DNA from: a virus
Direction: 5' to 3' (one strand)
Virus record (IMG/VR): IMGVR_UViG_3300035704_000008
Coordinates: 1 to 64,000 of that record
Length of the DNA: 64,000 nt
Shown: piece by piece, positions 1 through 64,000 of the stretch
How the letters are laid out: every line of letters starts with the position of its first letter
How positions within the stretch are numbered: the first letter of the stretch is position 1
Translations under genes and position numbers: made by a program
The notes under the pieces: model-generated
The model's database searches: none
The model's input: the letters and a program-made list of their open reading frames with translations, nothing else
Told to the model about the DNA's origin: nothing

Positions 1-1676
1 GTGATGACCGGGAACCGGATCTCGTCGACGGACCCGACGTTGAGCAGCCAGTTCGCGATGCCCGCGACCTGGGAGTCGGCGGCGGCGGACACGGACCGCT
101 GGTAGTTGTACCCGTTCCCGATGCCGCCGGGCGGGTTGAGGATGCTCATCGACCCGACCGTCAGGATGGCCTGCTGGGTGTACCCGGTGTAGTTGGTGAC
201 GGTGACGTTGTTCCTGGTCAGGGAGTCATCGAACGAGGGCGTGAGGGTGTCGTCCAGCCGTGCCGTCGTGTAGGAGATAGCCGCGGCGGCCGACTGGTTC
301 GCCATGCTGGCGAGGGCGCGGTAGCCGAGCCCGAACTGGGTGCGGGACTCGAACAGCAGCCCCATGTCGACGTCCTCAACCGTCTGGAGGACGTTGGTGA
401 GGGTGTCGTCGAACTGGGGGCCCATCGCCGCTGTCGCCGAGGCGGTGCCGATCGTCTCGGCCGCGATGCCCATCTCGCCGCAGATCCTCGTGAACCGGTC
501 CATCGCGAACTCGCCGATGTACCCGTTCAGCGCGTTCGCCGCGGGGACCATCAGCGGCACAGCGCCGTAGGTCACGGTCAGGCCCCCGACGGCGGTGTCC
601 ATCAGGACGTTGGCCCGGCCGAACACGACCGTGGAGACCGCGCCGACGGACGCGCTGGTCACGGTCCCGGTCAGCGACTCGGTGATCCCGGCCGCGCCGG
701 GCGTGATGATCCTGAACGCGAACGCGACGTTGCCGCCGGACGGGGTGAGCTCGCACGACGCGAGGACCGGCTTGCCCTTGACGTTGGTGGTCGTGGTCCC
801 GGACGCGACCACGGTCCCGCCGGAGTTGCGGAGCTGCACCAGCAGCGTCCCGGCCGCGTTCAGGTACACCTCGAACTTCGCGATGGTGCCCGCGCTGTCG
901 ACCTCGGCGAGGTTCCAGTTGGTGGTGCCGCTGGCGGAGTCTCCCGCCGCGGGCACCGAGATCAGGAACCGGGTGCAGTTGTTCGTCGCGGTGCCGCCGG
1001 CCGGGACGGTCGCGGTGATCTTCGCGGCGTTGAGCTGCGGGATCCCGTCGGAGCCCTTGAAGTCCGTGCACGCGGCGAGGGACAGGCCCGCCTGCCCGGT
1101 GGTGAACGACTGGACCGCGTTGGCGGTCCCCGCGGTCGAGTCGAACGAGACGAGCTGGCCGGAGCCGGTGCCGTCTTCCATCGGCCAGTAGGCGCGGGGC
1201 TGGCTGGTCCCGGTCAGGGTGATCGAGTTGTACCGGGTGAACGCGGAGCCGAGGGTGGTGGCCAGCTGCGACATGCGCCGCCATATGCCGCTCGCGGTGA
1301 TGTCACAGTGGACCTCACGCCCGGACGCGTCCCACTGCGGCGGCCACTCGCTGACTTCGCCGAAAAAGCGGAACCCGGAGTAGGCCACGGACGTCACCGA
1401 CGTCGCGTTCACCGAGACGCGGATCTGTACATTTCTGGTGATATACGGGAAGTAGGCGCCGGCGGCGAGTTTGGGGGTGAACCGGCCGTCATTGCGCAAG
1501 CTCAGCGTCAGGGTGGCGGCCTGCAGCGTGGAGGTCCAGTCCGCCCGGCCCATCCCGGTGATCTGCACATCGTTCCGCATCAGCACATATGGCGTGATGT
1601 CGGTCCACACACTGTTCAGCAGAAGCTCGACCTTGACGCCGAGCGAGTTAGAGCCGGCCCCGGGGAACGTGGCCAC
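1..1676 (-). CDS. Minor tail protein, 3' end outside window
   Basis: The frame is open from a GTG at 1676 to the window edge (558 codons). A GAGGAGG ribosome site lies about 11 bases upstream and an in-frame TAA directly precedes the GTG. The N-terminus (VELLLNSVWTDITPYV, then a strand-rich segment with RADW, LRNDGRF and GFRFFGEVSEWPPQWD) has the layout of the actinophage minor tail protein that follows the tape measure. From about residue 160 (AYWPMED) it looks like a LamG/concanavalin-type domain, fitting receptor or carbohydrate binding at the tail tip. It should directly follow the tape-measure gene but is separated from it by an opposite-strand cassette. Confidence 0.85.
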   Translation of the reverse strand, partial: MATFPGAGSNSLGVKVELLLNSVWTDITPYVLMRNDVQITGMGRADWTSTLQAATLTLSLRNDGRFTPKLAAGAYFPYITRNVQIRVSVNATSVTSVAYSGFRFFGEVSEWPPQWDASGREVHCDITASGIWRRMSQLATTLGSAFTRYNSITLTGTSQPRAYWPMEDGTGSGQLVSFDSTAGTANAVQSFTTGQAGLSLAACTDFKGSDGIPQLNAAKITATVPAGGTATNNCTRFLISVPAAGDSASGTTNWNLAEVDSAGTIAKFEVYLNAAGTLLVQLRNSGGTVVASGTTTTNVKGKPVLASCELTPSGGNVAFAFRIITPGAAGITESLTGTVTSASVGAVSTVVFGRANVLMDTAVGGLTVTYGAVPLMVPAANALNGYIGEFAMDRFTRICGEMGIAAETIGTASATAAMGPQFDDTLTNVLQTVEDVDMGLLFESRTQFGLGYRALASMANQSAAAAISYTTARLDDTLTPSFDDSLTRNNVTVTNYTGYTQQAILTVGSMSILNPPGGIGNGYNYQRSVSAAADSQVAGIANWLLNVGSVDEIRFPVI

Positions 1677-1727
1677 TTAGTGCGCCACCTCCTCAGCAAC
1701 GGTTTCTGGGGTTGTACCATTGAGGAC

Positions 1728-2294
1728 ATGAGGCAGATGCGGGGATCCGTCCAGGCGGGCCAGCGATTCGGCCGCCTGGTGGTTATCGACCCAGACCATT
1801 TCGCGCCGCCGAACCCGTCGCAGATAGCGCGCGGAGCCAAAAAGGGTCATCGTAAGCCTCTGTGTCGCTGCGATTGCGGTACGGAGCTTCAGGTAAAACA
1901 AGCCCTGCTGCGCACGGGAGATACGACCTCGTGCGGCTGCCGGCGGCGTGAGGTGGCGAGCGCGCGGGCGAGCGCCCGGAACTACAAGCACGGCCTGAAA
2001 CAGCACCTCCTGTTCGGGACGTGGTACCAGATGATCCGCCGGTGCGAGAATCCCCGGTTCAAGCAGTGGAAGGACTACGGCGGACGCGGCATTAGCGTGT
2101 GCGAGCGATGGCATGACGTGCGGCTGTTCATCACGGACATCGAACGGGATCTCGGCCCGCGCCCGGACGGCTGCACACTAGACCGGATCGACGTGAACGG
2201 GAACTACGAGCCGGGCAAGGTGCGCTGGGCAACCTGGAAGCAGCAGGCGGCCAATCGGCGCACAAGCATGAACATCTCGAGAGGGACAACCTGA
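1728..2294 (+). CDS. Homing-nuclease-like DNA-binding protein (AP2/HNH-type), mobile cargo
   Basis: 188 residues. The N-terminal half has a cysteine cluster (CRCDCG ... SCGC) typical of a zinc-binding fold. The C-terminal half has the YGGRGI, CERW, TLDRID and NYEPG ... RWAT signature of a phage family related to AP2/HNH homing-endonuclease DNA-binding domains. It sits in reverse orientation between tape measure and minor tail protein, as free-standing homing genes often do. Start at 1728 fits codon use; ATG 1737 is an alternative with better ribosome-site spacing. Nuclease activity is inferred, since no complete catalytic HNH is obvious. Confidence 0.7.
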   Translation: MRQMRGSVQAGQRFGRLVVIDPDHFAPPNPSQIARGAKKGHRKPLCRCDCGTELQVKQALLRTGDTTSCGCRRREVASARASARNYKHGLKQHLLFGTWYQMIRRCENPRFKQWKDYGGRGISVCERWHDVRLFITDIERDLGPRPDGCTLDRIDVNGNYEPGKVRWATWKQQAANRRTSMNISRGTT

Positions 2295-2479
2295 TGGCCA
2301 AGCCCTGGATCGTCCGCCACCGGGACGGGTGGTGTGCCCTGCCTCCCGGCGACGAACTTGACCCGGACGCCTGCAACGACCCGACGCTATGCGGCTATGT
2401 GGTCACGATGCGCGGGGGCAGTAAGCGCGGTATCCCCGACTGCCCGGAGTGCGTGGCCCGGTTGAACCAATCCGCTTAA
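2294..2479 (+). CDS. Small cysteine-containing protein
   Basis: 61 residues, start codon overlapping the previous stop by one base (TGATG), so probably translationally coupled. Tryptophan-rich N-terminus, and Cys residues in CALP, DACND, LCGY and CPEC that could bind a metal. No family recognised. It completes the two-gene plus-strand insertion; its stop is 11 bases from the convergent tape-measure stop. Confidence 0.6.
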   Translation: MAKPWIVRHRDGWCALPPGDELDPDACNDPTLCGYVVTMRGGSKRGIPDCPECVARLNQSA

Positions 2480-2490
2480 TACCCTGCAGG

Positions 2491-5400
2491 TCACCGCGAC
2501 CCGAACGCTGTCTGCACGTTGCCGCCGCCCTTGACCTTCACGTTCTTCTTCATCCAGGCGAGCATGAACGCGTCGAAGGCGCTCCCGGAGGAGGCCACCT
2601 CGAACCGGATGGTCGCGGCGCCGCCCTGGGCGGGCACGAGGTGCTCGGGCCGGCCGGTGCCGTTCCACACCGGGTTGAACCCGGGCCGCAGCGTGCCGCC
2701 CCGGTCGAATACCATCCCGCCGCGGGCAGCACCCGTGAACGGGCCGAGCGCCGACGCCAGGACCGTGCCCAGGTTGTTGGCGACGTCGCCGCCGTAGGTG
2801 TGGGTCGCCTGCACGCCCGTGGCCGGGGGCGCAGGCTTCACCGGCGGCTTGTGGGCGGCCAGGTACGCGTTGGAGTAGCCGAGCATCTTGCTGATCGCGG
2901 TGACGGTGGCCTTGTCGCGGCCCAGCTGCGCCTTCCAGTCTTTGACCGGCCCGGCGAGGGACTTGAGGTTCCCCGCCGCGCGGATCTCCTTGTCGAGGCC
3001 GAGCTCGTTCAGGCCGAGCTGGGTGCGCCAGGCCCGTTCGGTGGTCAGCTCCTTGCCGTACGTGGCCAGCAGCCGGGACTCGCTCGCCGCCGTGTTCGCC
3101 CAGAACCGGTGCTGCCCGGCGGACAGGCCGCCCGCCCTGGATAGTGTCCGGGCCCGGCCGGCTGCGGCGGACATCGCGGCGATCTGCTGGTTCAGGACCG
3201 TCGGCCCGATGGCCAGCCCGTACGGGCCGCCGTGCCGGGACTGCCACGCCTTGAGGTAGGCGGCGCCCTGCCCGGCGACCCCGCCGGACGCGTACCCGGG
3301 GACCAGGCCGCCGAGCGCGTAGCCGTGGCCGGAGCCGATGCCGCCGTACTGGTTGCCCAGCTGCGGCCCGTACACGTGCCGGGCGTAGTTGATCGCCGCG
3401 GCGATGTTCGCCAGCGGATCATAGATGTTGCTGCTGGTGCCGGGCCAGTGGTAGGCGCGGAACGTGGACCCGATGACCTGCATGAGGCCGCGGGACGGGT
3501 CGCCGCGCTGCGCGTTGATGTCGGTCAGGTTGATCGCGTTCGGGTTGCCGCCGGACTCGGTCTGCATCTGGTACAGGACCCGGGAGTCGAACGCGGTGGA
3601 CAGCCCCTCCATGCGGAGCGCCTGGTCGACGGTTCCTTTCCACCGGGCCACCCCGGAGCCGACATTGGGGACCTTCGAGGAAGTGATCGCGGCGGCCTTG
3701 GCCTTAGCCGCGGCGGCCACTGCCTTCTTCAGGTTCGCGAACTCGGCGCGCAGCAGGGCGGCTTCCGCGGCCTGGCCGAAGTTGTATTCGGCGTTCGCGG
3801 CGAACGGGGTCAGCCCGGCGATGCCGCCGCCCGCGAACCCGGGGATCCGGCCGCGGAGGTTGTCGGCGGCACCCGCCTTCACCATGTGCGCGGGCACGAC
3901 CAGCTCGCCCCGGCTGAGCATGGCGGGCACGTCGTCAGCAGTGGGGCCAGTGCCCTGCCTGATAATGCCGCCGCTGGCCAGGGACTTCAGCGAGAAGCCG
4001 CCCGAGCTGATGGAGGCGGCGACCTTCTGGGTGAACGTCATCCCGCCGGACCCGGACGCGTGCACGCCGACGTTGACGGTCTTGCCGTGCATCGCGTTGA
4101 TCGACCGCTGCAGCCCCTGGATGCCGCCGGAGACCCGGCCGACCTCGCCGAGCAGCGGGGACAGGTTCTGGGTGCGGACCGCATCCGACTTCGCCCCGGC
4201 CGCCCGCAGTGCGCTCAGCATGGTGCCCTGGATGGTGCCGGCCAGCCCCTGGATGCCGCCGGAGACCCGGCCGACCTCTCCCTGCAGCGGGACCAGGTTC
4301 TTCGTGCGCAGGGCGTCGGCGGAATCCCCCGCATGACCGAACGCGACGGCGGCCGCGTGCCCGATGCTGGAGAAGAACCCGCCGACACTGCTAGCGAAAC
4401 CCTGAGCCCACAGTTTCGCGCCGGACCCGACGTTGTTCAGCGCGCCGCCGACCGGCTGGCCGATCTTCGTGGTGAGCCAGGCTTCCAGGCCGCCGAACGT
4501 GAACGAGTGCAGCAGCGACGTCGACCACAGGTGCCCGTCGGCCTGGAACTGCGCGTTGAGCCGCCCGGCGAACGTCCCGGCCGGGGACAGCGTGTCCCCG
4601 ACCCCGCGGATAAGAGCCCCGACGATGACGCCGGCCGCAGCCGGGCCGAGCGCGGCCCGGAACGCGGCGAGGAAACCGCCGCCCGCAGCCTTGCCGGCCA
4701 CGGCACCGGACCCGGCCGCCCCGGCCAGCCCGCCGCCCCCGGCCGCGACGCCTCCGCCGGCCATCGCCGCGCGGATCTCCGCCGCCGCCGCAGCGCCGCC
4801 GGACGCGAACGCCGCCCGGATCTCCGCCCCCACGGCGGCACCGCCGCCGATGTTGATCACGCCGCCCGACAGCCACTTCAGCGCCGGGCCCGCGATCTTG
4901 ATGCCGACCTTCAGGACACCCGTCTTCTGCAGCAGCAGAAGCGCCCCCGCCACCTCGGTCAGCGGCTTCGCGACGGCCTTCGGGGTCCGCGCCAGGAAAC
5001 CCAGGAAATCAGTGACCAGCCGCAGCTCGAGGGTGCCCGCGCCCGACAGTCCCGGCGCGAACGCCGCCAGGACACCGCCGAGGTTCTTCAGCAGATCCTT
5101 GGTGACCGGCCCGTTGGCGCGGATCCAGTCCAGGAACACGGTCACGTCATGCCGGGCCGCCGCCGACTGGGACCAGCGCAGGAACGCGCCGCCCCACTGG
5201 TCCAGGTACACGCTGAACGCGCCGAAATCCACGTTATGCCCGGCCAGGTCACGGCCGAGATTGAGAACAGCCTTCCCGATATCGGTGAAGAACACCCCGA
5301 GAGCGCTGAGCTGATCCGCGGAGAACGCGCCGAACGCCACGGCGAGGCGCCGTATCTCCGCGGATCCCGCGCTGGAGGAGAAGTACCGGCTGACGGCCTC

Positions 5401-6252
5401 GCCCCAGGACTTGAACTGGTCCGCGACGGGCTGGACCAGCGGCCGGATGAACGCTATCCCCTTGCTGACCGCACTCAGCCACGGCACCAGCACCGGCGAT
5501 GCGATCTGGGCGCTGACCACCTTCCACTTGGTGCCGATCTCCTTGGACAGGTCCAGGACGTGGTTGTACGCCGCGCCTTCGGACCGGATGGCCGCGATGG
5601 TGTCCTGGGCCGCCGCGATCTGGTTGTCCGCTGAGGTCCGCTGGGCCTTGGTGGTGGCCTGCGAGCGTGCGATCTGCGCGGCCGCGAGCTGCTTCTGCGC
5701 CGTCTGGAGCTTCTGGTTGTCCTTGGAGACGTTGGAGAAGACTGACCTGGCCAGCGCGCCGAACAGGCCGGCGCCGACGGCTGCGGCGCCGAACGAGACG
5801 CCGATCGCGCCGACTCCGGCGGCGATCCCTCCTGTCAGCGGGATCAGCGCGGGGGTCAGCGCCGCCAGGGTGCCCTTCAGCGACGGGCCGCCGGCTTTCT
5901 CGGCTATCTTGCCGAACGAGTCGGCCAGGGTCCTGTTCGCCGCCGCTGCTTCCAGCGCGTTCCGGGCGTCGTCCTGCATCGCGTCGTCGAGGCGGCGGAT
6001 CGCGGCGTCCGCGGCGACCGCTTTCGCCGTTACCCGGTCCTCCGCGTCGCCGGTCAGCCGCAGGGCCTTCGCCAGCGTCGCCGATTCGGCGGCGGTGCGG
6101 TCCTCTTTCTTCCCCAGCGTGTCGATGGCGTCCGCGAGAACCTTCGCGCCCCGCGCGGCCAGGGCCGTGTTGTCCCCGACTTTGCGGATGTCGCCCTGGA
6201 GCTGCCCGGCGCCCCGGGACAGGAAGTCGAAGGTGATCGACTGGCCGGCCAC
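2491..6252 (-). CDS. Tape measure protein with lytic transglycosylase domain
   Basis: 1253 residues, the longest gene of the window. It sets tail length and is threaded through the tail tube. The N-terminus is alpha-helical and Ala-rich, with hydrophobic stretches around residues 120-170 and Ala/Gly-rich segments near 450-560. Two near-identical GRVSGGIQGL repeats occur mid-protein. Residues about 868-982 form an SLT-type transglycosylase domain (TESGGNPNAIN with the catalytic Glu, then SRGLMQV and YDPLANI), expected to cut peptidoglycan during DNA injection. It lies downstream of the tail chaperones as usual, but a plus-strand three-gene cassette separates them. Confidence 0.93.
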   Translation of the reverse strand: MAGQSITFDFLSRGAGQLQGDIRKVGDNTALAARGAKVLADAIDTLGKKEDRTAAESATLAKALRLTGDAEDRVTAKAVAADAAIRRLDDAMQDDARNALEAAAANRTLADSFGKIAEKAGGPSLKGTLAALTPALIPLTGGIAAGVGAIGVSFGAAAVGAGLFGALARSVFSNVSKDNQKLQTAQKQLAAAQIARSQATTKAQRTSADNQIAAAQDTIAAIRSEGAAYNHVLDLSKEIGTKWKVVSAQIASPVLVPWLSAVSKGIAFIRPLVQPVADQFKSWGEAVSRYFSSSAGSAEIRRLAVAFGAFSADQLSALGVFFTDIGKAVLNLGRDLAGHNVDFGAFSVYLDQWGGAFLRWSQSAAARHDVTVFLDWIRANGPVTKDLLKNLGGVLAAFAPGLSGAGTLELRLVTDFLGFLARTPKAVAKPLTEVAGALLLLQKTGVLKVGIKIAGPALKWLSGGVINIGGGAAVGAEIRAAFASGGAAAAAEIRAAMAGGGVAAGGGGLAGAAGSGAVAGKAAGGGFLAAFRAALGPAAAGVIVGALIRGVGDTLSPAGTFAGRLNAQFQADGHLWSTSLLHSFTFGGLEAWLTTKIGQPVGGALNNVGSGAKLWAQGFASSVGGFFSSIGHAAAVAFGHAGDSADALRTKNLVPLQGEVGRVSGGIQGLAGTIQGTMLSALRAAGAKSDAVRTQNLSPLLGEVGRVSGGIQGLQRSINAMHGKTVNVGVHASGSGGMTFTQKVAASISSGGFSLKSLASGGIIRQGTGPTADDVPAMLSRGELVVPAHMVKAGAADNLRGRIPGFAGGGIAGLTPFAANAEYNFGQAAEAALLRAEFANLKKAVAAAAKAKAAAITSSKVPNVGSGVARWKGTVDQALRMEGLSTAFDSRVLYQMQTESGGNPNAINLTDINAQRGDPSRGLMQVIGSTFRAYHWPGTSSNIYDPLANIAAAINYARHVYGPQLGNQYGGIGSGHGYALGGLVPGYASGGVAGQGAAYLKAWQSRHGGPYGLAIGPTVLNQQIAAMSAAAGRARTLSRAGGLSAGQHRFWANTAASESRLLATYGKELTTERAWRTQLGLNELGLDKEIRAAGNLKSLAGPVKDWKAQLGRDKATVTAISKMLGYSNAYLAAHKPPVKPAPPATGVQATHTYGGDVANNLGTVLASALGPFTGAARGGMVFDRGGTLRPGFNPVWNGTGRPEHLVPAQGGAATIRFEVASSGSAFDAFMLAWMKKNVKVKGGGNVQTAFGSR

Positions 6253-6274
6253 AGGTCACCCGCCTTCCGTCCGC

Positions 6275-6320
6275 TTGCGTTCCTGGTACCAACCTGGTAC
6301 CGTCTGGGTATCACTTAGAG
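6275..6320 (+). promoter_or_regulatory. Possible promoter/operator with repeated GGTACC
   Basis: The gap before the plus-strand cassette contains CTGGTACC twice (11-bp period) and a third partial copy (CTGGGTATC), followed by a GAGAAGGAG ribosome site. GGTACC is self-complementary, so this could be an operator for the cassette's ribbon-helix-helix protein. No convincing -35/-10 pair is seen; this is inference from the repeats. Confidence 0.3.
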
Positions 6321-6332
6321 AAGGAGCGCGAC

Positions 6333-6581
6333 ATGAATCCGGTGATAATCCACGCGGACGGCACCGACTGTCGCCACGAAGGCAACCCGCAGGCGACCAT
6401 GCGCGATGATGGCGGCCCGCTCTGCCCGGCCGGCCAGCCGGTGACGCACATCCGGCTCAACGGCCATGTGCTCACCATCGAGCAGGCGGGCGCGGCATTC
6501 AGGCAAATGACCGATGCCTTCGCTAAGGCCGTCAAGCCGCTACGCGCTTTCTTTAGCGGGCTAGGCCAGGGTGCCCGGTGA
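6333..6581 (+). CDS. Hypothetical cargo protein
   Basis: 82 residues, ATG with a strong GAGAAGGAG ribosome site 6 bases upstream. First gene of a three-gene plus-strand operon inserted in the minus-strand tail module. The N-terminal part has Cys/His (DCRHEG, LCPAG) and the C-terminal part is helical. No family recognised. Confidence 0.7.
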   Translation: MNPVIIHADGTDCRHEGNPQATMRDDGGPLCPAGQPVTHIRLNGHVLTIEQAGAAFRQMTDAFAKAVKPLRAFFSGLGQGAR

Positions 6582-6715
6582 CCTACACGACCAACATCCG
6601 CCTCGACGACGACCTCGCCGAAGCCGTCAAAACCTACGCCAAGGCTAGCGGCGGCATCAGCATCGCCGACGCCATCCGCCTCCTGATCACCAAGGGACTG
6701 ACACAGAAGCCATGA
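6578..6715 (+). CDS. Ribbon-helix-helix DNA-binding protein
   Basis: 45 residues from a GTG overlapping the previous stop (GTGA). The pattern is a short beta strand (TTNIRLDDDLAEAV), helix, turn, then a second helix (SIADAIRLLITKGL), the canonical RHH/CopG fold that dimerises and binds operators. It probably autoregulates its own cassette or represses the late operon around it. It could also be an antitoxin, but no partner toxin is recognisable. Confidence 0.75.
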   Translation: MTYTTNIRLDDDLAEAVKTYAKASGGISIADAIRLLITKGLTQKP

Positions 6716-6897
6716 CCGCAATCGTGATCGTGTACCTGCTCGCATGGGTGCCCCTCGTCTTCGCCGGGCGCAGGCTCGGGAGGCGCCGGGGCAATCCCGA
6801 CGCGGGGTTCTGGCTGCCCGCCCTGCTCGGCGCGCTCGGCTTCGCGATGTTCACCGCGATCACCGTCGCCGACGGCGCGGCCCCGCGCAGGGGCTAA
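6712..6897 (+). CDS. Small membrane protein
   Basis: 61 residues, ATGA overlap with the RHH gene. Two hydrophobic segments (IVIVYLLAWVPLVFA; LPALLGALGFAMFTAITV) joined by a strongly basic loop (GRRLGRRRG) give a hairpin membrane protein. It could be a superinfection-exclusion or toxin-like moron product; function unknown. Its 3' end overlaps the frameshifted end of the convergent tail chaperone by four bases. Confidence 0.7.
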   Translation: MTAIVIVYLLAWVPLVFAGRRLGRRRGNPDAGFWLPALLGALGFAMFTAITVADGAAPRRG

Positions 6898-7375
6898 CGG
6901 CCGTCGCTCATCATCTCCTCGGCCGCGTCGATCAGCGCTTCGAAGTCCGCGATTTCGAGGAGGGGGATTTCCCACGGGCGGATGTGGAATTCGCGGGTGA
7001 AGATGACGATATACCGGTGCCGGTCGTATGTGTGCCATCCGGGTCCGGGCTGCCGGCGGGGATCGTAGGGCCCGCGCTGCCCTCCTCGCCCGCGGCCTGG
7101 ACGGCGGCAGCGGCGGATTCCAGCACCGACTGGATCATCTCGTGCAGGTCCAGCGGCACCGTGTCATCCAGGATGCCGGCCAGGTCGACGTCGCGGCCCG
7201 CCTGCCGCCAGATGAGCCACGCCAGCGTGCACATCGCCTTCGCGCCGCCGGAGGAGAGGTCGTCCTGCCATTCGACGTACCGGCGGCCGTAGGCTTCCTC
7301 GATGACGAGGGCCTCGGAGACCTTCGGCTTGGTTCCGTCGTACTCGAATACCTCGCCGTTCAGGGTTATCTTCAC
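6894..7375 (-). CDS. Tail assembly chaperone, -1 frameshift (GT-type) product
   Basis: A -1 slip at the heptamer 7067-7073 joins the first 103 codons to a 57-codon extension ending in TAG at 6894-6896, giving 160 residues. The extension reads as a natural domain (WHTYDRHRYIVIF, REFHIRPWEIPLLE, DFEALIDAAEE), with the PWE..LL motif seen in the T part of such chaperones. The fusion is expected to bind the tape measure during tail assembly. Confidence 0.8.
6932..7375 (-). CDS. Tail assembly chaperone, in-frame (G-type) product
   Basis: 147 residues when read in frame 0. The folded part (residues 1-100: ITLNGEVFEYDG, SEALVIEEAYG, LAWLIWRQAG) resembles tail chaperones encoded just upstream of tape measures. 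The C-terminal 45 residues are low-complexity Ser/Pro/Arg text, as expected if this frame is only the terminated product and the real tail lies in the -1 frame. Confidence 0.8.
   Translation of the reverse strand: MKITLNGEVFEYDGTKPKVSEALVIEEAYGRRYVEWQDDLSSGGAKAMCTLAWLIWRQAGRDVDLAGILDDTVPLDLHEMIQSVLESAAAAVQAAGEEGSAGPTIPAGSPDPDGTHTTGTGISSSSPANSTSARGKSPSSKSRTSKR
7067..7073 (-). promoter_or_regulatory. Slippery heptamer GGGCCCT for -1 frameshifting
   Basis: On the minus strand the heptamer G-GGC-CCT fits the X-XXY-YYZ rule in the zero frame (GCG GGC CCT), allowing both tRNAs to re-pair as GGG CCC. It lies at codons 101-103, exactly where coherent sequence moves from one frame to the other. Confidence 0.8.
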
Positions 7376-7840
7376 CTAGGCTCCTTCTGCTTTCGCGGCG
7401 ACGTCGCGCAGTGCCTGCTCGATCCCCGCGCGGACCCGCGGCCCGGCCGCCTCGGCGGGGCCGGTGAAGAACCCGGGCTGCACCGACGGCTCCTCCTGCG
7501 TGTACCAGTGCTCACGCGACCCGAACAGGGGGTGGGTGAGCCGGCCCGCGTCCAGGTTGCGGAGCTTGCGGCCCCCGGCCCGGGACTGCCCGGTGATGGC
7601 CACGCCCGGGTCGCGTTCGTTCGTGCGGACGTTGACGCCGAGCCGCAGGTCCGCGTCGAGGGCCGCCGCGTACCGGTCCGGCAGGTCCGGCCGGAGCCCG
7701 GCCCGGATCTCGTCCTGCACCGGGACGACGGCGTCGCGCATCGCCTTGGTGACCTCCCGGAGCAGGTCGCCGTCACCCGCGCGGCGCAGCCGGAACGCGA
7801 GCGCCTCCAGCTCCGCCGCGGCGTCAGCGAGCCCGGCCAT
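7376..7840 (-). CDS. HK97 gp10-like tail/connector protein
   Basis: 154 residues, ATG overlapping the upstream stop by one base. Helical N-terminus (AELEALAFRLRRAG, REVTKAMRDAVVPVQDEIRAGL) then a strand-rich part with FGSREHWYTQ and FFTGPAEA, and a C-terminal helix. This layout is typical of the gp10 family that completes the head-tail joint or tail tube. It lies after the major tail protein rather than before it, slightly unusual. Confidence 0.65.
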   Translation of the reverse strand: MAGLADAAAELEALAFRLRRAGDGDLLREVTKAMRDAVVPVQDEIRAGLRPDLPDRYAAALDADLRLGVNVRTNERDPGVAITGQSRAGGRKLRNLDAGRLTHPLFGSREHWYTQEEPSVQPGFFTGPAEAAGPRVRAGIEQALRDVAAKAEGA

Positions 7841-8265
7841 CAGGTGTTCAGGCCGCCGGTGACCGGGTTGTACCGCTGGATCTTGCTGGCCGCGTTCCAC
7901 GTGGTCTTCGTGTTGACCGGGCCGCCGACAGCCCCGTCCATCTCGAAGTCCGGGAGCACCGTGCCGAAGAAGTAGACGAGAGGGTCCGAACTAATGTTCG
8001 GGTAGAGGTACATGTTGCGGGGCAGCCCGTCGGTCGCCGCGAGGTACGTCTGACCTGTGGCGTCGTCCCAGAACCCGCTAAAGTCCCCACTTGAGTCGGG
8101 CAGCCCGGCGACGTAGATCTTGTTCGAGTCGCCGAACGCGGTGACGTCCTGCTTGTCGACGGTCATGCTCATCGTCCACGACGCCTGGAACGTGACGGGC
8201 GACGCGGCGGCGCCGTTGGTCACGCCCAGGTACACCGAGCCGTTGCGCCCATGGGATCGAGCCAT
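7840..8265 (-). CDS. Major tail protein, copy 1
   Basis: 141 residues. Beta-rich with SVYLGVTNGAAASPV, a DVTAFGDSNK segment, YVAGLPDSSGDFSGFWDD and GLPRNMYLYP. These blocks recur in the same order in the gene at 9614-10048, so the two are paralogues. The DVTAFGD..K and LPD..G.FSG..D pattern matches actinophage tail-tube subunits. This copy lies nearest the chaperones and tape measure, so it is the likelier main tube protein. Confidence 0.8.
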   Translation of the reverse strand: MARSHGRNGSVYLGVTNGAAASPVTFQASWTMSMTVDKQDVTAFGDSNKIYVAGLPDSSGDFSGFWDDATGQTYLAATDGLPRNMYLYPNISSDPLVYFFGTVLPDFEMDGAVGGPVNTKTTWNAASKIQRYNPVTGGLNT

Positions 8266-8269
8266 CTCT

Positions 8270-9316
8270 TTACCCCTTGCTGATCATGCGCAGTAGCGCC
8301 GTGGCGTTGTTGGTGAAGGTGCGGCCCTTGATGGCTGCACGGGCCTTTGCTGCGGCGTCCTGCCGCTGTTCCGGGTGTGCGACGGCCCACCGGATCTGGT
8401 CCCCGGCTTCTTCCGGCGTGGCGTAGGCCGGGAGCATGGGAAACAGCCCGTCGCCTTCGGGTCGCGGGTCCCTGGTGAACCAGGTGCCGCACGCGGCGAG
8501 CTCAACTTCGCGGGGGCCGACGGCCCAGCCTTCGCCTTCGTGCTCGTCTTCGGCTTCGCGGCGGTAGAAGTTGATGCCGGTCCGGGACTGCCGGTAGATC
8601 TCGGCGGTCTGCTGGTTGTCGACGCAGTTGTCGGGGTCGGTGGCGGTCCAGTCCCGCAGCGGCGAGTCTTCGGGGAGGTCGAGCCAGGGGCCGGCGAGGT
8701 GGACGTCGAGGCCGGCGAGGTCCATCTGCTCGAAGAACCGGACGCGGGAGGGGAACCCGGTGCCGATGAATGACAGGTCCCACTTCTTCCCGGCTGCCGG
8801 GTCGGCCGGGTAGTGGACGGTCTCCCTGTAGGCGTGGGGCATGTAGGCGGCGGGGACGCCGAGGGCCTGGTAGGCGGCGATGTTGACCGGGTCGTTGAGC
8901 AGGTTGACGTCGGCGTGGCCGGCCCGCTCGAGCTGCTCCCCGTCCTGGTAGGGCGATTCCGTGTGGAGCAGCACCACCTTCATGCCGCGGCCGCGCATCA
9001 CGTCGAGCAGGTAGGGCGGGTACCAGAACGCGGAGACGAGCAGGACCACGTCGGGCCAGCAGAGGAACGCGCCGCGGAGGATGTCGTGTGCGGCCATGGT
9101 GAGCGCCGTCTGACGGTCCCATGCTTTGCGCATCGCGTCCTGGCCGTTCTCGTCGGTGATCCCGGCCGGGACGTGGGCGGTCTCGAAAAAGCTGATCCGG
9201 TCGCCGAGGTTGAACGTGTAGACGTCCTCGCCGAGCCCGCGGAGCGCCTCGGTCCAGCCCTCGTACAGGTCGTGAACTGAGAAGTGAGGGCCAGGATGGC
9301 CGATCAGCCAGCGCAT
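8270..9316 (-). CDS. CgeB-like glycosyltransferase
   Basis: 348 residues, two-domain GT-B-like protein. The N-terminal domain has the LLHTESPYQDGEQLERA and NDPVNIAAYQALGVPAAYMPHAY blocks. The C-terminal domain has LSFIGTGFPSRVRFFEQM, HLAGPW, GINFYRR and REVELAACGTWF, characteristic of the CgeB/DUF3880 group. It would transfer a sugar from a nucleotide-sugar donor in the host cytoplasm. Its place between two major tail genes suggests that the tail tube is the acceptor; virion glycosylation by capsid- or tail-linked transferases is known in actinophages. Confidence 0.8.
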   Translation of the reverse strand: MRWLIGHPGPHFSVHDLYEGWTEALRGLGEDVYTFNLGDRISFFETAHVPAGITDENGQDAMRKAWDRQTALTMAAHDILRGAFLCWPDVVLLVSAFWYPPYLLDVMRGRGMKVVLLHTESPYQDGEQLERAGHADVNLLNDPVNIAAYQALGVPAAYMPHAYRETVHYPADPAAGKKWDLSFIGTGFPSRVRFFEQMDLAGLDVHLAGPWLDLPEDSPLRDWTATDPDNCVDNQQTAEIYRQSRTGINFYRREAEDEHEGEGWAVGPREVELAACGTWFTRDPRPEGDGLFPMLPAYATPEEAGDQIRWAVAHPEQRQDAAAKARAAIKGRTFTNNATALLRMISKG

Positions 9317-9329
9317 TACACTCCCCGGT

Positions 9330-9620
9330 ATGACGATGGATGATGAGCGGATCCGGGACTACGTGGCCGGGCTGCCTGAAGTCAGCGGCACGTTCACCGG
9401 CACGTTCGACTCAGCTGAGGTGGACCTAGATGCCCTGCTCGGCCCGGTTCCTGACCTGATGCCCATCGAGGTCGATACCGGCGACCAGCCGAATCCGGCC
9501 GCAGGTTTCCTGACGGTGCTCACGTTCAAGATCGGCGAGGACGAGTGGACGCTGCCGGTTGACCATGTTGACCTGCTCGGCGGTAACCGGGCCCGGCTGT
9601 GGGTGCGCCGCCCTCAGTAG
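9330..9620 (+). CDS. Hypothetical plus-strand cargo protein
   Basis: 96 residues, acidic, starting 14 bases from the divergent glycosyltransferase start, and ending 7 bases inside the convergent tail-protein gene. C-terminal half strand-rich (LTVLTFKIGEDEWTLPVDHV). No ribosome site precedes ATG 9330 or 9336, so translation may be leaderless. No family recognised. Confidence 0.6.
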   Translation: MTMDDERIRDYVAGLPEVSGTFTGTFDSAEVDLDALLGPVPDLMPIEVDTGDQPNPAAGFLTVLTFKIGEDEWTLPVDHVDLLGGNRARLWVRRPQ

Positions 9621-10048
9621 GTTGCGGCGTAGGTTGCGGCGTAGACGCTGCTAGGCCCGGTCCTGGTGACCGGCCCGGCGGCTGCCCAGTTCACGCTGAT
9701 GGTCACCGCTGTGCCGGCGCCGCCGGTGACGGTCAGGTCGGGCAGTACCAGGCCGGAGATGTACTGGCTCATGTTCGCCGAGTCGGGGTAGAGGTACATC
9801 GACCTGGGGAGCCCGTCGGTGGCGGCGATGTAGGTCTGTGACGTCTGGTCGTCCCAGAAGCCGGTGAAGGTGCCGGATGCGTCGGGGAGTCCGGCGACGT
9901 AGACGCGCTGGGTGTCGGCGAGGGTGGTGATGTCGGTGACGTCGCGGGCCCAGCTGGCGGCCCAGGAGTTCAGGTAGGCGACCGGGCTGGCCGCGTCGCC
10001 GTTGTGGACGGACAGGTAGGCGAGGCCGTTGCGGCCGTGGAGTCGCAC
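9614..10048 (-). CDS. Major tail protein, copy 2 (paralogue)
   Basis: 144 residues from GTG 10048 with GAAGGG eight bases upstream. It shares with 7840-8265 the blocks GRNG.AYL.V.NGDAASPVAY, YVAGLPDASGTFTGFWDDQT.QTYIAATDGLPR and MYLYPD. The C-terminus differs and ends in a duplicated YAAT unit from a 12-bp tandem repeat at about 9617-9640. Either the tube is built from two subunits or this copy is decorated or specialised. Confidence 0.8.
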   Translation of the reverse strand: MRLHGRNGLAYLSVHNGDAASPVAYLNSWAASWARDVTDITTLADTQRVYVAGLPDASGTFTGFWDDQTSQTYIAATDGLPRSMYLYPDSANMSQYISGLVLPDLTVTGGAGTAVTISVNWAAAGPVTRTGPSSVYAATYAATY

Positions 10049-10071
10049 GCCTCACGCCCTTCTTGGCCAGG

Positions 10072-10545
10072 TCAGCCCCACGGGGCGGAGTAGGCGACCC
10101 GGTAGGCGCACATGACGACGGCGCCGCCGGCGGACTGCCGGTAGATGAACCGGCCGTCGCTCGACCCGTCGAACGTCAGGTGGGTGACCACGGCGGCGGT
10201 GGCGGCGTCCTCGGCGGCGGCGAGCAGCACCTTGACGCGGGCCCGGCGCCCGGCGAGGTCGGCGGGGTCGCCGGTCTGGGAGACGACCAGGCAGTTGACG
10301 GTGCCGCGTTCGTCCTGCCCGGTGGTGGTGTCGGCCCACAGCTGCTGGTAGGTGCCGGCGAGGGCGGTGGCTTCGAGGGTGCCGTCGGCGGCGATGGTGC
10401 CGTCGTGGCCGACGATCACGAAGTCGGTGTCGGCGGCGCCGGAGGGCTGGGCCCCGTCGTAGACGGGGACCCCGGCGAGGGCGGCCGCATTCTGGTAGGC
10501 GGCGAGCAGCGCTGTGATCGCGTCGGTGAACCGGGTGACGCTCAC
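10072..10545 (-). CDS. Putative tail terminator / tail completion protein
   Basis: 157 residues from a GTG that overlaps the connector stop (GTGA). An N-terminal helix (FTDAITALLAAYQNA) is followed by a beta-rich core (VPVYDG, FVIVGHDG, GTVNCLVVSQTGD) and a long helix (RRARVKVLLAAAEDA). Size, order after the gp6-like connector and fold pattern fit tail terminators of siphoviruses. The family assignment is by context. Confidence 0.6.
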   Translation of the reverse strand: MSVTRFTDAITALLAAYQNAAALAGVPVYDGAQPSGAADTDFVIVGHDGTIAADGTLEATALAGTYQQLWADTTTGQDERGTVNCLVVSQTGDPADLAGRRARVKVLLAAAEDAATAAVVTHLTFDGSSDGRFIYRQSAGGAVVMCAYRVAYSAPWG

Positions 10546-11426
10546 AGGAACGCCTCGCTGATGAACGGAACGCCGTTCTGGGAGCCGTTGAGGAGCTCGG
10601 CGGCCATGTTCGGGATCGCGAACCCGAATCCGGGCACGGTCACCATCTCGCCGCCGCCCATAGGGAGCGCAGCGGGACCGCGCTGACTCGTCCACAAATG
10701 GGCCAAAACGATCCGGGCGAAGCTGTTGAACGCGGCCGGGACGGTCGTGCCCCACCCGGCCACGTAGGTGGGATAGCAGACGGGCAACCAGGCGAAGAAC
10801 GGCCCGTAGAAGGGCAATCCCAGCTTCCTGCGGATGGTTCCGGCGTTGACGTCGAGGTCGAGGCCGCCGGAGATGTCGATGTTGCTGCCGCTGGCTGAGG
10901 CGATGCTGGTGACGGAAACGAGGGGCCGCTGCCGGACCAGGATCACGGTCTGGTTCGACATCATCTCGGCGCGTTCGGTCACCACCCGGTTGACCAGCGG
11001 CCCCCCGGTCGCCCGCTCGAGGCTGGACTCGATGGTGGCGATGTACGACTGGATCTCGGCGTCGGACGTGGTGGTGGCCTGCGGGATGTTGAGCGCGTCC
11101 TTGGCGTCCTGCAGCGGCAGGACCGACGTCTCGAAGGGGTCGAAGACGTCGAATTCGCCGAAGGAGACGCCCGCGCCGGTGCCGGTCGCCGTCCACGTGT
11201 ACTGGTAGTGACCGGTCGCGGTCAGGTCGGTGACCGGGATGTCCTGATGGTAGGTGCCGGTGGAATCATTGGCAGGGCTGGCGTAGGTGCCCGTGGTCGC
11301 TAGCGTGCCGTCAGCCTGCGCCAGCTTCACCAGCAGGGTCAGCGTGGTCGCGTCGACCAGGGCGCCGCTAGCGTCCCGGACGGTGGTCGACACACGTACT
11401 GGCTGGCCTTGCGGATAGCGCGCCAT
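10542..11426 (-). CDS. Head-tail connector (gp6-like) with N-terminal Ig-like domain
   Basis: 294 residues. Residues 1-100 form a beta-sandwich-like domain (MARYPQGQPVRVSTTV ... YQYTWTATGTG). Residues about 105-294 carry the gp6-type connector pattern (LPLQDAKDALNIPQATTTSD, EIQSYIATIESSLERATGG, then FARIVLAHLW). The connector ring joins portal to tail. The N-terminal segment is duplicated as a broken gene at 13261-13487, with a 51-bp identical DNA tract, so the domain appears to be a mobile module. Confidence 0.75.
   Translation of the reverse strand: MARYPQGQPVRVSTTVRDASGALVDATTLTLLVKLAQADGTLATTGTYASPANDSTGTYHQDIPVTDLTATGHYQYTWTATGTGAGVSFGEFDVFDPFETSVLPLQDAKDALNIPQATTTSDAEIQSYIATIESSLERATGGPLVNRVVTERAEMMSNQTVILVRQRPLVSVTSIASASGSNIDISGGLDLDVNAGTIRRKLGLPFYGPFFAWLPVCYPTYVAGWGTTVPAAFNSFARIVLAHLWTSQRGPAALPMGGGEMVTVPGFGFAIPNMAAELLNGSQNGVPFISEAFL
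11303..11353. repeat. 51-bp direct repeat, copy A
   Basis: Identical over 51 bases to 13347-13397. It encodes part of the Ig-like domain (TLLVKLAQADGT) in the connector gene, showing recent duplication or gene conversion. Confidence 0.85.
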
Positions 11427-13258
11427 CAGGACACCGCCGCCCAGAACAGGTTGGTCGCCGCCGTGCTGGAGCTGAGCGTCAGCGACGACGGCAGGGATGT
11501 GCCGCCGGAGCCGTTGACGGCAGTACGGAGAGAGGCGGCGGGCAGCGCGCCGTTGATCGACTGCGCCGTGGAGTTGGAGGCTTTGAGGAACTGCGGGGCG
11601 GTGGTGCCGTTCCACAGGAATCCCGCGTAGATGAACCCGGCCGGGCCGCCGCCGGGGACGCTGACCGGGCCGCCGGTGATCGCCATCGTCTTCGGGACGG
11701 TGCCCGCGGTGCCCCACGCGCTGGCCTGGTCGGCTGTAACGCCCAGCCGCGTGCCCGAGGAGCTGTACAGGCCGGCGAAGCACTGACCGGAGGTCAGGGT
11801 GCCGCCGCCCGCGACGACGGTAGCCACGACGTTCGTGACGGACTGGGTGAGCGGCCACGGGATCTTGCACAGGATGACCCCGCCCGCAGTGGGCAGCACG
11901 GTGCCGCCGCTGCCCATCGCCGGGTCGTAGGTCCACCCGAGATAGCCGTACTGCTGGGCCGCCTCGTTCACCGCGCTGAGCGGCATCCACGTGCCGGGTG
12001 TCCCGGCGGTTACGCATGTCCACAGCGTGCCGTCCTGGGCGGTGATGACATCCCCGGCCGAGAATGTCCCGGACGCGGGTGCGCCGGATGCCGTGGCCCC
12101 GGCGAGCCGGAATCCGGTCGTAGCGCCCGTGATCCCCCCGAAGAACACTGAGGAGAAGAAAAACGCTGAGCTGTTGACGCTGAGGCGGCCGGGAAGGTTC
12201 GCCTGCGCCAGGGTGCCGTCCCCGATGACCGGTCCCAGGTAGGTGAACTGGGTGGACAGGGTCGTGACGTTCGAGGTCGCGAACAGGAAGCCCGCGCCGA
12301 AGCTCATGTTCCCGGAGCAGTTGACGATCGTGTTGGAGGTGCTGCCGTAATTAACCGTCTGGAAGGTGTGCGCCAGGCCGCCGTCCGACTCGACGTTGAT
12401 GTCGATCTCGCACTGCGCCAGGCCGGAGTCCGACGCCGGGTGGCCGCCGGGCGCCGAGCCGGTGATCTTCAGTACGGCCTGGGTGAACGAGCTGGATGAT
12501 GAGGCATAGTTCCCGAACAGCCGCAGCCGGCCGCCGACGAGATAGGCGCCGTTCTGGAAGACGATGCTGTCGCCCGTGAACGTGGTGTGCTGGACGTAGA
12601 TGGTGAAGTCGCCGCGGTCGTAACTGCCTGCCGAGGTCGTGGCGCCGCCGCAGTCGAACACGACGTCCTGCGTGCAGTTGTTCGTCCAGATCGAGGCGAC
12701 GGCCTGCTCGGACCAGTAGACCTGGTTGTCGAAGTGGACGCCGGCGTCACCGGCCTTGCTGAAGTTCTGCGCGGCCACGTCGATGCGCAGGCCCAGGATG
12801 TCGCCGGCGTGGACCGCGCATGACCCGGCACCGTCGCCGGCGCCGTCGATGACCGGGCGCCCTATGATGCCCCCGCCTTGCTTCGTCCGGGTGGTGTAGG
12901 TGCTGGCGTCGGTGAACCGGAAGCAGCCGCCGGTACCGGTCCAGTTGATGACCACGCCGGGCGCGCAGATCACCCACTGGTTAGTGGTGAACGGGCCGGC
13001 CGTGCTGGCGAGCTTGTATGTTCCGGCGGGCAGGTAGATGAACCCGCCGGCTGCGGGGATCGCGGCTTGCGCGGCGTTGAATGCGGCTGCCGAGTCGCTG
13101 GTCCCGGCCGGGTCGGCGCCGCCTGCAAATGCCGCGTTGAGGACGTTGTACCCGGCGCCCATCGCGGTCACCGCGTCGACCACGGCGTTCATGTCGGCGG
13201 GGGGGTTGCCGGATCCTACGCTGCGGGTGTCGGGCGGGAGGGTGAACTGCGCGGGCAT
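11426..13258 (-). CDS. Tailspike-like beta-helix protein (pectate-lyase fold)
   Basis: 610 residues. The N-terminus (TLPPDTRSVGSGNPPADMN) is a short particle-binding region. Residues about 50-330 have the pectate-lyase-3 pattern (DSAAAFNAAQAAIPAAGGFIYLPAGTYKL) with repeated short strands of a right-handed beta-helix. The C-terminus is a compact beta domain that may trimerise the spike. Such proteins bind or cleave surface polysaccharide. It overlaps the connector start by one base and lies between capsid and connector genes, not after the tape measure where tail fibres usually lie. Confidence 0.75.
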   Translation of the reverse strand: MPAQFTLPPDTRSVGSGNPPADMNAVVDAVTAMGAGYNVLNAAFAGGADPAGTSDSAAAFNAAQAAIPAAGGFIYLPAGTYKLASTAGPFTTNQWVICAPGVVINWTGTGGCFRFTDASTYTTRTKQGGGIIGRPVIDGAGDGAGSCAVHAGDILGLRIDVAAQNFSKAGDAGVHFDNQVYWSEQAVASIWTNNCTQDVVFDCGGATTSAGSYDRGDFTIYVQHTTFTGDSIVFQNGAYLVGGRLRLFGNYASSSSSFTQAVLKITGSAPGGHPASDSGLAQCEIDINVESDGGLAHTFQTVNYGSTSNTIVNCSGNMSFGAGFLFATSNVTTLSTQFTYLGPVIGDGTLAQANLPGRLSVNSSAFFFSSVFFGGITGATTGFRLAGATASGAPASGTFSAGDVITAQDGTLWTCVTAGTPGTWMPLSAVNEAAQQYGYLGWTYDPAMGSGGTVLPTAGGVILCKIPWPLTQSVTNVVATVVAGGGTLTSGQCFAGLYSSSGTRLGVTADQASAWGTAGTVPKTMAITGGPVSVPGGGPAGFIYAGFLWNGTTAPQFLKASNSTAQSINGALPAASLRTAVNGSGGTSLPSSLTLSSSTAATNLFWAAVS

Positions 13259-13346
13259 CTCTAGTTCGGTCCTCCCGTCCTGGTGTCAGTAGCGGTCAGG
13301 GTGCCCTCCGGCGCCCCTGCGGGGTAGGCGGCCGGGGTGGTTGATT

Positions 13347-13397
13347 GCGTGCCGTCAGCCTGCGCCAGCTTCACCAGCAGGGTCAGCGTGGTCGCGT
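13347..13397. repeat. 51-bp direct repeat, copy B
   Basis: Second copy of the tract at 11303-11353, here inside the broken duplicate. Confidence 0.85.
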
Positions 13398-13427
13398 TGA
13401 CGAGGGTGCCGCGTTGACGAGGGTGCC
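13394..13427. repeat. 17-bp perfect tandem duplication
   Basis: GCGTTGACGAGGGTGCC occurs twice head to tail (13394-13410 and 13411-13427). Seventeen is not a multiple of three, so it disrupts the reading frame. Slipped-strand loss of one unit would repair it. Confidence 0.9.
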
Positions 13428-13526
13428 GGTGGTGTCGCGGACGGTGGTGCTGATGCGAACCGGCTGCCCTTGGGGGTACCTAGCCACTCGGTCCTCCTGT
13501 GCGCGCGTCGCCGTGACGGGCCGCTC

Positions 13527-16500
13527 TCACGATCCCCAGATTTCGACCCAGAGCACCGCCGCCCCGGCGGTCAGCGCCACCGACTGGGTCACCGAAACGG
13601 CAGCCCCCGCCTGGCAGATCTCCAGGCCGCTAGACCGGAACGCCCCGGCAGAAGATGCCCCGGCGAACAGGGCGAAGCTCCCGGCCGTCCCGTCCGGGAG
13701 GTTGAAAATCAGGCTGATCGCCCCGCCGGTTTCGGTGCTTGTCACGTGCTGGTTGGCGATGACGAGCATCCGGTGTTGCAAGCCGTCGTTCGGGGGTGTC
13801 CACGTGATGACCGTCCCGGTGCCGTTAATCAGGGTGTACCCGGCCACGGGGGTGGCGGCCTGCAAGGTAAGCCCGGCCTGCCAGGCTGGCAGTCCGGCCG
13901 ATATGCCGAGAACCTGGCTGGCGCTGCCGACCGCGAGCCGCCCGGCAGTGCCCGCTGATGATTCGATCTCGATGTCGCCCTTGGCGCTCATCGGGGACAG
14001 GGCGTTGTAAGCGGCGGCGGCCGATAGCTGCCCGGTGCCGCCCTGCGCCACGGGGAGGGCGGACGCCAGGTGCGTGGCCGTGACCGTGGGAGACGGATAG
14101 GAGCCGCCGAGATCGCCGCCGGCAGACCCGTTCGGGGGGAGGGCGGCCGGGATCTGCCCGAATGCCGCCGCGTCGGTGCTGGCGGTCCCGTTCGCCAGGC
14201 CGGTGATCTTCTGGCTGTTCAGGCCGACCGCCGCGCCGGGCGGCTGCAGCGCGGCGATCTGGTCCAGGGTGCCGGTTTCGACGGTCGGCGCGGACGAGGT
14301 ACCGCCGATGACGATCGAACCGTCCCCGGCGGTGACTGAGGTGACCGCGCTGCCCGGCCCGGCGGCCTGGACGACGACGTTGAGGACGTTGCCGGCAACA
14401 CCGGCGTTCCCGTTCGCTCCGGTGCCTGACGCCAGGCCCGCCGCACCTCCGGTCACGGCGGTGGTCCCGCTGTTCGCCCAGGGGGCGAGCGTGTAAATGA
14501 GGATCAGGCCGCCCCCGCCGCCGCCAGCGCCTCCGCAGTTACCAGTGGTAGGCGTGCCGCCGCCGCCGCCAACGGCTGAGAGTGTCCCGGTGTTCGTCAT
14601 CGCCCAGGCGGCGATCCCGATCACGCCGCCCCCGCTCCCGCCGCCGCCGCCCTTGTTGGTCCCGTCGCCCCCGCCGCCCGCGCCGCCGCAGCCGCCGCCG
14701 AGCTGACGGACACCACCGAAGGCCATGCACCCGGTGGCGAGAATCTGCGGCACCCGCAGCATCCAGGTCCCGCTGTTCTGCGAGAATGCGCCTACCCCGC
14801 CGGTTCCCGACGACCCGGCGCCTCCCGCGCCGCTGCTGCCGACCCCGACTGTCGTGGCGGTGCCGTTGCCGCCGGCCGTGCCGTTCCCGGTCTGCCCGGC
14901 TCCCCCCGCGACCCCTCCGGCCAGGGTGTCGGTGGCAGTGGCCACGCCTGCGGTGCCGTTCGCGGCGCCGTTGTTGCCGTCCGCGCGGATGGTGCCGTTG
15001 TTGGTGACCGTCCCCTGGCAGAGGATCCGGTTCCCGTTGACCAGCAGCGTGACGCCGCTGTTGACCGTCAGGCCGGTGAGCACGCAGTCCCTGGTCATCG
15101 TGTACAGCGACCCGGTTTTAGTCGCCCATGACACCGTCGCGGTGCCGTCCAGGGCGGCCAGCCCGTCGGAGCCGTCGCCGAACGCCCCGTCATAGTTCCC
15201 CGACGGCGGGCTGATCGCCTGCCATTTCCCGGTGGCGGAGTTCCAGGTCGGCACCGTCCCGTTGCCGGGAACCGTCATGCTGGCATCGGCCAGGGTGGTG
15301 AGGGTCTGCGTCAGCGTCGTCCCGTTCCACCTGGCCGAGTTCCCTGACCCGGTCAGCGTCAGCGAGTCCGGCGACAGGACCGCTGCGGCCGTGGTGTCCC
15401 CGGCCATCCGCACGTCGTTACGGGCCGCGCCGTTGACGGCCCGCATCACGTACCCGGCCGGGCCGATGTTCTGGGAGGTCAGCTGGACGACGTTCCCGGT
15501 CGCCCCGTCGAGCACCAGGGAGGCGCAGTTGTTCGGGTTCGCGGACTGGTTGACGCCGTTGCCGAGGGCAGTATTGATCTGGTAGACGGTCCCGGTGATC
15601 GAGTTGCCCGTGCAGTTCCGCAGGTAGAACCCGGACTGGCCGTTCTGCTGCGCGTCGCAGCCGGCCAGCGATATCTCGGAGGCCGTGCTGCCCTCGAGGT
15701 AGAACCCGCAGCCCCACCCCTCGGCTGACGCGGCGGTGATCTGCGCCCAGTTCGTGCTGTCGGACGACGGCGCCACCGTGTCGCCGGTGAGGGCGTTCTT
15801 CGCGATGTACAGGCTGCCGCTGTAGATGACGCCCTGGGCGGCTGCCCAGTTCTGCCCGGTGGTCCATACCGGGGCGGTGCCGTTGTTGTACGACTTGCAG
15901 CCGGTCAGCCGGTTCGACGAGTGCACCATGAAGAACCCGGCGAGCGCGGCGCTCTCGGCGTGACAGTCGGACAGTTCGGTGTCAGCGGCGGTGACGTACG
16001 CGTTGCCGCCGGTCGCCTCGGTCCACACGCCGATGAGCCGGTTCCCCGACCGGCCGTTGTGAAAATAGCCGTCCCCCGTGGTCAGCTTGATCCACACGTT
16101 GACGAGGATGTGGGTCGGGTCGAAGTCCGGGTCGCTGGACGCCGCGGAGCTGACCGGGTTGGTGGTGCAGTTGATCCCGTAATTGAACGTCCCCGGGGTC
16201 TGCTGGTTCCTGTTCCCGTGGATTTCGAGGTTCCACAGCCCGCAGAAGAACGCGTTCGGGTCGGTGGTGCCGTTGGTGCTCTTGTGGAACTGGAGGGTAT
16301 CGCAGTCGGAGTTGGGCAGCAGCTTGATCGCGCTGGTGAGCCAGCCGGCGCCGCGCAGGTGGACCTGGGTCTGCAGGATGATCGTCTTCGACGTCGCGAT
16401 CGTCCCCGGCGGCAGGATGATCGTGCCGCCGCCGTTGGCTGATACCTCGGTGATCAGGTTGTTCAGCGCGGTCGCGTTGTCGGTTACCGCGTCGCCGGCG

Positions 16501-16832
16501 ACGCCGTAGTCCGAGGCGTGCCACTCGTCCAGCGGCGACATGGAGACGTAGTTCGCGGCGGACACGAACGGCGGGTTCCCGGTGCCGGTGGTGAACGACC
16601 GGGTGATGAGCAGCCGGTTGCCCTTGTAGACGATGACGTCCCACGGGCTGTAGGCCGTGGTGGCGGCGACCGGGCCGCGGTAGTTGAACGAGGGGGCCGT
16701 CAGGGTGCCGACGGTGATCTTTTTTGTGGTTCCCGACCCCGCCTGGGTGGTGTCATGCACGTCCACGACGGGAAGCACGTCATCGGCCTGCGCCGCTGCG
16801 AGCGCGGTGAGCTCGCTGATCTTGCTGCTCAT
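13527..16832 (-). CDS. Large tail fibre/spike: beta-helix plus glycine-rich domains
   Basis: 1101 residues. The N-terminus (MSSKISELTALAAAQADDVLPVVDV) is the fibre-anchoring motif common in phage appendage proteins. Residues about 100-460 form a pectate-lyase-type beta-helix (DNATALNNLITEVSANGGGT). Residues about 570-800 are extremely glycine-rich (GGCGGAGGGG, GGGGSGGG) like collagen-like or snow-flea type shafts. The C-terminal 300 residues contain SLGG-type SYPSPTV and QGGTG motifs of fibre tips. Likely host-receptor binding, possibly depolymerising. It lies upstream of the second spike in the same operon. Confidence 0.8.
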   Translation of the reverse strand: MSSKISELTALAAAQADDVLPVVDVHDTTQAGSGTTKKITVGTLTAPSFNYRGPVAATTAYSPWDVIVYKGNRLLITRSFTTGTGNPPFVSAANYVSMSPLDEWHASDYGVAGDAVTDNATALNNLITEVSANGGGTIILPPGTIATSKTIILQTQVHLRGAGWLTSAIKLLPNSDCDTLQFHKSTNGTTDPNAFFCGLWNLEIHGNRNQQTPGTFNYGINCTTNPVSSAASSDPDFDPTHILVNVWIKLTTGDGYFHNGRSGNRLIGVWTEATGGNAYVTAADTELSDCHAESAALAGFFMVHSSNRLTGCKSYNNGTAPVWTTGQNWAAAQGVIYSGSLYIAKNALTGDTVAPSSDSTNWAQITAASAEGWGCGFYLEGSTASEISLAGCDAQQNGQSGFYLRNCTGNSITGTVYQINTALGNGVNQSANPNNCASLVLDGATGNVVQLTSQNIGPAGYVMRAVNGAARNDVRMAGDTTAAAVLSPDSLTLTGSGNSARWNGTTLTQTLTTLADASMTVPGNGTVPTWNSATGKWQAISPPSGNYDGAFGDGSDGLAALDGTATVSWATKTGSLYTMTRDCVLTGLTVNSGVTLLVNGNRILCQGTVTNNGTIRADGNNGAANGTAGVATATDTLAGGVAGGAGQTGNGTAGGNGTATTVGVGSSGAGGAGSSGTGGVGAFSQNSGTWMLRVPQILATGCMAFGGVRQLGGGCGGAGGGGDGTNKGGGGGSGGGVIGIAAWAMTNTGTLSAVGGGGGTPTTGNCGGAGGGGGGLILIYTLAPWANSGTTAVTGGAAGLASGTGANGNAGVAGNVLNVVVQAAGPGSAVTSVTAGDGSIVIGGTSSAPTVETGTLDQIAALQPPGAAVGLNSQKITGLANGTASTDAAAFGQIPAALPPNGSAGGDLGGSYPSPTVTATHLASALPVAQGGTGQLSAAAAYNALSPMSAKGDIEIESSAGTAGRLAVGSASQVLGISAGLPAWQAGLTLQAATPVAGYTLINGTGTVITWTPPNDGLQHRMLVIANQHVTSTETGGAISLIFNLPDGTAGSFALFAGASSAGAFRSSGLEICQAGAAVSVTQSVALTAGAAVLWVEIWGS

Positions 16833-16835
16833 GCA

Positions 16836-17006
16836 TCAGCTCCCGGCTTCGTCGAGGATCGTGCTGCCCCCCTCGTCGAGGAGCGAGTTGCCGCCCTCGT
16901 CGAGGAGGCCCGGGATAGCTGCCCCTGCTATCCCCGCGGCGGACGAGGCCGTCAGGATGCCGTAAGGCGCGGACGAGGCGGTCAGCGTCGCTAGCGGGAC
17001 CGTCAT
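16836..17006 (-). CDS. Small repeat protein, three LLDEGG-type units
   Basis: 56 residues, ATG 17006, ending three bases before the fibre start. The C-terminal half consists of three tandem units (LLDEGGNS, LLDEGGST, ILDEAGS), and the N-terminal half has two ASSAPYG/ASSAAG units. It resembles linker peptides carried by fibre genes, perhaps a chaperone or a detached fibre linker. Confidence 0.6.
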   Translation of the reverse strand: MTVPLATLTASSAPYGILTASSAAGIAGAAIPGLLDEGGNSLLDEGGSTILDEAGS

Positions 17007-17054
17007 CCCTGGTCCGGTTCCAGGTGCATCCCGGCCTCCTCGTCATCGCCGTCG

Positions 17055-17186
17055 TCATGTCCGCTGCCACCGCTGGCAGCCGCACAGCCCGCATCGCAGG
17101 TCACCCGGCACGGTGTAATGCTCGTGGGCCTCGCGGGGATGCCCGCACCGGCAGGGACGCGACCGGAAACGCCCCAGCAGGCGCAT
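17055..17186 (-). CDS. Small zinc-ribbon protein
   Basis: 43 residues from ATG 17186, four bases after the previous stop. The pattern CRCGHPREAHEHY ... CGLCGC gives paired cysteines plus histidines suitable for one zinc. Similar tiny zinc proteins are common in actinophages; function unknown. Confidence 0.65.
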   Translation of the reverse strand: MRLLGRFRSRPCRCGHPREAHEHYTVPGDLRCGLCGCQRWQRT

Positions 17187-17190
17187 CCGG

Positions 17191-17370
17191 TCAGCCCTTC
17201 TCGTCGCTGTCCGCCGCCGGCTCGTGGACGGGGCCGTTGACCTGGCCGCCGCTGAAATGCGACGCGTCCGTCCCGAACTTCGCCTGCGCCAGGAGCTTCC
17301 CCAGCCGGCCGGCGAGGTCCCGGTGATCGCCTTCGGGGGCGTCGCCCTCGGCCTGCACATGCCACCTCAT
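17191..17370 (-). CDS. Hypothetical small protein
   Basis: 59 residues from ATG 17370 with AGAAGG upstream. Hydrophilic, with HFSGGQVNGPVHEP near the C-terminus. It closes the gap between the zinc-ribbon gene and the GT2 glycosyltransferase and is co-transcribed with them. No family recognised. Confidence 0.6.
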   Translation of the reverse strand: MRWHVQAEGDAPEGDHRDLAGRLGKLLAQAKFGTDASHFSGGQVNGPVHEPAADSDEKG

Positions 17371-17397
17371 GGCGCCTTCTTTCCGTATGCCTGCGGG

Positions 17398-18003
17398 TCA
17401 GCGGTAGGTGCTCGGCCAGATGTCGACCGTGTCCGCGGCGACTGAGGTGTACCTCACCCCGGCGTCCAGCCACCGCGACACCAGGTCCCAGTCGATCGTC
17501 GGCTCGGACTGCTCCCACGTCGCGACGTCCAGCAGACCGCGGCGGTGCATGATCGCCGGGACGCCGATCTGCCCGTAGCCCGGCGGGTCGGTGCCGATCC
17601 GGCAGCTGCCGTGCTGCGTGTGCATGATCATCCGCGAGTACGCGAACGCGGCATCCGGGTGAGCGTCCAGCGCGGCGGCGAGCACCGAGACGTGTTCTGG
17701 CCGGTAGGCGTCGTCGTCGTCGAGATAGGTGATGTACTCGCCCTTGGCCACGTCGGTGCCGTGCAGCCGCGCCCAGTGGCCCCACCGTGCCGCCGGGTCG
17801 TGCTCCGGGAGTTCGGCGAACCGCACGCCCGGCAGCGCCAGGGCGCCGAGTTTCTCCCGCAGTTCCTCATCCGGCCCGTCGGATACGACGACATGCTCGA
17901 CGGCCGGGTAGTCCTGCGCCTGCACGGACGGGATGCACCGGCCGAACAGCAGCGGGTGCCGCTGCCACGTCGGGGTGACCACCGTAACGGTAGGGACGCT
18001 CAC
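17398..18003 (-). CDS. GT2-family glycosyltransferase
   Basis: 201 residues from GTG 18003 (GTGA overlap with the epimerase). GT-A fold signature: VTVVTPTWQRH at the N-terminus, VSDGPDE, and the metal-binding acidic cluster YLDDDDAYR (residues 94-101). A later W..SEPTIDWDLV block fits the catalytic region. It would add a sugar from a nucleotide-sugar. Neighbouring epimerase and methyltransferase point to synthesis and modification of one glycan. Confidence 0.85.
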   Translation of the reverse strand: MSVPTVTVVTPTWQRHPLLFGRCIPSVQAQDYPAVEHVVVSDGPDEELREKLGALALPGVRFAELPEHDPAARWGHWARLHGTDVAKGEYITYLDDDDAYRPEHVSVLAAALDAHPDAAFAYSRMIMHTQHGSCRIGTDPPGYGQIGVPAIMHRRGLLDVATWEQSEPTIDWDLVSRWLDAGVRYTSVAADTVDIWPSTYR

Positions 18004-18797
18004 CGGTACGACTCCACTGTCTCGGCGAACCTGGCCGGGTCGAACGCAGGCCGCCAGTCCAGCCGGTCCCATCCCTCGCCTTCCGCCGCTATCTTCGCCG
18101 GGACCTCACCCAGCCGCATCGGCAGGTACACGGTCCCGGCCCGCGACCCGGTGATGTCCAGGACCATCGACGCCACCTGGTTCACCGTCATCGCCTGCCC
18201 GGTCCCGCCGTCGATCGTCACGTCATCCCCGAACTGCACGGCGTCGGCGAGCAGATGCGCCAGGTCACCGGCGTGGATCAGGTCGACCGTCTGCTCGCCG
18301 TCACCCCACACCGGTATCGGCCGGCCGGCCCACGCCGCGGCCGCGAACGTGGGGACGATCTTCTGCGGGTGGCCGGGGCCGTGTGCCTGGCCGGGCCCGT
18401 AGGCGTTGAATGCCCGCACCCGCGAGACCGGCAGGCCAGCATGATGGAAGGCCCGCTCGAGTTCCCGTCCGGCGATCTTGCTGGCCGTGTAGACCGACGG
18501 GAACACCGCCGGCATGGTGATCCCGGTGTAGCCCGCGCCGGCGTCTGCCGCGGCGGCGAGGACGTTCGCGGTGCCGATCACGTTGACCGTCAGCGCCTCG
18601 GTCACCCGGGCGAACAGCTCCGACGTGCCGAGGATCCCGGCCAGGTGGATGACGTGCCCGGCGTCGCCGAGGTCGAGCGGGTGCCGGATGTCATGGCCGG
18701 GCAGGTCGTAGGGCACTGCCTCGATGCCCGAGGCGGCCAGGTGGCTGGTGACGGCGCGGCCGATGAACCCGGCGGCGCCGGTGACGGCGATTTTCAT
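18000..18797 (-). CDS. NAD-dependent sugar epimerase/dehydratase
   Basis: 265 residues from ATG 18797 (ATGA overlap). An extended short-chain dehydrogenase with the NAD-binding TGAAGFIG (residues 6-13) and catalytic YTASK (Tyr103, Lys107). A short N-terminal extension from 18812 is possible but lacks support. It probably interconverts or prepares a nucleotide-sugar (UDP-glucose epimerase type) for the adjacent transferases. Confidence 0.85.
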   Translation of the reverse strand: MKIAVTGAAGFIGRAVTSHLAASGIEAVPYDLPGHDIRHPLDLGDAGHVIHLAGILGTSELFARVTEALTVNVIGTANVLAAAADAGAGYTGITMPAVFPSVYTASKIAGRELERAFHHAGLPVSRVRAFNAYGPGQAHGPGHPQKIVPTFAAAAWAGRPIPVWGDGEQTVDLIHAGDLAHLLADAVQFGDDVTIDGGTGQAMTVNQVASMVLDITGSRAGTVYLPMRLGEVPAKIAAEGEGWDRLDWRPAFDPARFAETVESYR

Positions 18798-19441
18798 CCG
18801 GCGAGCCGCCATTCGTCCACCTGTGCGCTCATCGTCTCCAGCCCGTCATCCGGCAGCACCGGCAGCATGTTGTGCGCGTCCACCGGCCCGGACGCCCCGA
18901 TCCACCGTTCGGCCTCCCACCGGTCACCGTCGGCCAGCGGCGCGAGCCGCCGCAGGAAGGACAGGTTGGCCCACCAGAAGTTCCCGCCGAACCAGCACCG
19001 CCACGGCGGCACCGGGCACCCCCAGTACCGCTCCGCGGTCAGCCAGTGCGGCCCGGCGCAGTCATGCTCGTCGAGCGCCGCGACGGCCTGCTCCCATTTC
19101 CCGGCGCAGTAGTACGTCATCCGCCGCCGCCACAGGATGTTCCGCCGGGACGGGTCCGCCGCGCCCTTGGTGTGCGCGTAGAACGCCTTGCCGTCGAGCG
19201 CCGCGAACGCGTGCAGCTTGCGGAGGGTAACTTCCTCATGCCCGGCGGCGGCCGTGGCCGCGATCTGCCAGCCGCCGAGCTCGGCGATGGCCGCCTGGCA
19301 GTTCGCGGGCCGGCCGACGATCCCGGCGGCCTTGTAGTCCAGTGCCGCGCCGAGCCCGGAGGCCTTCAGGGCGGCCAGGTGCTCGGCCAGCGGGTCCTGC
19401 CACGCGCCGTCCGCCCAGACGTGGTAGAAGTGCGCCAGCAT
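18794..19441 (-). CDS. Putative glycosyltransferase-like protein
   Basis: 215 residues, ATG overlapping the methyltransferase stop by one base. It contains FYAHTKGA, WRRRMTYY, GPHWLT and WFGGNFWWAN, a pattern in glycan-cluster proteins of phages and bacteria that behave like glycosyltransferases of uncertain class. Context with epimerase, methyltransferase and GT2 enzyme supports a role in glycan assembly; the exact reaction is unknown. Confidence 0.6.
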   Translation of the reverse strand: MLAHFYHVWADGAWQDPLAEHLAALKASGLGAALDYKAAGIVGRPANCQAAIAELGGWQIAATAAAGHEEVTLRKLHAFAALDGKAFYAHTKGAADPSRRNILWRRRMTYYCAGKWEQAVAALDEHDCAGPHWLTAERYWGCPVPPWRCWFGGNFWWANLSFLRRLAPLADGDRWEAERWIGASGPVDAHNMLPVLPDDGLETMSAQVDEWRLAG

Positions 19442-20004
19442 CAGCGGGGCGGGCCGGGCTCGACGACGGCCAGGCCCTCCGCCATCCCCGCGCCGTCCCA
19501 CCCCTCCGGCTTGCGGGCCAGCAGGAACACGCCCGGCGACGCCGGATCCGGGTCATGCTCCAGCTGCAGCACGTCCAGCCCGCACGCCTCCGCGATCCCG
19601 TCCATGTGGTCCACGGTGAACCGCTGGAAGTCACCGGGGTGCGGATGGTACGGGAACCCCGGCCCGCGGGCCGTCAGCAGCAGCACGCCGCCCGGGGCGA
19701 GCACCCTGGCGATCCCGGCCACCGCGCCGCGCCAGTCCTCCGCGTGCTCGAGCATTTCGGTTGAGATCACCACGTCCGCGGTGGCCTCGCCGAGCACCTC
19801 GGGGAGCTTCTCCGCCGGGCACACCAGGTCGACGCCCGGCCCCGGCTGCGCGTCAGTGGCGGCGTACGACGCCGGGCCCATCGCCTCGTACACGCTGCGG
19901 ACGGACCCGTTGTAGTCGTACGCGCCCGCCTCGACGACCCGGCGGTCCCTGATGTCCGCCGGGGTCAGCGCCCGCGACGCCCAGATGTACGCGGTGGGGT
20001 GCAA
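19441..20004 (-). CDS. SAM-dependent methyltransferase (class I)
   Basis: 187 residues from TTG 20004, just after the preceding stop. Motif I region VVEAGAYDYNGSVR, acidic TDAQPGPGVDLV, then ADVVISTEMLEHAEDW and LAPGGVLLLTARG are the usual methyltransferase-11 blocks. Given its neighbours it probably methylates a sugar, perhaps capping a glycan. The TTG start is chosen because no better start precedes motif I. Confidence 0.8.
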   Translation of the reverse strand: MHPTAYIWASRALTPADIRDRRVVEAGAYDYNGSVRSVYEAMGPASYAATDAQPGPGVDLVCPAEKLPEVLGEATADVVISTEMLEHAEDWRGAVAGIARVLAPGGVLLLTARGPGFPYHPHPGDFQRFTVDHMDGIAEACGLDVLQLEHDPDPASPGVFLLARKPEGWDGAGMAEGLAVVEPGPPR

Positions 20005-20005
20005 G

Positions 20006-20278
20006 TCAGGGGCCCTGGTGGGGGAACGACACGTCGCTGTCCCAGTCGCCCGGGGTCGGGCCGCCCAGGCTGAAGCCTCCCTCGCCGGCGCCCTGCGGCG
20101 AGTCGGCCCACTGCGCCGCGCCCGCGTTCCACGCCTCGCCGGCCGACTGAGCCGCCGCGGCGGTCCCGGCCAGGTCCGGGAGGGCCGCCTGGATCTCCGG
20201 CGACGTCCCGGCGTCCTGCATCGACATGCGGTCTCCCGCGGGGGTCTCGCCCGCGGTCGGGGGGATCGGTGCGGTCAT
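20006..20278 (-). CDS. Hypothetical Ala/Gly/Pro-rich protein
   Basis: 90 residues, ATG 20278 with AGGAGG six bases upstream. Acidic, disordered-looking ends around an Ala-rich middle. Second of three small head-module genes between the glycosyltransferases; no family recognised. Confidence 0.6.
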   Translation of the reverse strand: MTAPIPPTAGETPAGDRMSMQDAGTSPEIQAALPDLAGTAAAAQSAGEAWNAGAAQWADSPQGAGEGGFSLGGPTPGDWDSDVSFPHQGP

Positions 20279-20287
20279 CGTGGCCTC

Positions 20288-20578
20288 CTAGCCGTTGTCG
20301 CCGATGCCGTGACCCTGCGGGTCAGCGGGCGGAACCCCGGGCAGCGTCTCCGGGTCGCCGCCGAGGATCGACGTGTCCCGGTCCGGTGGCAGCGGCATCG
20401 GCATCAGGTCCCCGATAGGGTCACCCGCCGCCAGGGTGTCCTGGGAGATCTCCAGGACGTGCGCCATCCCGGCCGCCTTCGCCGCGTCGATCGTCGCCGC
20501 GATCGTGTTAGCGGACCCCGCGTCCCGGTCCACGCCCGGCGGCGCCGAGGGCAGGTCGTCCGGGCCCGCGTCAGCCAT
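20288..20578 (-). CDS. Hypothetical Pro-rich protein
   Basis: 96 residues. A helical segment (TIAATIDAAKAAGMAHVLEIS) lies between proline-rich, acidic, probably disordered tails. It overlaps the upstream gene by eight bases. Function unknown. Confidence 0.6.
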   Translation of the reverse strand: MADAGPDDLPSAPPGVDRDAGSANTIAATIDAAKAAGMAHVLEISQDTLAAGDPIGDLMPMPLPPDRDTSILGGDPETLPGVPPADPQGHGIGDNG

Positions 20579-20777
20579 CGGACTTACCCGTGGCCGCGGA
20601 CTTCGCCTTCGCCACGGCCGCCTTCACGCCGCCCGGCGGGCTGTCCTCGGAGATCTTGTCGAAGATCCCCGGGATCGCCTTCACCGCGGGATGGTCGTCG
20701 GCGAACTTCTCGTTCCGCCGCACGTAGACGGCGTTGCCGTTCACGTCATACCAGCCGTTTTCCCTAGACAGGTACAC
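20571..20777 (-). CDS. Small structural-type protein
   Basis: 68 residues from GTG 20777. The N-terminus (YLSRENGWYDVNGNAVYVRRNE, shown in part) resembles small proteins of actinophage head modules. The C-terminus is Lys/Ala-rich (AAVAKAKSAATGK). It overlaps the end of the glycosyltransferase gene by 14 bases. Possibly a minor capsid or decoration protein. Confidence 0.6.
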   Translation of the reverse strand: MYLSRENGWYDVNGNAVYVRRNEKFADDHPAVKAIPGIFDKISEDSPPGGVKAAVAKAKSAATGKSDG

Positions 20778-21774
20778 GGTCCATCACTCCTTCGTAAGCC
20801 TGCTCCCAGGCGGTGTACCGCTGCTGGATAGTCCACGTGGCCGCCAGCTTCCTAGCCGCCGCGCCCATCTCCGCCCGCATCGCCTCGTCGTTCACCAGCA
20901 TGCGCAGGTACCGGCCCCACTCGTGGTCATAGCGGACCAGGAACCCGGTCACGCCGTGCTCGACGTAATGCCGGTACGGCTCGCTGTACGAGGCGATCAC
21001 GGGGATGCCGAGCGCCCCGTACTCCATCGCCTTCAATTGCGACTTGCCCCTGGCGAACGCGCTGGCCGGGTCCAGCGGCGCGATGCCGATGTCGAAATCG
21101 ACGCCGCGATAGTAGTCCCACACGTCCGGCGTCCACTGCGTGTGCCGCACCTGCCCTGGCGGGACCCTCCACTCCGCGATCGGCGAGTAATCCGCACCGG
21201 CGAAGTGGAAGTCCACTTGCGGATTCCTGGCCAGGAACTTCGAGATCATCGGCGCCACATACCTGAAATCCCGCAGGTGAGACGTACCGCCCGCCCAGCC
21301 GACGGTCATCCGCTCACGGCGGGGCCGCTCGATTTTCAGCAGGTCTTCATGAACGCAGTTCGGCAGGACGGCCACGTTGCTGTTGTACGGCTTCACCACG
21401 TCGGCCAGCGGCTCGGTCGAGACCGTCACCAGGTCGGAGATGGACAGCAGGTACGCGGCGATGTCCCGGCACTCCGGCATCTTGTGCCACAGCGAGCCCT
21501 CATGGTCGGAGCTGAACACGTCATCGTCGATGTCATAGACCAGGCGCGTCTTGCCCTGCCACGACTCCCACAGGCCCATGCCGCGCGGCCCGGTCAGGAG
21601 CTGCCCGGCGAACACGTCGATGTCGCCGGCGTTCAGCTCAGCGTCGGGCAGCCACACCATGCCCCGCTCCGGCAGCATCACGTTGTGACCACGGCGGCGC
21701 AGCTCGGCCAGCGGCTGGTAACAGCGGTAGTAGCCGCACCCGTCCGCGCCCACCGGCAGTCCGAAAACCTTCAC
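20764..21774 (-). CDS. GT4-like glycosyltransferase (GT-B fold)
   Basis: 336 residues, ATGA overlap with the preceding gene. The N-terminal domain starts MKVFGLPVGADGCGYYR and contains LVYDIDDDVF. The C-terminal domain has VGWAGGTSHLRDF, FHFAGADY, DIGIAPLDPASAF and the conserved LKAMEYGALGIPVIAS donor-binding block, followed by GVTGFLV. It is a retaining glycosyltransferase of the GT4 type, part of the virion-glycan island downstream of the capsid gene. Confidence 0.85.
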   Translation of the reverse strand: MKVFGLPVGADGCGYYRCYQPLAELRRRGHNVMLPERGMVWLPDAELNAGDIDVFAGQLLTGPRGMGLWESWQGKTRLVYDIDDDVFSSDHEGSLWHKMPECRDIAAYLLSISDLVTVSTEPLADVVKPYNSNVAVLPNCVHEDLLKIERPRRERMTVGWAGGTSHLRDFRYVAPMISKFLARNPQVDFHFAGADYSPIAEWRVPPGQVRHTQWTPDVWDYYRGVDFDIGIAPLDPASAFARGKSQLKAMEYGALGIPVIASYSEPYRHYVEHGVTGFLVRYDHEWGRYLRMLVNDEAMRAEMGAAARKLAATWTIQQRYTAWEQAYEGVMDRVPV

Positions 21775-21980
21775 CCGGCCGCCAGTTCATCTGCCCGGGC
21801 CATCCGCCGCTCCAGATCCTCCTGCCGGGCCATGATCAGCTTGCACTCCTCGAGCTTCGCGTCGAGCACGTCGGCGGCAGCGTCGTCTTCCATAAGGCAT
21901 GCAAGCTCGTGGGCGGCGATCTCCCACCGGAGCCGGAGCTCCTCGCGGACAAGCTCAAACGGGGTGTCCATAGCTCCCAT
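21771..21980 (-). CDS. Small coiled-coil protein
   Basis: 69 residues, start overlapping the previous stop by one base (TAATG) and its own stop overlapping the next start (ATGA). Highly charged, helix-forming (REELRLRWEIAAHELA, ARQEDLERRMARADEL). It sits between two glycosyltransferases and may be an adaptor; no family recognised. Confidence 0.65.
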   Translation of the reverse strand: MGAMDTPFELVREELRLRWEIAAHELACLMEDDAAADVLDAKLEECKLIMARQEDLERRMARADELAAG

Positions 21981-22618
21981 TAAATGAGCATCGTCGTCTT
22001 CATGTGGCCCGCCTTGACTCCCGTCGCCACGTGCACCGGGATGCCCGCAGCGCCGAGGCGCAGGCAGAACGTCAGATCCTCCCCGATCAGCGACTCGCCC
22101 ACCACCGACTCGCGGAACCACGGCGCCGCCGGGCACCCGCTCGACTTCCCCACGTGCTCCAGCGCGTCACGGTGAAGCAGCAGGCACGCCGCGCCCGTCG
22201 CCGTGACCCGCACCAGGCCGTCATCCGGCCAGGACTCGTGCCGGGCGAACACCAGCTGACCATCGGTCTCCACGAGCTCGTACATCGTCGGCAGCGGCTC
22301 CCCGCCCGGGTTCTCCGTGAAGCACAGACCCCCGACCACGGGCCGGTCCTGCGGGTCCGCAGCAGCGATCAGCCGGTCGATCGTGTCCCACGGCAGCCGC
22401 ATATCCGTGTCGCACATGAACAGCCACGGCGCGTCGTGGTCCTCGAGGAACCCGGTCACCACCATGTTCCGGCCACGGCTGATATTCGGGCCGGAGCCGA
22501 CCGCGATCACGTCGTCGACCGGGGTGACGCCCCGGCGGGTGATGGCCAGCAGCGACGCGAGGAACTCCGCGCGGACCGTCCCGCCGTGCACGTAGCCGAT
22601 GACGGCGTGTTCAGGCAA
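21980..22618 (-). CDS. GT2-like glycosyltransferase
   Basis: 212 residues from a TTG at 22618 that overlaps the endonuclease stop. It contains VIGYVHGGTVRAEF, SRGRNMVVTGFLE, LFMCDTDMRLP (DxD-type metal site) and TGAACLLLHRDAL, GEDLTFCLRLGAAGIPV. This pattern is the phage GT-A glycosyltransferase family often near capsid genes. It is the first gene of the glycan island after the endonuclease. Confidence 0.8.
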   Translation of the reverse strand: MPEHAVIGYVHGGTVRAEFLASLLAITRRGVTPVDDVIAVGSGPNISRGRNMVVTGFLEDHDAPWLFMCDTDMRLPWDTIDRLIAAADPQDRPVVGGLCFTENPGGEPLPTMYELVETDGQLVFARHESWPDDGLVRVTATGAACLLLHRDALEHVGKSSGCPAAPWFRESVVGESLIGEDLTFCLRLGAAGIPVHVATGVKAGHMKTTMLI

Positions 22619-23279
22619 GCGCGGGATCCTTCCTGGCTGCGGTGATATACCGTGCCGCGGCTTCGATGATCTCCGGGTCATCCATGAAGAACCCGACGCC
22701 CATGTTGCAGCGGTGACAGAGCAGGCCACGCACCCGGCCGGTCACGTGGTCGTGGTCAATGTGCCAGCGCTCGCCGCGGCCACCCGGCTTATCCGTCCGG
22801 CAGATGGCGCAGCGGTTCTCCTGGCGCTCGACCAGGCCGTCCCAGTCGGCCTGCGTCAGGCCGTACAGGCGCAGCGTCCGGGCACGTTCCCGCACCCGGG
22901 CGTCAGGCCGCGGGTCTTTCCGGCAGTCCGGGCACACCGGCTTGCCGACCGGTGTGTCCACCGCCGCGCCGCAGGCGCAGCGGCGCGGCCCGAGATCGGC
23001 GTTCCGCTGGATCTTCCGCAACTCAGCCGCTGCCAGGGTGCATTTACGCGAGCAGTAGATCCGCGGCTGGCCCGACGTACGTACGCGAGTAAACGTCACG
23101 CCGCAGTGCGGGCACACCATCTGCTCGGGTGCGTGCACCCGCGGCACGTACTGCGCTTTCACGAAATCCCGGTTGCAGGCCTTGCATTCAGCCCGCAGGC
23201 CGCCAGCGCCGGATATGGACCTGTGGAATTCGGACAGCGGCTTTACCTTGCCGCACCTTGTGCATTTCTTTTCGACCAT
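22611..23279 (-). CDS. Endonuclease VII-like HNH protein
   Basis: 222 residues. It has three cysteine clusters (CTRCGK ... CKAC; CPHCGV ... YCSRKC; RCACGA ... CPDC). The C-terminal recombination-endonuclease-VII domain reads LYGLTQADWDGLVERQ, CAICRTDK, WHIDHDHVTGRVRGLLCHRCNMGVG with the His-Asp-His metal site. Such genes act as homing endonucleases or Holliday-junction resolvases. It lies 98 bases after the capsid exon 2 stop and so sits beside, not inside, the capsid group I intron. Confidence 0.85.
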   Translation of the reverse strand: MVEKKCTRCGKVKPLSEFHRSISGAGGLRAECKACNRDFVKAQYVPRVHAPEQMVCPHCGVTFTRVRTSGQPRIYCSRKCTLAAAELRKIQRNADLGPRRCACGAAVDTPVGKPVCPDCRKDPRPDARVRERARTLRLYGLTQADWDGLVERQENRCAICRTDKPGGRGERWHIDHDHVTGRVRGLLCHRCNMGVGFFMDDPEIIEAAARYITAARKDPALA

Positions 23280-23310
23280 ACGTCCATACTAGCGGACGTT
23301 CCCTACTCTT

Positions 23311-23357
23311 CGTCCCGTACTGACAGGTCATATCCCCCCACCCGCCAGTACGGGACG
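23311..23357. promoter_or_regulatory. 12-bp perfect inverted repeat between capsid and endonuclease
   Basis: CGTCCCGTACTG (23311-23322) and CAGTACGGGACG (23346-23357) are perfect complements around a 23-nt loop. On the plus strand the second arm is followed by ATTTTTC, resembling a terminator; on the minus strand it lies between the capsid stop and the endonuclease ribosome site. It may separate expression of the two genes or be an endonuclease target. Confidence 0.55.
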
Positions 23358-23377
23358 ATTTTTCAGCCCTGAAGCGA

Positions 23378-23446
23378 TCAGGTCAGCAAAACCCTGAACG
23401 CCGAGGGCGTCGAGACGTTCGCGCCGACCCTCCAGTACATGAACCA
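23378..23446 (-). CDS. Major capsid protein, exon 2
   Basis: 22 codons (WFMYWRVGANVS ... AFRVLLT) ending in TGA at 23378-23380. This is the hydrophobic last strand of HK97-type capsids, which the uninterrupted upstream frame lacks. Joined after GGT at 23724 it gives PTGQSG-WFMYWRVGANV, in frame and typical of the family. Confidence 0.85.
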   Translation of the reverse strand, partial: WFMYWRVGANVSTPSAFRVLLT

Positions 23447-23723
23447 CGATTTGTTACCCGCGCCTCTTGGTGCGCGGGGCCAGGTCATTTCTGCCTGGCT
23501 CTGCACCTTTGCCATCGGTGCAGACCGGACTGTAACTTCACCTGCGGTCCATCGCCCCTATTGCACTCGGGGCGCGGCCCATGTCACAGGTGCCACACGC
23601 TCAGTCTCTACGGAACCCTGTAGTGCGAGGTTTCCACGGTATTCCCCACGATCTCGGAGGGGTTCACCGTTACGGTGCGGTTTTCACTGACCGATCACTC
23701 GGTCAGGCGGCCAGTTCAAATTG
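23447..23723 (-). ncRNA. Group I self-splicing intron in the capsid gene
   Basis: 277 nt between the capsid exons. The exon before it ends in U (GGU) and the intron ends in G, as in group I introns. The core reads GUAGAGACUG (minus strand of 23602-23611) and GGUGAAGUUACAGUCC (ending near 23527), matching the conserved R and S elements. GACUG (23606-23602) pairs with CAGUC (23532-23528) to form P7. Perfect hairpins include 8 bp at 23687-23706 (P2-like) and 7 bp at 23501-23523 (P9-like). The U at the 5' splice site pairs weakly in P1 (U-A rather than U-G as I fold it), so the exact P1 is uncertain. No ORF inside. Confidence 0.85.
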
Positions 23724-25076
23724 ACCGGACTGTCCTGTCGGGAGGTTGGCGCTGGCGCCCGTGCCGGTCACCATCGGCTCGTAGATGATGCTGACCCCCA
23801 CGCGATCCACGATGTAGTAGTTCGAGAAGTCCCCGAACACCATCGGCTTGTGGGTCGTGGTGAGCACCGGGTCGATGGAGCTGGACTCGTAGATGGGCTT
23901 GCCCATCAGCTGCTCCGGCTGGTCCTTGCCCAGGTTCGTCCAGAAGCTCGCGCCGCCAGCGGTGTCGAGCGCCCGGGTCCGGTTGATCTGCGCGACGTTG
24001 GCCACCCACGCGCAGTTCGGGGAGTTCCTGAACCGCGGGGGCAGCGCCGCGTGCAGGGTGTACACGTCGGCCAGGACGTACGCGCCCGTGGTGGCCGTCG
24101 TCTGGGTGGTGGTCGCGCCGACCACGACGCCGGTCGGCTGCGCCGTGCCGGTGCCCGTGGCGAACGCGGCCTCTTCGAGCCGGTCCTTGGCGTCCGCCAG
24201 CAGGCGCGGGAGCTGGGTGCCGAAGTCGGTGTCGGACAGGACCTCGAACGACCCGAACACCCAGGCAGCGGCCTTGAGCGGCGTGATGACGATGTTCCCG
24301 ACGGTCGGGGACGCGTCGGCGGTGGCGACGCCTTCAGCGAGCCACGCCGCGGTGACGCCGGCCGACGTGACGCCGTTCCACGTGTTCGACGTGGTCGTCT
24401 TCACGTTGGAGATCCGCCGGTACGGATTGGCGGACGCGTTGTTCGTCAGTACTATCGTTGGGTCCAGTACAAACGGAAGGAGGTATCCACCTGATGCGAC
24501 ACCCAGGTTCAGGGCGGCGCGGGCCGCCATGTCGTCGGGGTTCGCGATGTACTTCGCGAACGCGTCGTAGTATTCCGGCGACCCGGTCTCCAGGATGTGC
24601 CGGGCGATGTTGTTCTTGGAGAAGTAGCCGCCGTCCTGGACCTTCCTGGTGGCTTCCTCGGCGAAGTCGTGGACGACCATGCCCCGCTTGGCGACCTGCT
24701 CGATCGCGTCGAGGGCCCGCTCGCGGAGCTCGCCGGAGGGCATCATGCCGTCCCGGGCGCGCTGCAGCTCGGCGAACGGGTCGCGGTTGTTGCGGATGAC
24801 CAGGTCGGGGCCCTTGCCGCCGTTCCCGGCGCGGCTGGTGCCGTAGGGCCGTTCGAGGTTCGCCTCGTCCTCGGTGGCGGTGCGGGTGATGGACTTGATC
24901 TTTTCCATCCGCTCGATGATCGGCTTGGTGAGGCCGTCGAGCTGTTCCCACCGGGCGAGGAGGGTGTCGCGGAGGTCACCTTCGTTGTCCTCGGTGACGC
25001 TCTCGTCGTTCTCCATCCGCTGGAGTTCGTGCTTGATCCTCGCCATCTCGTCGAGGTATTCCTGCAGCGCGGCCAT
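23724..25076 (-). CDS. Major capsid protein (HK97 fold), exon 1
   Basis: 451 codons. Residues 1-110 are a charged helical scaffold-like delta domain (MARIKHELQRMENDESVTED). Then comes the HK97-type shell domain with SGGYLLPFVLDPT, NPYRRISNVKTTTSN, AAWLAEGVA, AWVFGSFEVLSDTDF, NCAWVANV and GKPIYESSSID. Unspliced, translation stops after six intron codons (to 23703), losing the C-terminal strand. The delta domain is normally removed by the protease encoded just upstream. Confidence 0.93.
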
Positions 25077-25097
25077 TCCGCGCTCCTTTCGGTCTGG

Positions 25098-26420
25098 TTA
25101 CCAGACCAGCCCGGCCTTCTTCCGTGCCTCCTCGGAGGTCATGCGGTAGAGGGCGTGCTGGTGATACCGGGCCGAGTGCTCGTCACCGTCGGTGCGGGTG
25201 AGCGGCTCACCGGCGGCGGCTTCCTCATCTGGGGGAAGTGCCTCGTCGTGCTCGTCCGGCTCCGGGTCGCCGAAGGCGCCGGGAGTGGACATGCGGACGC
25301 CGAGGATCTCGGCGCCGCTGTACGCCTCGAAAGGCGTCGGGCCGAACTCTTTGAGGCCCAGCTCGTGGCGGCGGACCGTGGTCAGCTGGCCGCCGCGGGG
25401 GTAGTGCTTGTCACCGCGGCGCAGCTGCGGGTCGGAGCGGACGATCCGGCCCGTGAAGGACTGGGCGGTGATCGACCCGTTCCGGATGTTCTCCAGCACC
25501 TCATCAGCGAACGGGGTGTCTGAGTACCGGGCCAGGGTCAGCAGCCCGCGGGCCTCGGGACGGATGTCCACCGGGGTGGCGATCGGCATCGACCCGCGCT
25601 CAGACGGGGTGCCGTGGATCGTCATGCCGTGGTTGTACATGACCTTGACCTTGCCGAACCCGGCCCGGGACCGGCCGATGTCGGCCAGCACCTTGTTGAA
25701 CGCGGCCGGGTCGATCTCCTCGATGTAGTGGCCCTCGAAGTCCTGGATCTCGGCGGGGGCGTTGAACGCCGTGGCGTACGCCTCGACGAGCCGGCCCGTA
25801 CTGTCGCCCTGCGCGGCGCGGACGATGTGGATGTCCTCGAGCTCGTAGGTGCGGAAGTACACCGCCTCGGCGCGGGACGCGCTGCTGCTGCTGCTGTTGT
25901 CTGCCACGTCGTGCCCGTGCTTGCCCATGGCTGCCTTGATCTTCCCCTTGATCGCCGATAGCTGCGCCGGCGTGTACTGGCCCGCGTTCTTGGCCTGGTT
26001 GATGTAGGACCAGGCGGCCGTCACCTTGTCCGCGGACAGGGGGTACCGCTTGACGCCGGGCTTGCCGGACTTGGACGCCTGGTTGCCGTCGGCGTCGAGG
26101 TAGCCGGGGTCGCCGTAGTCCACGCTGGTGCCATAGGGAGCCTTCGTGTCGGTCGCCATGGCCGCCCTTCCTGCCTTGTGTTCCATTGCCGCGTGGGTCG
26201 CCGGCCAGATGCCGAGCGCCGCGTGGTGGGCCTGCGCGCAGTAACCCTTGGGGTCTTTGATGAACTTGCCGAGGTGCATCACGCACCGGTCGAAGTCGCC
26301 GCCCTCGCCCCACCGGATTTTCGCGGCGCCCTCGCCGTGGACCCAGTACTCGTGGAGCCGTTCGGTGCCGCCCGGGTTGGTGACCTGCCCGCCGGCGCGG
26401 ACCGCGCCCGTCTCATCCAC
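25098..26420 (-). CDS. Prohead protease with N-terminal DUF6582-like region
   Basis: 440 residues from GTG 26420. Residues 1-90 (YWVHGEGAAKIRWGEGGDFDRCV, in part) match a small-protein motif common near phage proteases. Residues about 95-170 (GYLDADGNQ, KRYPLSADKVTAAWSYINQ) look like DUF6582. From about 185 onwards lies the HK97 prohead protease (FRTYELEDIHIVR, YATAFNAPAEIQ, YNHGMTIHG, NGSITAQSFTGR with the serine). It matures capsid in the prohead. A three-part fusion, longer than typical proteases of about 200-250 residues. Confidence 0.85.
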   Translation of the reverse strand: MDETGAVRAGGQVTNPGGTERLHEYWVHGEGAAKIRWGEGGDFDRCVMHLGKFIKDPKGYCAQAHHAALGIWPATHAAMEHKAGRAAMATDTKAPYGTSVDYGDPGYLDADGNQASKSGKPGVKRYPLSADKVTAAWSYINQAKNAGQYTPAQLSAIKGKIKAAMGKHGHDVADNSSSSSASRAEAVYFRTYELEDIHIVRAAQGDSTGRLVEAYATAFNAPAEIQDFEGHYIEEIDPAAFNKVLADIGRSRAGFGKVKVMYNHGMTIHGTPSERGSMPIATPVDIRPEARGLLTLARYSDTPFADEVLENIRNGSITAQSFTGRIVRSDPQLRRGDKHYPRGGQLTTVRRHELGLKEFGPTPFEAYSGAEILGVRMSTPGAFGDPEPDEHDEALPPDEEAAAGEPLTRTDGDEHSARYHQHALYRMTSEEARKKAGLVW

Positions 26421-26425
26421 CGCTG

Positions 26426-26959
26426 CTACCAGTCCAGCCCGGCCGCGGCGCGGAGTTCCCGCGAGCGGAGCAGGTAGTCGGCGTGCCCGGCCGCCGTGTC
26501 CGCCGAGTCGCGGTGAACCGGCTTCGGCGCAGGGGCCGGCTTCTTCGGCGCCGTGTGCACGGCGGGATGCGGGGCGGTGTGCGCCGGGGCGTGCTTCGCC
26601 GCCGGGTGCCTGGTCCGCAGCGCCGCCGTCGTCAGCGGGCCCACCAGCCCGTCGACCTTCAGGCCGTGCGACTTCTGGAACGCCCGCACCGCCGCGAGGG
26701 TCTTCGGCCCGAAGATCCCGTCAACCTTCAGGGGCGGCTTGAACCCCAGCGCGTTGAGGCGGGACTGCAGGTCCGAGACCCGCTTGCCGTGCTCGCCGGT
26801 GCCTACCGGGTGCTGGTTGGTCGGGGTGGGGCGGGCGTCCTTGCCCTTGGCGGCGCTGCTGCTGCCGGAGGCGGCGGCGAACTGGCCGCCGGCCGCGCTC
26901 CCGGCGGGCGCGTGGAACTTGTTGAACCGCTCCGCGTCGGACGACCATGTGTCAGGCAT
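26426..26959 (-). CDS. Peptidoglycan-binding-domain protein in the head module
   Basis: 177 residues from ATG 26959 (GAGGG ribosome site); ATG 26992 is an alternative. The N-terminus (ERFNKFHAPAGSAAGGQFAA) is the head-morphogenesis motif often fused to protease or scaffold genes. Residues about 60-125 form a PG-binding-1 domain (VSDLQSRLNALGF, VDGIFGPKTLAAVRAFQKSHGL). Next comes an Ala/Pro/His linker and an end (LRSRELRAAAGLDW) resembling the protease C-terminus. Possibly packaged in the head or linked to cell-wall binding. Confidence 0.75.
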   Translation of the reverse strand: MPDTWSSDAERFNKFHAPAGSAAGGQFAAASGSSSAAKGKDARPTPTNQHPVGTGEHGKRVSDLQSRLNALGFKPPLKVDGIFGPKTLAAVRAFQKSHGLKVDGLVGPLTTAALRTRHPAAKHAPAHTAPHPAVHTAPKKPAPAPKPVHRDSADTAAGHADYLLRSRELRAAAGLDW

Positions 26960-27063
26960 GGCGTGCCCTCGTCTCCACTTACCGGCTCCCATCGTCTCCG
27001 TACGTCTCCCGATGCCGGCTACGCTTACCCGTCATACGCATATTGCGGAAAGGAAGGTGCGTA

Positions 27064-27645
27064 GTGACAGGCAAGCAAGACGCCCAGGAGGTCAAGCTGG
27101 CAGGCTTGGCCGTCGAGGGCCTGAAGCTCCGGCTGGTCGGCACATCAGCGCTGATCGTCCACAAGTGGAGCGAGAAGGCCAAGAAGCAGATGCTCGACAA
27201 GCAGATGAAGCGGGCATCGCAGGGCAAGGCCGCCAAGGACCCGGAAGAGGACTACCGGGAGTCCCTGTACATCCGCAGCGACGGCTCCTACGGCTTCCCG
27301 GCCGTGGCGTTCAAGGCCGCGGCGGTGCGGGCGGGCACCTACTGCGACATGAAGATGGTGTTCCTGCGCGGCGCGTTCCACGTCGAGGGTGACCTGGTGC
27401 TCATCGAGGGCGAGCCGGAGCCGCGCGAGGATATGGTCCGCGTGGGCATGGGCACCGCCGACATCCGGTACCGGCCGCAGTTCCCGAAGTGGGCGACTGA
27501 GCTGGACATCACGTTCAACAACCGGGCGCTGACGGCTGAGCAGATCGTGAACCTCTTCGAGATCGCCGGGTTCGCGGTCGGGGTCGGCGAGTGGCGGCCG
27601 GAGAAGGACGGGCAGTTCGGCCGGTTCCAGGTGGAGACCCTCTGA
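27064..27645 (+). CDS. Uncharacterised phage protein, array-associated, RAMP-like pattern
   Basis: 193 residues from GTG 27064 with GGAAGG upstream. Basic N-terminal half (LIVHKWSEKAKKQMLDKQMKRA) and a conserved-looking core: YGFPAVAFKAAAVRAGT, GAFHVEGDLVLIEGEP, EDMVRVGMGTADIRYRPQFP, ending GFAVGVGEWRPEKDGQFGRF. The alternation of strands and the glycine-rich last block (GVGEWRP...G.FG.F) recall RAMP/Cas7-type nucleic-acid-binding folds, but this is a pattern impression only. First gene of a plus-strand cassette between protease and portal, directly upstream of a second gene and a 0.63-kb pentamer array. Confidence 0.75.
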   Translation: MTGKQDAQEVKLAGLAVEGLKLRLVGTSALIVHKWSEKAKKQMLDKQMKRASQGKAAKDPEEDYRESLYIRSDGSYGFPAVAFKAAAVRAGTYCDMKMVFLRGAFHVEGDLVLIEGEPEPREDMVRVGMGTADIRYRPQFPKWATELDITFNNRALTAEQIVNLFEIAGFAVGVGEWRPEKDGQFGRFQVETL

Positions 27646-28112
27646 TGGGCGCTTACCAGTTCAAGTCCGGCGCGCACATCCCGAAGTCCGTCACCCCGGA
27701 GGGCGTGATGGAGGAACGCGACCGGATCGAGCACGACTACGGCAAAGTCACCATCGAGCACGCCGTGGATGCGGTCCTCAAGCATCCGGAGAAGTACCCG
27801 AATCTCCGCGCGTTCGGCCCGGCCGACGAGGGTGCCGCGATGCGGCAGGGGATCACTGAAGGTATCCGGCGGGCGTTCCGGGCCGTGGTCATCGTCCGGG
27901 ACGACGAGCCGAAGCCGCAGGCTCAGGCACGGCAGATCCGGGTGCTCCACAACGTCCAGGATTCCGCCGGGGACCTGGTGTACCGGCCTATCACGGCGAT
28001 CCGGCAGTCACCGGATCAGCGGAAGTACCTGATCGGGCAGCTGCGGCGCGACGCGGCCCTGTTCGCCGACAAGATGCGTGACGTGCTGGCTGAGGTCGAG
28101 GAAATCACCTAG
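27645..28112 (+). CDS. Uncharacterised phage protein, array-associated
   Basis: 155 residues, ATG overlapping the previous stop by one base, so coupled to the first cassette gene. It starts YQFKSGAHIPKSVTPEGVMEE. An N-terminal helical half (KVTIEHAVDAVLKHPE) is followed by IRVLHNVQDSAGDLVYRPITAI and a long C-terminal helix (QLRRDAALFADKMRDVLAEVEE). I recall similar two-part proteins in other phages, without a known function. Its stop codon TAG provides the first G of the pentamer array. Confidence 0.75.
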   Translation: MGAYQFKSGAHIPKSVTPEGVMEERDRIEHDYGKVTIEHAVDAVLKHPEKYPNLRAFGPADEGAAMRQGITEGIRRAFRAVVIVRDDEPKPQAQARQIRVLHNVQDSAGDLVYRPITAIRQSPDQRKYLIGQLRRDAALFADKMRDVLAEVEEIT

Positions 28113-28744
28113 GCAGGCGAGGCGGCGCAAGGCACGGCACGGCTAGGCCGGGCGTGGCTAGGCAGTCGGGGCGCGGCGTGCCCTGGCAAGGCGAGTCGTG
28201 GTGAGGCTGGGCGTGGCGTGGCTAGGCAGGCGAGGCCAGGTGCGGCCTGGTAAGGCCCGGCGCGGCATGGCAGGCATGGCGAGGTCCGTCCCGGCGCGGC
28301 TGGGCTAGGCCGGGCGTGGCAGGCGGGGCGTGGCCCGGTGAGGCACGGCCTGGCTGGGCCGGGCTTGGCGTGGCAGTCAAGGCACGGCTTGTCGTGGCGT
28401 GGCGTGGCTTGGCACGGCCGGGCTGGGCGCGGCAGTCAAGGTATGGCTCGGCATGGCGTCGCGGGGCTAGGCGCGGCTAGGCAAGGCACGGCAGGCGCGG
28501 CGCGGCGGGTCCGGGTGAGGCGTGGTCGGGTTTGGCGCGGCATGGCAGTCAAGGCTCGGCTAGGCCCGGTCGGGCTGGGCGCGGCTTGGTCGGGTCAGGC
28601 AAGGCATGGCAGGCGTGGTCAGGCGCGGCGGGGTTAGGCACGGCCAGGCGAGGCGTGGTGCGGTATGGCGCGGCAGGCATGGCTGGGCGTGGCTCGGCAC
28701 GTCGTGGCGGGGCCTGGCCCGGTTGGGCGTGGCTCGGCAGGCGG
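28112..28744 (+). repeat. Degenerate GGCNN pentamer array in 11 units ended by GGCA
   Basis: After an initial GGCA (28112-28115), the sequence parses without gaps into 116 pentamers of form GGC+NN. At 11 places a four-base word GGCA breaks the phase. Units begin at 28116, 28165, 28229, 28273, 28322, 28376, 28435, 28494, 28548, 28612 and 28676, and the last ends before 28740, giving lengths 49, 64, 44, 49, 54, 59, 59, 54, 64, 64 and 64 (8-12 pentamers plus 4). 87 of 116 cores are exactly GGC; the others are single changes (17 GGT, 9 GTC, 2 CGC, 1 GCC). Fifteen of 16 dinucleotides occur in NN; AG never does. It is not coding (period five) and abuts the convergent portal stop. Confidence 0.95.
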
Positions 28745-30178
28745 TCACATGCGGCCGTTCAGCGTCAGCTCTTCCGCCCGCCGGGCGCTGGACGGCCGCG
28801 GCGTCGGCCTGCTCCCATCGCCGCCGCCACCCGGCGAGGTCGGACCCACGCCGAGCCGGGGCATCGTCGGCGGCAGCGGATCAGCAGTCGCCCCCGGCGG
28901 CGTCTGCGGCAACATGTGCTGCACCGGCTGACCAGGCACCTGCGGCGGCACCGCAGCCGCTTTCAGCTGCGTCAAATCCATCGAGTCAACCGCGCTGATC
29001 GCGCTCATCGGGTCATATCCAGCCTGGTGAAGCGCCAGCAGCGCCTGCGCCCTGACCAGCGCCGCCTGGCCGCGCTCAAGCTCGCCATCGGCCAAAGCAG
29101 CGATGTCGGACGTGTCGAACCACAGCCGGTTGCCCGCCGGGACGTCCACGATCTGCGACAGAGCCCCGCACACTGACCGCCACGCCGGACGCGCCCACAG
29201 GTTCGCAAGTTTTTGCATGCTTTCCTGGTAGCCGCGGCCGGCCCCGCGCAGGGGCTCGAGGCCGACCAGGACACCCGGCACCTCGCACGCCGCCAGGATC
29301 CGCTCCGTGCCCACCGCCGACACGCCGCTGAAGTCCATCTGCGACAGCGAGTTGCCGATGATCGTCGCGTCGGCGCCCTGGTCGAGGACGAGGGTCTTGA
29401 ACGCGTTGTCGGCGCCGCCGTACCGGGCCTGCATCCGCTCCCGGATCGCGTCCACGGTGCCCGACTGGAGCTTCTGCGCGTACTTGATCAGCAGGTTCGG
29501 GGAAGCATTATTGGTCAGGTACCGGATCTTGTACGTGGTCAGGCCGTCGTCCCCGGCGATGTCCCGGGTAATCGGCGTCAGCGGGGACATGCCGCGGAAG
29601 TCGGCCGCCGGGTCGGGGACCGGCGCCCAGTGGACGCACTCATCCGCCGGGACGAGGAACCCGTCACCCTGCTCCATCAGCGACTTCGGCGGCTCCCACC
29701 AGTAACCGACGACACGCCGGTACCGGCCGCCGCCGCCGACATGGACCTCCTCGGACACGATCGTCGTCCAGTCCGGCCGCAGCCTGACCAGCCGGTCCTC
29801 ACCGGGGGCGTCCCACACGTAGGCGTTCCCGGCCAGGAACTGGTCCTGCTCCATCCGCGCCAGCAGGTAGCCGGTCGTCGACGGGGGCCCGAACGGGACC
29901 TCCAGCTTGGCCAGGCTGGTGTTGCCGAACAGGTGCTTGTCGTCTTTGGCCTGGTACTGGAACGTCGCCTCGGAGAACAGGGCCATCCGGGCGAGGAGCG
30001 CGGCGAAGATGACCGCGTTGGACGAGCTGGCCTGCTGGGCGTACGCGGCCAGCTGCGGCAGTACCGGTTCCCGGTCAGGGCCGGCGTAGGAGGTGGTCAG
30101 GACGGACGCGCCGGACGCCTGGCCCTCCCAGAACGTGTCCCCGTAGCGGCGCAGCAGCCGGTCAACCAGCCGCGTCAC
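28745..30178 (-). CDS. Portal protein (HK97 family)
   Basis: 477 residues from GTG 30178 (GTGA overlap). It has the portal order: SNAVIFAALLARMALFSEA, FQYQ, LLARMEQDQFLAGNAYVW, DWTTIV, CVHWAPVPDPAADFRGMSPL, TNNASPNLLIKY, LDQGAD, GTERILAACEVPGVLVGL and LWARPAWRSVCGALSQIV. It forms the dodecameric ring at the packaging vertex. The last 90 residues are Pro-rich. The pentamer array begins right after its stop. Confidence 0.92.
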   Translation of the reverse strand: MTRLVDRLLRRYGDTFWEGQASGASVLTTSYAGPDREPVLPQLAAYAQQASSSNAVIFAALLARMALFSEATFQYQAKDDKHLFGNTSLAKLEVPFGPPSTTGYLLARMEQDQFLAGNAYVWDAPGEDRLVRLRPDWTTIVSEEVHVGGGGRYRRVVGYWWEPPKSLMEQGDGFLVPADECVHWAPVPDPAADFRGMSPLTPITRDIAGDDGLTTYKIRYLTNNASPNLLIKYAQKLQSGTVDAIRERMQARYGGADNAFKTLVLDQGADATIIGNSLSQMDFSGVSAVGTERILAACEVPGVLVGLEPLRGAGRGYQESMQKLANLWARPAWRSVCGALSQIVDVPAGNRLWFDTSDIAALADGELERGQAALVRAQALLALHQAGYDPMSAISAVDSMDLTQLKAAAVPPQVPGQPVQHMLPQTPPGATADPLPPTMPRLGVGPTSPGGGGDGSRPTPRPSSARRAEELTLNGRM

Positions 30179-30393
30179 CCGGCCCGCCTCGCCCGCTCGA
30201 GCACGTCATGCAGCGTCGGCACCCCGTGCACCTGCGGCTCCGCACGGCCGCCGTCGTCGCGTAGCAGCGCGTACACGCCCACCGCGACCGAATCCGCGAT
30301 GACCGCCAGGCCGAGCGCCCACGTGCCGATCAGGGCCGCGCCGCCCAGGATCCCGGCGAGAGACAGCAGCAGCAGGACCGCGGACAGCCTCAT
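30175..30393 (-). CDS. Small membrane protein
   Basis: 72 residues; ATG 30393 preceded by GGAGG at five bases. Two hydrophobic helices (LSAVLLLLSLAGILGGAALIG; WALGLAVIADSVAVGVYALL) then a basic tail. Located between terminase and portal; function unknown. Confidence 0.65.
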   Translation of the reverse strand: MRLSAVLLLLSLAGILGGAALIGTWALGLAVIADSVAVGVYALLRDDGGRAEPQVHGVPTLHDVLERARRAG

Positions 30394-30442
30394 CGGTCCT
30401 CCCACGCGGTAACAACGCCCGGATTAACTGTTAATTGGCTGC

Positions 30443-30949
30443 TCAGACGGCCCAGACGCCCGGCTGCGCGAGCTCCTCCCACCGGACGAACGCCCAGCAC
30501 GCACCCGTAGCCGCCACCAGCGGAGACTGATCAGTCGCCACCTTCGGATCCCACGCCTGCGCACCCGCCAGCGGCCTTTGCTCACCCGCCCGCACCGCAG
30601 CGGTAAGCGGCGGCTGGTCAAGATGAGCCATGCCCCCGCCATTGACGAGATCCAGGAATTCCCCGTGGCCGACCGCGACATCCTGCGCCGTCAGCAAGGT
30701 CACCAGGATCCCCGCCTCGGCCAGCGGCTTCACCAGCGTCCCGGACTGCGACTTCGGGTTCACCACGACCGCCACCGGGTCATGCTTCTCACTCAGGCCC
30801 GTCAGCCGGGCCACCGCGCCCCGCGGATGGTCATACCAGACCAGATCCACCACGATCCGCACGCCGCCCTGCTCACGGCCCGCCGCGACGATCGCGCAAT
30901 GCTTCCGGTCCTCGCTGATCGCCGCCCCGAACGCGACCTCGCCGCTCAC
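30443..30949 (-). CDS. Terminase large subunit, nuclease part
   Basis: 168 residues from a GTG that overlaps the stop of the ATPase gene (GTGA). It begins SGEVAFGAAISEDRKHCAI, the first strand of the RNase H-like terminase nuclease with the first acidic residue, followed by IVVDLVWYD, PVAVVVNPKSQSG and HLDQPPLTAAVRAG ... PLVAATGACWAF. In most phages this is the C-terminal half of one protein. Here the halves are separate but adjacent, probably coupled by termination-reinitiation. Confidence 0.8.
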   Translation of the reverse strand: MSGEVAFGAAISEDRKHCAIVAAGREQGGVRIVVDLVWYDHPRGAVARLTGLSEKHDPVAVVVNPKSQSGTLVKPLAEAGILVTLLTAQDVAVGHGEFLDLVNGGGMAHLDQPPLTAAVRAGEQRPLAGAQAWDPKVATDQSPLVAATGACWAFVRWEELAQPGVWAV

Positions 30950-31887
30950 AGCCGCACACCCGGCGCGGCCGCCGCCGACCACGCGTCCTCACCGACCACG
31001 CCCCACCCCGGCTTCGCCACATCCGGCCACTGGCACAGGTACGCCCGCCGGAACTCGGGAAGCTCCATCAGCTCGTAATCGGCGCGCACCGTTTCCTCGC
31101 TGACCGTGATCCCTAGCGCGGGCATCCGCCGCCGCCACGTCGCCGGGTCCGCCGGGTCCTCGTCGTCGGCCGCCGAATACCCGATATAGCAGCCGTTCTC
31201 CGTCACGCCCATCTCCGCGCGGGCCCGCCCGTCATCCACCTTGCCCCGGAAATACTCCGACTGCTCCGTGCCCGCCGCGGACACCACCCACAGCTGCGCG
31301 TCGCGGGTCATCATCGCCGGGCGCATCGCCTGCTCCAGGTGGTCGTCGCGCTGCGCCCACGCCTCGTCGATCACGCCCAGGTCGAGCACGTCGCCGTGAC
31401 CGGACGTCTGCGTGTTGGATACCAGGCCCAGCATGGAGCCGTTCTTGAAGATCAGCGCCTCCGACCCGGAGCCCCGGCGGATGTCGATGAACGGCGCGAG
31501 CTTGCTCCGGGCGATACGCGGCCACCACACGTCCAGGAGCCGGTGACGGGCGTCCAGCCGGGTCTGCGCCGTGTAGGCGATCTGCGTCCCCGGCCGCCGC
31601 AGGCCCCGCGCGATCATCATCGACAGCAGGTCCACCGTCTTGCCCTGCTGCCGCATCACCTCGATCACGACCTGCCGGTACGCGAACCGGCCGAGCGGGT
31701 CGAGTTCAGTCGTGATGCCGTTCGCCTCGTGCTGCCACGGCATCAGCCCAGGACCCAGCGACGTACGGAACTCAAGCAGCTCAGCGGTCTTGCTTATGCC
31801 AGCGGCCAGGTTCGGCCGGCTGGTCGCCGGGGTGCAGAACCTAGGCCTGCAGGGCGCCGAAAAGTCCCGTGAGATCGGCATCGGCAT
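30946..31887 (-). CDS. Terminase large subunit, ATPase part
   Basis: 313 residues. It has the adenine-binding region (MPWQHEANG), a Walker-A-like VMRQQGKT, GTQIAYTAQTRLDARHR, Walker B LGVIDEAWAQRD, and coupling motif VVSAAGTEQS. The frame ends with AWSAAAAPGVRL and TGA at 30946, where family members continue into the nuclease domain. It packages DNA into the prohead with portal. The start at ATG 31887 overlaps the small terminase by 47 bases. Confidence 0.88.
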   Translation of the reverse strand: MPMPISRDFSAPCRPRFCTPATSRPNLAAGISKTAELLEFRTSLGPGLMPWQHEANGITTELDPLGRFAYRQVVIEVMRQQGKTVDLLSMMIARGLRRPGTQIAYTAQTRLDARHRLLDVWWPRIARSKLAPFIDIRRGSGSEALIFKNGSMLGLVSNTQTSGHGDVLDLGVIDEAWAQRDDHLEQAMRPAMMTRDAQLWVVSAAGTEQSEYFRGKVDDGRARAEMGVTENGCYIGYSAADDEDPADPATWRRRMPALGITVSEETVRADYELMELPEFRRAYLCQWPDVAKPGWGVVGEDAWSAAAAPGVRL

Positions 31888-32143
31888 CCTGCTTGCCCTT
31901 CGGCATCAGCTCGAGCAGCGTCTTGCGCAGCTCCGCGCCCAGGATCGCGTTGCCCGGGTCGGCCCGGTGCGCCTCCGCCATCCGGGCGGCCAGCTGGCGC
32001 AGCTCGGCCCGGGCGTCGGTAACCTCGCCGACGGCGACGGGAGCGGCCAGTTTCAGCGCCGCGCAGTCACGGCGGCACAGGCGGTGGTCGCCAGATGCGT
32101 GGGCGCGCTTCCGGCGCGACCGCACCGCCTCGCTGTCAGCCAT
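31841..32143 (-). CDS. Terminase small subunit
   Basis: 100 residues. A Cys/His-containing N-terminus (HASGDHRLCRRDC) is followed by a helical middle (TDARAELRQLAARMAEAHRAD) and ELRKTLLELMPKGKQDAD ... LTGLFGALQA. Size and position between HNH endonuclease and large subunit match small terminases that recognise packaging sites. Confidence 0.75.
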   Translation of the reverse strand: MADSEAVRSRRKRAHASGDHRLCRRDCAALKLAAPVAVGEVTDARAELRQLAARMAEAHRADPGNAILGAELRKTLLELMPKGKQDADADLTGLFGALQA

Positions 32144-32944
32144 TTAAAACAACGCCGCCTGTTCTCCGCCGCCCCGGTTCATCCGGCCGCAGTTGCAGCC
32201 CAGGTGAGCGGCGCGCTTGTTCCCTGCCGTATCCTCGCCGCCCTCCGATATCGGCACGACGTGGTCAATGCTCGCCGACCTCGGATGAGGCCATCTGAAC
32301 GACTTCCCGATCCGCGTATGGCAGATGCCGCACCGCCAGCGGTCCCGTTCCATGATCTCGGCGTCGGTGACGCCATCCCAGGTCTCCGCACGACGCTGCC
32401 GCCGGATCCGGTCATGCTGCCTTTTTCGCGGCAGCCCGACGAGAGTGTGGCGATCGTACGGCGGCCGGGCACCGTTCTGCCACGCCCTCTTGCACGACTT
32501 CGAGCACCACCGCTGATCAGGCCGATCCCGCCGCGATGCCTGTTTCGGGACGTACGTGCATTCGCACAGGTCGCAGATGCGCGAAGCCGGGGCGCGTGGC
32601 GTCCTGCGCCTGCAATCCTGGCAGCGCCTGCGGCCGGGCGGTGCGGACGGTGCGGACGACCGGCTCACCTGGACGGTCTTCCCGCATTCCGCGCAAGTGC
32701 CGTGCCCCGCGCGGTCCGGGCTGCACAGGCTGTGATCCCCTGCTTTGTGGCGTGATAGCTCTTCTGGCGACCGGCCCGGCTTCTTTTCAGGGGCCTGCGC
32801 CCGCGACTGGGCCAGCAGGCACTTAGAGCACGTCGGCCTGCTCTTATAGGTTCTGCCGCCGCAGGATCCGCAGATCCCTCCGCGTTCCTTCGGGCCCGGC
32901 GGCGGCCGGGACATCGACCAGGCAAAAGCCCGCAGGTCGCGCAT
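32144..32944 (-). CDS. HNH endonuclease (terminase-linked)
   Basis: 266 residues with three zinc-type cysteine pairs (CGSCGG ... CSKC; CAECGK ... CQDC; CDLCEC ... WCSKSC). A C-terminal HNH domain reads RCGICHTRIG, SIDHVVPISEGGEDTAGNKRAAHLGCN. HNH proteins beside terminase genes are required for DNA end cleavage in several cos phages. Its start lies six bases from a structured leader that overlaps its ribosome-binding site. Stop TAA is adjacent to the small-terminase ATG. Confidence 0.88.
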   Translation of the reverse strand: MRDLRAFAWSMSRPPPGPKERGGICGSCGGRTYKSRPTCSKCLLAQSRAQAPEKKPGRSPEELSRHKAGDHSLCSPDRAGHGTCAECGKTVQVSRSSAPSAPPGRRRCQDCRRRTPRAPASRICDLCECTYVPKQASRRDRPDQRWCSKSCKRAWQNGARPPYDRHTLVGLPRKRQHDRIRRQRRAETWDGVTDAEIMERDRWRCGICHTRIGKSFRWPHPRSASIDHVVPISEGGEDTAGNKRAAHLGCNCGRMNRGGGEQAALF

Positions 32945-32949
32945 GAAAA

Positions 32950-32997
32950 CTCCCAGAGATTGCGGCAGCGCCCGCTCTCTGGGAGACGAGCGCTGCC
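32950..32997 (-). promoter_or_regulatory. Interlocked hairpins (pseudoknot) covering the HNH ribosome site
   Basis: Arms 32950-32959 and 32976-32985 are a perfect 10-bp inverted repeat. Arms 32964-32971 and 32990-32997 are a perfect 8-bp inverted repeat interleaved with it; all connecting loops are four bases. The order A-B-A'-B' is an H-type pseudoknot or two alternative hairpins. The GGGAG ribosome-site sequence of the HNH gene is within the 10-bp arm, so folding would hide it. Translational control is inferred. Confidence 0.75.
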
Positions 32998-33435
32998 TAA
33001 CCCTCAGTGATCAGCTGGGGGTTGACGCTGAGTAAATCATACCGCGCCACGTGGCGCGAGACTCTCCGTACACGCGGCAAGGCTGCGGCAGTCGGCTGGG
33101 TGTTCGAACCCAGCCGCCGATTCGAATGCCTTGCCAACTCGCAGTCCTGACCTGCGCTGTCACGGTCACCACCCTAGGGTGGTATCTGATGACCGGTCGA
33201 TGGTCACTGATGACCGGGCGGGTGGTCAGGGTGGTGGCCGCTGACCGTGGTCACTGTGGGTGGTGGCCGTGCGGGGTGGTTGGAGTCCCTCGCGGGTGGT
33301 CTGGTGGTCGCAGGTGGCAGGTGGTCAAGGCAAGCGACGGCCGGTCAGTCGATAGTCATCGCCTGTTGATCGTGTCCGTCTGTTCGCCTGCCGTATGCAG
33401 CCGTCATGTGCATAGTGCGGCCGTCATGTGCACGC
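32998..33435. other. Non-coding palindrome- and repeat-rich region, candidate cos/pac
   Basis: No credible gene in 438 bases. It contains a perfect 16-bp palindrome at 33043-33058 (CGCGCCACGTGGCGCG) and another at 33168-33183 (ACCACCCTAGGGTGGT). A nested hairpin has an 8-bp outer stem (33076-33083/33128-33135) and a 9-bp inner stem (33093-33101/33108-33116). CTGATGACCGG is repeated at 33186 and 33207, and GCCGTCATGTGCA at 33400 and 33420. Many GGTGGTC words lie at 33220-33330. Its place upstream of HNH and terminase genes fits a DNA packaging site. Confidence 0.6.
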
Positions 33436-33741
33436 CTACCACTGCCGTGCCTGTGCCCACGCCCGCACCCGTCCGCGCATCCGGTTGCCGCGCACCGCGC
33501 CGTCTGCCCTGTTGTGCCTGCGGCAGGACAGGCCGGGCAGGTAGCCGGTGCGGTCGGCTGTGTGCGGCAGGTCCAGGTAGCGGCGTGCCACGGACAGGGG
33601 CCAGTACGGGAGCGGCTCGCCGCCGTGGGCGCACAGGTCGCCGGGCCTGTACCTGGCTAGCCTGCGCTCACGCTCTGATTGGTGGACATGACCGTAGCCG
33701 CGAGATGTGGTCGATCCTGTCCACCGCACGCGCGCGGCCAC
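33436..33741 (-). CDS. HNH-like small protein
   Basis: 101 residues from GTG 33741. RRLARYRPGDLCAHGGEPL ... YLDLPHTADRTGYLPGLSCRRHNRADGA resembles the short HNH/restriction-like family in which CxxC..D-H..D..GY.G..H..CN forms the core, although the metal-site residues differ (DLPHT; SCRRHNR). It may be a degenerate or divergent nuclease. The start is uncertain. Confidence 0.6.
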   Translation of the reverse strand: MAARVRWTGSTTSRGYGHVHQSERERRLARYRPGDLCAHGGEPLPYWPLSVARRYLDLPHTADRTGYLPGLSCRRHNRADGAVRGNRMRGRVRAWAQARQW

Positions 33742-33745
33742 GGGC

Positions 33746-34036
33746 TTAGCCGGCGGGCGGTGCTGCTGGCGGCGCGATGGCGGCGACGCTGCTGACAGCG
33801 GTCTGCATCGAGGCGACGGCGGTGTCGAGGCCGGACAGGTCGAGCGACGGGTTGGCGTTCTTCAGCGCGGTGATCTCGTCCTCGATGCTGGTGGCCGCGG
33901 TGCCGAGGTCGGTGACGGCCTGCTGGATGGCCTGTACGTCGGTGTTGAGGTCGTCCTGCTGACTCATGATCACGTCCAGTTTCTTGTTGATGGTGTCGAG
34001 TTGGGCGAGGAGCTGCCGGTTGGTGACCATGGTCAC
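33746..34036 (-). CDS. Small coiled-coil protein
   Basis: 96 residues from GTG 34036 (GTGA overlap); ATG 34030 also possible. Heptad-like helices (LLAQLDTINKKLDVIMSQQDDL; VQAIQQAVTDLGTAATSIEDEITALK, in part) followed by Ala/Pro tail. Similar proteins occur in actinophage tail or lysis regions. Function unknown. Confidence 0.65.
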   Translation of the reverse strand: MTMVTNRQLLAQLDTINKKLDVIMSQQDDLNTDVQAIQQAVTDLGTAATSIEDEITALKNANPSLDLSGLDTAVASMQTAVSSVAAIAPPAAPPAG

Positions 34037-34269
34037 CTGGTGATGGTGTGGCCGGGGTGGTCGCGGGCTTCGCCCATGGCGTCGCGGATCCGGTCCTCAT
34101 CGGACGGATCGCGTACTGCGCGGTTGTGTTGCAGGGCGGCGGCCAGGGCGCGGCGGATGACCTCACGGTTATGCGCAGTAGCGGCGGAGGTGGGGAAGTA
34201 CTGGAGTCCTGGCGGCTCGAAGATGACGTCGGCCGCGCGGTCGACCATCTCGTCGGTGATCTCAGCCAT
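34033..34269 (-). CDS. Hypothetical protein
   Basis: 78 residues, ATG 34269. Helical and charged (ITDEMVDRAADVIFEPP, AHNREVIRRALAAAL). Overlaps the coiled-coil gene by four bases in the same operon. The pattern matches a family of short actinophage proteins without known function. Confidence 0.6.
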   Translation of the reverse strand: MAEITDEMVDRAADVIFEPPGLQYFPTSAATAHNREVIRRALAAALQHNRAVRDPSDEDRIRDAMGEARDHPGHTITR

Positions 34270-34279
34270 GGCCGTGATC

Positions 34280-34450
34280 CTAGGGGGCGCGGTGGCCGTA
34301 GTAGCCGGCGCGGTGCCAGCCCCACACGACCTCGGCGGAGACGGCGATGAGGCCGATGATGACCAGCCACGCGACAGTGTCAGCGTGCTGGTTGGTGAGC
34401 TTCAGGATGGCCGCGACGATGCCGCAGACGAACGCGATGACAGCGAACAT
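34280..34450 (-). CDS. Small two-helix membrane protein
   Basis: 56 residues from ATG 34450: MFAVIAFVCGIVAAIL, a short loop with NQHADT, VAWLVIIGLIAVSAEVVWGW and a polar end. A compact holin-like hairpin also seen in many actinophages as a short membrane protein. Lysis role is possible but unproven. Confidence 0.6.
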   Translation of the reverse strand: MFAVIAFVCGIVAAILKLTNQHADTVAWLVIIGLIAVSAEVVWGWHRAGYYGHRAP

Positions 34451-34507
34451 GGGCTAATTGGCCTCCGTCGCAGTGGGCGGTGCGGGGGATCGTGTAGCGC
34501 GGCATGG

Positions 34508-34651
34508 TCAGGGGACCGGCGGGCCGTCGATGCACACGTCGGCCGTGACGACACCATACTCGTCGGGGCAGAGCGCGACGATGGCGCCGTTGATGGTGGT
34601 GCCGCGGCGGATGCGGACCGCGAGCAGGTCGTAGCCGTCGTCCATGGCCAT
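34508..34651 (-). CDS. Hypothetical small protein
   Basis: 47 residues, ATG 34651 with GGAGGA five bases upstream, ending TGA 34508. Beta-rich (YDLLAVRIRRGTTINGAIV, YGVVTADVCIDGPPVP). A further possible 41-codon frame starts at 34505 but has weak support. Confidence 0.55.
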   Translation of the reverse strand: MAMDDGYDLLAVRIRRGTTINGAIVALCPDEYGVVTADVCIDGPPVP

Positions 34652-34672
34652 GGTTGTCCTCCGGGTGTGCGT

Positions 34673-34715
34673 CAGGCCCGGCACCGCCTCGGGGGCGGGG
34701 CATGTGCCGGGCCTG
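34673..34715. terminator. 12-bp stem-loop, leader hairpin or terminator
   Basis: CAGGCCCGGCAC (34673-34684) pairs perfectly with 34704-34715 around a 19-nt loop. No T-run follows on either strand, so factor-independent termination is uncertain. It lies in the leader between a possible promoter near 34822-34850 and the first small gene. Confidence 0.45.
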
Positions 34716-34821
34716 CTATAACGCGCCGGGCGCGGCCCGCAACGGGATGCTGGGGAGCGTGCGGGCCTGACCCGTGCGCACCGCCCACGGGGGGGATGTG
34801 GGCATGGTGCGCCAAGACCGT

Positions 34822-34850
34822 TGGTAACACCTAACCCATGGAGAAGTCAA
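34822..34850 (-). promoter_or_regulatory. Possible minus-strand promoter
   Basis: TTGACT (34850-34845) is followed after 17 bases by TTACCA (34827-34822). The -35 is good and the -10 poor. It would drive the small-gene operon 34651-33436 and perhaps the terminase/late operon beyond. Confidence 0.35.
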
Positions 34851-34859
34851 GAACTGACG

Positions 34860-35693
34860 TCATGTGTCGGCAGATAACGGCATACGCCGGTCGTACATGC
34901 CATACCGGTCACGGAGCACGGCGATGTGCTCGGCGTAATAGAGGTGATGGCGGCCATCCTGTCCGGCCGGGCTGATGAGGCCCCGGCGAGCCCAGCCGTA
35001 AATCCTGTGCGTCTTAACCCCGAAGCGCCTGGCGCCTTCGGGAACGGTGACCGTCTCATGAGAGACAAGCGGAGGCGGGGAGACGGCCGCGTGCTTCCAC
35101 TGGGCCTCCGGCGCGGAGACGGTCGCCCACGACGGATCAGGATCACCGTGCAGGCGGCGCAGCTGGCGGGCGTGCTCCAGGAGTTCCGGTGCGACACGGA
35201 AATATTCGCCCCGGCGTCTCAGGTGGCCGAACTGGCGGTGCCGCGCCTTCTCCAGGTCTTCCCCGCCGGGCTCGACGGCCAGTATCTTGTCGGGCATCAG
35301 GGCGCGGAAGCGGGTGGCTGGTTCTGTTGTGGTGCCGATCTTGACGACATCACCCCGGCGGACGTAGTAAACGACCGAACTGCTGTCGGCAACCATGAGG
35401 GTGATCTGCACGTAGGCAGGCTGGTTGCGGCGGCTCTGGCTCGCATCGAGCATTGCCCGCTGGTGACGGTGAGCGCCGAGTTTGGCCGCGATCTTGACCA
35501 CTGCCTCGTCGATTTCCACGTCGGCGTCTGCCATCTCGCGGAGGACGGCGATGACAGATGGCCATGCAGGGTCGGTCGTGTCGATGAGGCGCAGGAGCGC
35601 TTGATGGCTGGGACGCAGGCCGCTATCACCATCATTGATGCTGTTGGAGCGCCTGGTCTTCTGCGAGGTCCGGGCGTTGACGTAGAGTTCCAA
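34860..35693 (-). CDS. GIY-YIG nuclease fused to helix-turn-helix
   Basis: 277 residues from a TTG at 35693 (start uncertain). The central region VVYYVRRGDVVKIGTTTEPATRF ... EKARHRQFGHLRRRGEYFRV matches T5orf172/Mug113-type GIY-YIG domains, with the YY..R.G..KIG strand and E/H/R residues. The C-terminal VTVPEGARRFGVKTHRIYGWARRGLI is a MerR-like HTH. Probably a free-standing homing or defence nuclease, or a DNA-binding regulator with a GIY-YIG core. Confidence 0.75.
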   Translation of the reverse strand: MELYVNARTSQKTRRSNSINDGDSGLRPSHQALLRLIDTTDPAWPSVIAVLREMADADVEIDEAVVKIAAKLGAHRHQRAMLDASQSRRNQPAYVQITLMVADSSSVVYYVRRGDVVKIGTTTEPATRFRALMPDKILAVEPGGEDLEKARHRQFGHLRRRGEYFRVAPELLEHARQLRRLHGDPDPSWATVSAPEAQWKHAAVSPPPLVSHETVTVPEGARRFGVKTHRIYGWARRGLISPAGQDGRHHLYYAEHIAVLRDRYGMYDRRMPLSADT

Positions 35694-35725
35694 GTTGCCG
35701 TACCGCCTAGTTCGGTGTGGCCATG

Positions 35726-35758
35726 CCCCCGGCCTGTTAGCCCAGGTGCGGGGGTCTT
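35726..35758 (+). terminator. Stem-loop followed by TCTTTCT
   Basis: GC-rich stem (CCCCCGGCCTG with a near-complement ending CGGGGG at 35754) followed by TCTTTCT on the plus strand. It has the form of an intrinsic terminator for plus-strand transcription, though no plus gene is seen just upstream. On the minus strand it is the leader of the GIY-YIG gene. Confidence 0.45.
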
Positions 35759-35799
35759 TCTATGAACATTTTACCTTGCCGGGAGCTATCCGGAGATGA

Positions 35800-35832
35800 C
35801 TCAGCCCCGGCCTGCCGAAGACCGGGGCTGAG
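35800..35832 (-). terminator. 11-bp stem-loop after the secreted-protein gene
   Basis: CTCAGCCCCGG (35800-35810) pairs perfectly with 35822-35832 around an 11-nt loop, ten bases past the stop of the minus-strand secreted-protein gene. No T-run, but position and stability fit an actinomycete terminator. Confidence 0.6.
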
Positions 35833-35841
35833 CAGAAGCCA

Positions 35842-36654
35842 CTACGGGCAGAACGCGTATCCGGTGCTGAGCACGTCAGCAGGGTGAGTGCACCCCACGA
35901 CGGACCATTCCTCGTTCAGCTGGTCGTTCTCCGGGAACGCCAGGAGCGCGGAGCCGTCGCCGCCGCTGCCCTTGATGTCGAGGACGTACTGGGTGTTGCC
36001 CGAATGGAAGTTGCGGGACAGCGACTGGTTGACGAACAGCAGGCCGTTCGCGCCGGTCACGGGGGCCCACACCTGGTAGGCGTTGGCGTGGCCGGAGGTG
36101 ACGCTGTTCTCGTCGGCCGGGGTGGTGTTGCCGCCGATGTGGAAGGTTCCGTTGGTGTTGCAGTTCCGCAGCACCGTATTCCAGCGGAGCGCGCCGCGGG
36201 GGCCGTTGTTCTTCTGGACGACGGACAGGCACAGGTCGGAGCTGTTCGCGGTGAAGCTGGTGTTCGCGGCGGGCTGGACGGTGAAGCCGGGGATCTTGCC
36301 GTCGGGGGTGTACATGGCGACGTACTTGCCGAGGTTGCCGGGGCCGCCGGTGATGGCGCCGCCGACGGCGAAGACGGTGAAGTCCTCGCGGACGCTGGAC
36401 TGGGAGTCGAGGCGGACGCCGACGGGGCTGTTGAAGTAGTTTCCGGTGGCGGTGCCGGTGCCGAGGACGGCGAGGTCGAGGGTGCCGTGGCTGGCCAGGG
36501 CGGACTGGATGCCGCCGCACCCGATGGGGACGGTGGTGGCGCCAGCGGTGTGGGTGCAGGTGAGAGTGGTGGCGCTGGCCCAGGTGGCGCCGGCCAGGGC
36601 CATGGTGGCGGCGAGGATGACGCCCCCTGCGAGCGCTGTGATGCGTCTGATCAT
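35842..36654 (-). CDS. Secreted protein (moron)
   Basis: 270 residues from ATG 36654 with GGGAGA upstream. A clear signal peptide (MIRRITALAGGVILAATMALAG, shown in part, cut near ATWASA) is followed by a beta-rich secreted domain with six cysteines, Asn/Thr/Gly-rich repeats and NNGPRGALRWNT, ending VLSTGYAFCP. No enzyme motif seen. It is a monocistron with its own ribosome site and terminator, as expected for a lysogenic-conversion gene exported by the host. Confidence 0.75.
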   Translation of the reverse strand: MIRRITALAGGVILAATMALAGATWASATTLTCTHTAGATTVPIGCGGIQSALASHGTLDLAVLGTGTATGNYFNSPVGVRLDSQSSVREDFTVFAVGGAITGGPGNLGKYVAMYTPDGKIPGFTVQPAANTSFTANSSDLCLSVVQKNNGPRGALRWNTVLRNCNTNGTFHIGGNTTPADENSVTSGHANAYQVWAPVTGANGLLFVNQSLSRNFHSGNTQYVLDIKGSGGDGSALLAFPENDQLNEEWSVVGCTHPADVLSTGYAFCP

Positions 36655-36723
36655 GTTGGGCGTCTCCCGTTGTCGTCGGTTATGGTCAGTCAACCTATCG
36701 GACGCGCAGCCATGGCAGCCGGA

Positions 36724-36963
36724 TTACGTGCGGTCGTGTTGCTGCGTGGTGAGCCATGGTGCGAGGGCAGCGTGCAGGCGCTGCAGCTGGCCTATTTCGT
36801 ACAGGGACTGGCCGCGTCCGCCTTTGCGGCCTGATGTCGTCTCGCCTACGGGCTTGAGTTTCACGGCGCGGATGGCCATGCGGAACCGGGCCGGGTCGAC
36901 GGGCAGCCCGGCACGCTCGAACTCGGCGACGGCTTCGCTGATGGTCCAGCCATGGGCGGTCAT
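36724..36963 (-). CDS. Small helix-turn-helix-like protein
   Basis: 79 residues from ATG 36963. GWTISEAVAEFERAGLPVDPARFRMAIRAVKL then a glycine/arginine linker (TSGRKGGRG) and SLYEIGQLQRLHAAL. The pattern suggests a short winged or MerR-like DNA-binding domain. The function is unknown. Confidence 0.55.
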   Translation of the reverse strand: MTAHGWTISEAVAEFERAGLPVDPARFRMAIRAVKLKPVGETTSGRKGGRGQSLYEIGQLQRLHAALAPWLTTQQHDRT

Positions 36964-37032
36964 CTGGCGGCTCTCAGCGGGGGGTCGCCGCACGGGTCGC
37001 CGCGCATGCCGCGACGGCCGTAACCCCAGGTC

Positions 37033-37230
37033 TCAGTCCATGATGCGGGGGACGACACGCCGCCCGCCGCGGGTGAGGCACTCGACGGGATGGCGGGAGA
37101 CCTCCTCGCGGTTGTGGGGGCGGAGGATGACGAACCGGCGGTCGGCGTGGGCGGACTCGATGCCGGCGGCGCGGCCGGATATGGTGCGGCCGCAGTCGGG
37201 GCAGACGCCTTTCGCGTACTCCTGCGCCAT
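37033..37230 (-). CDS. Zinc-ribbon-like small protein
   Basis: 65 residues, ATG 37230. CPDCGRTISGR near the N-terminus and HADRRFVILRPHNREEV with later CLTRGGRRV give a CxxC...C arrangement. Common among actinophage small genes. Confidence 0.6.
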   Translation of the reverse strand: MAQEYAKGVCPDCGRTISGRAAGIESAHADRRFVILRPHNREEVSRHPVECLTRGGRRVVPRIMD

Positions 37231-37240
37231 GGCACCGCCT

Positions 37241-37897
37241 TCACCCGTCCAGGTCCACGTCAGCGTCGGGGACTAGTTCCCTCAGGCCGCCAGCCCATTC
37301 CAGGCAGGGCACCCCGCGCTCGTCAGTGCCCATGGTGGCGACCGGGCGGTAGCCGTTGTTGTCGGCGCAGTCCACCGCGTGGCACTTGGCCTGGCCGGAC
37401 GGACGGGCCGCCGCGTCAAGCAGGACCTTGATGGCGTAGCAGCCGCAGTACGGGCACGCTCGGCCCCGCACGTACCGCCATTGCTCCGCCTCGTCGATCG
37501 CGCGGACCTGACGGGCCTCATTCAGGCGCTGTTCCAGCTCGGATATGACCAGCCGGTACAGGTCGTCGTCGGCTACGTCGATCAGGCCGCAGATGGCGTC
37601 TAGTGCCTCGAGGGTGTTGGCGGCCGAGCCGCCGCGGACTGCGAGCGGGCCGGGACGGCGCGCGCCGGCGGCGTACTTCAGGACGCCTTCGAGCTGGCGG
37701 GCGGTGGCGTCGATGCCGGTCCTGGCGTAGAACGCCGGGGCGTTTCCCGGCAGGGGCGCGGCGGCGGCCCGGGCGTGCATGCCGGGCGCAGGCCCTTCAG
37801 CGGACGGCTCGGCGGTCTCGCGGGCCAGGCGCGGCAGGAGGGCGGCGAGCAGGTCGCAGGCTTCTTGCACGAGGTCCGCCGGATTGGTCACCGTCAC
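37241..37897 (-). CDS. Hypothetical protein with zinc knuckle
   Basis: 218 residues from GTG 37897. N-terminal helix (DLVQEACDLLAALLPRLA), central helical region, then RACPYCGCYAIKVLLDAAARP ... CHAVDCADNNGYRPVA, a CPYC...C..C zinc site. It belongs to a recurring actinophage type, often encoded near small DNA-associated genes. No enzyme motif recognised. Confidence 0.65.
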   Translation of the reverse strand: MTVTNPADLVQEACDLLAALLPRLARETAEPSAEGPAPGMHARAAAAPLPGNAPAFYARTGIDATARQLEGVLKYAAGARRPGPLAVRGGSAANTLEALDAICGLIDVADDDLYRLVISELEQRLNEARQVRAIDEAEQWRYVRGRACPYCGCYAIKVLLDAAARPSGQAKCHAVDCADNNGYRPVATMGTDERGVPCLEWAGGLRELVPDADVDLDG

Positions 37898-37966
37898 CTG
37901 CCCGTATCTGCCGGTATGAGGAGCTGTCCGGAGACCATGCTATTGGGGCTGGTGAGGTAGCGCGAG

Positions 37967-38152
37967 TTACGTGCGCGGAACGTCGGCCGTCGTCTCCCGG
38001 GGGGTACCTACGGCGACAAGCAAGAGTTTGCCGTCGGGGCCGTAGACGTGCTCGCCGGCCATAAGCAGGATCGGGATGCTATCTTCGCCCGCAGGCCCTG
38101 TGACCAGTCCCCCGGCGTGAATCTCCCGCTCGCCGTCGCTCTCGTCAGCCAT
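37967..38152 (-). CDS. Hypothetical small protein
   Basis: 61 residues, ATG 38152 overlapping the upstream gene by eight bases. Strand-rich middle (SIPILLMAGEHVYGPDGKLLLVAVG). Part of a run of small overlapping minus-strand genes (39322 to 37967). Confidence 0.55.
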   Translation of the reverse strand: MADESDGEREIHAGGLVTGPAGEDSIPILLMAGEHVYGPDGKLLLVAVGTPRETTADVPRT

Positions 38153-38321
38153 CGTTTTCCTCCGTCGTCTCCCGGGCGGTGCAGAACGCGTCGATCATCA
38201 GCGCGCCGAGCCGCACCAGCCGCACCTCATTCGCCGCCGTGATCCTCGCCGGGTGGCCCCGCAGCGCCAGCGCCACCGCCACGTCGACCACCAGCGCGGC
38301 GGCGTCGGCCTCCAGGACCAT
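38145..38321 (-). CDS. Hypothetical small protein
   Basis: 58 residues from ATG 38321 with CAGGAG eight bases upstream. Ala/Val/Leu-rich helices (ADAAALVVDVAVALALRG; NEVRLVRLGALMIDAF). Not a classical membrane segment. Function unknown. Confidence 0.55.
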   Translation of the reverse strand: MVLEADAAALVVDVAVALALRGHPARITAANEVRLVRLGALMIDAFCTARETTEENDG

Positions 38322-38404
38322 GCGGCGCTCCTGCGGGGACGGGCCGGGGGCAGCGCGGAAGACGCGCGCCAGGGCGGGATGGTGACCGAACGGTCAGCGT
38401 TATC

Positions 38405-38557
38405 TTAGCGGGGCGGCTGGTCATCGGCGGCCTGGCCGTCGAGGCGGTCGGCCAGCTCCCTCAGCAGCGTCCCGGCGAGCCGGTCAAGGTCACCGGGACG
38501 GCGGCGCAGCTCGAGACCGACCTCACGGGCACGGGCGGCGAGTTCCTGGTCGTTCAT
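38405..38557 (-). CDS. Hypothetical small protein
   Basis: 50 residues from ATG 38557 (ATGA overlap), ending TAA 38405. Charged helix (LAARAREVGLELRRRPGDL). Same operon as the next upstream gene. Confidence 0.55.
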   Translation of the reverse strand: MNDQELAARAREVGLELRRRPGDLDRLAGTLLRELADRLDGQAADDQPPR

Positions 38558-38904
38558 AGCGTCAGGTCTCCGTATTGCGAGCCGTACTGGAGGATCTTGC
38601 CGTCGTCGTCAATCCAGATCTCTGTGATGCAGATCTTCGCTCCTGTGCTGCGGTGGGTGAACGTGGCGCCGAGCTGAAGGTTTTCCCACCATCCCTGCCA
38701 GCGACCGTGGTGGTCCTGATAGGTGGGCGTCTCGAAGCGCTCGACGGTGAAGCGGTAGCGGTGCAGCGGCAGGCCCCACGGCTTGAGATCCTCGCGGAGC
38801 TGGGCCTCGATCCTGGCCCGCCTCGGCCCGCGCAAGAACTTGGCACGGGCAGGGGGGCGCGACGTGCCCATGCCGATTGTCACCACGCCAGACGTCCCGC
38901 TCAT
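38554..38904 (-). CDS. Hypothetical protein
   Basis: 116 residues from ATG 38904 (ATGA overlap). Basic N-terminus (RPPARAKFLRGPRRARIE) then a beta-rich domain (RYRFTVERFETPTYQ, KICITEIWIDDDGKILQYG). No recognised family. Confidence 0.6.
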   Translation of the reverse strand: MSGTSGVVTIGMGTSRPPARAKFLRGPRRARIEAQLREDLKPWGLPLHRYRFTVERFETPTYQDHHGRWQGWWENLQLGATFTHRSTGAKICITEIWIDDDGKILQYGSQYGDLTL

Positions 38905-39086
38905 GTCGTGCTCCCTGCGTCGTGCTCCTGGGTGGCCGAGCGCCGCGCCCGGTACTCGGCTAGGGCCTCGTCGAGCAGTTCCCGGACGGTGATCCCGCGC
39001 CGCTCGACCTCTGCCAGCACCCACGGCTTGAGCGAGGGGTCTACCGAGTGCCAGCCGATGAGGGGCGTGGCGTTCTTGCCGGTCAT
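38901..39086 (-). CDS. Ribbon-helix-helix-like small protein
   Basis: 61 residues. PLIGWHSVDPSLKPWVLAEVERRGITVRELLDEALAEYRARR has the strand-helix-helix outline of RHH proteins or ParD-type antitoxins. No obvious toxin partner among the adjacent genes, unless the 116-residue neighbour serves. Confidence 0.55.
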   Translation of the reverse strand: MTGKNATPLIGWHSVDPSLKPWVLAEVERRGITVRELLDEALAEYRARRSATQEHDAGSTT

Positions 39087-39322
39087 CAGGGCTCAACAGT
39101 GCGGACATTAACTGCTGCGCGGTAGTTCTTGTCGGTCCCGTCCGATGGGATCGTGCCGCTGACCTTGTAGTCGGGCACGATCTCAAGCTGGCGGCTGTCG
39201 CCGAAGAAGGCCCGCGCCTTGTCCAGTGCTGCCAGCTCGATCTCGTCGGCTGTATCGCCGAACACGACGACGTTGAGAATGCGGCCGGGCGACTGCTGTC
39301 GCTGGGTGATGTCCTCGTCCAT
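39086..39322 (-). CDS. Hypothetical small protein
   Basis: 78 residues, ATG 39322, stop overlapping the next start by one base. Central RILNVVVFGDTADEIELAALDKARAFFG suggests a small alpha/beta fold. First gene of the overlapping run. Confidence 0.55.
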   Translation of the reverse strand: MDEDITQRQQSPGRILNVVVFGDTADEIELAALDKARAFFGDSRQLEIVPDYKVSGTIPSDGTDKNYRAAVNVRTVEP

Positions 39323-39376
39323 GCCTGCTCCCTTGCTAGGTGGTAGTTACTACTCTAGCCGGGGTAGTAACTACCG

Positions 39377-40270
39377 TCAAGGAGTCTTCGCCGCGCTCTT
39401 GCCCTGGCGTCCCCGGCGGCGGTAGACGGTCCGCTCCGACACGCCATCGCGTGCCGCCTCCGCCTCGACGGACAGCCTGGGCTTGACGGTGACAGCCGTG
39501 TCGCGGACTGGCGGCGGGGGTGACAGTGGCGTGTCACCCCCGCTGTCACCCCCTGTCACCAGGGCGGGCGGGTATACCAGGGCGATGGCCCTCGCCGGGT
39601 TAACCTCACCGGCCCACGTCGCCGCCCGCATGACCCGGGCCGACCGGTACCCGTGCCACAGCCACCGCGTCGCCCCCAGCCGGACAGCATGCGGATCAAT
39701 GTCACCAGCGGCCATCAGCGCATCCCGCGACACCCGCCTCGAGTGCACCGACCACAGCCACGGAGACGACACCGACATCAGCCCGAACGTCACTGCCGCG
39801 AACGTCGGCCGCCACCCCGCCGCCATGTAATGGGAGTAGTTCATGACGCCGATGACCAGCGCGAACGAATAGGCGGCCAGCCGCAGCCGCAGCGCGCTGT
39901 CACCAGCCGTCAGCGCCAGGTGCGCCTGCCACGCCAGGTAGACAGCCACCGACTCCAGGGTGACAGCCACCAGCACCTGACCCTCCGCGGGCCACGGCAG
40001 GTGGACGCGGAGGAACGCCAGCTGGCCGGCGAACGCGACGGCGTTGACCAGGACGATGGGGACGGCGGCCAGCCAGCCGCGGTGCGAGGTGACAGCGTGG
40101 CGGGCGGACGCGACACGCTGCCAGCGTCCTGGGTCGTCCTGCTGCGGCCATGACGACACGGGGCCGCCCTGGCGGCCCTGCATGGCGGGCGCGATGGCGA
40201 GCGGGACCAGCTGGTGGCCGTTCGCGATGGCGCCGTCGATCGGGGGTGAATGGCGTCCCATGGTTGTCAT
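39377..40270 (-). CDS. DUF2637-like membrane protein (SpdB-like)
   Basis: 297 residues. Four hydrophobic segments lie between about residues 65 and 175 (LAAVPIVLVNAVAFAGQLAFL; VLVAVTLESVAVYLAW; LRLAAYSFALVIGVMNY; FAAVTFGLMSVSSPWLW), followed by VHSRRVSRDALMAAGDIDPHAVRLGATRWLW. This is the layout of DUF2637 proteins encoded with spread and transfer genes of actinomycete plasmids and integrative elements. A C-terminal SVEAEAARDGVSERTVYRRRG segment is HTH-like. With the FtsK-type ATPase upstream it suggests a conjugation-like or DNA-translocation module. Confidence 0.7.
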   Translation of the reverse strand: MTTMGRHSPPIDGAIANGHQLVPLAIAPAMQGRQGGPVSSWPQQDDPGRWQRVASARHAVTSHRGWLAAVPIVLVNAVAFAGQLAFLRVHLPWPAEGQVLVAVTLESVAVYLAWQAHLALTAGDSALRLRLAAYSFALVIGVMNYSHYMAAGWRPTFAAVTFGLMSVSSPWLWSVHSRRVSRDALMAAGDIDPHAVRLGATRWLWHGYRSARVMRAATWAGEVNPARAIALVYPPALVTGGDSGGDTPLSPPPPVRDTAVTVKPRLSVEAEAARDGVSERTVYRRRGRQGKSAAKTP

Positions 40271-40492
40271 GCTGGCTCCTGGTCGTGGCTGCCGCGGGGT
40301 AGTTGCGTGAACGTAACCGGCGAGGGCGGCCTAACTCGCCCGAGCGCAGGTAGATCATGATGATGACTATCGCGATGAGGCAGCAGGCAGCTCCTGCCAG
40401 CCTCTCAGCAGGAGGCATGCTGGCGAAGAAGTGGCAGGTAGCGCGCCCTGCTGCCGCGCCTGACCCTGAATATCGCGGGCACGCTCCCGTTT

Positions 40493-40660
40493 TCATCCGT
40501 TGCGGCGTGTCTTCTTGGCGCGGCGCCACGCGACCCGGCTGATGATCTTGCCGGTGCCGATCTGGCGAGGCGGGCCGCCGTGGGTCTTGCGTTGCGTGCA
40601 CTTGTCCCGCTTATTGCGGCCGGTGGACCGGTCAATGCGGCTGTACTTGGCTTTCCTCAT
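40493..40660 (-). CDS. Small basic protein
   Basis: 55 residues from ATG 40660 with AAGGGAAA upstream; nearly a third Lys/Arg (SRIDRSTGRNKRDKCTQRK, RRAKKTRRNG). Likely nucleic-acid binding. The 222-base gap between it and the DUF2637-like gene contains one hydrophobic frame (AGAACCLIAIVIIMIYL) that has no sensible stop. Confidence 0.6.
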   Translation of the reverse strand: MRKAKYSRIDRSTGRNKRDKCTQRKTHGGPPRQIGTGKIISRVAWRRAKKTRRNG

Positions 40661-40690
40661 GATCATTTCCCTTTCGGTTGAGGGCGCGTG

Positions 40691-41047
40691 TCAGCGCCCG
40701 AAGTACCGGCCGATCAGCCGGACGATCAGGATGGCCGCAGCGAGAACGCCGAGGCCGAGGAGGGTCAGCTCGAGGCCGCTGACGGGCCAGTTATGCAGCG
40801 GTACGTACCTGGTTACCTGCTGGGTAACGACGGAGGGCCGGGGCGCTGGCGTGCTGGCCGTGTGCGGCGCGAGGTACTTGCGGGCGTAGATGAAGGCGCC
40901 GAGGCCCGCGAGCAGGATTCCCAGTCCGGCTACGGGTGACCTGCGCGTGACGTAGACGGGCCCGGCTTCGCGAGGTCGGCGGGAGACGAGCAGCAGCACG
41001 GCGGCGGCGGCCAGCGCCACGACCAGGGCAGCATGATTATGAATCAT
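40691..41047 (-). CDS. Membrane protein, three predicted helices
   Basis: 118 residues, ATG 41047. Hydrophobic segments at AALVVALAAAAVLLLVS, SPVAGLGILLAGLGAFIYA and LELTLLGLGVLAAAILIVRLIG. Part of the transfer-like cluster; small membrane proteins of this kind accompany TraSA-type ATPases in actinomycete elements. Confidence 0.65.
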   Translation of the reverse strand: MIHNHAALVVALAAAAVLLLVSRRPREAGPVYVTRRSPVAGLGILLAGLGAFIYARKYLAPHTASTPAPRPSVVTQQVTRYVPLHNWPVSGLELTLLGLGVLAAAILIVRLIGRYFGR

Positions 41048-41223
41048 CAGCGGCCTCTATCGGAGGCGGTGAGGTTAGATCCCGCGTCTATACGGGGCAG
41101 CGCCCGGCAGGCGGACGGCCAGTGGAACTCACTGGTGCCGGCGACCTCACTTACCTCATTTCCGCAGGCCAGCGGCCAGGTGATGCCGCCGTGGCGCCCG
41201 GTGGGAAAAGTCACTGACCGCAT
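41047..41223 (-). CDS. Hypothetical small protein
   Basis: 58 residues from ATG 41223 with GAGG upstream, stop overlapping the next ATG (TGATG). Contains TFPTGRHGGITWPLACGNE and FHWPSACRALPRID. No family recognised. Confidence 0.5.
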   Translation of the reverse strand: MRSVTFPTGRHGGITWPLACGNEVSEVAGTSEFHWPSACRALPRIDAGSNLTASDRGR

Positions 41224-41230
41224 GGCGGCC

Positions 41231-43294
41231 TCACTCCTCGTCTAGATCCAGGGTCGACAGCCGCGCGATGGTGCCGCGCAGGTCTGCCGGGTCCAGGTAC
41301 GGCGTGCCGCTGGAGTTCACCGTCCGCACGCCGCGATCGGCCAGTTGCTCGCCGAGCTGCTTCGCCGTCATCTGCCGGTAGGCCCCCCACCCGGGTGCGA
41401 GCGCCCGCAGCAAGCCGACAGCGTCGCGGAGCTTGACCCGCTCATGGCCGAGAACCTCGTCGAGGTCGTCGAGCAGGTCCCTGGATTCGATCGCGCGGGG
41501 GCGGCTGCCGCTGCCGGGCACGCCGCGGCCCTGCCGGGCCATCTCGTCAAGGGACCGGCCGATCAGCGGCGTCACCTGGTCATTGCCGCGGGCCACCGGC
41601 AGGAAATGCACCTGCACGATCTCCGACCGCTGCCCGGAGAACCCCTTGACCAGCGCGGTCCCCCGGTCCGTGCCCGGGATGAGCTCCGTGGCCCGGTGGC
41701 CGCCCGCGTAGGCGCCCTGGCCGAGCAGGGCGTCATTAGCCACGTGGTCGCCGACCGCGAACGCGATGCCGTTGGAGCAGTTCCGGGTCACGTCCCGCGG
41801 CATGCTGTCCTTGGTGGGCGCCTGCGTCGAGACCATCAGGTGGATGCCGCGCTTGCGGTCCAGCTTCACGATGTCGCAGAGCAGGGCGCTGATGTCCTTG
41901 CCGTGCTTCTTGTGCTGGATCGCGACGTGGGCCTCTTCCAGCAGGACGAGCATCGGGTGCAGGCCGACCCCGGCGCTGGCCAGCTGGCGCGTCACCTCCG
42001 GCGCCTCGTGGTCGACGAGCCGCTGCCCGCGGGCCTGCACCTCGTCTTTCAGCTCCTCCAGCTCGCCGAGGATCTGCTCGATGTACTCGTCTTCGGCGCC
42101 CATGACGTACCGGGAGCAGCGCCGTTCCATGACCTCGAAGTCGAAGTTCGTATCGGGGATGAGGATCCGCAGCTCGGTCGTGATGTCGAGGGCGTAGCCG
42201 CACGCTATGACGCGGGCCGCGCTGGACTTGCCCTGCTCGGGCATCCCCCCGCAGATCGTGTTCCGGCCGGTCACCGGGACGCGGATCGGGTCGCCGCGCA
42301 GTACCTTCCCGAACGGCAGTCCCCTGAATACGTCGGTGAACCCGTCGCCGAGCAGCGGGTACGGCCCCGCGCCTTCCTCGAGCGCTCCCTTGTCAGCGAT
42401 CCACAGGTCGAGGATCCCTGCCTCATCGCCGGTGACGGGCCATACTTCCTTGGCTAGCCGGAACAGGCCGGTGGCCAGGTCGGCGCGGCGGCGGGCGATC
42501 CGCTCGGCGGGCACCCCGGCGGGGAGCCGGATGATGGCGTGGGTGCCGCGGCCGTCGCGGCGGCACGGGGTCAGGTACTGCATCGGCACCCCCTCTTTCA
42601 GGTAGCCGGTGATCTGCGGGATGCGGAGCGCGTCCAGCGCCCGGGTGATGGTGGTCTCGTCGATGGACACGTCAGTGTCCGGGCCGGCTGAGGTGGCCGC
42701 CCACTGCGGGGCCATCGCGGTGCCGGCTGCGGCGCGGCCCGCCCAGTACAGGGCGGCGGCCGCGACCCACGGCGCTGCGAGCAGGAACGGACCCCACGCG
42801 ACGGACACCGCGATCACGACCAGTTCGGCGAACCGGGCGGCGACCTCGACGGGGACGGCAGCCTTGGCCAGGTGCCCGGTCGCGATGGCCAGCAGCGTGC
42901 CGGTCCCGGCCAGGATCAGGAACACGCTGAACACCAGCTTCGGGAGCTGGAGCAGCAGCCGGGCCGGGACCTCGAACATGTCGACGCGGCGTTCGTGGCG
43001 GTCCTTGCGGAACGCGGCGAGACGGGATTCCCACTCGAGGGCGGCGTCGAGGTTCCCCGATGTCTCGGCGGCGCGGATCCACCGTTCGTACCGCCCGGCT
43101 GTGCGGGAATCCCATAGCCGTTTCGTGACGACGGCCGCGCCGAGCGGGATGTACATCAGGTTGCGCCCGGCGGCGCGAGTGCCCTCGTGGCGGGCGACGA
43201 CGCTGATGACGCGCAGCGGCGCGGACCGGGGCGGCTCGCTGACGACCTGCCCTTCCAGGACCGCCGGGTCACGCGGGGCGAGCTCAGCTTTCAC
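41231..43294 (-). CDS. FtsK/SpoIIIE-type DNA translocase (TraSA/TraB-like)
   Basis: 687 residues from GTG 43294; TTG 43345 is an alternative. A soluble N-terminal part is followed by two or three membrane segments (LLLQLPKLVFSVFLILAGTGTLLAIA in part; LVVIAVSVAWGPFLLAAPWVAAAALY in part). The motor domain has Walker A GGMPEQGKSSAARV, Walker B HPMLVLLEEAHV, HLMVSTQAPTKDS and an arginine-containing segment. The C-terminus resembles a gamma-like winged helix (TAKQLGEQLADRGVRTVNSSG). Such ATPases move double-stranded DNA between mycelial cells in actinomycete conjugative elements. Unusual in a virion-encoding genome. Confidence 0.85.
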   Translation of the reverse strand: MKAELAPRDPAVLEGQVVSEPPRSAPLRVISVVARHEGTRAAGRNLMYIPLGAAVVTKRLWDSRTAGRYERWIRAAETSGNLDAALEWESRLAAFRKDRHERRVDMFEVPARLLLQLPKLVFSVFLILAGTGTLLAIATGHLAKAAVPVEVAARFAELVVIAVSVAWGPFLLAAPWVAAAALYWAGRAAAGTAMAPQWAATSAGPDTDVSIDETTITRALDALRIPQITGYLKEGVPMQYLTPCRRDGRGTHAIIRLPAGVPAERIARRRADLATGLFRLAKEVWPVTGDEAGILDLWIADKGALEEGAGPYPLLGDGFTDVFRGLPFGKVLRGDPIRVPVTGRNTICGGMPEQGKSSAARVIACGYALDITTELRILIPDTNFDFEVMERRCSRYVMGAEDEYIEQILGELEELKDEVQARGQRLVDHEAPEVTRQLASAGVGLHPMLVLLEEAHVAIQHKKHGKDISALLCDIVKLDRKRGIHLMVSTQAPTKDSMPRDVTRNCSNGIAFAVGDHVANDALLGQGAYAGGHRATELIPGTDRGTALVKGFSGQRSEIVQVHFLPVARGNDQVTPLIGRSLDEMARQGRGVPGSGSRPRAIESRDLLDDLDEVLGHERVKLRDAVGLLRALAPGWGAYRQMTAKQLGEQLADRGVRTVNSSGTPYLDPADLRGTIARLSTLDLDEE

Positions 43295-43568
43295 TGCGGC
43301 GTACTGGCATCTTCGCGGGCTTCCATGCCCTCGCCGCTGGCTCAACCTTGCGGCCGCCGGCCTTCCTGCGCCGCCTGGCCCTGACCACCAGGAGCACGAA
43401 CACGATCATGATCAGCACGGGGAGCGCGTTGTGGCCGAAGTCGAAACCGGCCCGGGCCGCCGTGGCGTTCACCGGCTGGTGGTATCCGGCGTTCCACTTG
43501 CACTGCCACTGCTGCGCCCACGAGCCGGTGTTGCAGTGTGCCGCCATAGCGGCGAGATGGGTGATCAC
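43284..43568 (-). CDS. Small membrane protein
   Basis: 94 residues from GTG 43568. Two Cys near the N-terminus (HCNTGSWAQQWQCKW), one transmembrane helix (ALPVLIMIVFVLLVV), then a strongly basic cytoplasmic tail. It overlaps the translocase by 11 bases and may be its membrane partner. Confidence 0.65.
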   Translation of the reverse strand: MITHLAAMAAHCNTGSWAQQWQCKWNAGYHQPVNATAARAGFDFGHNALPVLIMIVFVLLVVRARRRRKAGGRKVEPAARAWKPAKMPVRRSES

Positions 43569-43578
43569 TGGTTTCCTC

Positions 43579-43773
43579 CTAGTGGAGACGCCCGCCGCTG
43601 ATCTGCGACAGGAGATGGCTGATGTCCGGGCCGATGATGGTGCCGGACAGGACGACGCCGAGGAGCACCGCCAGGAACAGCGCCCACGCGGGCGCCGCCC
43701 ATTTGGCCAGCGCCCACAGCACGAGGGCGATCACGGCGAGCGGGAGAAAAGCCGTCAGCGTCTGGGTGTTCAT
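43579..43773 (-). CDS. Small membrane protein
   Basis: 64 residues from ATG 43773. Two hydrophobic helices (LTAFLPLAVIALVLWALA; WALFLAVLLGVVLSGTIIG) and a short tail (ISHLLSQISGGRLH). Similar peptides occur next to translocase genes in actinomycete integrative elements. Confidence 0.65.
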   Translation of the reverse strand: MNTQTLTAFLPLAVIALVLWALAKWAAPAWALFLAVLLGVVLSGTIIGPDISHLLSQISGGRLH

Positions 43774-43792
43774 GGCAGGAAGTCCTTCCTTG

Positions 43793-44206
43793 TCAGCAGC
43801 GCCCGCGGTAGGCGCCGGTGTTGTAGGTGACCCACGGTGTCCAGTCGGAGCCGTCGCGGCTGATCCGGACGGCAGCGCGGGCGTTGGCGCGGGCGCCGAA
43901 CGCGGACAGGGAGCCGTGGACGGAGTTGACCTGCCAGTAGCCGCGGTCCGTCGTCCCGTTGGTGTTGTGCAGGGACGCGTACTGCCTGCCGCCGGATTCG
44001 GCCATGGCCACCGAGGCGGCCGTGGCGGCGGCCGCGGGTGACCCGCCGGCCTGCTCCCAGAGCCGTTCGAGGCCGGCGCAGCCGAGCGTCCCGCCCCGGA
44101 CATGCGCGGCTGTCGTGACCGCGGGCAGCCTGGGCAGATGATGGCCGTGGGTGACGTACAGGAACAGGCCGACGACCGCCACCGACGCGCCGAGCTTCGT
44201 GTTCAC
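43793..44206 (-). CDS. Lysozyme-like/transglycosylase protein with signal anchor
   Basis: 137 residues from GTG 44206 (GTGA overlap). An N-terminal hydrophobic anchor (LGASVAVVGLFLYV) leads to a transglycosylase-like domain: AASVAMAESGGRQYASLHNTNGTTDRGYWQVNS (catalytic Glu in AESGG; shown in part) and WVTYNTGAYRGRC. It would open the cell wall locally. Its position in the translocase cluster suggests help with DNA transfer rather than lysis. Confidence 0.75.
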   Translation of the reverse strand: MNTKLGASVAVVGLFLYVTHGHHLPRLPAVTTAAHVRGGTLGCAGLERLWEQAGGSPAAAATAASVAMAESGGRQYASLHNTNGTTDRGYWQVNSVHGSLSAFGARANARAAVRISRDGSDWTPWVTYNTGAYRGRC

Positions 44207-44301
44207 CGGCGCCGCCTGTTCCTGGCGGCCAGCAGCAGCGCCGCCGCAATGGCAAGCACGAGCAGGACGATGACGATCCAGCCGTCACGGTTGGCGGACA
44301 T
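44203..44301 (-). CDS. Tiny membrane protein
   Basis: 32 residues from ATG 44301 with AAGGGAAAG upstream. One helix (GWIVIVLLVLAIAAALLLAA) and a basic end (RNRRRR). Overlaps the transglycosylase start by four bases. Confidence 0.55.
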   Translation of the reverse strand: MSANRDGWIVIVLLVLAIAAALLLAARNRRRR

Positions 44302-44535
44302 AATTTCTTTCCCTTCAGCAGCCGGACGAACCAGCGCAGGATCCCCGCCACGGCGAGGATGACGATCACCCAGCCGGTCCAGGGAGCCGGATGGCGGCCC
44401 GCCGCGGTGGCGAGGACGGCCGCGGTGATCACGCCGGCCGCCTTTCCCCGGTGCCGCGCGGTGCCCCTGCGACCGCGCGGCCGTGCGCCGGGCGCGCGGG
44501 CGCCGGGGAAGGACCGCCCGCGCGCCCGGCCGGGC

Positions 44536-44688
44536 TCATGCGGCCAGCGGGTCCGGCGGCAGGCCGCGCAGGGCGGCCTCGAGCCTGACCGCCGCGTCGA
44601 CCTCGGCGCAGCGGCGGAAGTACGGGATGGTGCCCGGCTCGGCCAGCGGGCCGGCGGGATTGTCGGGGGGCTGGTGTACGGTGTTCAT
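44536..44688 (-). CDS. Hypothetical small protein
   Basis: 50 residues from ATG 44688 with GGAAGG about ten bases upstream. Proline-rich N-terminus (HQPPDNPAGPLAEPG) then a helix (AEVDAAVRLEAALRG). The gap 44302-44535 has only one frame with a membrane-like start at 44432 and no fitting stop. Confidence 0.5.
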   Translation of the reverse strand: MNTVHQPPDNPAGPLAEPGTIPYFRRCAEVDAAVRLEAALRGLPPDPLAA

Positions 44689-44730
44689 GGCTGTGAGGCC
44701 TTCCAAGGGGATTGGAACGATCGCTGAGGG

Positions 44731-44759
44731 CGAGTCCGGTGCTAGCGGCACCGGGCTCG
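44731..44759. terminator. 12-bp stem-loop
   Basis: CGAGTCCGGTGC pairs with GGCACCGGGCTCG (one G-T pair) with a tight loop at 44743-44747; on the plus strand CTTTCA follows. It separates the BldC-like gene from the transfer-like operon on the minus strand and may be an attenuator. Confidence 0.5.
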
Positions 44760-44778
44760 CTTTCATGTGCGGCGGGCA

Positions 44779-44973
44779 TCATGCCGCCGCCTCGGTGAGC
44801 GCGCGGATCTCGGATTCCGGGTAGCGGCGCTGGCCGCCCTTCGTGAGGTGGGCGGTGATCTTGCCCGCCCGGTGCCAGTGCGCCAGGGTGCAGACGGCGA
44901 CCCCGATCCTGCTGGCGGCCACGCAGGGCCTCAGCAGCACGAGTTCAGCGTCTTTCACGGTTTCCGGTTCCAC
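44779..44973 (-). CDS. BldC/MerR-like helix-turn-helix protein
   Basis: 64 residues from GTG 44973 with CAGGAGC directly upstream. LLRPCVAASRIGVAVCTLAHWHRAGKI and TKGGQRRYPESEIRAL (winged tip) are typical of BldC-like/excisionase HTH proteins. It heads the minus-strand transfer-like operon and faces the plus-strand regulators, so it may control this divergent region. Confidence 0.75.
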   Translation of the reverse strand: MEPETVKDAELVLLRPCVAASRIGVAVCTLAHWHRAGKITAHLTKGGQRRYPESEIRALTEAAA

Positions 44974-44980
44974 GCTCCTG

Positions 44981-45012
44981 AGTTAACCAAGCGTTAAACC
45001 TAGCGTCAACCC
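44981..45012. promoter_or_regulatory. Divergent control region with repeated AGCGTNAA
   Basis: On the minus strand TTGACG (45009-45004) and TTAACT (44986-44981) are separated by 17 bases. AGCGTTAAACC (44990-45000) and AGCGTCAACCC (45002-45012) form a direct repeat overlapping this promoter, suitable for a HTH repressor. Because the -10 lies very close to the GTG at 44973, the transcript would be almost leaderless. Confidence 0.45.
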
Positions 45013-45155
45013 TTCAAATGGTTTATTTTTGGATAGCAGGTAGACACTCAGGTCAAGTGCATGGTGCGGTCCGCTCACGTCACGGGCGGCTTGACCCTCC
45101 GGGGTCAGCGGCCCGATGCTGGTGTGGATAATCCATGGATAGGAAGGACCGCACC

Positions 45156-45893
45156 ATGCACCCACGGATGCTCGCCAGGCAGGATTGCAGCGGCGGCACC
45201 TGCCCGGCCGTCTACGACGACGACCCCGACCTGCAGCCCGAAGAACTCGCGATCGTCGGCAAGCAGGCGAGCGACGGACTACGCGCCCGACTCGCTGATC
45301 GCATCGCGCAGGACGAGGTAGTCGGGGTGATCCGCCGCGAGATCGTGGAAGCAGCCCTGATCGCGGATCTAGTCACCCGCCCGGCCTCAGAGCCCGTCAC
45401 CCTCGCCGAACTGCAGGCACAGTTCGAGACGTTCTCCTACTCGGCGTTCCGGCTAGAGCATCTCCAGCACTACGCCGGCACCGCCAGAGACGACCAGTGG
45501 GTCGCCCTGCTCAAGGCAAACCGCCGCTGGGGAAAGACCCACCAGCGCGTCCATGTCATCGCCGAGCCGCTCACCATCGCCATGCAGGAAGAACTCACCG
45601 ACGGGTACGCGCCGAACGTGACCGCCGGGGAAGACATCCGCATCATCCCCACCGGACCGCGTGAGTGGCCGGGCGGCATCCCCCACGCCGACTTCTGGCT
45701 GTTCGACTCCAGCAAGCTCTACATGATGCGCTACGACGAAACGGACGGTACGTGGATCGGCGCGAGCCGCGTCACGGACCCGGCCCTGATCGTGGAAGCC
45801 TGCCAGGCGCGCGACGCCGCCCTGCACCGCGCCACCCCGTGGGGTTCGTACATCACTTCCCGCCCCGACCTGCAGCGCCGACTGGCGCAGTGA
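45156..45893 (+). CDS. DUF6879-like regulatory protein
   Basis: 245 residues from ATG 45156 with AGGAAGG at eight bases; an upstream ATG at 45135 lacks a ribosome site. The C-terminal 170 residues (FRLEHLQHYAG, RVHVIAEPLTIAMQEEL, AGEDIRII, ADFWLFDSSKLYMMRYDE) match DUF6879, found in actinomycetes beside DUF397 and XRE-DUF5753 genes. The N-terminal part contains CSGGTCPAVYDDD, as in related small proteins. Probably part of a three-component regulatory set with the next gene. Confidence 0.75.
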   Translation: MHPRMLARQDCSGGTCPAVYDDDPDLQPEELAIVGKQASDGLRARLADRIAQDEVVGVIRREIVEAALIADLVTRPASEPVTLAELQAQFETFSYSAFRLEHLQHYAGTARDDQWVALLKANRRWGKTHQRVHVIAEPLTIAMQEELTDGYAPNVTAGEDIRIIPTGPREWPGGIPHADFWLFDSSKLYMMRYDETDGTWIGASRVTDPALIVEACQARDAALHRATPWGSYITSRPDLQRRLAQ

Positions 45894-45903
45894 GGAACCT
45901 GCC

Positions 45904-46767
45904 TTGACGATCCCGCCCTCCCAGCCCGGCCGCGCCGCTCGCGCAGCCCTCGCCACACGGCTGACCGGACTGCGGGCCGTGGCGGGGTTGTCAGGCAACG
46001 CACTAGCCAAGCGAATGGGTGTCGTCCAGTCCCGTGTCTGGAAGATCGAGCACGGCGACCTCCTGCCGGCCGACGAGGACATCAAGGCGTGGGCCGAGGC
46101 GACCGGGGCCGGGGCGGCAGCCGGGGAGCTGCTGGAAATGCTCGCCGAGGCGAAGTCCGAGCAGGCGTTCAGCACCGCGTTCGGGCGCAAGGGCGGCGCC
46201 GCCGCGTACGAGGACCGGGTGCGGGCCATCGAGGAGCAGTCCGCGCGGATAGGCGAGTTCGAGGTCGCCGTCGTCCCCGGCATCCTGCAGACCGCGGACT
46301 ACGCCCGCGAGGTTCTCAGCGTCTCGTCCGGACCCCGCGCATGGGGCTCCGATGATGCCGAGGTGGAAGACAAGATCGCCGGGCGGCTGCGACGGCAGGA
46401 GATCCTCTACGGCCGGGACAGGCGCGTGCAGGTGGTGCTGTCCGAGGCGGCACTGCGGGTCCTGGTGACCACGCCGGAGACCATGGCCGGGCAGCTTGAC
46501 AAGCTCCTGGCCGTCTCCCGGCTGCCAGCCGTCGAGCTCGGCGTGATCGGGTTCGGCCAGCGGATACCCGCCTACTCGATCGGCGGCTTCCGCGTCTACG
46601 ACGATGACCTGATCGTCGTGGAGTCGATCTCAGGGGAAGACGAGATCACCGATCCCGCCAAGGTGGCGGTGTACCTCGGGGCGTTCGGCGCGCTGAGGAA
46701 TGCCGCGGGCACCGGGGCCGACGCCGAGGCGCTCATCCAGCGGGCCCTGGAGGATGTCCGGCGGTGA
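45904..46767 (+). CDS. XRE-family regulator with DUF5753
   Basis: 287 residues from TTG 45904. N-terminal HTH (RLTGLRAVAGLSGNALAKRMGVVQSRVWKIEHG, in part). C-terminal DUF5753 (VPGILQTADYAREVL, RLRRQEILYGRDR, VLSEAALRVLV, IGFGQRIPAYSIGGFRVYDDD). This WhiJ-like family works with small DUF397 proteins in developmental and antibiotic control in streptomycetes. A DUF397 gene follows at 47230. Confidence 0.88.
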   Translation: MTIPPSQPGRAARAALATRLTGLRAVAGLSGNALAKRMGVVQSRVWKIEHGDLLPADEDIKAWAEATGAGAAAGELLEMLAEAKSEQAFSTAFGRKGGAAAYEDRVRAIEEQSARIGEFEVAVVPGILQTADYAREVLSVSSGPRAWGSDDAEVEDKIAGRLRRQEILYGRDRRVQVVLSEAALRVLVTTPETMAGQLDKLLAVSRLPAVELGVIGFGQRIPAYSIGGFRVYDDDLIVVESISGEDEITDPAKVAVYLGAFGALRNAAGTGADAEALIQRALEDVRR

Positions 46768-46949
46768 ACCGCAGCAGGGAATGGCAGCAGATCCAGCGGG
46801 ACGCGCAGCGCGAGCTCGGCAACCGGGCCGACGCGATCCGCCGTCAGCCGTGGCGCATCTGGCGTAACCGCCGGCTGCGCGCCGAGGTCCGGGCGATCAT
46901 GGCCGTGGTGGATCCGGAATGGAAGCCGGGCCGGCGTCCGCAGGACTAG
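46764..46949 (+). CDS. Small basic protein
   Basis: 61 residues from GTG 46764 (GTGA overlap). Arg/Trp-rich helices (REWQQIQRDAQRELGNRADAIRR, in part; WRNRRLRAEVRAIM). Co-transcribed with the regulator; function unknown. Confidence 0.6.
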   Translation: MNRSREWQQIQRDAQRELGNRADAIRRQPWRIWRNRRLRAEVRAIMAVVDPEWKPGRRPQD

Positions 46950-47151
46950 CCTCGCGCCGCGCCCGTTCCATCGCCCGTTCGCCCGCGCGCCGCTTGCGCC
47001 GACCGGCCGGGCTGGTGCCGTGGTCCATCTGCGCGGGGACCGGCTTGCGTGACGTCCGGGTGGTCTTGCGGGCCCGCCGCTCCTCGGCCGGGAGCGACAT
47101 GTCGGCGAGCCGGTTCGAGCCGCGGCGCCCGTAGCCCTTGCTGCTGGCCAT
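46897..47151 (-). CDS. Small basic protein, possible
   Basis: 84 residues from ATG 47151. SSKGYGRRGSNRLADMSLPAEERRARKTTRTSRK is polar and protein-like, but the last third is low complexity and overlaps the opposite gene by 53 bases. Listed as possible. Confidence 0.4.
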   Translation of the reverse strand: MASSKGYGRRGSNRLADMSLPAEERRARKTTRTSRKPVPAQMDHGTSPAGRRKRRAGERAMERARREASPADAGPASIPDPPRP

Positions 47152-47229
47152 GCTGAGACGGTACGCCACCGCCGGGCGCGTGACAAGCTAGTCACTGAAT
47201 GTTAGTGTCCGTGGGCGGAGGTGGTCACC

Positions 47230-47400
47230 GTGAACGGATGGCGCAAGAGCTCGCACAGCTTCGCGAACGGCAACTGCACGGAGGTCGCCAGTGACGGCGA
47301 GGGCGTCGCTGTGCGCGACTCGCAGGACCCGGACGGGACGGTGCTGGTGTTCGGGCCGGTGGTCTGGGTGGCGTTCCTGGCGGGTCTCAGGTCCGCCTGA
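47230..47400 (+). CDS. DUF397 protein
   Basis: 56 residues from GTG 47230 with GGAGGTGG upstream. NGWRKSSHSFANGNCTEVA, VAVRDSQDPDG, VLVFGPVVWVAFLAGLR is the full DUF397 pattern. DUF397 proteins act with XRE-DUF5753 regulators such as the one at 45904. Confidence 0.88.
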   Translation: MNGWRKSSHSFANGNCTEVASDGEGVAVRDSQDPDGTVLVFGPVVWVAFLAGLRSA

Positions 47401-47527
47401 ATACCCGGCGCGTGACAGGCCAGCTACAGCGTGCTATGTTGCGTTCAAGTGCGGTCTGCAATTGGCACGGCGGCCGCGCGGTGCATCTGAACAGCGCCCG
47501 CCCGGCTCACACCCCGGGCGGGCGCGG

Positions 47528-47600
47528 GCGCCGTTAGCTCAGCGGACAGAGCAGCCTCCCTCTCAGGGGCGGGTCCGGGGTTCGAGTCCCTGGCGGCGCG
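47528..47600 (+). tRNA. tRNA gene, Arg-like, anticodon loop atypical (TCT or CTC)
   Basis: Complete cloverleaf of 73 nt: acceptor GCGCCGT/GCGGCGC (last pair T-G), D-arm GCTC/GAGC with an AGCGGACA loop, anticodon stem GCCTC/GGGGC, T-arm CGGGG-TTCGAGT-CCCTG, discriminator G, no encoded CCA. The seven-base anticodon loop reads CCTCTCA, which gives TCT (Arg) at 34-36 but puts C, not U, at position 33 and C at 37. A one-base shift would read CTC with normal U33/A37 but costs stem pairs. Function therefore uncertain. Confidence 0.75.
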
Positions 47601-47717
47601 CGACCGCCGGCCGTCCGGGTAACACCGACGCCACGATGTCCCGCAGGACGGCCGGCGGGACATGCCCGTATCCGGAGATACTTGCCGTCCGTCTCCTGAT
47701 GTGCTTACGGTGCGCGC

Positions 47718-47900
47718 ATGGGGGAGAACGCGGTATCGGTCGGCGAGTTCCTGGAGCGCCACCCGGAGGTGTCCTGGCCGCCGTGCGCCGTCGACGGCGT
47801 CTGGCACGCGACGGTGAGCCTGGACTGCGGGTACGGCTACGCGAGCGGCCGCACCGAGGGCGAGCTGCTCGCCAAGCTGACCGAGGCGCTGGAAGGCTAG
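47718..47900 (+). CDS. Hypothetical small protein
   Basis: 60 residues, ATG 47718. SVGEFLERHPEVSWPPCAVDG, WHATVSLDCGYGYASGRTEGELLAKL. Acidic, two Cys. Convergent with the next gene (overlap of four bases). No family recognised. Confidence 0.55.
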   Translation: MGENAVSVGEFLERHPEVSWPPCAVDGVWHATVSLDCGYGYASGRTEGELLAKLTEALEG

Positions 47901-48262
47901 TGCGGGCCGGCGGCCAGGCCGCCGTCGATCACCCCGAGGCGGCACCGGGCGGCCTTGCAGTCGGCGACGCCCAGGGCGTAGGCCCGCTGCCGCTCGGCAG
48001 ACAGGACCGCCTCGTCGACCGCCCACCGGCGGGCGATCTCGACCGCGCGCTCGAAGGCCGCGCGGGTCAGCGCGGCCATCTCCAGGGCGGCGGGGCTGCC
48101 CGGGTCGCGGGCCAGCCCGGCCACGGCCAGGGCGGCCGCGGCGCTGTTCGTGATGATGAGATCCCGGACGTCGGCCCAGCCGGGTGAGAGAGCGTCGGAT
48201 TTCCGCGAGCCCCGTCCGGGCGGTCCCGGGTCAGGCTCGTCCGGGCGTGCAGGTTCGGCCAT
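47897..48262 (-). CDS. Hypothetical helical protein
   Basis: 121 residues, ATG 48262. Pro-rich N-terminus, then a long helical stretch (SAAAALAVAGLARDPGS, LTRAAFERAVEIARRWAVDEAVL) and ADCKAARCRLGV. Upstream lies an AT-richer leader of about 210 bases with a 10-bp palindrome TGCACGTGCA and a 7-bp hairpin (TAATCGC/GCGATTA). Confidence 0.55.
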   Translation of the reverse strand: MAEPARPDEPDPGPPGRGSRKSDALSPGWADVRDLIITNSAAAALAVAGLARDPGSPAALEMAALTRAAFERAVEIARRWAVDEAVLSAERQRAYALGVADCKAARCRLGVIDGGLAAGPH

Positions 48263-48476
48263 TGTCGTTTCCTCCCAGCGCCAGGCCGCACCCGGAGTCC
48301 CAGGCCGGTCCGCCTGCGGCTGGCGTCCGTAATCGCTCCGCGATTAGTTCCCTGCGTACCGTCATATTTGATGCACGTGCACATGCGCAAGCGGTACGGC
48401 GGGTTGTATTCAATAACCATGACGAGCGTACTGCGCTGGCGTCACACGCGCACCAGCACGTAACGTAGCTGCGGTC

Positions 48477-49061
48477 CTACGCACCGGTAACGCCCGTGCC
48501 GGAGTTGCCGTCGCGGCCGTCGGCGAGGCGGCGCAGGTCCGCGATGAACCACACCCGGTCGCGGACGGGCAGCCGGGCGCCGATGCCGTCCCACGCCTTC
48601 GCGTCGCCGGGGGCGTCGGGGAACACCTGGGCGCCGGACGGGTCGATGGTGCCGCTGTCGGCCAGGGCCAGCAGCCGCTCCATGATCTCCATGGCGTAGG
48701 GCGCGTCGGCGTCCCGCCGGGCCCTGTCGGCTATCGGCGGGTGCCAGCCGTCCGGGCCGGCCGTGAGGCGGTCCGGCTTAACCGCGATCAGCTCGTCGTC
48801 ATGCCCCAGGATGACCGCGACCATCGAGTCATAGGTGACGGCGTACGCCGCCGCGATCTCGCGCAGCGTCGGGGTGAGGAACGTGTTGGGCCGGTAGGCG
48901 TTCTCGATGTCGGTGACGAGGCGGATGTTGATGCCGTGCTCGCGGGTGAACGCGGGCCGCCGGCGGTAGCCCAGCTCGCCCCGGCGGAGCTGGAGGAGCT
49001 CGCCGAGCCGCTTCCAGGCGTCCTCGGGGCCGCGGATGACGGGCCGTCGGTCTGATTCCAT
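48477..49061 (-). CDS. XRE-like regulator, candidate lysogeny repressor
   Basis: 194 residues from ATG 49061 with AAAGGGGA upstream. N-terminal HTH (WKRLGELLQLRRGELGYRRR, HGINIRLVTDIENAYRPNTFLTPTLREIAAAY in parts), a linker, and a C-terminal helical domain (YAMEIMERLLALADSG, DRVWFIADLRRLAD). It is divergent from another XRE gene at 49277 with an inverted repeat between, the layout of a repressor/Cro pair. Confidence 0.7.
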   Translation of the reverse strand: MESDRRPVIRGPEDAWKRLGELLQLRRGELGYRRRPAFTREHGINIRLVTDIENAYRPNTFLTPTLREIAAAYAVTYDSMVAVILGHDDELIAVKPDRLTAGPDGWHPPIADRARRDADAPYAMEIMERLLALADSGTIDPSGAQVFPDAPGDAKAWDGIGARLPVRDRVWFIADLRRLADGRDGNSGTGVTGA

Positions 49062-49114
49062 GCTGTCCCCTTTGCGGGAAGTCCCGTCCCCCATGCATGA
49101 CTTTGACTGGTCAG

Positions 49115-49136
49115 GAGGTTGCCGTCAAGCAACCTC
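49115..49136. promoter_or_regulatory. Operator-like inverted repeat
   Basis: GAGGTTGC (49115-49122) and GCAACCTC (49129-49136) are perfect 8-bp arms around six bases. Just beyond are three AGCAGG(A) direct repeats (about 49143-49170). They lie between divergent XRE regulators, as expected of an operator. Confidence 0.55.
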
Positions 49137-49241
49137 AACGTTAGCAGGACAGAGCAGGAAGGAGCAGGTTAGCCGGCTTTTCGCGCGTTTCTGCGCGCCT
49201 CCTGGCTAGGTAAGTTTTCTGGCTTCTTCCGCATTTCTTAT

Positions 49242-49270
49242 TGACGCCGGCTCCTGTTCTCTCCTATCTT
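49242..49270 (+). promoter_or_regulatory. Promoter giving a leaderless transcript
   Basis: TTGACG (49242-49247), 17-base spacer, TATCTT (49265-49270). A start seven bases downstream coincides with ATG 49277, and there is no ribosome site, so the mRNA is probably leaderless, which is common in actinomycetes. Confidence 0.6.
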
Positions 49271-49276
49271 CGTCAC

Positions 49277-49519
49277 ATGCCCAAGCGCACAGGACGCCCG
49301 CCCGGATTCAAGACGGACGGCCCGAAGATCCGCAGCCTCCGCGTCGACCTCGGCCTCTCGGCCACTCAGGTGGGCGCCAAGGTCGGCTGCGACGCCCAGA
49401 CCGTCAGGCGGGCCGAGAGGGGCGGCCCCATCGACCCCGTGACCGCCAGCCGCATCGCCAGGGTCCTCGGCCTCGGCATCGCGGACATCGCCGCACCGCC
49501 CCAGGTCACGGCCGCCTAG
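49277..49519 (+). CDS. XRE-family HTH protein, Cro-like
   Basis: 80 residues from ATG 49277. SLRVDLGLSATQVGAKVGCDAQTVRRAERGGPIDPVTASRIARVLGL, read in parts, is a complete XRE domain preceded by a basic GRPPGF AT-hook-like motif. It starts the plus-strand early operon and probably opposes the repressor at 48477. Confidence 0.78.
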   Translation: MPKRTGRPPGFKTDGPKIRSLRVDLGLSATQVGAKVGCDAQTVRRAERGGPIDPVTASRIARVLGLGIADIAAPPQVTAA

Positions 49520-49523
49520 ACGC

Positions 49524-49557
49524 AAAAAACGGCCCGGCCGCCGAACACGACCGGGCC
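49524..49557 (-). terminator. Intrinsic terminator (minus-strand polarity)
   Basis: GGCCCGG (49531-49537) pairs with CCGGGCC (49551-49557). On the minus strand the stem is followed by GTTTTTTG (49530-49523). It would stop antisense transcription toward the regulator region; for plus-strand transcripts it has no T-run. Confidence 0.55.
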
Positions 49558-49611
49558 AACGAGCGGGATACGTCTCGCTCACAGAATAACAAATCGAAGG
49601 GATACGACTCA

Positions 49612-49899
49612 ATGACACACACGCCAGCCCTGGTGCTATCAGACCTGACGCTGAGCGCGGTCCAGGCCGAAGCCACCCGGGCGCACCTCAAACACGGGCC
49701 GAAAGGCCAGTCGATGCTCTGCAGCATCAGCGACGAGCGCAGGCTGGCGATCGCAGCCGAAGAGGTCGGAGAAGTGGCCAGGTGGCTGAATGAGCTGGCC
49801 CTGGGCAACGAGCCGGATCCCGACGAGTTCGAGATCGAGCTGATCCAGTGCACCGCGATGTTCGCTAGCTGGGTCGAGGCCAAGGGGCAGGGACTGTGA
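49612..49899 (+). CDS. MazG-like protein
   Basis: 95 residues. DERRLAIAAEEVGEVARWLNEL has the EExxE helix of the MazG nucleotide pyrophosphohydrolase fold, followed by FEIELIQCTAMFASWVEA. Phage MazG-like proteins hydrolyse nucleotides and affect host stress signals. First gene of the overlapping early operon; stop overlaps the next GTG. Confidence 0.65.
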   Translation: MTHTPALVLSDLTLSAVQAEATRAHLKHGPKGQSMLCSISDERRLAIAAEEVGEVARWLNELALGNEPDPDEFEIELIQCTAMFASWVEAKGQGL

Positions 49900-50312
49900 T
49901 CGGCTACGGCCCCGCCGCCGAGGCCATCCGCGCCGAACGCGGCCTGCCCTACGCCACCGGCGCCGACGACCCGCCCGGCTGGCACGACCACCCCGGCATG
50001 ACCGGGCCGGACGACCGCGCCCCCGGACGACCGCGCCCCCGGTCACCCCGGCGCGCAGCCGGAAACGAGGCCGGCAGCATGACGACGACGACCGACACCT
50101 GCTGGGCCGACCCGCTGAGCCGCATGGAGCGGAAAGAACTGCGGCTCAAGCTGGCCCGCTCATGCAAGCGCTCCTATGACGCCGCCCGCTTCGTCGTCGC
50201 CCGTGACCCGCAGCCGGCCGATATCGAGATGATGCGCGCGCTCACGATCATCTCCGCCGAGATGTCCGACCTCCACCTCGACGTGACCGAGCGCGCGGAG
50301 GTGGCGGCATGA
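49896..50312 (+). CDS. Hypothetical protein
   Basis: 138 residues from GTG 49896. A disordered Pro/Arg/Gly N-terminal half precedes a helical half (MERKELRLKLARSCKRSYDAARFVVARD, DIEMMRALTIISAEMSDLHL, in parts). An internal ATG at about 50079 could start the folded part separately. Confidence 0.6.
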   Translation: MIGYGPAAEAIRAERGLPYATGADDPPGWHDHPGMTGPDDRAPGRPRPRSPRRAAGNEAGSMTTTTDTCWADPLSRMERKELRLKLARSCKRSYDAARFVVARDPQPADIEMMRALTIISAEMSDLHLDVTERAEVAA

Positions 50313-51073
50313 ACCTCCCGTTCCGCCGCCGCAGCCGCCCCCGCGGCCATGCTCGCCTCGCCCTCACCGGCGACATCCCCGGCACCAGCGAAGCCGACAC
50401 CGACATCCTCGACCGCGTCCAGCCCGCCGACTACGACGGCACCACCATCACCTTCACCGGCGCGTCGGACATCGGCCTTCCCGAGACGAGCGACACCGAA
50501 CTCCGCGAGCGCATGCACGACGTCTACCCGGCCCCGGCCGCCGAGCCGGCCGCCCGGCTCCGCGCCCAGCCCCGCTACCAGCCCCCGCAGCCACCGCCCC
50601 CCGCCGGGTACGCCGCCACCACCGGGCCCATGCCCGCCATCGGCCGCCTCGCCCCCGCCATCGGCGACGCCCTCACCCACGACGAGACGTGGGGGCCGAA
50701 ACTCGCCCCCCTGCCGTGCGGGCACTGCGGCACGCCCCCGCCGGTCCCCGACGGGATACTCGAGCGGACCCGGATCATCGGGCACGTCAACTGGCTCGCC
50801 GCCCAGGCCGGGTGGAAATACGACACCGACATCATCCTCACCTGCCCGCCCTGCCAGCAGGACGCCGCGTGGAAAGCCCGGCAGGGACAGCTCGAGGTGC
50901 GGTGGCCCGACGGCGGGATCTGCATGCGGCACGACGACGGCACCGGCGACCGGTGCGACTGCCCCGGCACGGTCCTGGCCGTCGACGTCATGCTCACGTC
51001 CCACGACTACCTGAGGACCGGCCGCGCCATCAGCATCCAGATCCTCAAGGACACGCAGGCGGGTACGCGATGA
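50309..51073 (+). CDS. Hypothetical protein with zinc-binding cysteines
   Basis: 254 residues, ATGA overlap. Basic N-terminus, Pro-rich middle, then LPCGHCGTPPPVPDG, LTCPPCQQD, CMRHDDGTGDRCDCPG, which give several CxxC pairs. Similar arrangements occur in actinophage early proteins; no catalytic motif seen. Confidence 0.6.
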   Translation: MNLPFRRRSRPRGHARLALTGDIPGTSEADTDILDRVQPADYDGTTITFTGASDIGLPETSDTELRERMHDVYPAPAAEPAARLRAQPRYQPPQPPPPAGYAATTGPMPAIGRLAPAIGDALTHDETWGPKLAPLPCGHCGTPPPVPDGILERTRIIGHVNWLAAQAGWKYDTDIILTCPPCQQDAAWKARQGQLEVRWPDGGICMRHDDGTGDRCDCPGTVLAVDVMLTSHDYLRTGRAISIQILKDTQAGTR

Positions 51074-51336
51074 GCAACCTGGAAAGCACGCGCCCCGGCT
51101 GGATCGGCCGGGCCATCGGCATCGGCTTCATCCTGCTCGCCATCGGCCTGACCGTCTGGGACCTGCAGGCCCCTGGGGGGATCGTCTGGCTCAACGGCAT
51201 CACCTTCATAGCCGGGGTGGTCAACTTCCACATCGGCACGATCCGGATCCGCCGCGCACGCGAGCATCACGAGTTCATGGAACGGCACCGCCAGCTCATG
51301 GAGACGCACCGCGACCTACCCGGTGGTGCACGATGA
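51070..51336 (+). CDS. Small membrane protein
   Basis: 88 residues, ATGA overlap with previous stop. Two hydrophobic helices (AIGIGFILLAIGLTVWDL; GIVWLNGITFIAGVVNF) then a charged helix rich in His/Arg/Glu (REHHEFMERHRQLMETHR). Confidence 0.6.
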   Translation: MSNLESTRPGWIGRAIGIGFILLAIGLTVWDLQAPGGIVWLNGITFIAGVVNFHIGTIRIRRAREHHEFMERHRQLMETHRDLPGGAR

Positions 51337-51587
51337 CCGTCACAGACGAGGAGGCCGTGGCGCTGGCCCGGGACGAGCCCGCCGTGACACTCGCCCGGGA
51401 CACCATCGCCCTGCTCGCCGAGGCCGTCGCCCTGCTCCGCGACCTCGCCGCCCGGAACGAGGCCGCCGCCGAATGGGCCGCCGACAAGATCGCCGGCGGG
51501 ACAGCGCCGAAGCCCGTGGCGTACGGGCTGATGGACGCGACCCTGCAGACCGCCGCGTACGCCCGGGGACAGGCGGCGACGCCATGA
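51333..51587 (+). CDS. Hypothetical helical protein
   Basis: 84 residues, ATGA overlap. Mainly helix (VTLARDTIALLAEAVALLRDLAARNEAAAEWAADKI, in part), acidic. Function unknown. Confidence 0.6.
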   Translation: MTVTDEEAVALARDEPAVTLARDTIALLAEAVALLRDLAARNEAAAEWAADKIAGGTAPKPVAYGLMDATLQTAAYARGQAATP

Positions 51588-51853
51588 CCAGCCACGGCGG
51601 CGTATGCCGCGCAGTAAGCCAGCGCGGCAGCGCGGTGACCGCGTACATCGACGGGAGCGCCGTCCTGGCGATCCCGAAACGCGACGGCGACTTCATCTGC
51701 ACCCAGGACACCGGCCACGAGAAGAGTCACGCATCGTGCGACGGCCAGGGGCACATCCTGGCCCGGTGGCCCCGGTCGTCCGTCGAGCGGTACTGGCAGC
51801 CCGGCGACTGCGACGGCTGTGATCACGAACACCCGCCGGAGGTGACCCGGTGA
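51584..51853 (+). CDS. Hypothetical cysteine-containing protein
   Basis: 89 residues, ATGA overlap. VCRAVSQRGSAVTAYIDG, FICTQDTGHEKSHASCDGQG, CDGCDHEHPPE; Cys/His spacing suggests zinc binding. No family recognised. Confidence 0.6.
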   Translation: MTSHGGVCRAVSQRGSAVTAYIDGSAVLAIPKRDGDFICTQDTGHEKSHASCDGQGHILARWPRSSVERYWQPGDCDGCDHEHPPEVTR

Positions 51854-52122
51854 GCTGGCCCGACATGATGACGCCCTGGGACGCCGCGCCCGCCGCCCCC
51901 GACCCGCTGCGGGTCAGGATCCTCGGCGGCCTCGCCTACAGCGCCCTCGACCTCCGCGAGCGCATCGCCGGCGACTGCGCCGACTGCGGCCCGGAACTCT
52001 GCCCCGACCACGCCGAGGCCGCCGACCTCGCCGACCAGTTCGAGAACGCCTACATGCAGGTCGCGACCGGCACCCGCGAATGGTGCGACCTCGCGGTCAA
52101 GCTGATCTCGGAGATGAACTGA
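51850..52122 (+). CDS. Hypothetical protein
   Basis: 90 residues from GTG 51850. Contains DCADCGPELCPDHAEAADLADQFENAY, a CxxC...C.DH motif in a helical context. Directly upstream of the RecE-like nuclease (TGATG overlap). Confidence 0.6.
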   Translation: MSWPDMMTPWDAAPAAPDPLRVRILGGLAYSALDLRERIAGDCADCGPELCPDHAEAADLADQFENAYMQVATGTREWCDLAVKLISEMN

Positions 52123-52988
52123 TGACCGTCATCGAGGCCGGGGTCGTGGTCGGCGAGCCCGGCGTCTACGACGGCCTGGACGAGGCCGCCTACCACGCCG
52201 ACCCCGTGCCCGGCGGGTCACTGTCGGCATCAGGCGCTAAGCTCCTGCTGCCCCCGTCGTGTCCCGCCCTGTACCGCTACCGGCGCGACCACCCGAAGGT
52301 GTCGGCGGAGTTCGACTTCGGCACCGCCGCGCACAAGCTCGTCCTCGGCACCGGGCCACCGATCGACATCATCGACGCTAAGAACTGGCAGACCAAGGCC
52401 GCGCAGGACAAGCGGAAAGCAAGCCGCGCTGCCGGGCGCGTCCCGATGCTCACCGACGAGTTCTGCGAAGTGGTGGCGATGGAAGCCGCCATCCGCGAGC
52501 ATCCCGTCGCCGGGCAGCTGTTCGACCCGGCGCGCGGCACCGCCGAGCAATCCATGTTCTGGCAGGACGACGAGTTCGGGATCTGGCGCCGGGCACGGCT
52601 CGACTGGATCCTGAATCCGCGCAATATCGGCGGCCGCTTCCTCGTCGCCGACTACAAGACCACGACCGACGCCAGCCCGGCCGCGATCCGCAAGACGGTC
52701 GCGAACCTGAATTACCACATGCAGGCCGCCTGGTACATCGATGCGGTCGAGCAGTTCTACGACCTCGGTCCGGCGTTCCTGTTCGTGTTCCAGGAGAAGA
52801 CCGCGCCATACCTCATCACCATCGCCGAGCTCGACGACGACGCGATCCGCGCCGGCCGGGCCCGCAACCGGGACGCCTGCGAGATCTGGCGGGACTGCAC
52901 CCAGGCCGGCGTCTGGCCCGGCTACACCGACGACATCGAGCTGATCACGCTGCCGCCATGGGCGGCACGCACCGAGGGGGACTACTGA
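52122..52988 (+). CDS. RecE/exonuclease VIII-like PD-(D/E)XK nuclease
   Basis: 288 residues from ATG 52122. SLSASGAKLLLPPSCPALYRY and EFDFGTAAHKLVLG are the N-terminal blocks of this group. RRARLDWIL and FLVADYKTTTDASP supply the catalytic D...DxK motif, and YHMQAAWYIDAV the downstream helix. It should degrade 5' ends of linear DNA to expose single strands for the RecT-like protein encoded immediately after. Confidence 0.85.
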   Translation: MTVIEAGVVVGEPGVYDGLDEAAYHADPVPGGSLSASGAKLLLPPSCPALYRYRRDHPKVSAEFDFGTAAHKLVLGTGPPIDIIDAKNWQTKAAQDKRKASRAAGRVPMLTDEFCEVVAMEAAIREHPVAGQLFDPARGTAEQSMFWQDDEFGIWRRARLDWILNPRNIGGRFLVADYKTTTDASPAAIRKTVANLNYHMQAAWYIDAVEQFYDLGPAFLFVFQEKTAPYLITIAELDDDAIRAGRARNRDACEIWRDCTQAGVWPGYTDDIELITLPPWAARTEGDY

Positions 52989-52989
52989 A

Positions 52990-54126
52990 ATGACCAGCAC
53001 CGCACTAGACATCAACCACCACGGCGCGACCGCCACGGCGCTGGCGATCCAGCCCGGCCAGATCTCATGGGATCCCACGCAGCTCGCCGCCCTCGGGCAG
53101 CTCGGCCTGGCCGACGCGAGCGACGGCGACCGGTCCGTGTTCCTCCACGTCTCACAGCGCACCGGCCTCGACCCGTTCGCCCGGCAGATCTACATGATCC
53201 CGCGCCGGGAGAAGGTGCCCGGCACCCAGAACTGGCGCACGAAGTGGACGATCCAGACCGGCATCGAGGGCTGGCGCGTCATCCGCGACCGCGCCGAGCG
53301 CCGCTACGGCGTCCGGGGAACACTCAGCCGCGCTACCTGGTACGACGGCGACGGCAACGAGCACAAGGTGTGGGTACGGCCTGACCCGCCCGCCGCCTGC
53401 GAGCTCACCTACACCGTCAAGGACAGCGAAGGCACCGAGACGCCCTACACCTCCGTGCTCCAGTTCCGCGAGTACGCGCAGACAGGCAGCGACGGCGGCC
53501 TCATCGCCCAGTGGGCGGCCAAGAAGTCCCACATGCTCGAGAAGTGCACCGAGGCCGACGTGTACCGCAAGGCGTTCCCGCAGGACTTCAGCGGCATCTA
53601 CCTCGACGACACCATGCCCGCGCAGCAGGAGGACGCGCCGCTCGTCCCGCCCCGCGGCCGCGTCACCGCCGGCGAGATCATCAGCCGCGGACCTGCGGCG
53701 GAGGATGACACCCAGGCCGGCCCGGGGCGTGCGCTCGCCGGTGACGGGGGCCGGCCGGACAGGACGCAGAGCGACCCCAGGGCTGCCGGGGCTGCCTCTC
53801 CTCGGGGTGCGCAGCCGCCTCCGCCGCAGCCTGACGACGAGCCGCGGCCGCCGCCGCGCGCTACCAGCGGGCAGCTCAGCATGCTCGGCCAGCGGCTCGG
53901 CAAGCTCGGCGTCGGCGACGAGAACCGCCTCGGCACCCTGGAGAAGCTCTCCGGGCGCGACCTCGGCGAGCCGGGCCACCTCACCCAGGACGAGGCCGCG
54001 CGGATCAGGGGTCTGCTCGACCGGTGCACGGACGGCAAGGGCGCGCCCGACCGGGGCGCGCTCGTCGAGCTGCTCGCCACCGGCCAGCTGCCCGAAGCGG
54101 AGAAGGCGGCCGGCGGCGATGAGTGA
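52990..54126 (+). CDS. recT: RecT/Bet-family single-strand annealing protein
   Basis: 378 residues. The core (FLHVSQRTGLDPFARQIYMIPR, TIQTGIEGWRVIRDR, ACELTYTVKD, AAKKSHMLEKCTEADVYRKAFP in parts) matches the lambda Bet/RecT family. The C-terminal third is Pro-rich and disordered, then a small helical domain (LSMLGQRLGKLGVGDENRL). With the upstream nuclease it forms a RecE-RecT recombination pair used in replication and repair of phage DNA. Confidence 0.88.
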   Translation: MTSTALDINHHGATATALAIQPGQISWDPTQLAALGQLGLADASDGDRSVFLHVSQRTGLDPFARQIYMIPRREKVPGTQNWRTKWTIQTGIEGWRVIRDRAERRYGVRGTLSRATWYDGDGNEHKVWVRPDPPAACELTYTVKDSEGTETPYTSVLQFREYAQTGSDGGLIAQWAAKKSHMLEKCTEADVYRKAFPQDFSGIYLDDTMPAQQEDAPLVPPRGRVTAGEIISRGPAAEDDTQAGPGRALAGDGGRPDRTQSDPRAAGAASPRGAQPPPPQPDDEPRPPPRATSGQLSMLGQRLGKLGVGDENRLGTLEKLSGRDLGEPGHLTQDEAARIRGLLDRCTDGKGAPDRGALVELLATGQLPEAEKAAGGDE

Positions 54127-54355
54127 TCCGCATGTCCGCGAGATCGGCCGCCTGGAAGACGACCAGGGCCGCATCGTCATCGTCGGCGTCGACCACGGCG
54201 CGGTGACGCTGCGGACCCTGCGCACGCGCACCAGCGGCGCCGTCGAGCTCGGCTGCGTCCAGGCCGAGGAGTTCGGCCAACTGTACATCGCCGCCTGCTG
54301 GGCGGCAGCCAGGGACATCGAGCGGCTCGCCGTGGCGCTGGCGGCTGCGTCATGA
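54119..54355 (+). CDS. Hypothetical protein
   Basis: 78 residues, ATG 54119 overlapping the RecT gene by eight bases. Beta-rich first half (GRIVIVGVDHGAVTLRTLR) and a helical second half (EEFGQLYIAACWAAARDIERL). A frequent partner of recombination genes in actinophages; role unknown. Confidence 0.6.
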   Translation: MSDPHVREIGRLEDDQGRIVIVGVDHGAVTLRTLRTRTSGAVELGCVQAEEFGQLYIAACWAAARDIERLAVALAAAS

Positions 54356-54600
54356 CCGCCACCGCCTACACCGCCGTCGGCGTGATCCTCGCCGGATGCG
54401 GCGCCTACGCCTGGGACGTCCTGGACGGCCGCGGCCGCATCGCCACCGCCATCCTCCGCGTCAGGTGGGCCTGGCGCTGCCGCGGATGCCCCCCGCCCGG
54501 CAGCGAGGTCGACCCCCTCGACCGCGACGACATGCGCGCGTTCACCGCCGCCGTCCGGGCCTGGCGGCTGCCAGCCGCCCCGGAGAGGACCCGGACGTGA
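54352..54600 (+). CDS. Small membrane-associated protein
   Basis: 82 residues, ATGA overlap. N-terminal helix (YTAVGVILAGCGAYAWDVL), Cys pair CRGCPPPG, acidic C-terminal half. Function unknown. Confidence 0.55.
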   Translation: MTATAYTAVGVILAGCGAYAWDVLDGRGRIATAILRVRWAWRCRGCPPPGSEVDPLDRDDMRAFTAAVRAWRLPAAPERTRT

Positions 54601-54773
54601 AGGCGCTCGCCATCATCCTGTGGCTGCTCGCCTGGGCCGCCGCGAGCATCGCGGCCGGCGCCGGGTGGGCCGCGCTCAGGGGACGCTGCAGCCGGGCCAT
54701 GGCCGGGAGCCTGTCGCTGACGGCCCTGGCCGTGGCGGCGGTACTCGCCTGGGCCGGGACGGCGGCGTGGTGA
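54597..54773 (+). CDS. Small membrane protein
   Basis: 58 residues from GTG 54597. Two helices (ALAIILWLLAWAAASIAAGAG; SLSLTALAVAAVLAWAG). GTGA overlaps at both ends. Confidence 0.55.
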   Translation: MKALAIILWLLAWAAASIAAGAGWAALRGRCSRAMAGSLSLTALAVAAVLAWAGTAAW

Positions 54774-54988
54774 CGCGCGCCGAGCACCTGGCCTGGTGCA
54801 AAGAACGCGCCCTGGAGTACGCCGACATGGGCGACGTGGCCAACGCGATGGCGTCCCTCGGGTCGGACCTGAGCAAGCACCCCGAGACGAGAGGCCACAG
54901 CGGCATGGAGCTGATGATGATGCTCGCCATGGGCGGCCACCTCGACTCGCCAGCCGAGCTGCGGAAGTTCATCGAGGGGTTCAACTGA
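54770..54988 (+). CDS. Conserved actinophage small protein
   Basis: 72 residues from GTG 54770. RAEHLAWCKERALEYADMGD, MASLGSDLSKHPETRGHSG, HLDSPAELRKFIEGFN match a family frequently met in early regions of actinobacterial phages, function unknown. Confidence 0.7.
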   Translation: MTRAEHLAWCKERALEYADMGDVANAMASLGSDLSKHPETRGHSGMELMMMLAMGGHLDSPAELRKFIEGFN

Positions 54989-54989
54989 C

Positions 54990-55079
54990 ATGACTACACG
55001 GGGAGAGCGACCGGCCGGGGCCAGGGCTGAGCTCAGCACTGTCCCGGCCGGGTTCCACCTGCACGTGCCCATCCGCTAG
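54990..55079 (+). CDS. Possible 29-residue peptide
   Basis: ATG 54990, two bases after the previous stop, ending TAG 55079: TTRGERPAGARAELSTVP. No ribosome site of its own. Kept because it fills the gap and uses typical codons, but support is weak. Confidence 0.3.
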   Translation: MTTRGERPAGARAELSTVPAGFHLHVPIR

Positions 55080-55102
55080 CTGAGGAGACGGGGGACCGTT
55101 GA

Positions 55103-55549
55103 GTGACCATGCCACCCGAGCCGCCATCAGGGCTCATGGCGGTCGGCCCGCGCGAGTGGATGAACGTGTGGGCCCGGGTGATCGCGCCGCCCTCAGTGAA
55201 GCTCACCGGCGTTATGGCCGCGTATTTCGCGGACTATTCCACGGGTGCGGAAATACGCCCGGGAAACGAGATCCTGGCCGCCGTGTCCGGGCAGCTGGAC
55301 AAGCGGACGGTAATGAAGGCGCTGGCTCAGATAAGGGAATGGGGATTGATATGGCGGTATTCGGAGGGGCGTTTGCAGGGGCGGCGGGGAATGGCGGACG
55401 TGTACCGGCTGACGGTGCCGGCGGACGCTTTGGCGATGATCCCGATGCTTGACCCGGACTACCGCCACCCTGTGGATAACTTCAACGGATCAGGTGATCT
55501 CAGATCAGGTGATCTCAGATCAGGTGATCTGAATGCTCGGAACAGGTGA
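55103..55549 (+). CDS. Replication initiator-like winged-helix protein
   Basis: 148 residues from GTG 55103. VIAPPSVKLTGVMAAYFADYSTG, EIRPGNEILAAVSGQLDKRTVMKALAQIREWGL and ADVYRLTVP form a winged-helix domain like phage or plasmid initiators. The last 25 residues (NGSGDLRSGDLRSGDL) are encoded by the iteron repeats. The next gene looks like the usual C-terminal zinc domain in another frame. Confidence 0.7.
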   Translation: MTMPPEPPSGLMAVGPREWMNVWARVIAPPSVKLTGVMAAYFADYSTGAEIRPGNEILAAVSGQLDKRTVMKALAQIREWGLIWRYSEGRLQGRRGMADVYRLTVPADALAMIPMLDPDYRHPVDNFNGSGDLRSGDLRSGDLNARNR

Positions 55550-55574
55550 TCTCAGTGCACGGAACAGGTGATCT
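55491..55574. repeat. Iterons, five copies of CAGGTGATCT; candidate origin
   Basis: CAGGTGATCT at 55491, 55506, 55521, 55543 and 55565. The first spacings are 15 and 15, the later ones 22 and 22 bases. Each contains the GGTGATC half of a palindrome completed at the end of the array (GGTGATCTCAGATCACC, 55567-55583). Iterons within an initiator gene are a classic origin layout (as in lambda O). Confidence 0.8.
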
Positions 55575-55929
55575 CAGATCACCCCACCCATACCAGTACC
55601 TAAACCACCTACCCAAGCCACAACTCGAGGTTGCCGTCCGCACACCTGCACCTGGAAGGGGGGCAAAGTTGTCCACAGGCACGACGGAAAACCGGGATGG
55701 CGGCCAGCCCCCCGAATGGTGCGGGCAATGCGATAAACGAACCCGGCACCTGAATACACCCGGCGGTCCCGTTCGCTGCGCCTGCCACCCGGACGGCAAG
55801 CTCCTACGACAGCACCGCATTTGTCCTCGCTGCCGGTCGGTCATTCATAAATGGGACCGCAATAGATGCGAAAGCCATATCCCCGTCAGGAGCGCCGCGT
55901 TATGGACGCCGCGGAAAAGAATGCCGTAA
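55546..55929 (+). CDS. Zinc-finger protein, probably detached C-terminal part of initiator
   Basis: 127 residues from GTG 55546 (overlapping the previous stop). The first 60 codons cross the iterons and are Pro-rich. The rest (PPEWCGQCDKRTRHL, VRCACHPDG, ICPRCRSVIHKW) is a double CxxC zinc domain like those at the C-terminus of actinophage initiators. 22-bp repeat changes shift the frame, so the two genes may once have been one. Confidence 0.6.
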   Translation: MISVHGTGDLRSPHPYQYLNHLPKPQLEVAVRTPAPGRGAKLSTGTTENRDGGQPPEWCGQCDKRTRHLNTPGGPVRCACHPDGKLLRQHRICPRCRSVIHKWDRNRCESHIPVRSAALWTPRKRMP

Positions 55930-56183
55930 CCGCCGTGACCCGCCAGATCATCCCTCACCCGTACGCCTACGATGCCCACTCGCCTGAGCGGCGCCAGTTC
56001 AGCGTGCTGTGCTGGCGCGGCTGGTGCGACAACGACTACCGGGACCGGGAGATCGGGGCGATGGTCCAGATGGTGAGCGGCGTCGCCCGGGAACCGGCGA
56101 AGGGTCTCCCCGTCCGCCAGTGCCCGACACCGGACACGTGCGAGTGCGAGTGCCACGATGTCCCGGCCGGAGCCGCGTCGTGA
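55902..56183 (+). CDS. Hypothetical protein
   Basis: 93 residues from ATG 55902 with AGGAG upstream; ATG 55866 lacks one. Contains LCWRGWCDNDYRDREIGAMVQMV and a Cys-rich end (CPTPDTCECECHD). No family recognised. Confidence 0.55.
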   Translation: MDAAEKNAVTAVTRQIIPHPYAYDAHSPERRQFSVLCWRGWCDNDYRDREIGAMVQMVSGVAREPAKGLPVRQCPTPDTCECECHDVPAGAAS

Positions 56184-56386
56184 CCGCCGTCGCGGTGGCC
56201 CGCGGCGTCCTCTGGGCCGCGCTCGGGACCGTCCTGCTCCTGGCCTTCGTCGCGCCGGTGCTCTGGGCGTGGGCCGGGCCGCAGGGGTGGCCGATGCTGG
56301 CGTGGCTGCTGGCGGTGTGCGCGGTCGTGGTGGCCGCCGGGCTGTGCGCGTCCGCGCTGCAGCCGAAAGGAGACGAGGGGACATGA
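56180..56386 (+). CDS. Small membrane protein
   Basis: 68 residues from GTG 56180. Two helices (VLWAALGTVLLLAFVAPVLWAW; MLAWLLAVCAVVVAAGLCA). GTGA/ATGA overlaps with both neighbours. Confidence 0.6.
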   Translation: MTAVAVARGVLWAALGTVLLLAFVAPVLWAWAGPQGWPMLAWLLAVCAVVVAAGLCASALQPKGDEGT

Positions 56387-56622
56387 AAACTCAACTAGAC
56401 CCGGCGAAACTACGAGAGGCCGGCCGGGCGGCCCTGGCCGAGCTGGACACCAAGCACGAGGTGATCAGCAAGCTTCAGGACGTCATCGACGAGACGTGGC
56501 GTGAGGCGTACGCGATCGAGCACCGCATCAAGGCGATCCTGGTGCACCTCGGCGTGATCGCGCAGGACGAGCCTTTTGACGAGAACGCGGCGACGCTAGC
56601 GCTGGGGACCGGCGATGGGTGA
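56383..56622 (+). CDS. Hypothetical coiled-coil protein
   Basis: 79 residues, ATGA overlap. Charged helix (KLREAGRAALAELDTKHEVISKLQDVIDETWREAY, in part) then HRIKAILVHLGVIAQDEPFDE. Common type in actinophage early regions; function unknown. Confidence 0.6.
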   Translation: MKTQLDPAKLREAGRAALAELDTKHEVISKLQDVIDETWREAYAIEHRIKAILVHLGVIAQDEPFDENAATLALGTGDG

Positions 56623-56794
56623 CGCGCTGCTGAACGGCCGGCCCGCCGAGGACTTCGAGCTCGCCGCGGTCGAGCACGGCCGCCGGTGCGAGCAGGAGCG
56701 GGACGCGGAGATCGTCGCGGGCCTGCTGGCGGAGTACCCGCGTGAGCCGTCGCCGGTCCTCCGGCCGGTGACGGAACTGGCGGAGCTGCCGTGA
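56615..56794 (+). CDS. Hypothetical small protein
   Basis: 59 residues, ATG 56615 overlapping the upstream stop by eight bases. Acidic helices (EDFELAAVEHGRRCEQERDAEI). Function unknown. Confidence 0.55.
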   Translation: MGDALLNGRPAEDFELAAVEHGRRCEQERDAEIVAGLLAEYPREPSPVLRPVTELAELP

Positions 56795-57183
56795 CCGGGG
56801 ACTGCCTGTGCCTGAACCTGGGCATCGAATGCCTGTGCGCCCGCCCCGGGCGCCCCGTACGCGCGCCGCACGGCACCCTGGCCGCGGCCCGCCGCCACTA
56901 CCGGCGCGAAGGACCCGGGTGGGCGTGCCGGCCATGCAGGCAGGCTGAGGCGCGGCGGGAGCAGCGGCCGGCCGGGCTGGCCCGCGCCGGGCCCGGGTCC
57001 GGCCGGCGGATCCGCGAGATGCGGCACCAGGCGGGAATGACCCAGGCGGGGCTCGCCGCCGTGCTGGGCGTCGCGCAGAACACCCTGTCGTCGTGGGAGG
57101 CCGGCCGGTACCGTCCCGCTGCGGGGGTCCTGGCCCGGGTGGCGGCGGTGGCGCAGGCCGCGGAGGCGCCTCGTGCCGCCTGA
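56791..57183 (+). CDS. XRE HTH protein with N-terminal zinc motif
   Basis: 130 residues from GTG 56791. Cys-rich N-terminus (DCLCLNLGIECLCARPG; WACRPCRQAEARR) and a C-terminal XRE domain (REMRHQAGMTQAGLAAVLGVAQNTLSSWEAGRYRP, in part). Likely an early or late-switch regulator. Confidence 0.7.
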   Translation: MTGDCLCLNLGIECLCARPGRPVRAPHGTLAAARRHYRREGPGWACRPCRQAEARREQRPAGLARAGPGSGRRIREMRHQAGMTQAGLAAVLGVAQNTLSSWEAGRYRPAAGVLARVAAVAQAAEAPRAA

Positions 57184-57391
57184 GACGCTCGCCGCGTTCG
57201 GCGCCGCCCTGTACCGGCTGCGCGCGGCCCGGAGGTGGCCGCTGCGGCGTGCCGCGCGTGAGGCGGGGGTGTGCGTGTCGACGGTGATGCGGGCGGAGCA
57301 GGGGCGCAGCGTGGGGCTGGCGCAGGCGATGGGGCTGGCGGGCGCGTACGGCACGACCGTCGGCGCGCTGCTCGACGGGGACGACCAGTGA
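57173..57391 (+). CDS. XRE-type HTH protein
   Basis: 72 residues from GTG 57173. LYRLRAARRWPLRRAAREAGVCVSTVMRAEQGRSVGLAQAMGLAGAYG, read in parts, is a HTH domain. Two consecutive HTH genes precede the methyltransferases. Confidence 0.65.
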   Translation: MPPETLAAFGAALYRLRAARRWPLRRAAREAGVCVSTVMRAEQGRSVGLAQAMGLAGAYGTTVGALLDGDDQ

Positions 57392-58536
57392 CCGCCGTCG
57401 TGCTCCGCGGTGACGCCCGCCGCCTGCCGCTGCCGGACGGCTGCGTGGACCTCATCGTGACCAGCCCGCCCTACTTCGGCCTTCGCAGCTACACCGACGA
57501 CGGCGCGCACTATGACGGGCAGATCGGGTCGGAGGCGACCCCGGGGGAGTGGCTGGCGGCGCTGGTGGGGTGCACGGCGGAGTGGGTGCGGGTGCTGAAG
57601 CCGTCCGGGTCGATCTTCGTCAACCTCGGCGACAAGTACAACTCCCGCACGGTGCCCGATGCCGCCCCCAAGTCGCTGCTGGGGTTGCCGTGGCGGTACG
57701 CCCTGGCCTGCATGGACCAGCTCGGCCTGATCCTGCGCCGCGACATCATCTGGTCCAAGCCGAACGGCCTCCCCGAGTCCGTCACCGACCGGTGCCGCTC
57801 CTCCCACGAGTACCTGTTCCACCTGGTGCGGCAGCCGCGGTATTACGCCGCCGTCGACGAGATCCGCGAACCGCACACTGCGGACCCGCCGCATCGGCCC
57901 GGGCGCAACGCGATGCAGGCGCGGAACGTGAGCCTGCCCGGCGGCATGGCTCCATGGTCCGGCCCCAACCCGCTGGGGAAGCTGCCGGGCAGCGTGTGGG
58001 ACATCCCGTCGCAGCCTCTCACCGTCCCCGCGCGGCTGGGCGTGGATCATTTCGCGGCGTTTCCGATGGAGTTGCCGCGGCGGTGCGTGCTGGGGTGGTC
58101 GCCGCCGGGTGTGTGCACCGCCTGCGGCGAAGGCCGCCGCCCGGTCACGGACAAGAGCTACGCCCGGCGCCATGGCACGTCTGGCTTCAAGAAAGACGGC
58201 AACGAGCCGTTCGGGCGGCTGAACGGCACTGGCATGGCCGGAAAACCTGTGATGGACATGCAAGTCGCCATCACCGGCTATGCGTGCGCCTGCCCGGAGC
58301 CTGACGCGCCCGTCCGCCCGGCCCTAGTTGTAGATCCGTTCGGCGGGACCGGCTGCACGGCGCTCGTGGCGGCCGCGTACGGCCGCACGGGCGTCTCCGT
58401 GGACCTGTCCATGGATTATGCGCGGCTGGCGAAGTGGAGAACTAACGATCCAGCCGAGCGGGCGAAGGCGTTGCAGGTGCCGAAGCCGCCGCCCGTCCCG
58501 GACGGCCAGGGCTCGCTGTTCGATGAGGCGTCATGA
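57388..58536 (+). CDS. DNA methyltransferase (N4-cytosine/N6-adenine, beta class)
   Basis: 382 residues from GTG 57388. The catalytic TSPPYFGLRSY motif comes first and the SAM-binding DPFGGTGCTALVAAAYGR block is near the C-terminus, so it is a beta-class enzyme; SPPY favours N4-cytosine. WSPPGVCTACGEGRRP and ACACPEPD contribute a zinc site in the target-recognition region. Likely protects phage DNA from restriction. No cognate nuclease nearby. Confidence 0.88.
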   Translation: MTAVVLRGDARRLPLPDGCVDLIVTSPPYFGLRSYTDDGAHYDGQIGSEATPGEWLAALVGCTAEWVRVLKPSGSIFVNLGDKYNSRTVPDAAPKSLLGLPWRYALACMDQLGLILRRDIIWSKPNGLPESVTDRCRSSHEYLFHLVRQPRYYAAVDEIREPHTADPPHRPGRNAMQARNVSLPGGMAPWSGPNPLGKLPGSVWDIPSQPLTVPARLGVDHFAAFPMELPRRCVLGWSPPGVCTACGEGRRPVTDKSYARRHGTSGFKKDGNEPFGRLNGTGMAGKPVMDMQVAITGYACACPEPDAPVRPALVVDPFGGTGCTALVAAAYGRTGVSVDLSMDYARLAKWRTNDPAERAKALQVPKPPPVPDGQGSLFDEAS

Positions 58537-58556
58537 CCGCAACCGTGACAGCAACC
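58534..58556. repeat. Integrase arm-type site, copy 1
   Basis: The 23-bp sequence at 58534-58556 (TGACCGCAACCGTGAC + AGCAACC) recurs with one mismatch at 58754-58776, on the other side of the att core. Paired direct repeats flanking a core are typical arm-binding sites of tyrosine integrases. Confidence 0.65.
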
Positions 58557-58648
58557 CGCGCTGTGGACACCAGCGGACCACAGGGGACAAGGGTGCCCGT
58601 GACCAGGATTGACCGCGCTGGAGTCCACCGGTGTCCGCCGCCGCCCAG

Positions 58649-58695
58649 GACTACGGATCAGAAGGTTGGGGGTTCGAGTCCCTCCGAGCGCGCCA
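58649..58695 (+). other. attP core: 3' half of tRNA-Arg(ACG)
   Basis: The 47 bases correspond to a tRNA-Arg from the anticodon loop (CTACGGA), 3' anticodon strand (TCAGA), variable region, T-arm (GGGGG-TTCGAGT-CCCTC), acceptor 3' strand (CGAGCGC), discriminator G and CCA. No 5' half precedes it and phage genes lie on both sides, so it is attP rather than a tRNA gene. Integration would restore the host tRNA. The integrase is 0.9 kb away. Confidence 0.85.
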
Positions 58696-58753
58696 CGCTG
58701 ACCAGGGAAAACGCGCCGGGTTACAGGGGTGTAACTCTCAGAAGGTCGTTGCG

Positions 58754-58776
58754 TGACCGCAACCGTGACTGCAACC
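58754..58776. repeat. Integrase arm-type site, copy 2
   Basis: Second copy of the 23-bp repeat at 58534-58556 (22 of 23 identical), just before the cytosine methyltransferase start. The stretch between 58537 and 58789 holds no gene apart from the att core. Confidence 0.65.
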
Positions 58777-58789
58777 GGCGGCGGTCACC

Positions 58790-59452
58790 GTGACGCGGCC
58801 AAGATTGCTGGACCTGTTCTGCGGCGCTGGCGGCGCGGCCGAGGGCTACCACCGCGCCGGGTTCGATGTCGTCGGCATCGACATTAACCCGCAGCCGAAC
58901 TATCCCTTTGAGTTCATCCGGGCCGAGGGGAACTGGCACCGATCGTGGCTGGAGCCCTGGCAAGTGCGCGGCTACTCCGCCATTCACGCCTCGCCTCCGT
59001 GCCAGGCGTTCACCGCCTACCGCCGTCGCGGTGCCGGAGTCGGCGACAGCTACCCCGACCTGATCGGCGAGATGCGCCAGATCCTCATCAAGACCGGACT
59101 TCCCTGGGTGATGGAGAACGTGCCCGGCTCACCGGTCCAGCCGATGGTTCAGCTCTGCGGCTCATCGTTCGGGCTGGACGTGCGCCGCCATCGCTGGTTT
59201 GAGACGAACGTCCCGATGATGTCGCCGCCATGCGCGCACGGCCTCCAGCGGGTGCCACGGTTCGCTCACGCCACCAACCGGAAGAACCTCCGGCGCACCG
59301 TCGAGATCGGCGTGTGGCGCATCCCGCTCCCGGTCCAGCAGCAGGCCATGGGTATCGACTGGATGACGCTCGACGAACTCAGCGAGGCGATCCCGCCTGC
59401 GTACACCGAGTACATCGGCGAGCAGCTACTCGCGGCTGGACGCGCCCTATGA
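58790..59452 (+). CDS. C5-cytosine DNA methyltransferase
   Basis: 220 residues from GTG 58790. Motif I LLDLFCGAGGAAEGYHRAG, acidic GIDINPQ, catalytic ASPPCQAFT (motif IV), VMENVPGS (motif VI) and HRWFETN (motif VIII). At 220 residues it is shorter than the usual 300-400, with a very small target-recognition domain, as in other phage enzymes. It would protect phage DNA or imitate host methylation. Confidence 0.88.
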   Translation: MTRPRLLDLFCGAGGAAEGYHRAGFDVVGIDINPQPNYPFEFIRAEGNWHRSWLEPWQVRGYSAIHASPPCQAFTAYRRRGAGVGDSYPDLIGEMRQILIKTGLPWVMENVPGSPVQPMVQLCGSSFGLDVRRHRWFETNVPMMSPPCAHGLQRVPRFAHATNRKNLRRTVEIGVWRIPLPVQQQAMGIDWMTLDELSEAIPPAYTEYIGEQLLAAGRAL

Positions 59453-59583
59453 CTTCTGAGCCTGAGCCCGACTGGGAAACGATCCTCGAGATGCAGATCG
59501 AGGCCGAGCGGGATTTCTTCGGCTGGGATGAGAACTCTGATGCCGGAGAATCGGCCTGGAGCGAGGTCGAGCCGCCGTACTAG
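59449..59583 (+). CDS. Small acidic protein
   Basis: 44 residues, ATGA overlap with the methyltransferase. DWETILEMQIEAERDFFGWDENSD; very acidic. Ends convergently with the integrase (4-base overlap). Confidence 0.55.
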   Translation: MTSEPEPDWETILEMQIEAERDFFGWDENSDAGESAWSEVEPPY

Positions 59584-60854
59584 CGCTGGCGCAGCCCTTC
59601 GAGGACCCGGTCCATGACGTCCGCCCCGGCCCGCGGCACGTCCTCCAGCGCGTGCACGTACACCTGCGTCGTGGAGATCCGGGCGTGCCGGAGCATCCGC
59701 TGCACCGTCTTCAGGTCCGCGCCGCCGGCCAGCGCATAGGACGCGCACGCGTGCCGCAGGTCATGCAGCCGGGCCGGCCGTTCGATCCCGGCGCGGTCCC
59801 GGACCTTCTCCCACTGCCGGTTGATGTTCCGCGGCTCGACCGCCGTCCCCAGCCCGGTGGTGAACACGAGGCCGAGGTCGGCCCACGCGGGCGCGGCCAT
59901 CCGCTGGCGCCGCTGCTCGGTGCGCCACGCGGCCAGCGCCTCTACGGCGGCGTCGGGGAGCGCGACGGGCTCCCTGGAGGCGCGGGTCTTCAGGTCCCGG
60001 GCCACCAGCCGGCCCCGGCCGCGTTTCCCGGTGGCCGGGTCGGCGTCGCCGCGCTGGCGCTGCACCTGCAGCCCCGGCGTCCAGATCCGCCGCTCCAGGT
60101 CCAGGTCATCCCACCGCATGCCCAGCCCTTCGCCGCGGCGGAACCCGAGCAGGAACGCGACCAGCCAGTAGCACCACCACCGGTCTTCCGCCATCGCGGT
60201 CAGGAGCGCGGAGGCGTCGCCGGGCGCGAGGATGACGGGCGCGGCCGGGTCGGCCTTCGGCGGGGCTACGAGGTCGACCACGTTGCGGGTGAGCCCGGCG
60301 GTCTCGTCGCGGATCGCGTCGGCGATCATCTTGTGGAGGATCTCCCGGCAGTACGCGACGGTGCGCGGCGAGAGGGTTTTACGCGGTTCGTCACGCCGTT
60401 CGTCACGCGTTTTGCGCGGCTGGCGGCCGGACGGCTTGCGCGATAGGCGGTCCTGCCACTCCCGTACGGTGTCGGCGCGGAGCTCGGCGAGCCTGATATG
60501 GCCTATGCCGTCACGCGGGGACAGGATGTGCAGGCGGGCGTTATCACGGTAGGAGTCCATCGTGGAGGCGGCCAGGCGCCCGGCGCGGACGTACTGGGGG
60601 AGGGTGGTGCCGAGCCATCGGGTGAACGCGTCGGCGATGGTCTGGTGCGGGTCCTCCGGCAGGCCCTGCGCGAGCTTGGCCTCGAGGTCGGCGCGTTTGT
60701 CGATGGCGTCGCGGCGGGTTTTGCCGTAGACGTAGCGGGGGCGGGTGTCGATGCCGCCGCCGGGTGGGTAGGCGCGGGCTTGCCAGCGTCCGTCGGCGCG
60801 TTTCCAGGGTTTGCCTTCGCGGTTGGGCCGCGCCCCGGCCGGCTTACCGGTCAC
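59580..60854 (-). CDS. int: Tyrosine integrase
   Basis: 424 residues from GTG 60854 (GTGA overlap with the preceding gene). N-terminal arm-binding part (KPWKRADGRWQARAYPPGGG; YVYGKTRRDAIDKRADL), core-binding helices (IADAFTRWLGTTLPQYVRAG), then the catalytic domain with Arg in LLGFRRGEGLGMRW, LHDLRHACASYAL (His, Arg) and nucleophile Tyr in STTQVYVHALED. It recombines attP with the host tRNA-Arg gene. Confidence 0.93.
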   Translation of the reverse strand: MTGKPAGARPNREGKPWKRADGRWQARAYPPGGGIDTRPRYVYGKTRRDAIDKRADLEAKLAQGLPEDPHQTIADAFTRWLGTTLPQYVRAGRLAASTMDSYRDNARLHILSPRDGIGHIRLAELRADTVREWQDRLSRKPSGRQPRKTRDERRDEPRKTLSPRTVAYCREILHKMIADAIRDETAGLTRNVVDLVAPPKADPAAPVILAPGDASALLTAMAEDRWWCYWLVAFLLGFRRGEGLGMRWDDLDLERRIWTPGLQVQRQRGDADPATGKRGRGRLVARDLKTRASREPVALPDAAVEALAAWRTEQRRQRMAAPAWADLGLVFTTGLGTAVEPRNINRQWEKVRDRAGIERPARLHDLRHACASYALAGGADLKTVQRMLRHARISTTQVYVHALEDVPRAGADVMDRVLEGLRQR

Positions 60855-61072
60855 GGCGACGCCTGGGGGATCTCTGCTGCTTCGTCCCGGTCGACCCAGA
60901 AGGTGCGCGGCGCTTCCGCGAGCTCCACGTAACGGCGGACGTTCAGGGCGAGTTCCTTGGTGGCGAACGGGCCGAGGATCTTCTCGCCGCCACGGGCCAG
61001 GACATCCGTAGCGATCCACCAGTTTTGCGGGCTGTTCTCTACGGCCGGGCTGACCTTCTGTGTGTCTTCCAT
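60851..61072 (-). CDS. Hypothetical small protein upstream of integrase
   Basis: 73 residues, ATG 61072. NWWIATDVLARGGEKILGPFATKELALNVRRYVELAEAPRTFWV has the look of a small strand-helix protein; it is co-transcribed with the integrase. May modulate integration, not a classic excisionase. Confidence 0.6.
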   Translation of the reverse strand: MEDTQKVSPAVENSPQNWWIATDVLARGGEKILGPFATKELALNVRRYVELAEAPRTFWVDRDEAAEIPQASP

Positions 61073-61198
61073 GCTCTGACACTACCCAGGATGGACATGT
61101 CTGGTCTAGAGTGGACTCCGGATGTCTCCATTTACCGTCAGCCATGGCGGGAGAGCACGGGAGCCTGTCTCCAGGCCCCGGCAGGCGAAGGGATCACG

Positions 61199-61501
61199 AT
61201 GACCGACCGCCACCCAGGCGAGATCGACGTCGGCACCGCGGTGCTCGGGCTCATGACGACCAGGCGCGTCGCGGAGCTGCTCGACTTCTCGGAGCGGCAG
61301 GTCCGCCGCATGATCGCGTCGGGGGCGCTGGAGGCCGTCAAGGACGGCGGCAGCGTGCGGGTCCTGCCGGAGTCGATCATCGCGTACAAGCAGCGGCTCC
61401 GCGGCCCCCGCGGGGAGGACCCGTGCGGGACGTGCGGCGGGACGCCCCCGGCGGGGTTCATCTGCTCCGGGTGCGGGCAGACGGGCCGGGCCGCGTCATG
61501 A
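61199..61501 (+). CDS. Excisionase-like HTH protein with zinc ribbon
   Basis: 100 residues, ATG 61199, divergent from the integrase operon. LMTTRRVAELLDFSERQVRRMIASGALEAVKDGGSVRVLPESIIAY, read in parts, is a winged excisionase-type HTH. The C-terminus has CGTCGGTPPAGFICSGCG, a zinc ribbon. Candidate excisionase or directionality regulator. Confidence 0.72.
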   Translation: MTDRHPGEIDVGTAVLGLMTTRRVAELLDFSERQVRRMIASGALEAVKDGGSVRVLPESIIAYKQRLRGPRGEDPCGTCGGTPPAGFICSGCGQTGRAAS

Positions 61502-61716
61502 CCGCCCACGCCGACATGTCCGCGGCGGGCCTGCGGGTCCTGGACCTGCTCACCGTGCCGGAGGCCGCCGCCCGGATAGGCCGCTCGCCGGAGAAGGTGC
61601 GCAGCCTGATCGCCGGTGGCGTCCTGAAGCAGGAGCGGTTCGGCGCGCTGGTGCGGGTCACCCCGGAGTCGGTGGCGGCATACGAGCAGCGGCATCACGA
61701 TCAAACGGAGGACTGA
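61498..61716 (+). CDS. Excisionase-like HTH protein
   Basis: 72 residues, ATGA overlap. LLTVPEAAARIGRSPEKVRSLIAGGVLKQERFGALVRVTPESVAAYEQ, read in parts, is a MerR-type/excisionase HTH, similar to but shorter than the preceding one. The tandem pair probably arose by duplication. Confidence 0.72.
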   Translation: MTAHADMSAAGLRVLDLLTVPEAAARIGRSPEKVRSLIAGGVLKQERFGALVRVTPESVAAYEQRHHDQTED

Positions 61717-61717
61717 C

Positions 61718-61924
61718 ATGGACGAGTTCAAGACCGGCGACACCATCGAGCACCGCCTGATGCCCGGATTCACGATGCCCGTGCTGGAGACCCGCGACTG
61801 CGAGACCGACTCCGGCCGCCCCGAACCGCACCTCGCGTACAAGATCAGCGACCCGGACGGTAACGAGGACTGGCTGTGCGCGCACGACGTGCAGAAGCCC
61901 GGCCAGAACCTCGCGTGGCAATGA
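61718..61924 (+). CDS. Hypothetical small protein
   Basis: 68 residues, ATG right after the previous stop. GDTIEHRLMPGFTMPVLETRDCETD, AYKISDPDGNEDWLCAHDVQKPG: beta-rich, two Cys. Last plus gene before a terminator. Confidence 0.6.
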   Translation: MDEFKTGDTIEHRLMPGFTMPVLETRDCETDSGRPEPHLAYKISDPDGNEDWLCAHDVQKPGQNLAWQ

Positions 61925-62028
61925 CTTCCGGGCGGCGCCGGTTCGGAGAACAGCCGGTTCAGAACAGCTGCCTGCTCAAGGCCCGACCTTCGCCTGAAGG
62001 CAGGTAAGCCGCCGCCCGGAACACGAAA

Positions 62029-62062
62029 CAAGGCCCTCCGCACGTCTGTGCGGAGGGCCTTG
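62029..62062. terminator. Bidirectional intrinsic terminator
   Basis: A perfect 15-bp stem (62029-62043 with 62048-62062) closed by GTCT, followed by TTCTC on the plus strand and TTTCG on the minus strand. It separates the convergent excisionase operon and lysis cluster. Confidence 0.85.
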
Positions 62063-62096
62063 TTCTCACCCCGGGAGGGGTTAAGCGTATTACAGT

Positions 62097-62864
62097 TCAG
62101 TCGACCCAGAACCTGATGCCCTTGGGCAGCGGCGCGGACGCGGGCTTGGTCCCGGCGCTGACCGCGTTGAGCCAGGCCGCCAGCGGGTCACCGAAGCTCT
62201 TGTAGTGCACGGCCGTCATGCGCAGCAGCGTCGACGGCGGCACGCCCAGCTTGGCGGCGAGCCGCGCCAGGGAGTACTGCCCGGCGGTGACGTACTCGCC
62301 GTGACCGGTGAACCCGGCCGGCCGCACGGCCGGGTCCCCGGAAACCGCGTCGAGCCACGGCCGGCTGAACACCGACACGTCGTAGGTCCCGGCGTTGCGG
62401 TACTGCACGCCGATGATCGGGAACGGGCCGCCCGCATGCTGGACGAGGGCGGCGGCCTCGGCCTCGGTGAGGTTCCAGTTCGCGACCCACAGGCCCACGC
62501 CTTCGCTGATGCCGCCGTGGATGAGGGCGTTGACGACGGGCGTGACCATGGACAGGGACATGTAGATGGCGGGGTGCCGCTGCCCTGGCCGCTTGGCGGC
62601 TGCGACGTTCGCGGCGGCGGCCTCGGCCCAGCGGGCGGCGACGCCGACGGTGGCCGCGCCGGCCTCGACGTCGAGAACGTCGGCGGTCGAATCGGTGGCG
62701 CCGGGGTCCTGGCAGATGCGGACCGCGCCGGGATGGGCTTTCCATTCGGCCGCACCCCAGGGGACGATGCCGGTGCCGGTCGAGTACCCGGCGGCCTGCC
62801 CCTTGGGGAGGTGGCTGACGTTGGCTCGAATCGCATCACAGACGGTGACGGTGGCGATCGTCAT
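62097..62864 (-). CDS. Glycoside-hydrolase-like protein, candidate endolysin
   Basis: 255 residues from ATG 62864. It has the GH25/DUF1906-like barrel pattern seen in actinophages: GQAAGYSTGTG, VRICQDPGATDSTADVLDVEAGAAT, AIYMSLSMVTPVV, GVGLWVANWNLTEAEA, IIGVQY. The C-terminal 60 residues (YSLARLAAKLGVPPSTLLRMTA ... LPKGIRFWV, in parts) are LysM-like and could bind cell wall. The holin-like gene lies upstream in the same operon. Confidence 0.7.
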   Translation of the reverse strand: MTIATVTVCDAIRANVSHLPKGQAAGYSTGTGIVPWGAAEWKAHPGAVRICQDPGATDSTADVLDVEAGAATVGVAARWAEAAAANVAAAKRPGQRHPAIYMSLSMVTPVVNALIHGGISEGVGLWVANWNLTEAEAAALVQHAGGPFPIIGVQYRNAGTYDVSVFSRPWLDAVSGDPAVRPAGFTGHGEYVTAGQYSLARLAAKLGVPPSTLLRMTAVHYKSFGDPLAAWLNAVSAGTKPASAPLPKGIRFWVD

Positions 62865-63007
62865 GGGCCTCCTGACGGCTGCGGGTGTGCGTGGTATCCG
62901 AGGTCGGCGGCGGCGGGTGCGGAGGGCCGCCACGCGGCGCGGCAGGTGCCGCACATGGCGGCGGCGTCGAGGTCGGCGTACGTGCCGCACCGGTCGCAGT
63001 AGCCCAT
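62861..63007 (-). CDS. Small zinc-ribbon protein
   Basis: 48 residues from ATG 63007, ATGA overlap with the next gene. YCDRCGTYADLDAAAMCGTCRAAW is a CxxC-15-CxxC ribbon. Function unknown. Confidence 0.65.
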   Translation of the reverse strand: MGYCDRCGTYADLDAAAMCGTCRAAWRPSAPAAADLGYHAHPQPSGGP

Positions 63008-63081
63008 GGCGGTCCCTCAGTCGGCCAGGGCTGCCGGGGTCCGGGGCAGCGGGGATAGGTGATGGCTCCCGCCGCGGCGGG

Positions 63082-63387
63082 TCACTCCGGGGCGGCGGGA
63101 GGTACCAGGGTCTTCTCCGGCGGGACTACCGCAGGCGGGACGGCAGCGACGAGCGGCTGCCCGTTGCCGTCCTTCGGATCAGCCACCGGCGTCACCTTGA
63201 ACCGGGCGTACAGGAACGCGGCCGCACCGAGAGCGGCCACGATGACCTGCGGGTCGATCACGGCGTGGTGGTGTGTCGCGTTGACGATCATGACGATGGC
63301 CGCGTAGATCGCGGCGACAGCCGACCCGAGCCCGGTGGGGTTCGTCGCCGGGGCCAGTGCGCGTTTCAAGGTGGCCTCCCCCTTCAT
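63082..63387 (-). CDS. Holin-like membrane protein
   Basis: 101 residues from ATG 63387 (ATGA overlap). Two hydrophobic helices (LGSAVAAIYAAIVMIVNA; PQVIVAALGAAAFLYARF) separated by HHHAVID, then a Pro/Val-rich tail. This is the common actinophage holin layout (NPTGLGSAV start). Supports the lysis role of this cluster. Confidence 0.75.
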   Translation of the reverse strand: MKGEATLKRALAPATNPTGLGSAVAAIYAAIVMIVNATHHHAVIDPQVIVAALGAAAFLYARFKVTPVADPKDGNGQPLVAAVPPAVVPPEKTLVPPAAPE

Positions 63388-63758
63388 CCGTCGAAGTTCG
63401 CGGTGCAGTTCCGCGGCGCGAACACCTGCCGCACGTAGCCGAGGAGCTGCCGGACGAGCGCCAGCCGCCGCTGCTTCTGCGCGGGTGTCTCGTGCGGCGG
63501 CGGCGTGCTGATCTGCGCCAGGTGCGTCCACAGGGTGATCTGCTGGGCGCGGGAGTCGTTCCCGGCCTGGCACAGCTGCACGACGGACGCCCGGGAGCTG
63601 ATGCCGCCCTGGACCGCCCGGATGGAGATCCAGGCGCTTGCCCCGGCGAGCAGGAGCGTCAGGACGGACAGGAACACGAACGCCCGGGCGGCGCCGCGGC
63701 TGATCGGCCGGAACGGCATCCGCAGCCAGCCCGCCCATGAATGCGGCTGGTCACTCAC
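63384..63758 (-). CDS. Membrane-anchored lysis-cluster protein
   Basis: 124 residues from GTG 63758. One N-terminal helix (AFVFLSVLTLLLAGASAWISI), then a periplasmic-type helical domain (VQLCQAGNDSRAQQITLWTHLAQI, in part; QKQRRLALVRQLLGYVRQVF) with two Cys. Could be a spanin-like or holin-associated factor; unproven. Confidence 0.65.
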   Translation of the reverse strand: MSDQPHSWAGWLRMPFRPISRGAARAFVFLSVLTLLLAGASAWISIRAVQGGISSRASVVQLCQAGNDSRAQQITLWTHLAQISTPPPHETPAQKQRRLALVRQLLGYVRQVFAPRNCTANFDG

Positions 63759-64000
63759 TGGCCTCACCGGCCTCCTGTGGCGATCCAGATGATGACGAGG
63801 ACCCAGACGGCGGTGTAGATGGCGAGGAGTGCCCATCGCGCCCGCCGTTCCCACCGCCCAGGAGGACCCGGGCGTGGCCCGCCACGGACGGCACGGTGAG
63901 CGCCAGCCCGGTGACCAGCAGGATATCCGAGGGGGAGCGCGAGAACACCTGGCTCAGGATCAGGACCATGCCGGTACCGGTCAGCAGCACGTCTTTCGCT
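63751..64000 (-). CDS. Membrane protein, N-terminus outside window
   Basis: Open to the right edge (83 codons visible). DVLLTGTGMVLILSQVF and DILLVTGLALTVPSVAGHARVLL are membrane segments, followed by a Gly/Ser-rich tail. Such a gene usually lies at the end of the tail module before lysis genes, supporting continuation of tail genes beyond the edge. Confidence 0.65.
   Translation of the reverse strand, partial: AKDVLLTGTGMVLILSQVFSRSPSDILLVTGLALTVPSVAGHARVLLGGGNGGRDGHSSPSTPPSGSSSSSGSPQEAGEASE

Follow-up and report, generated by a model that had tools for sequence, protein, structure and literature searches.

A glycosyltransferase gene paired with a tail-tube gene beside an insertion hot spot that holds a second tube paralog in an uncultured, probably actinobacterial, phage

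Two tail-tube genes in one phage genome have been described among actinophages. In all 56 Gordonia DJ phages a single gene stands between the two tube genes, for example between genes 22 and 24 of FortCran (PMC12859696), and Microbacterium EL phages share the arrangement with further clusters (PMC11080557). A first-pass annotation of the locus described here stated that siphoviruses normally have one tube gene, to which these actinophages are known exceptions (PMC12859696, PMC11080557). In the records of DizzyRudy and Count, from EL and its kin, the terminator region is followed by two or three genes annotated as major tail proteins, among which another gene is placed.

Glycans on actinophage virions are made by phage-encoded transferases. 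Mycobacteriophage virions are reported to be glycosylated (Freeman et al. 2023, as cited in PMC10568470), and in SPP1 two tube forms that differ in their C-termini, gp17.1 and gp17.1*, occur in one tail at 3:1 (PMC8718954).

The present locus lies in IMG/VR record IMGVR_UViG_3300035704_000008, a 64.9 kb uncultured virus. The window, meaning the whole stretch of DNA analysed, spans 64.0 kb at about 70% G+C. Its late genes lie on the minus strand with small plus-strand genes interspersed, P96 among them. Relatives of the transferase in named genomes all belong to Actinomycetota (Klenkia, Micromonosporaceae, Acidimicrobiia), so the host of this soil phage is probably an actinobacterium. The features are as follows.

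2491..6252, minus: putative tape measure protein, 1253 aa (length and position; homologs in relatives)
6932..7375, minus: putative tail assembly chaperone (position before the long ORF; homologs in relatives)
7376..7900, minus: conserved tail gene after MTP1 (phrog_11991; PHROGs 1.2e-15)
7840..8265, minus: MTP1, probable main protein of the tail tube, 141 aa with C-terminus QRYNPVTGGLNT (PHROGs; conserved directly downstream of GT in relatives)
8270..9316, minus: GT, CgeB-like glycosyltransferase, 348 aa (Pfam PF13524; co-varies with MTP1)
9317..9329, no strand: divergent spacer, with TACACT at 9317-9322, 7 nt before the P96 ATG
9330..9620, plus: P96, antisense moron-like gene, 96 aa (homologs in L012, L049, L064, L065 and L116)
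9614..10048, minus: MTP2, second tail-tube paralog, 144 aa (PHROGs; predicted tube fold; own clade)
9617..9643, minus: conserved C-terminal tail of MTP2, YAATYAATY-stop (also in L009, L040, L041 and L101; predicted disordered)
10072..10542, minus: tail terminator gene (VSVTRFTDAITALL...), bordering the insertion hot spot on its upstream side (assigned from position and family clustering, cluster C6)
23703-25076, minus: major head protein
25098-26420, minus: protease
28745-30178, minus: portal
30946-31887, minus: terminase

Like the Gordonia DJ and Microbacterium EL phages, the locus has two homologous tube genes with one or few genes between them. The middle gene of the DJ phages is of unknown function, whereas here it encodes a glycosyltransferase; the EL-type proteins are larger than MTP1 and MTP2, and the EL block is without an annotated transferase. 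A tblastn search of 50,697 phage records at E 0.01 returned no relative of MTP1 or MTP2, a result with which distant kinship to the DJ and EL tube proteins would be compatible, and tblastn gave no isolate-phage relative of GT either. The second SPP1 form arises from one gene by frameshift; here there are two separate complete genes, and an SPP1-type frameshift extension was rejected.

All four open reading frames called by the first-pass annotation are present at the coordinates given, and its reading of two paralogous tube genes with a shared core and differing ends is borne out. MTP1 and MTP2 share 53% identity over 132 residues (BLASTP E 2e-48), while their N-termini differ and their C-terminal 10-15 residues are wholly different, MTP1-type proteins ending in QRYxPxGGLNT or near it and MTP2 in TRTGPxxxYAATYAATY. 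MTP1 matches the PHROGs major tail family phrog_10528 (2.7e-10), and MTP2 matches the major tail families phrog_1407 (3.3e-7) and phrog_10528 (4.7e-7). An AlphaFold model of MTP2 (pLDDT 82) adopts a tail-tube fold, a beta sandwich with one helix, which resembles the monocin tube 8qhs (Foldseek E 3e-7, Z 13.2), the GTA structure 6toa (Z 12.6) and phage lambda gpV (Z ~10); the T6SS tube heterohexamer 9vne is a close structural match as well. On the strength of the 53% identity, the predicted fold is assigned to MTP1 too. In the window and in the gene order of relatives, both MTPs sit between the tail terminator and the chaperone and tape measure genes. By sequence, solved structures gave no relative of GT and one weak match of the MTP profile (8gtb, E 0.25), and the comparison with NCBIfam gave no matches.

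GT matches Pfam Glyco_trans_1_2 (PF13524) at 5e-14 and 52.9 bits, the cut-off being 25, in agreement with the CgeB-like transferase annotated between the tube genes. It shares this domain with the CgeB family but differs in its linkage to a tube protein and in having no close isolate-phage relative. The sample of relatives comprises ~95 loci from IMG/VR and GTDB genomes. One of them, L098, is a Klenkia contig that has the GT-MTP unit and may be an inducible prophage. In 96 scored loci, which include near-duplicates from overlapping segments of some contigs, an MTP gene directly follows GT at a median gap of 27.5 nt, only six gaps exceeding 100 nt; whether MTP2 is present or not, practically all loci of sufficient length have MTP1 next after GT. 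Pairwise protein distances of GT and MTP1 are correlated (rho 0.74 across 67 non-redundant loci; none of 200 permutations reached this value), and in the 23 loci that also have the tail terminator the correlation is 0.63 for GT and MTP1 and -0.07 for GT and the terminator. Other neighbours co-diverge too (GT and phrog_11991, 0.52; phrog_11991 and the putative chaperone, 0.69), and since linkage alone also yields such correlations, the GT-MTP1 value is supporting evidence, though no proof, that the two work together. Adjacency and co-divergence with MTP1, set against the uncorrelated terminator, suggest that GT belongs to MTP1 and that MTP2 is the addition. The conserved partner of the transferase is thus a tube protein, but the reading of GT as a gene that separates two equivalent copies does not hold, since GT is coupled to MTP1 even where MTP2 is absent; if it modifies one copy specifically, as had been proposed, the candidate would be MTP1. 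The MTPs of L106-L108 are distant ones, and no GT was detected in their vicinity. No glycan acceptor residue was found in MTP1. The N-X-S/T sequon was considered as acceptor and rejected, NIS or NIT being present in some MTP1s and absent from many MTP1s that have GT; in MTP2, NMS is invariant.

The tail terminator (cluster C6) directly precedes GT in empty loci (L044, L045, L056, L068, L078 and L088), where the gap between the two is -1 to 4 nt. Filled gaps reach 3.7 kb and contain MTP2, P96, other antisense genes, HNH genes and sugar epimerase/GT2 genes. Judged from these gene orders, the terminator-GT gap is an insertion hot spot, occupied patchily by MTP2 and the antisense gene. MTP2 occurs in five loci (the window, L009, L040, L041 and L101), which amounts to 3 of the 66 non-redundant loci in which 700 nt or more precede GT (L009, L040 and L101, L041 being a near relative of L040), plus the window. 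In the phylogeny of both copies, which the first-pass annotation had proposed, the MTP2s of the window, L009, L040 and L041 group as a single clade (100/100) whose stem is long, whereas their accompanying MTP1s fall in different MTP1 subclades (the window versus L040/L041). The tree rejects a recent tandem duplication, and by sequence comparison MTP2 is a monophyletic paralog of old and single origin, distantly related to MTP1 and added beside GT-MTP1. Among the relatives examined, a lineage has MTP1 alone or MTP1 with MTP2, and MTP2 never replaces MTP1. In L040/L041, a recent block is common to MTP2 and GT and does not include MTP1.

MTP2 retains nearly all columns conserved in MTP1. Purifying selection on it is clear in two pairs, with dN/dS of 0.24 (interval 0.06-0.61) and 0.36 (interval 0.18-0.68); wider pairs give 0.64-0.72, values compatible with weak constraint and inflated by low synonymous change at GC3 >0.9. 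The same limit on synonymous change led us to drop the dating of the MTP2 and P96 transfer by dS. The YxATYxAxY tail is present in all five MTP2 loci, and in L101 it stands behind a 30-residue Pro/Ser linker, a persistence which argues that the terminal peptide itself is probably functional. A long ORF with VPAV-type repeats in another contig (L058:214-1884) contains LYTATYAAVYG, close to this peptide. A second MTP in L074 (380-784), ~5 kb upstream of GT, belongs outside the MTP2 clade, which implies that second tube copies arise more than once.

The window also carries sugar-modification genes, assigned by Pfam and PHROGs (phrog_34859, glycosyltransferase, 1.2e-20).

17398-18048, minus: GT2-type transferase (Pfam; 75% identical to the L009 GT2 that precedes MTP2)
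18000-18812, minus: NAD epimerase (Pfam; 82% identical to the L009 epimerase that precedes MTP2)
19441-20004, minus: methyltransferase of the sugar-modification block
20764-21774, minus: group-1 transferase of the sugar-modification block
21980-22729, minus: further transferase of the sugar-modification block

An epimerase and GT2 pair directly precedes MTP2 in L009, L040 and L041; in the window the pair lies at 17-19 kb and not in the terminator-GT gap. That several genes for sugar tailoring lie within the structural block strengthens the case for virion glycosylation. An Endonuclease VII-like gene (22611-23279, minus; phrog_2633, 3.4e-38) adjoins the sugar genes and the major head protein.

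In the explanation that we favour, which as a whole we hold at about even chances, GT and MTP1 form a unit beside an insertion hot spot that holds the accessory paralog MTP2 and the antisense, moron-like P96. MTP1 would build the tail tube, and GT, encoded just before it, would most likely glycosylate MTP1, either as a soluble protein or on the assembled tube, assisted by the epimerase, GT2 and methyltransferase that the phage also encodes; glycosylation of MTP1 is, in our judgement, fairly probable. MTP2, with its tube-like fold and changed C-terminal arm, would most likely join MTP1 in one tail, either as a minor subunit or in a single dedicated ring, and its presence in the virion is somewhat probable. 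P96 would be expressed separately from the opposite strand and would not be a part of the tube. It is doubtful that MTP1 and MTP2 instead co-assemble along the whole tail, at a fixed or random ratio and with the MTP2 tail as a decoration. Their common fold and conserved core, the structural closeness of the 9vne heterohexamer and a C-terminal difference of the kind seen in SPP1 (PMC8718954) and the Gordonia DJ phages (PMC12859696) are consistent with such a mixed tube, but MTP2 is rare and lacks the conserved MTP1 C-terminal motif, probably the inter-ring arm, and this changed arm makes mixing over the full length less likely. MTP2 could also be a passenger that arrived with the sugar-gene cassette, is little expressed and stays out of the virion, as its patchy occurrence in an insertion hot spot, its GTG start and the raised dN/dS of the wider pairs might suggest. 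Conservation of its reading frame, core residues and C-terminal tail across five loci, together with the two pairs clearly below 1, argues against a passenger, which we regard as unlikely. The first-pass annotation had further raised tube-type switching, which could proceed by inversion of DNA or by recombination of MTP1 with MTP2. Two homologous genes do lie near each other, but they have the same orientation, no relative has MTP2 in the place of MTP1, and no long repeats that would support switching were found, the sole inverted repeat of note being a 48-nt, 75% match between P96 and the MTP motif; we discard this reading almost entirely.

The target of GT admits other readings as well. Phage transferases can modify host surfaces, and GT may act on the host surface or on another virion protein, in superinfection exclusion or receptor change, with its position next to MTP1 being incidental. 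The lack of an identifiable acceptor residue in MTP1 fits that view, whereas the tight linkage and co-divergence with MTP1 and not with the neighbour on the opposite side, and the location of GT in the late structural block rather than an early or lysogeny block, speak for the tube protein, so that a target outside the tube seems to us a minority prospect. Specific modification of MTP2 by GT, or a glycan confined to the tyrosine-rich tail of MTP2, would accord with the conserved Tyr/Thr repeats of that tail, with the epimerase and GT2 genes immediately before MTP2 in three loci and with the recent block of L040/L041, but dozens of loci that are free of MTP2 have GT paired with MTP1, which makes it improbable. 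The variant in which MTP2 forms a ring, dedicated or mixed, whose YAATYAATY tail is a glycan acceptor or carrier, giving a second sugar-bearing subunit through GT and the epimerase/GT2 pair that travels with MTP2, is quite improbable too. Returning to the GT-MTP1 unit, both of its ingredients are known from other phages; what is new is the tight pairing of enzyme and tube and the conserved tyrosine-rich tail on MTP2. In the open-licence papers searched, we found no description of a tube protein that is inherited together with its own transferase and accompanied by a tyrosine-tailed paralog. If GT glycosylates MTP1, a widespread group of uncultured actinophages (~95 loci) would pass on a tube protein together with its modifying enzyme and so offer a clean setting in which to ask why phages put sugars on their tails. 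MTP2 would provide a natural tube paralog with a swapped C-terminal arm, making mixed versus ring-specific tail assembly directly testable.

The plus-strand 96-codon gene annotated between the two MTPs holds up as a real gene, because P96 has homologs in other contigs at 54-84% identity with pairwise dN/dS below 1. Its relatives occur in five contigs, most of them at the terminator-GT gap, and are patchy, being present in the gap of L012, L049, L064 and L065 and missing from that of L009 and L001. The fifth, L116, holds a distant relative; this contig is 139.6 kb long and has GT and MTP as well. An N-terminal block of P96, DYVAGLPEVSGTFTGTF, resembles the MTP strand YVAGLPDASGTFTG, with 15 of 24 residues identical to MTP2. 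P96 as a third tube protein was rejected, as only this ~24-residue block is held in common with MTP. The C-terminal half is predicted as a small beta domain in a poor model (pLDDT 57), for which no fold match was found. Read on its other strand, the divergent spacer gives GGAGTGTA-ATG, the GT ribosome-binding site (GGAG). The motif TAC[AG]CT-N6-8-ATG recurs in at least 16 other loci with different, unrelated antisense genes, and it resembles a leaderless actinobacterial -10 box. TACACT may be a leaderless promoter of P96, but the same element doubles as the GT ribosome-binding site. P96 is quite likely an independently expressed moron. Further small plus-strand ORFs lie between the minus-strand late genes at 2294-2479, 6333-6581 and 6712-6897, and the TACACT-N6-8-ATG element is absent upstream of these three.

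In L011 (7773-7994), MTP1 is split near codon 50, just before YVAGLPD, by a group I intron (RF00028, 45.6 bits, E 1.9e-8, just below the Rfam cut-off). Inserts of ~215-235 nt with similar motifs, not reported by Rfam, occupy that point of MTP1 in L109 and L110. The MTP-like block of P96 corresponds to the MTP1 point interrupted in these three loci, and, as a guess, intron or endonuclease movement may lie behind the block common to P96 and MTP.

The GT genes of some relatives show oddities of their own. At the GT start of ten loci (L008, L009, L011, L012, L032, L071, L073, L079, L084 and L102), an extra 4 or 7 nt follow the HPGP codons. The insert, which is not present in the window, always causes a +1 shift with an in-frame TTA at the site (TGA in L079), and in the +7 class TTAN is flanked by two proline codons; the GT protein is conserved on both sides of the shift site. 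An HNH-type gene is seen upstream of the shifted GT in L008, L011 and L012. The shift could reflect programmed frameshifting, bypassing tied to a homing endonuclease, or reinitiation, and the bypassing reading would be comparable to T4 gene 60. In L116 (5335-7542) a glycosyltransferase gene is split by an intein-like in-frame segment (CIDSSMRIST... HSHN), and in L005/L006 and L075 an in-frame insertion of ~56 residues lies at GT residue 201, the same place in two lineages.

Follow-up and report, generated by a model that had tools for sequence, protein, structure and literature searches.

The locus raises the question of what a row of transferase, epimerase and methyltransferase genes is doing directly behind the major capsid gene of a soil-actinomycete virus. 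In the window, the 64,000-nt stretch analyzed here, gene calls and family scans identify after that gene a single tight minus-strand row encoding two GT2-type glycosyltransferases, a GT4 glycosyltransferase, an SDR, a SAM-dependent methyltransferase and an unnamed protein, GTx. Their probable role is to assemble a short sugar chain on the virus's own particle and to cap it, and from gene content and inheritance we favor, with moderate confidence, a late-expressed, phage-encoded virion glycosylation cassette.

Organization of the capsid-proximal genes

Gene calls place the island, adaptor, spike, tail genes and capsid gene all on the minus strand, as are all capsid, island, spike, adaptor and tail features described below. 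The earlier note on this DNA had proposed a minus-strand operon with two GT2-like enzymes, a GT4-like enzyme, an epimerase and a methyltransferase, and the gene calls and family scans bear this out. Codon pattern and family matches rule out chance ORFs in the island.

The major capsid protein belongs to the HK97 fold family (exon 1, 23724-25076; TIGR01554 1.1e-46, PHROG 10 1.1e-39). Comparison with intron-less relatives indicates that the gene is interrupted by a 277-nt intron (23447-23723), followed by an exon 2 of 22 codons plus stop (23378-23446) whose C-terminus agrees with that of the intron-less L001, L002 and L004. The joined reading has 473 aa, compared with 475-478 codons including the stop in the ORFs of close intron-less relatives. 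Rfam gives no intron match in 22900-23900 at E<=5, and no match to the window at gathering level. The capsid C-terminus lacks a long Ser/Thr tail, a point against the glycosylation reading. Downstream of exon 2 lies an HNH/endonuclease VII-like gene (22611-23279; PHROG 2633 3.4e-38).

GT2b (21980-22618) has a glycosyltransferase match in PHROG 34859 (7e-21) and a Pfam match of only 0.004, under the Pfam cut-off; its dN/dS is 0.13 versus L001. The GT4 gene (20764-21774; PF13692 6.4e-9, PHROG 7162 glycosyltransferase 5.1e-49) is overlapped by 4 nt by a small ORF of unknown function (21771-21971), and is followed by three small non-enzyme genes (20571-20777, 20288-20578 and 20006-20278; span 20006-20777); the order GT4-sm24-sm23-sm22 is preserved among relatives. 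The methyltransferase (19441-20004; PF08241 1.3e-9, PHROG 32762 2.9e-16) could possibly add an O-methyl cap to a sugar. GTx, the short SDR and GT2a (17398-18003; PF00535 9.3e-17), which has a DDD motif, complete the set. The small non-enzyme ORFs inside the island number four to six, and two of the small ORFs (17191-17358 and 16836-17006; span 16836-17358) are weakly supported, by codon score only. The window enzymes are under purifying selection (dN/dS 0.13-0.48, each against its own best match).

Beyond the island are a tail-spike-like protein with a pectate-lyase fold (13527-16832; PF12708 2.6e-9, PHROG 2234 6.5e-9), a second, weaker pectate-lyase-fold candidate (11426-13258) and the head-tail adaptor (10542-11393; PHROG 442 1.4e-16). 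The island had been placed between capsid and connector genes; it does adjoin the capsid gene, but not the connector, since the two pectate-lyase-fold genes separate it from the adaptor. Scans of 16500-26000 found no promoter or minus-strand terminator, but their counts are the same as in shuffled sequence, so these scans are uninformative. An integrase is encoded at 59580-60854.

The short SDR and its cassette

The short SDR (18000-18797; PF01370 1.5e-25, PHROG 540 4.5e-36) is a nucleotide-sugar epimerase/dehydratase of the extended SDR class with both of the motifs ascribed to it earlier, GxxGxxG and YxxxK. In an alignment of the window with 16 of the 32 loci carrying a short SDR, residues G7, G10 and G13 of the Rossmann motif as well as Y103 and K107 are invariant (17/17), and position 94, following a shortened loop, is Thr or Ser in all 17. 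Its PDB profile matches are mixed, including Pal, MoeE5, UDP-glucose 4-epimerases and dTDP-glucose 4,6-dehydratases.

The short SDR is found at 31 IMG/VR loci. At 26 of the 30 loci other than the window it lies in a cassette of the order GT2-SDR-TOD1/MUCI70-methyltransferase-GT2, and TerL is downstream at 22 of the 30; the same cassette also occurs in two Streptomyces prophages. The presence of the SDR family in this five-enzyme cassette beside the terminase in unrelated phages and Streptomyces prophages counts as independent recurrence and speaks for a virion role. SDR relatives are also present in Actinomadura L064 and L065 and at 11 further loci (L066-L076), where the queries recognized no cassette, and Micromonospora L061 has SDR, GT2, TOD1 and GT4 matches with no phage head genes recognized in 20.8 kb.

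GTx, a predicted transferase

GTx (18794-19441), previously put forward as a putative fourth transferase, has no match in Pfam, PHROG or NCBIfam, and a sequence search of the PDB returned nothing at E<=10, but its AlphaFold2 model (pLDDT 93) has a GT-A/nucleotidyltransferase fold, in keeping with that proposal. The model aligns to mannosylglycerate synthase (2y4l; VIA-align Z 12.1, rmsd 4.2, 182 aligned) and, tied with it, to the GlmU nucleotidyltransferase (Z 12.3, rmsd 4.2, 183 aligned), and GTx is thus predicted to have the fold of GT-A/nucleotide-sugar transferases. A DXD metal motif is absent from the end of sheet strand 85-90, where HxKG is invariant in 43 aligned sequences (that of the window plus those of 42 loci out of 80). 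Metal-independent GT-A enzymes exist, so the putative activity of GTx is read from its fold and its neighbors, which were tallied by scanning 71 of 73 listed neighbors from 42 chosen of the 80 loci. GTx belongs to a large unnamed phage family, with members encoded on 115 stretches.

Linkage to capsid and tail genes

Thirteen relatives, which include two near-duplicate pairs (L016/L017 and L022/L023), extend 5 kb or more beyond the capsid gene; 11 of them have a GT4 homolog after that gene and the remaining two have GT2b. Of all the enzymes, GT4 shows the most constant linkage to the capsid gene. Against the linkage, L003 and L009 have no transferase in the 1.6 and 2.5 kb sequenced there. In L095 and L097-L100 the sequence after the capsid gene is too short for a judgment. 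In the Streptomyces prophage L093 and in L096 the capsid gene is followed by the adaptor with none of these enzymes recognized between, and in Gordonia phage Madeline no glycosyltransferase is annotated between capsid and tape measure. Comparison with these three more distant relatives supports a gain of the cassette enzymes.

The earlier note had also referred to a tail-linked transferase, and a GT-B glycosyltransferase (8270-9316; PF13524 5e-14) indeed stands between two paralogous major tail proteins (9614-10048, PHROG 1407 3.3e-7; 7840-8235, PHROG 9522 1.1e-9). In all 8 testable relatives, out of 11 loci, the gene immediately after it encodes a major tail protein. Hence GT4 and GT2b are co-inherited with the capsid gene and the GT-B enzyme with the major tail protein gene. 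A virion role is suggested by the association of the island enzymes with the capsid gene, by that of a separate transferase with the tail-tube gene, and by the occurrence of the SDR family in the packaging/structural modules of unrelated phages. The most likely acceptors would be the capsid and tail-tube proteins.

The row also holds small non-enzyme genes and the spike gene, and nearness to the capsid gene therefore does not tell which protein is the acceptor. The main acceptor could instead be the spike (13527-16832), encoded directly downstream of the island, or the small head genes, of which sm24-sm23-sm22 sit in conserved order between GT4 and the methyltransferase; in L028 the SDR and GT2a adjoin the tail-tube genes, distant from the capsid gene. 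This version of virion glycosylation is given a low probability, since GT4 stays beside the capsid gene even where other genes differ, for example in L011, L014 and L022.

The phage is probably temperate, as its integrase (59580-60854) suggests, and the enzymes may thus act on host envelope glycans, in superinfection exclusion or lysogenic conversion. GT2a resembles the envelope-polysaccharide transferases WcaA (5e-10) and TuaG (1.4e-9), though far below the cut-offs of those models. Serotype conversion cassettes of the gtr type contain a membrane flippase and a bactoprenol transferase, and no membrane protein and neither of these families was found in the island. Family scans and hydropathy also give no polyprenyl-phosphate enzyme or membrane-spanning protein; by Kyte-Doolittle 19-residue means no island protein is membrane-like, the maximum of 1.75 falling in the fold core of the methyltransferase. 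The enzyme genes lie within the head operon, which should not be expressed in a lysogen, and are co-inherited with capsid and tail-tube genes, all of which makes an envelope role unlikely.

The glycosyltransferases of T4 modify DNA, and the window enzymes might likewise act on phage DNA, or on a small molecule. DNA-modifying glycosyltransferases are documented in phages, with T4 as the example (PMC9614988), but no base-hydroxymethylating or other hypermodification enzyme was found among the genes scanned, a set that leaves some small ORFs outside. Two ordinary DNA methylases are present instead and the cassette is located in the virion operon, so that this function is highly improbable.

Comparison with known systems

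Freeman et al. 2023 reportedly described virion glycosylation in the mycobacteriophages Che8, Corndog and Myrna. Virion proteins of these phages are glycosylated according to PMC12363180; the system, also treated in PMC13313380, reportedly acts on capsid and tail-tube proteins. Like the window, these phages encode transferases, found here by family scans. The transferases of Che8, three side by side, lie at the right end of its genome, whereas the window enzymes are in the head operon, and an epimerase and a methyltransferase are absent from the annotated Che8 stretch examined but present in the window. The island and tail genes have no phmmer match to Che8 gp108-110 at E<1, and only a type-2 cassette GT2 matched gp108 (3e-5), homology to these proteins being a trait of the Che8 enzymes and not of virion glycosylation as such.

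The supposition that only single transferases had been described in actinophages is contradicted by Che8, by Streptomyces phage Zuko, by Microbacterium phage Magritte and by the Microbacterium cluster EC phages, for which two transferases and a UDP-glucose dehydrogenase are reported (PMC7302621). Zuko gp4-gp5, located one gene upstream of the terminase, are an SDR and a transferase. Here gp5 is a homolog of the window GT4 (5.6e-53), but Zuko has two enzymes only, and gp4 is an SDR of the long type, matching the second cassette's long SDR at 7.3e-125, unlike the short SDR of the window. Magritte gp5-gp8, upstream of the terminase, comprise an SDR matching that of the window (2.6e-34), two transferases without a match to the window's, and an HNH gene, with no methyltransferase annotated among them.

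Rhodococcus cluster CB phages have a transferase, a methyltransferase and, like the window, two paralogous major tail subunits, and the authors suggest virion glycosylation (PMC13313380). In Peregrin of this cluster the two enzymes are distant (genes 60 and 49) and, in the available text of that source, not described as one cassette. Chlorovirus PBCV-1 A064R combines two rhamnosyltransferases and a methyltransferase (PMC9614988), and the two systems would work alike: transferases encoded by the virus itself would build a glycan on the capsid, which would receive a methyl cap. PBCV-1 is a eukaryotic virus with an N-glycan and a multi-domain A064R, while the window has separate genes. The first GTx model matched an unnamed 638-aa viral entry (TM 0.71); A064R has the same length, 638 aa, and is a candidate for that entry.

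Proposed pathway and implications

In the proposed pathway, the cassette would be expressed late and draw nucleotide sugars from the host, one of which the SDR would epimerize or dehydrate. The first sugar would be attached in the cytoplasm to one of the virion proteins by GT4 or GT2b, both proposed for this step as they stay with the capsid gene; chain extension would fall to GTx and GT2a, and capping to the methyltransferase. The tail-linked transferase would do a matching job on the tail tube. A bolder version, in which head and tail both carry methyl-capped oligosaccharides from separate dedicated enzyme sets, GTx founds a large metal-independent family in the A064R-D2 role and virus-encoded methyl-capped capsid glycans arose twice, is rather doubtful. 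Virion glycosylation itself is the best-supported reading, on the strength of co-inheritance, but the motives first attached to it, antibody escape or host attraction, find no support here.

The idea of virion glycosylation is already known from a few related phages, and the enzyme set of the window is fuller and widespread. Scattered notes on actinophage glycosyltransferases thereby become a testable pattern: cassettes that are physically linked to the genes for capsid, tail tube or terminase and that occur in uncultured phages as well as in named, growable Streptomyces prophages. GTx points to a large transferase family unnamed in the profile libraries used. If the glycosylation reading is right, cultivable systems would be at hand for asking what purpose sugars on phage particles serve in soil, where antibodies are no issue.

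Capsid-side island

The window (70% GC; 64,000 of the record's 64,944 bases) carries integrase, RecT and DUF6879/DUF5753 genes and is likely to belong to a temperate phage that infects soil actinomycetes. This host is suggested because Streptomyces and Micromonospora genomes hold relatives, at 60% identity, of the island's epimerase/dehydratase (SDR). Near the integrase lie two DNA methylase genes of N6/N4 and C5-cytosine type (57388-58536 and 58805-59452). The large terminase is encoded by two genes (30443-30982 and 30946-31887), one for the ATPase and one for the nuclease, which match the N- and C-terminal halves of the single-gene terminases in loci L011, L014 and L026. This split is common to many close relatives, in some with a 4-nt overlap.

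The island follows the major capsid gene (exon 1, 23724-25076; exon 2, 23378-23446) on the minus strand. It begins behind an HNH gene (22611-23279) and comprises the glycosyltransferase GT2b (21980-22618; clear in PHROGs at 7e-21, weak in Pfam at 0.004), a small ORF (21771-21971), the glycosyltransferase GT4 (20764-21774), three small genes (20006-20777), a methyltransferase (19441-20004), GTx (18794-19441), SDR (18000-18797) and the glycosyltransferase GT2a (17398-18003). GT4, the methyltransferase, SDR and GT2a were recognised by family scan. Gene coordinates place the HNH-to-GT2a junctions between a 14-nt overlap and a 9-nt gap, and GTx and the methyltransferase adjoin. The head operon also encodes a protein with peptidoglycan-binding domains (26426-26959), immediately upstream of the capsid protease.

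A 277-nt intron (23447-23723) interrupts the capsid gene: the reading ends early, and the C-terminus known from relatives picks up again downstream. The intron has a U before it and a G at its end, as in group I introns, and ~210 of its bases are ~74% identical to a tail-gene region of cluster J mycobacteriophages (including Baka and Optimus), where a 265-bp spliced insertion is described (PMC3706429). Capsid genes of L003, L007, L013, L016, L017, L026 and L027 are broken or end early at several different sites, several early-stopping readings ending in LAA, as if introns frequently inserted into this gene.

Linkage to the capsid gene

Among 27 capsid relatives, 13 extend at least 5 kb beyond the capsid gene (about 11 independent, given the near-duplicate pairs L016/L017 and L022/L023). 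A GT4 homologue follows the capsid gene in 11 of the 13; L012 and L027 have GT2b there and no GT4. GT4 is also present in the shorter contigs L001, L010, L013 and L021, and no enzyme was recognised within the 1.6 kb of L003, the 2.5 kb of L009 or the <0.7 kb of the remaining short contigs. L006 retains the full enzyme set, with a more distant SDR; no SDR or GT2a is seen in L002 up to the contig end. L093 represents a Streptomyces prophage whose capsid is 52% identical; there, as in L096 (41%), the capsid gene leads to the adaptor without these enzymes, and none is annotated from capsid to tape measure in Gordonia phage Madeline (33.7%). By comparison with these more distant relatives, the enzymes appear to have been gained in the window's lineage.

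GTx family

GTx, earlier suspected to be a fourth transferase, has no named match in the family libraries searched. A six-member query of IMG/VR returned 115 stretches encoding the family, of which 80 were kept. The structure model, built from 43 sequences (mean pLDDT 93), resembles mannosylglycerate synthase (Z 12.1, 182 aligned, rmsd 4.2), hyaluronan synthase (Z 11.6, 170, 3.7), dolichyl phosphate mannose synthase (Z 11.5, 170, 3.6) and the nucleotidyltransferase GlmU (Z 12.3, 183, 4.2). With both glycosyltransferases and nucleotidyltransferases as best neighbours, fold alone cannot separate the two. The gene neighbours favour a glycosyltransferase of sugar loci, because sugar-enzyme families occur among them: a scan of 71 immediate neighbours gave 14 matches to Glyco_trans_1_4 and 4 to TOD1_MUCI70, with further matches to Glycos_transf_2, methyltransferases, cytidylyltransferases and one epimerase (overlapping counts that do not add up). 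One neighbour is a phage capsid protein.

An invariant HxKG stands at the DXD position in alignment and model. Against a viral library, the first model matched an unnamed 638-aa entry (TM 0.71), reminiscent of chlorovirus A064R. A064R, also of 638 aa, is described as combining a methyltransferase domain with two rhamnosyltransferase domains, the second of which needs no metal (PMC9614988). In L145, which shares its contig with L079, a capsid-like gene is followed directly by a GTx-family gene, with no other enzymes recognised within the short contig, possibly a minimal capsid-transferase pair.

Tail-side transferase and second cassette

A GT-B transferase gene (8270-9316) is flanked by two paralogous major tail proteins (7840-8235 and 9614-10048). 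Relatives occur in 11 loci, three of which end within the gene; in the remaining eight, the next recognised gene is always a major tail protein. L020 shows a single major tail protein adjoining the transferase. In L028, SDR and GT2a directly precede the tail protein-transferase-tail protein row, and in L038 (55% GC) a distant capsid gene is followed by a tail-tube-like gene and then by SDR, GT2a and GT4.

Another 30 loci (L029-L058) carry a short SDR, 26 of them in the order GT2, SDR, TOD1/MUCI70 transferase, methyltransferase, GT2. TerL follows this second cassette in 22, and in 21 it is preceded by a gene in the terminase small subunit place (weak; PHROG 3678, unknown function). A second, long SDR is carried by 17 of these loci. 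Prophages with terminase and portal in Streptomyces caniscabiei (L062) and Streptomyces sp. 549 (L063) also carry the cassette, and the known isolates Zuko and Magritte hold part of it.

Selection

Measured against each gene's best match, pairwise dN/dS, a simple whole-gene estimate in a high-GC genome, is 0.13 for GT2b, 0.22 for GT4, 0.26 for the methyltransferase, 0.33 for SDR, 0.41 for GT2a, 0.48 for GTx and 0.32 for the tail transferase, compared with 0.09 for capsid and 0.23 for portal. Lower-ranked matches give some higher values: 0.58 for GTx, 0.63 for GT2b and 0.80 for the tail transferase, this last over a stretch of 150 residues. The small non-enzyme island gene sm22 gives 0.62-0.78.

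Probable virion glycosylation

Virion surface glycosylation, as the earlier note proposed, is the best fit to the combined pattern, and we consider it moderately probable. SDR would make the donor, GT4 or GT2b would start the glycan, GTx and GT2a may extend it, and the methyltransferase would add the cap. Escape from antibodies, one motive put forward there, is irrelevant to a soil phage; the purpose could equally be adsorption, stability or shielding against host factors. Virion glycosylation is of a kind already described, in Che8 and others (PMC12363180). Within the literature searched on phage capsid and virion glycosylation, the fuller enzyme set, its spread, the GTx family and the tie of the enzyme set to capsid and tail-tube genes appear to be new.
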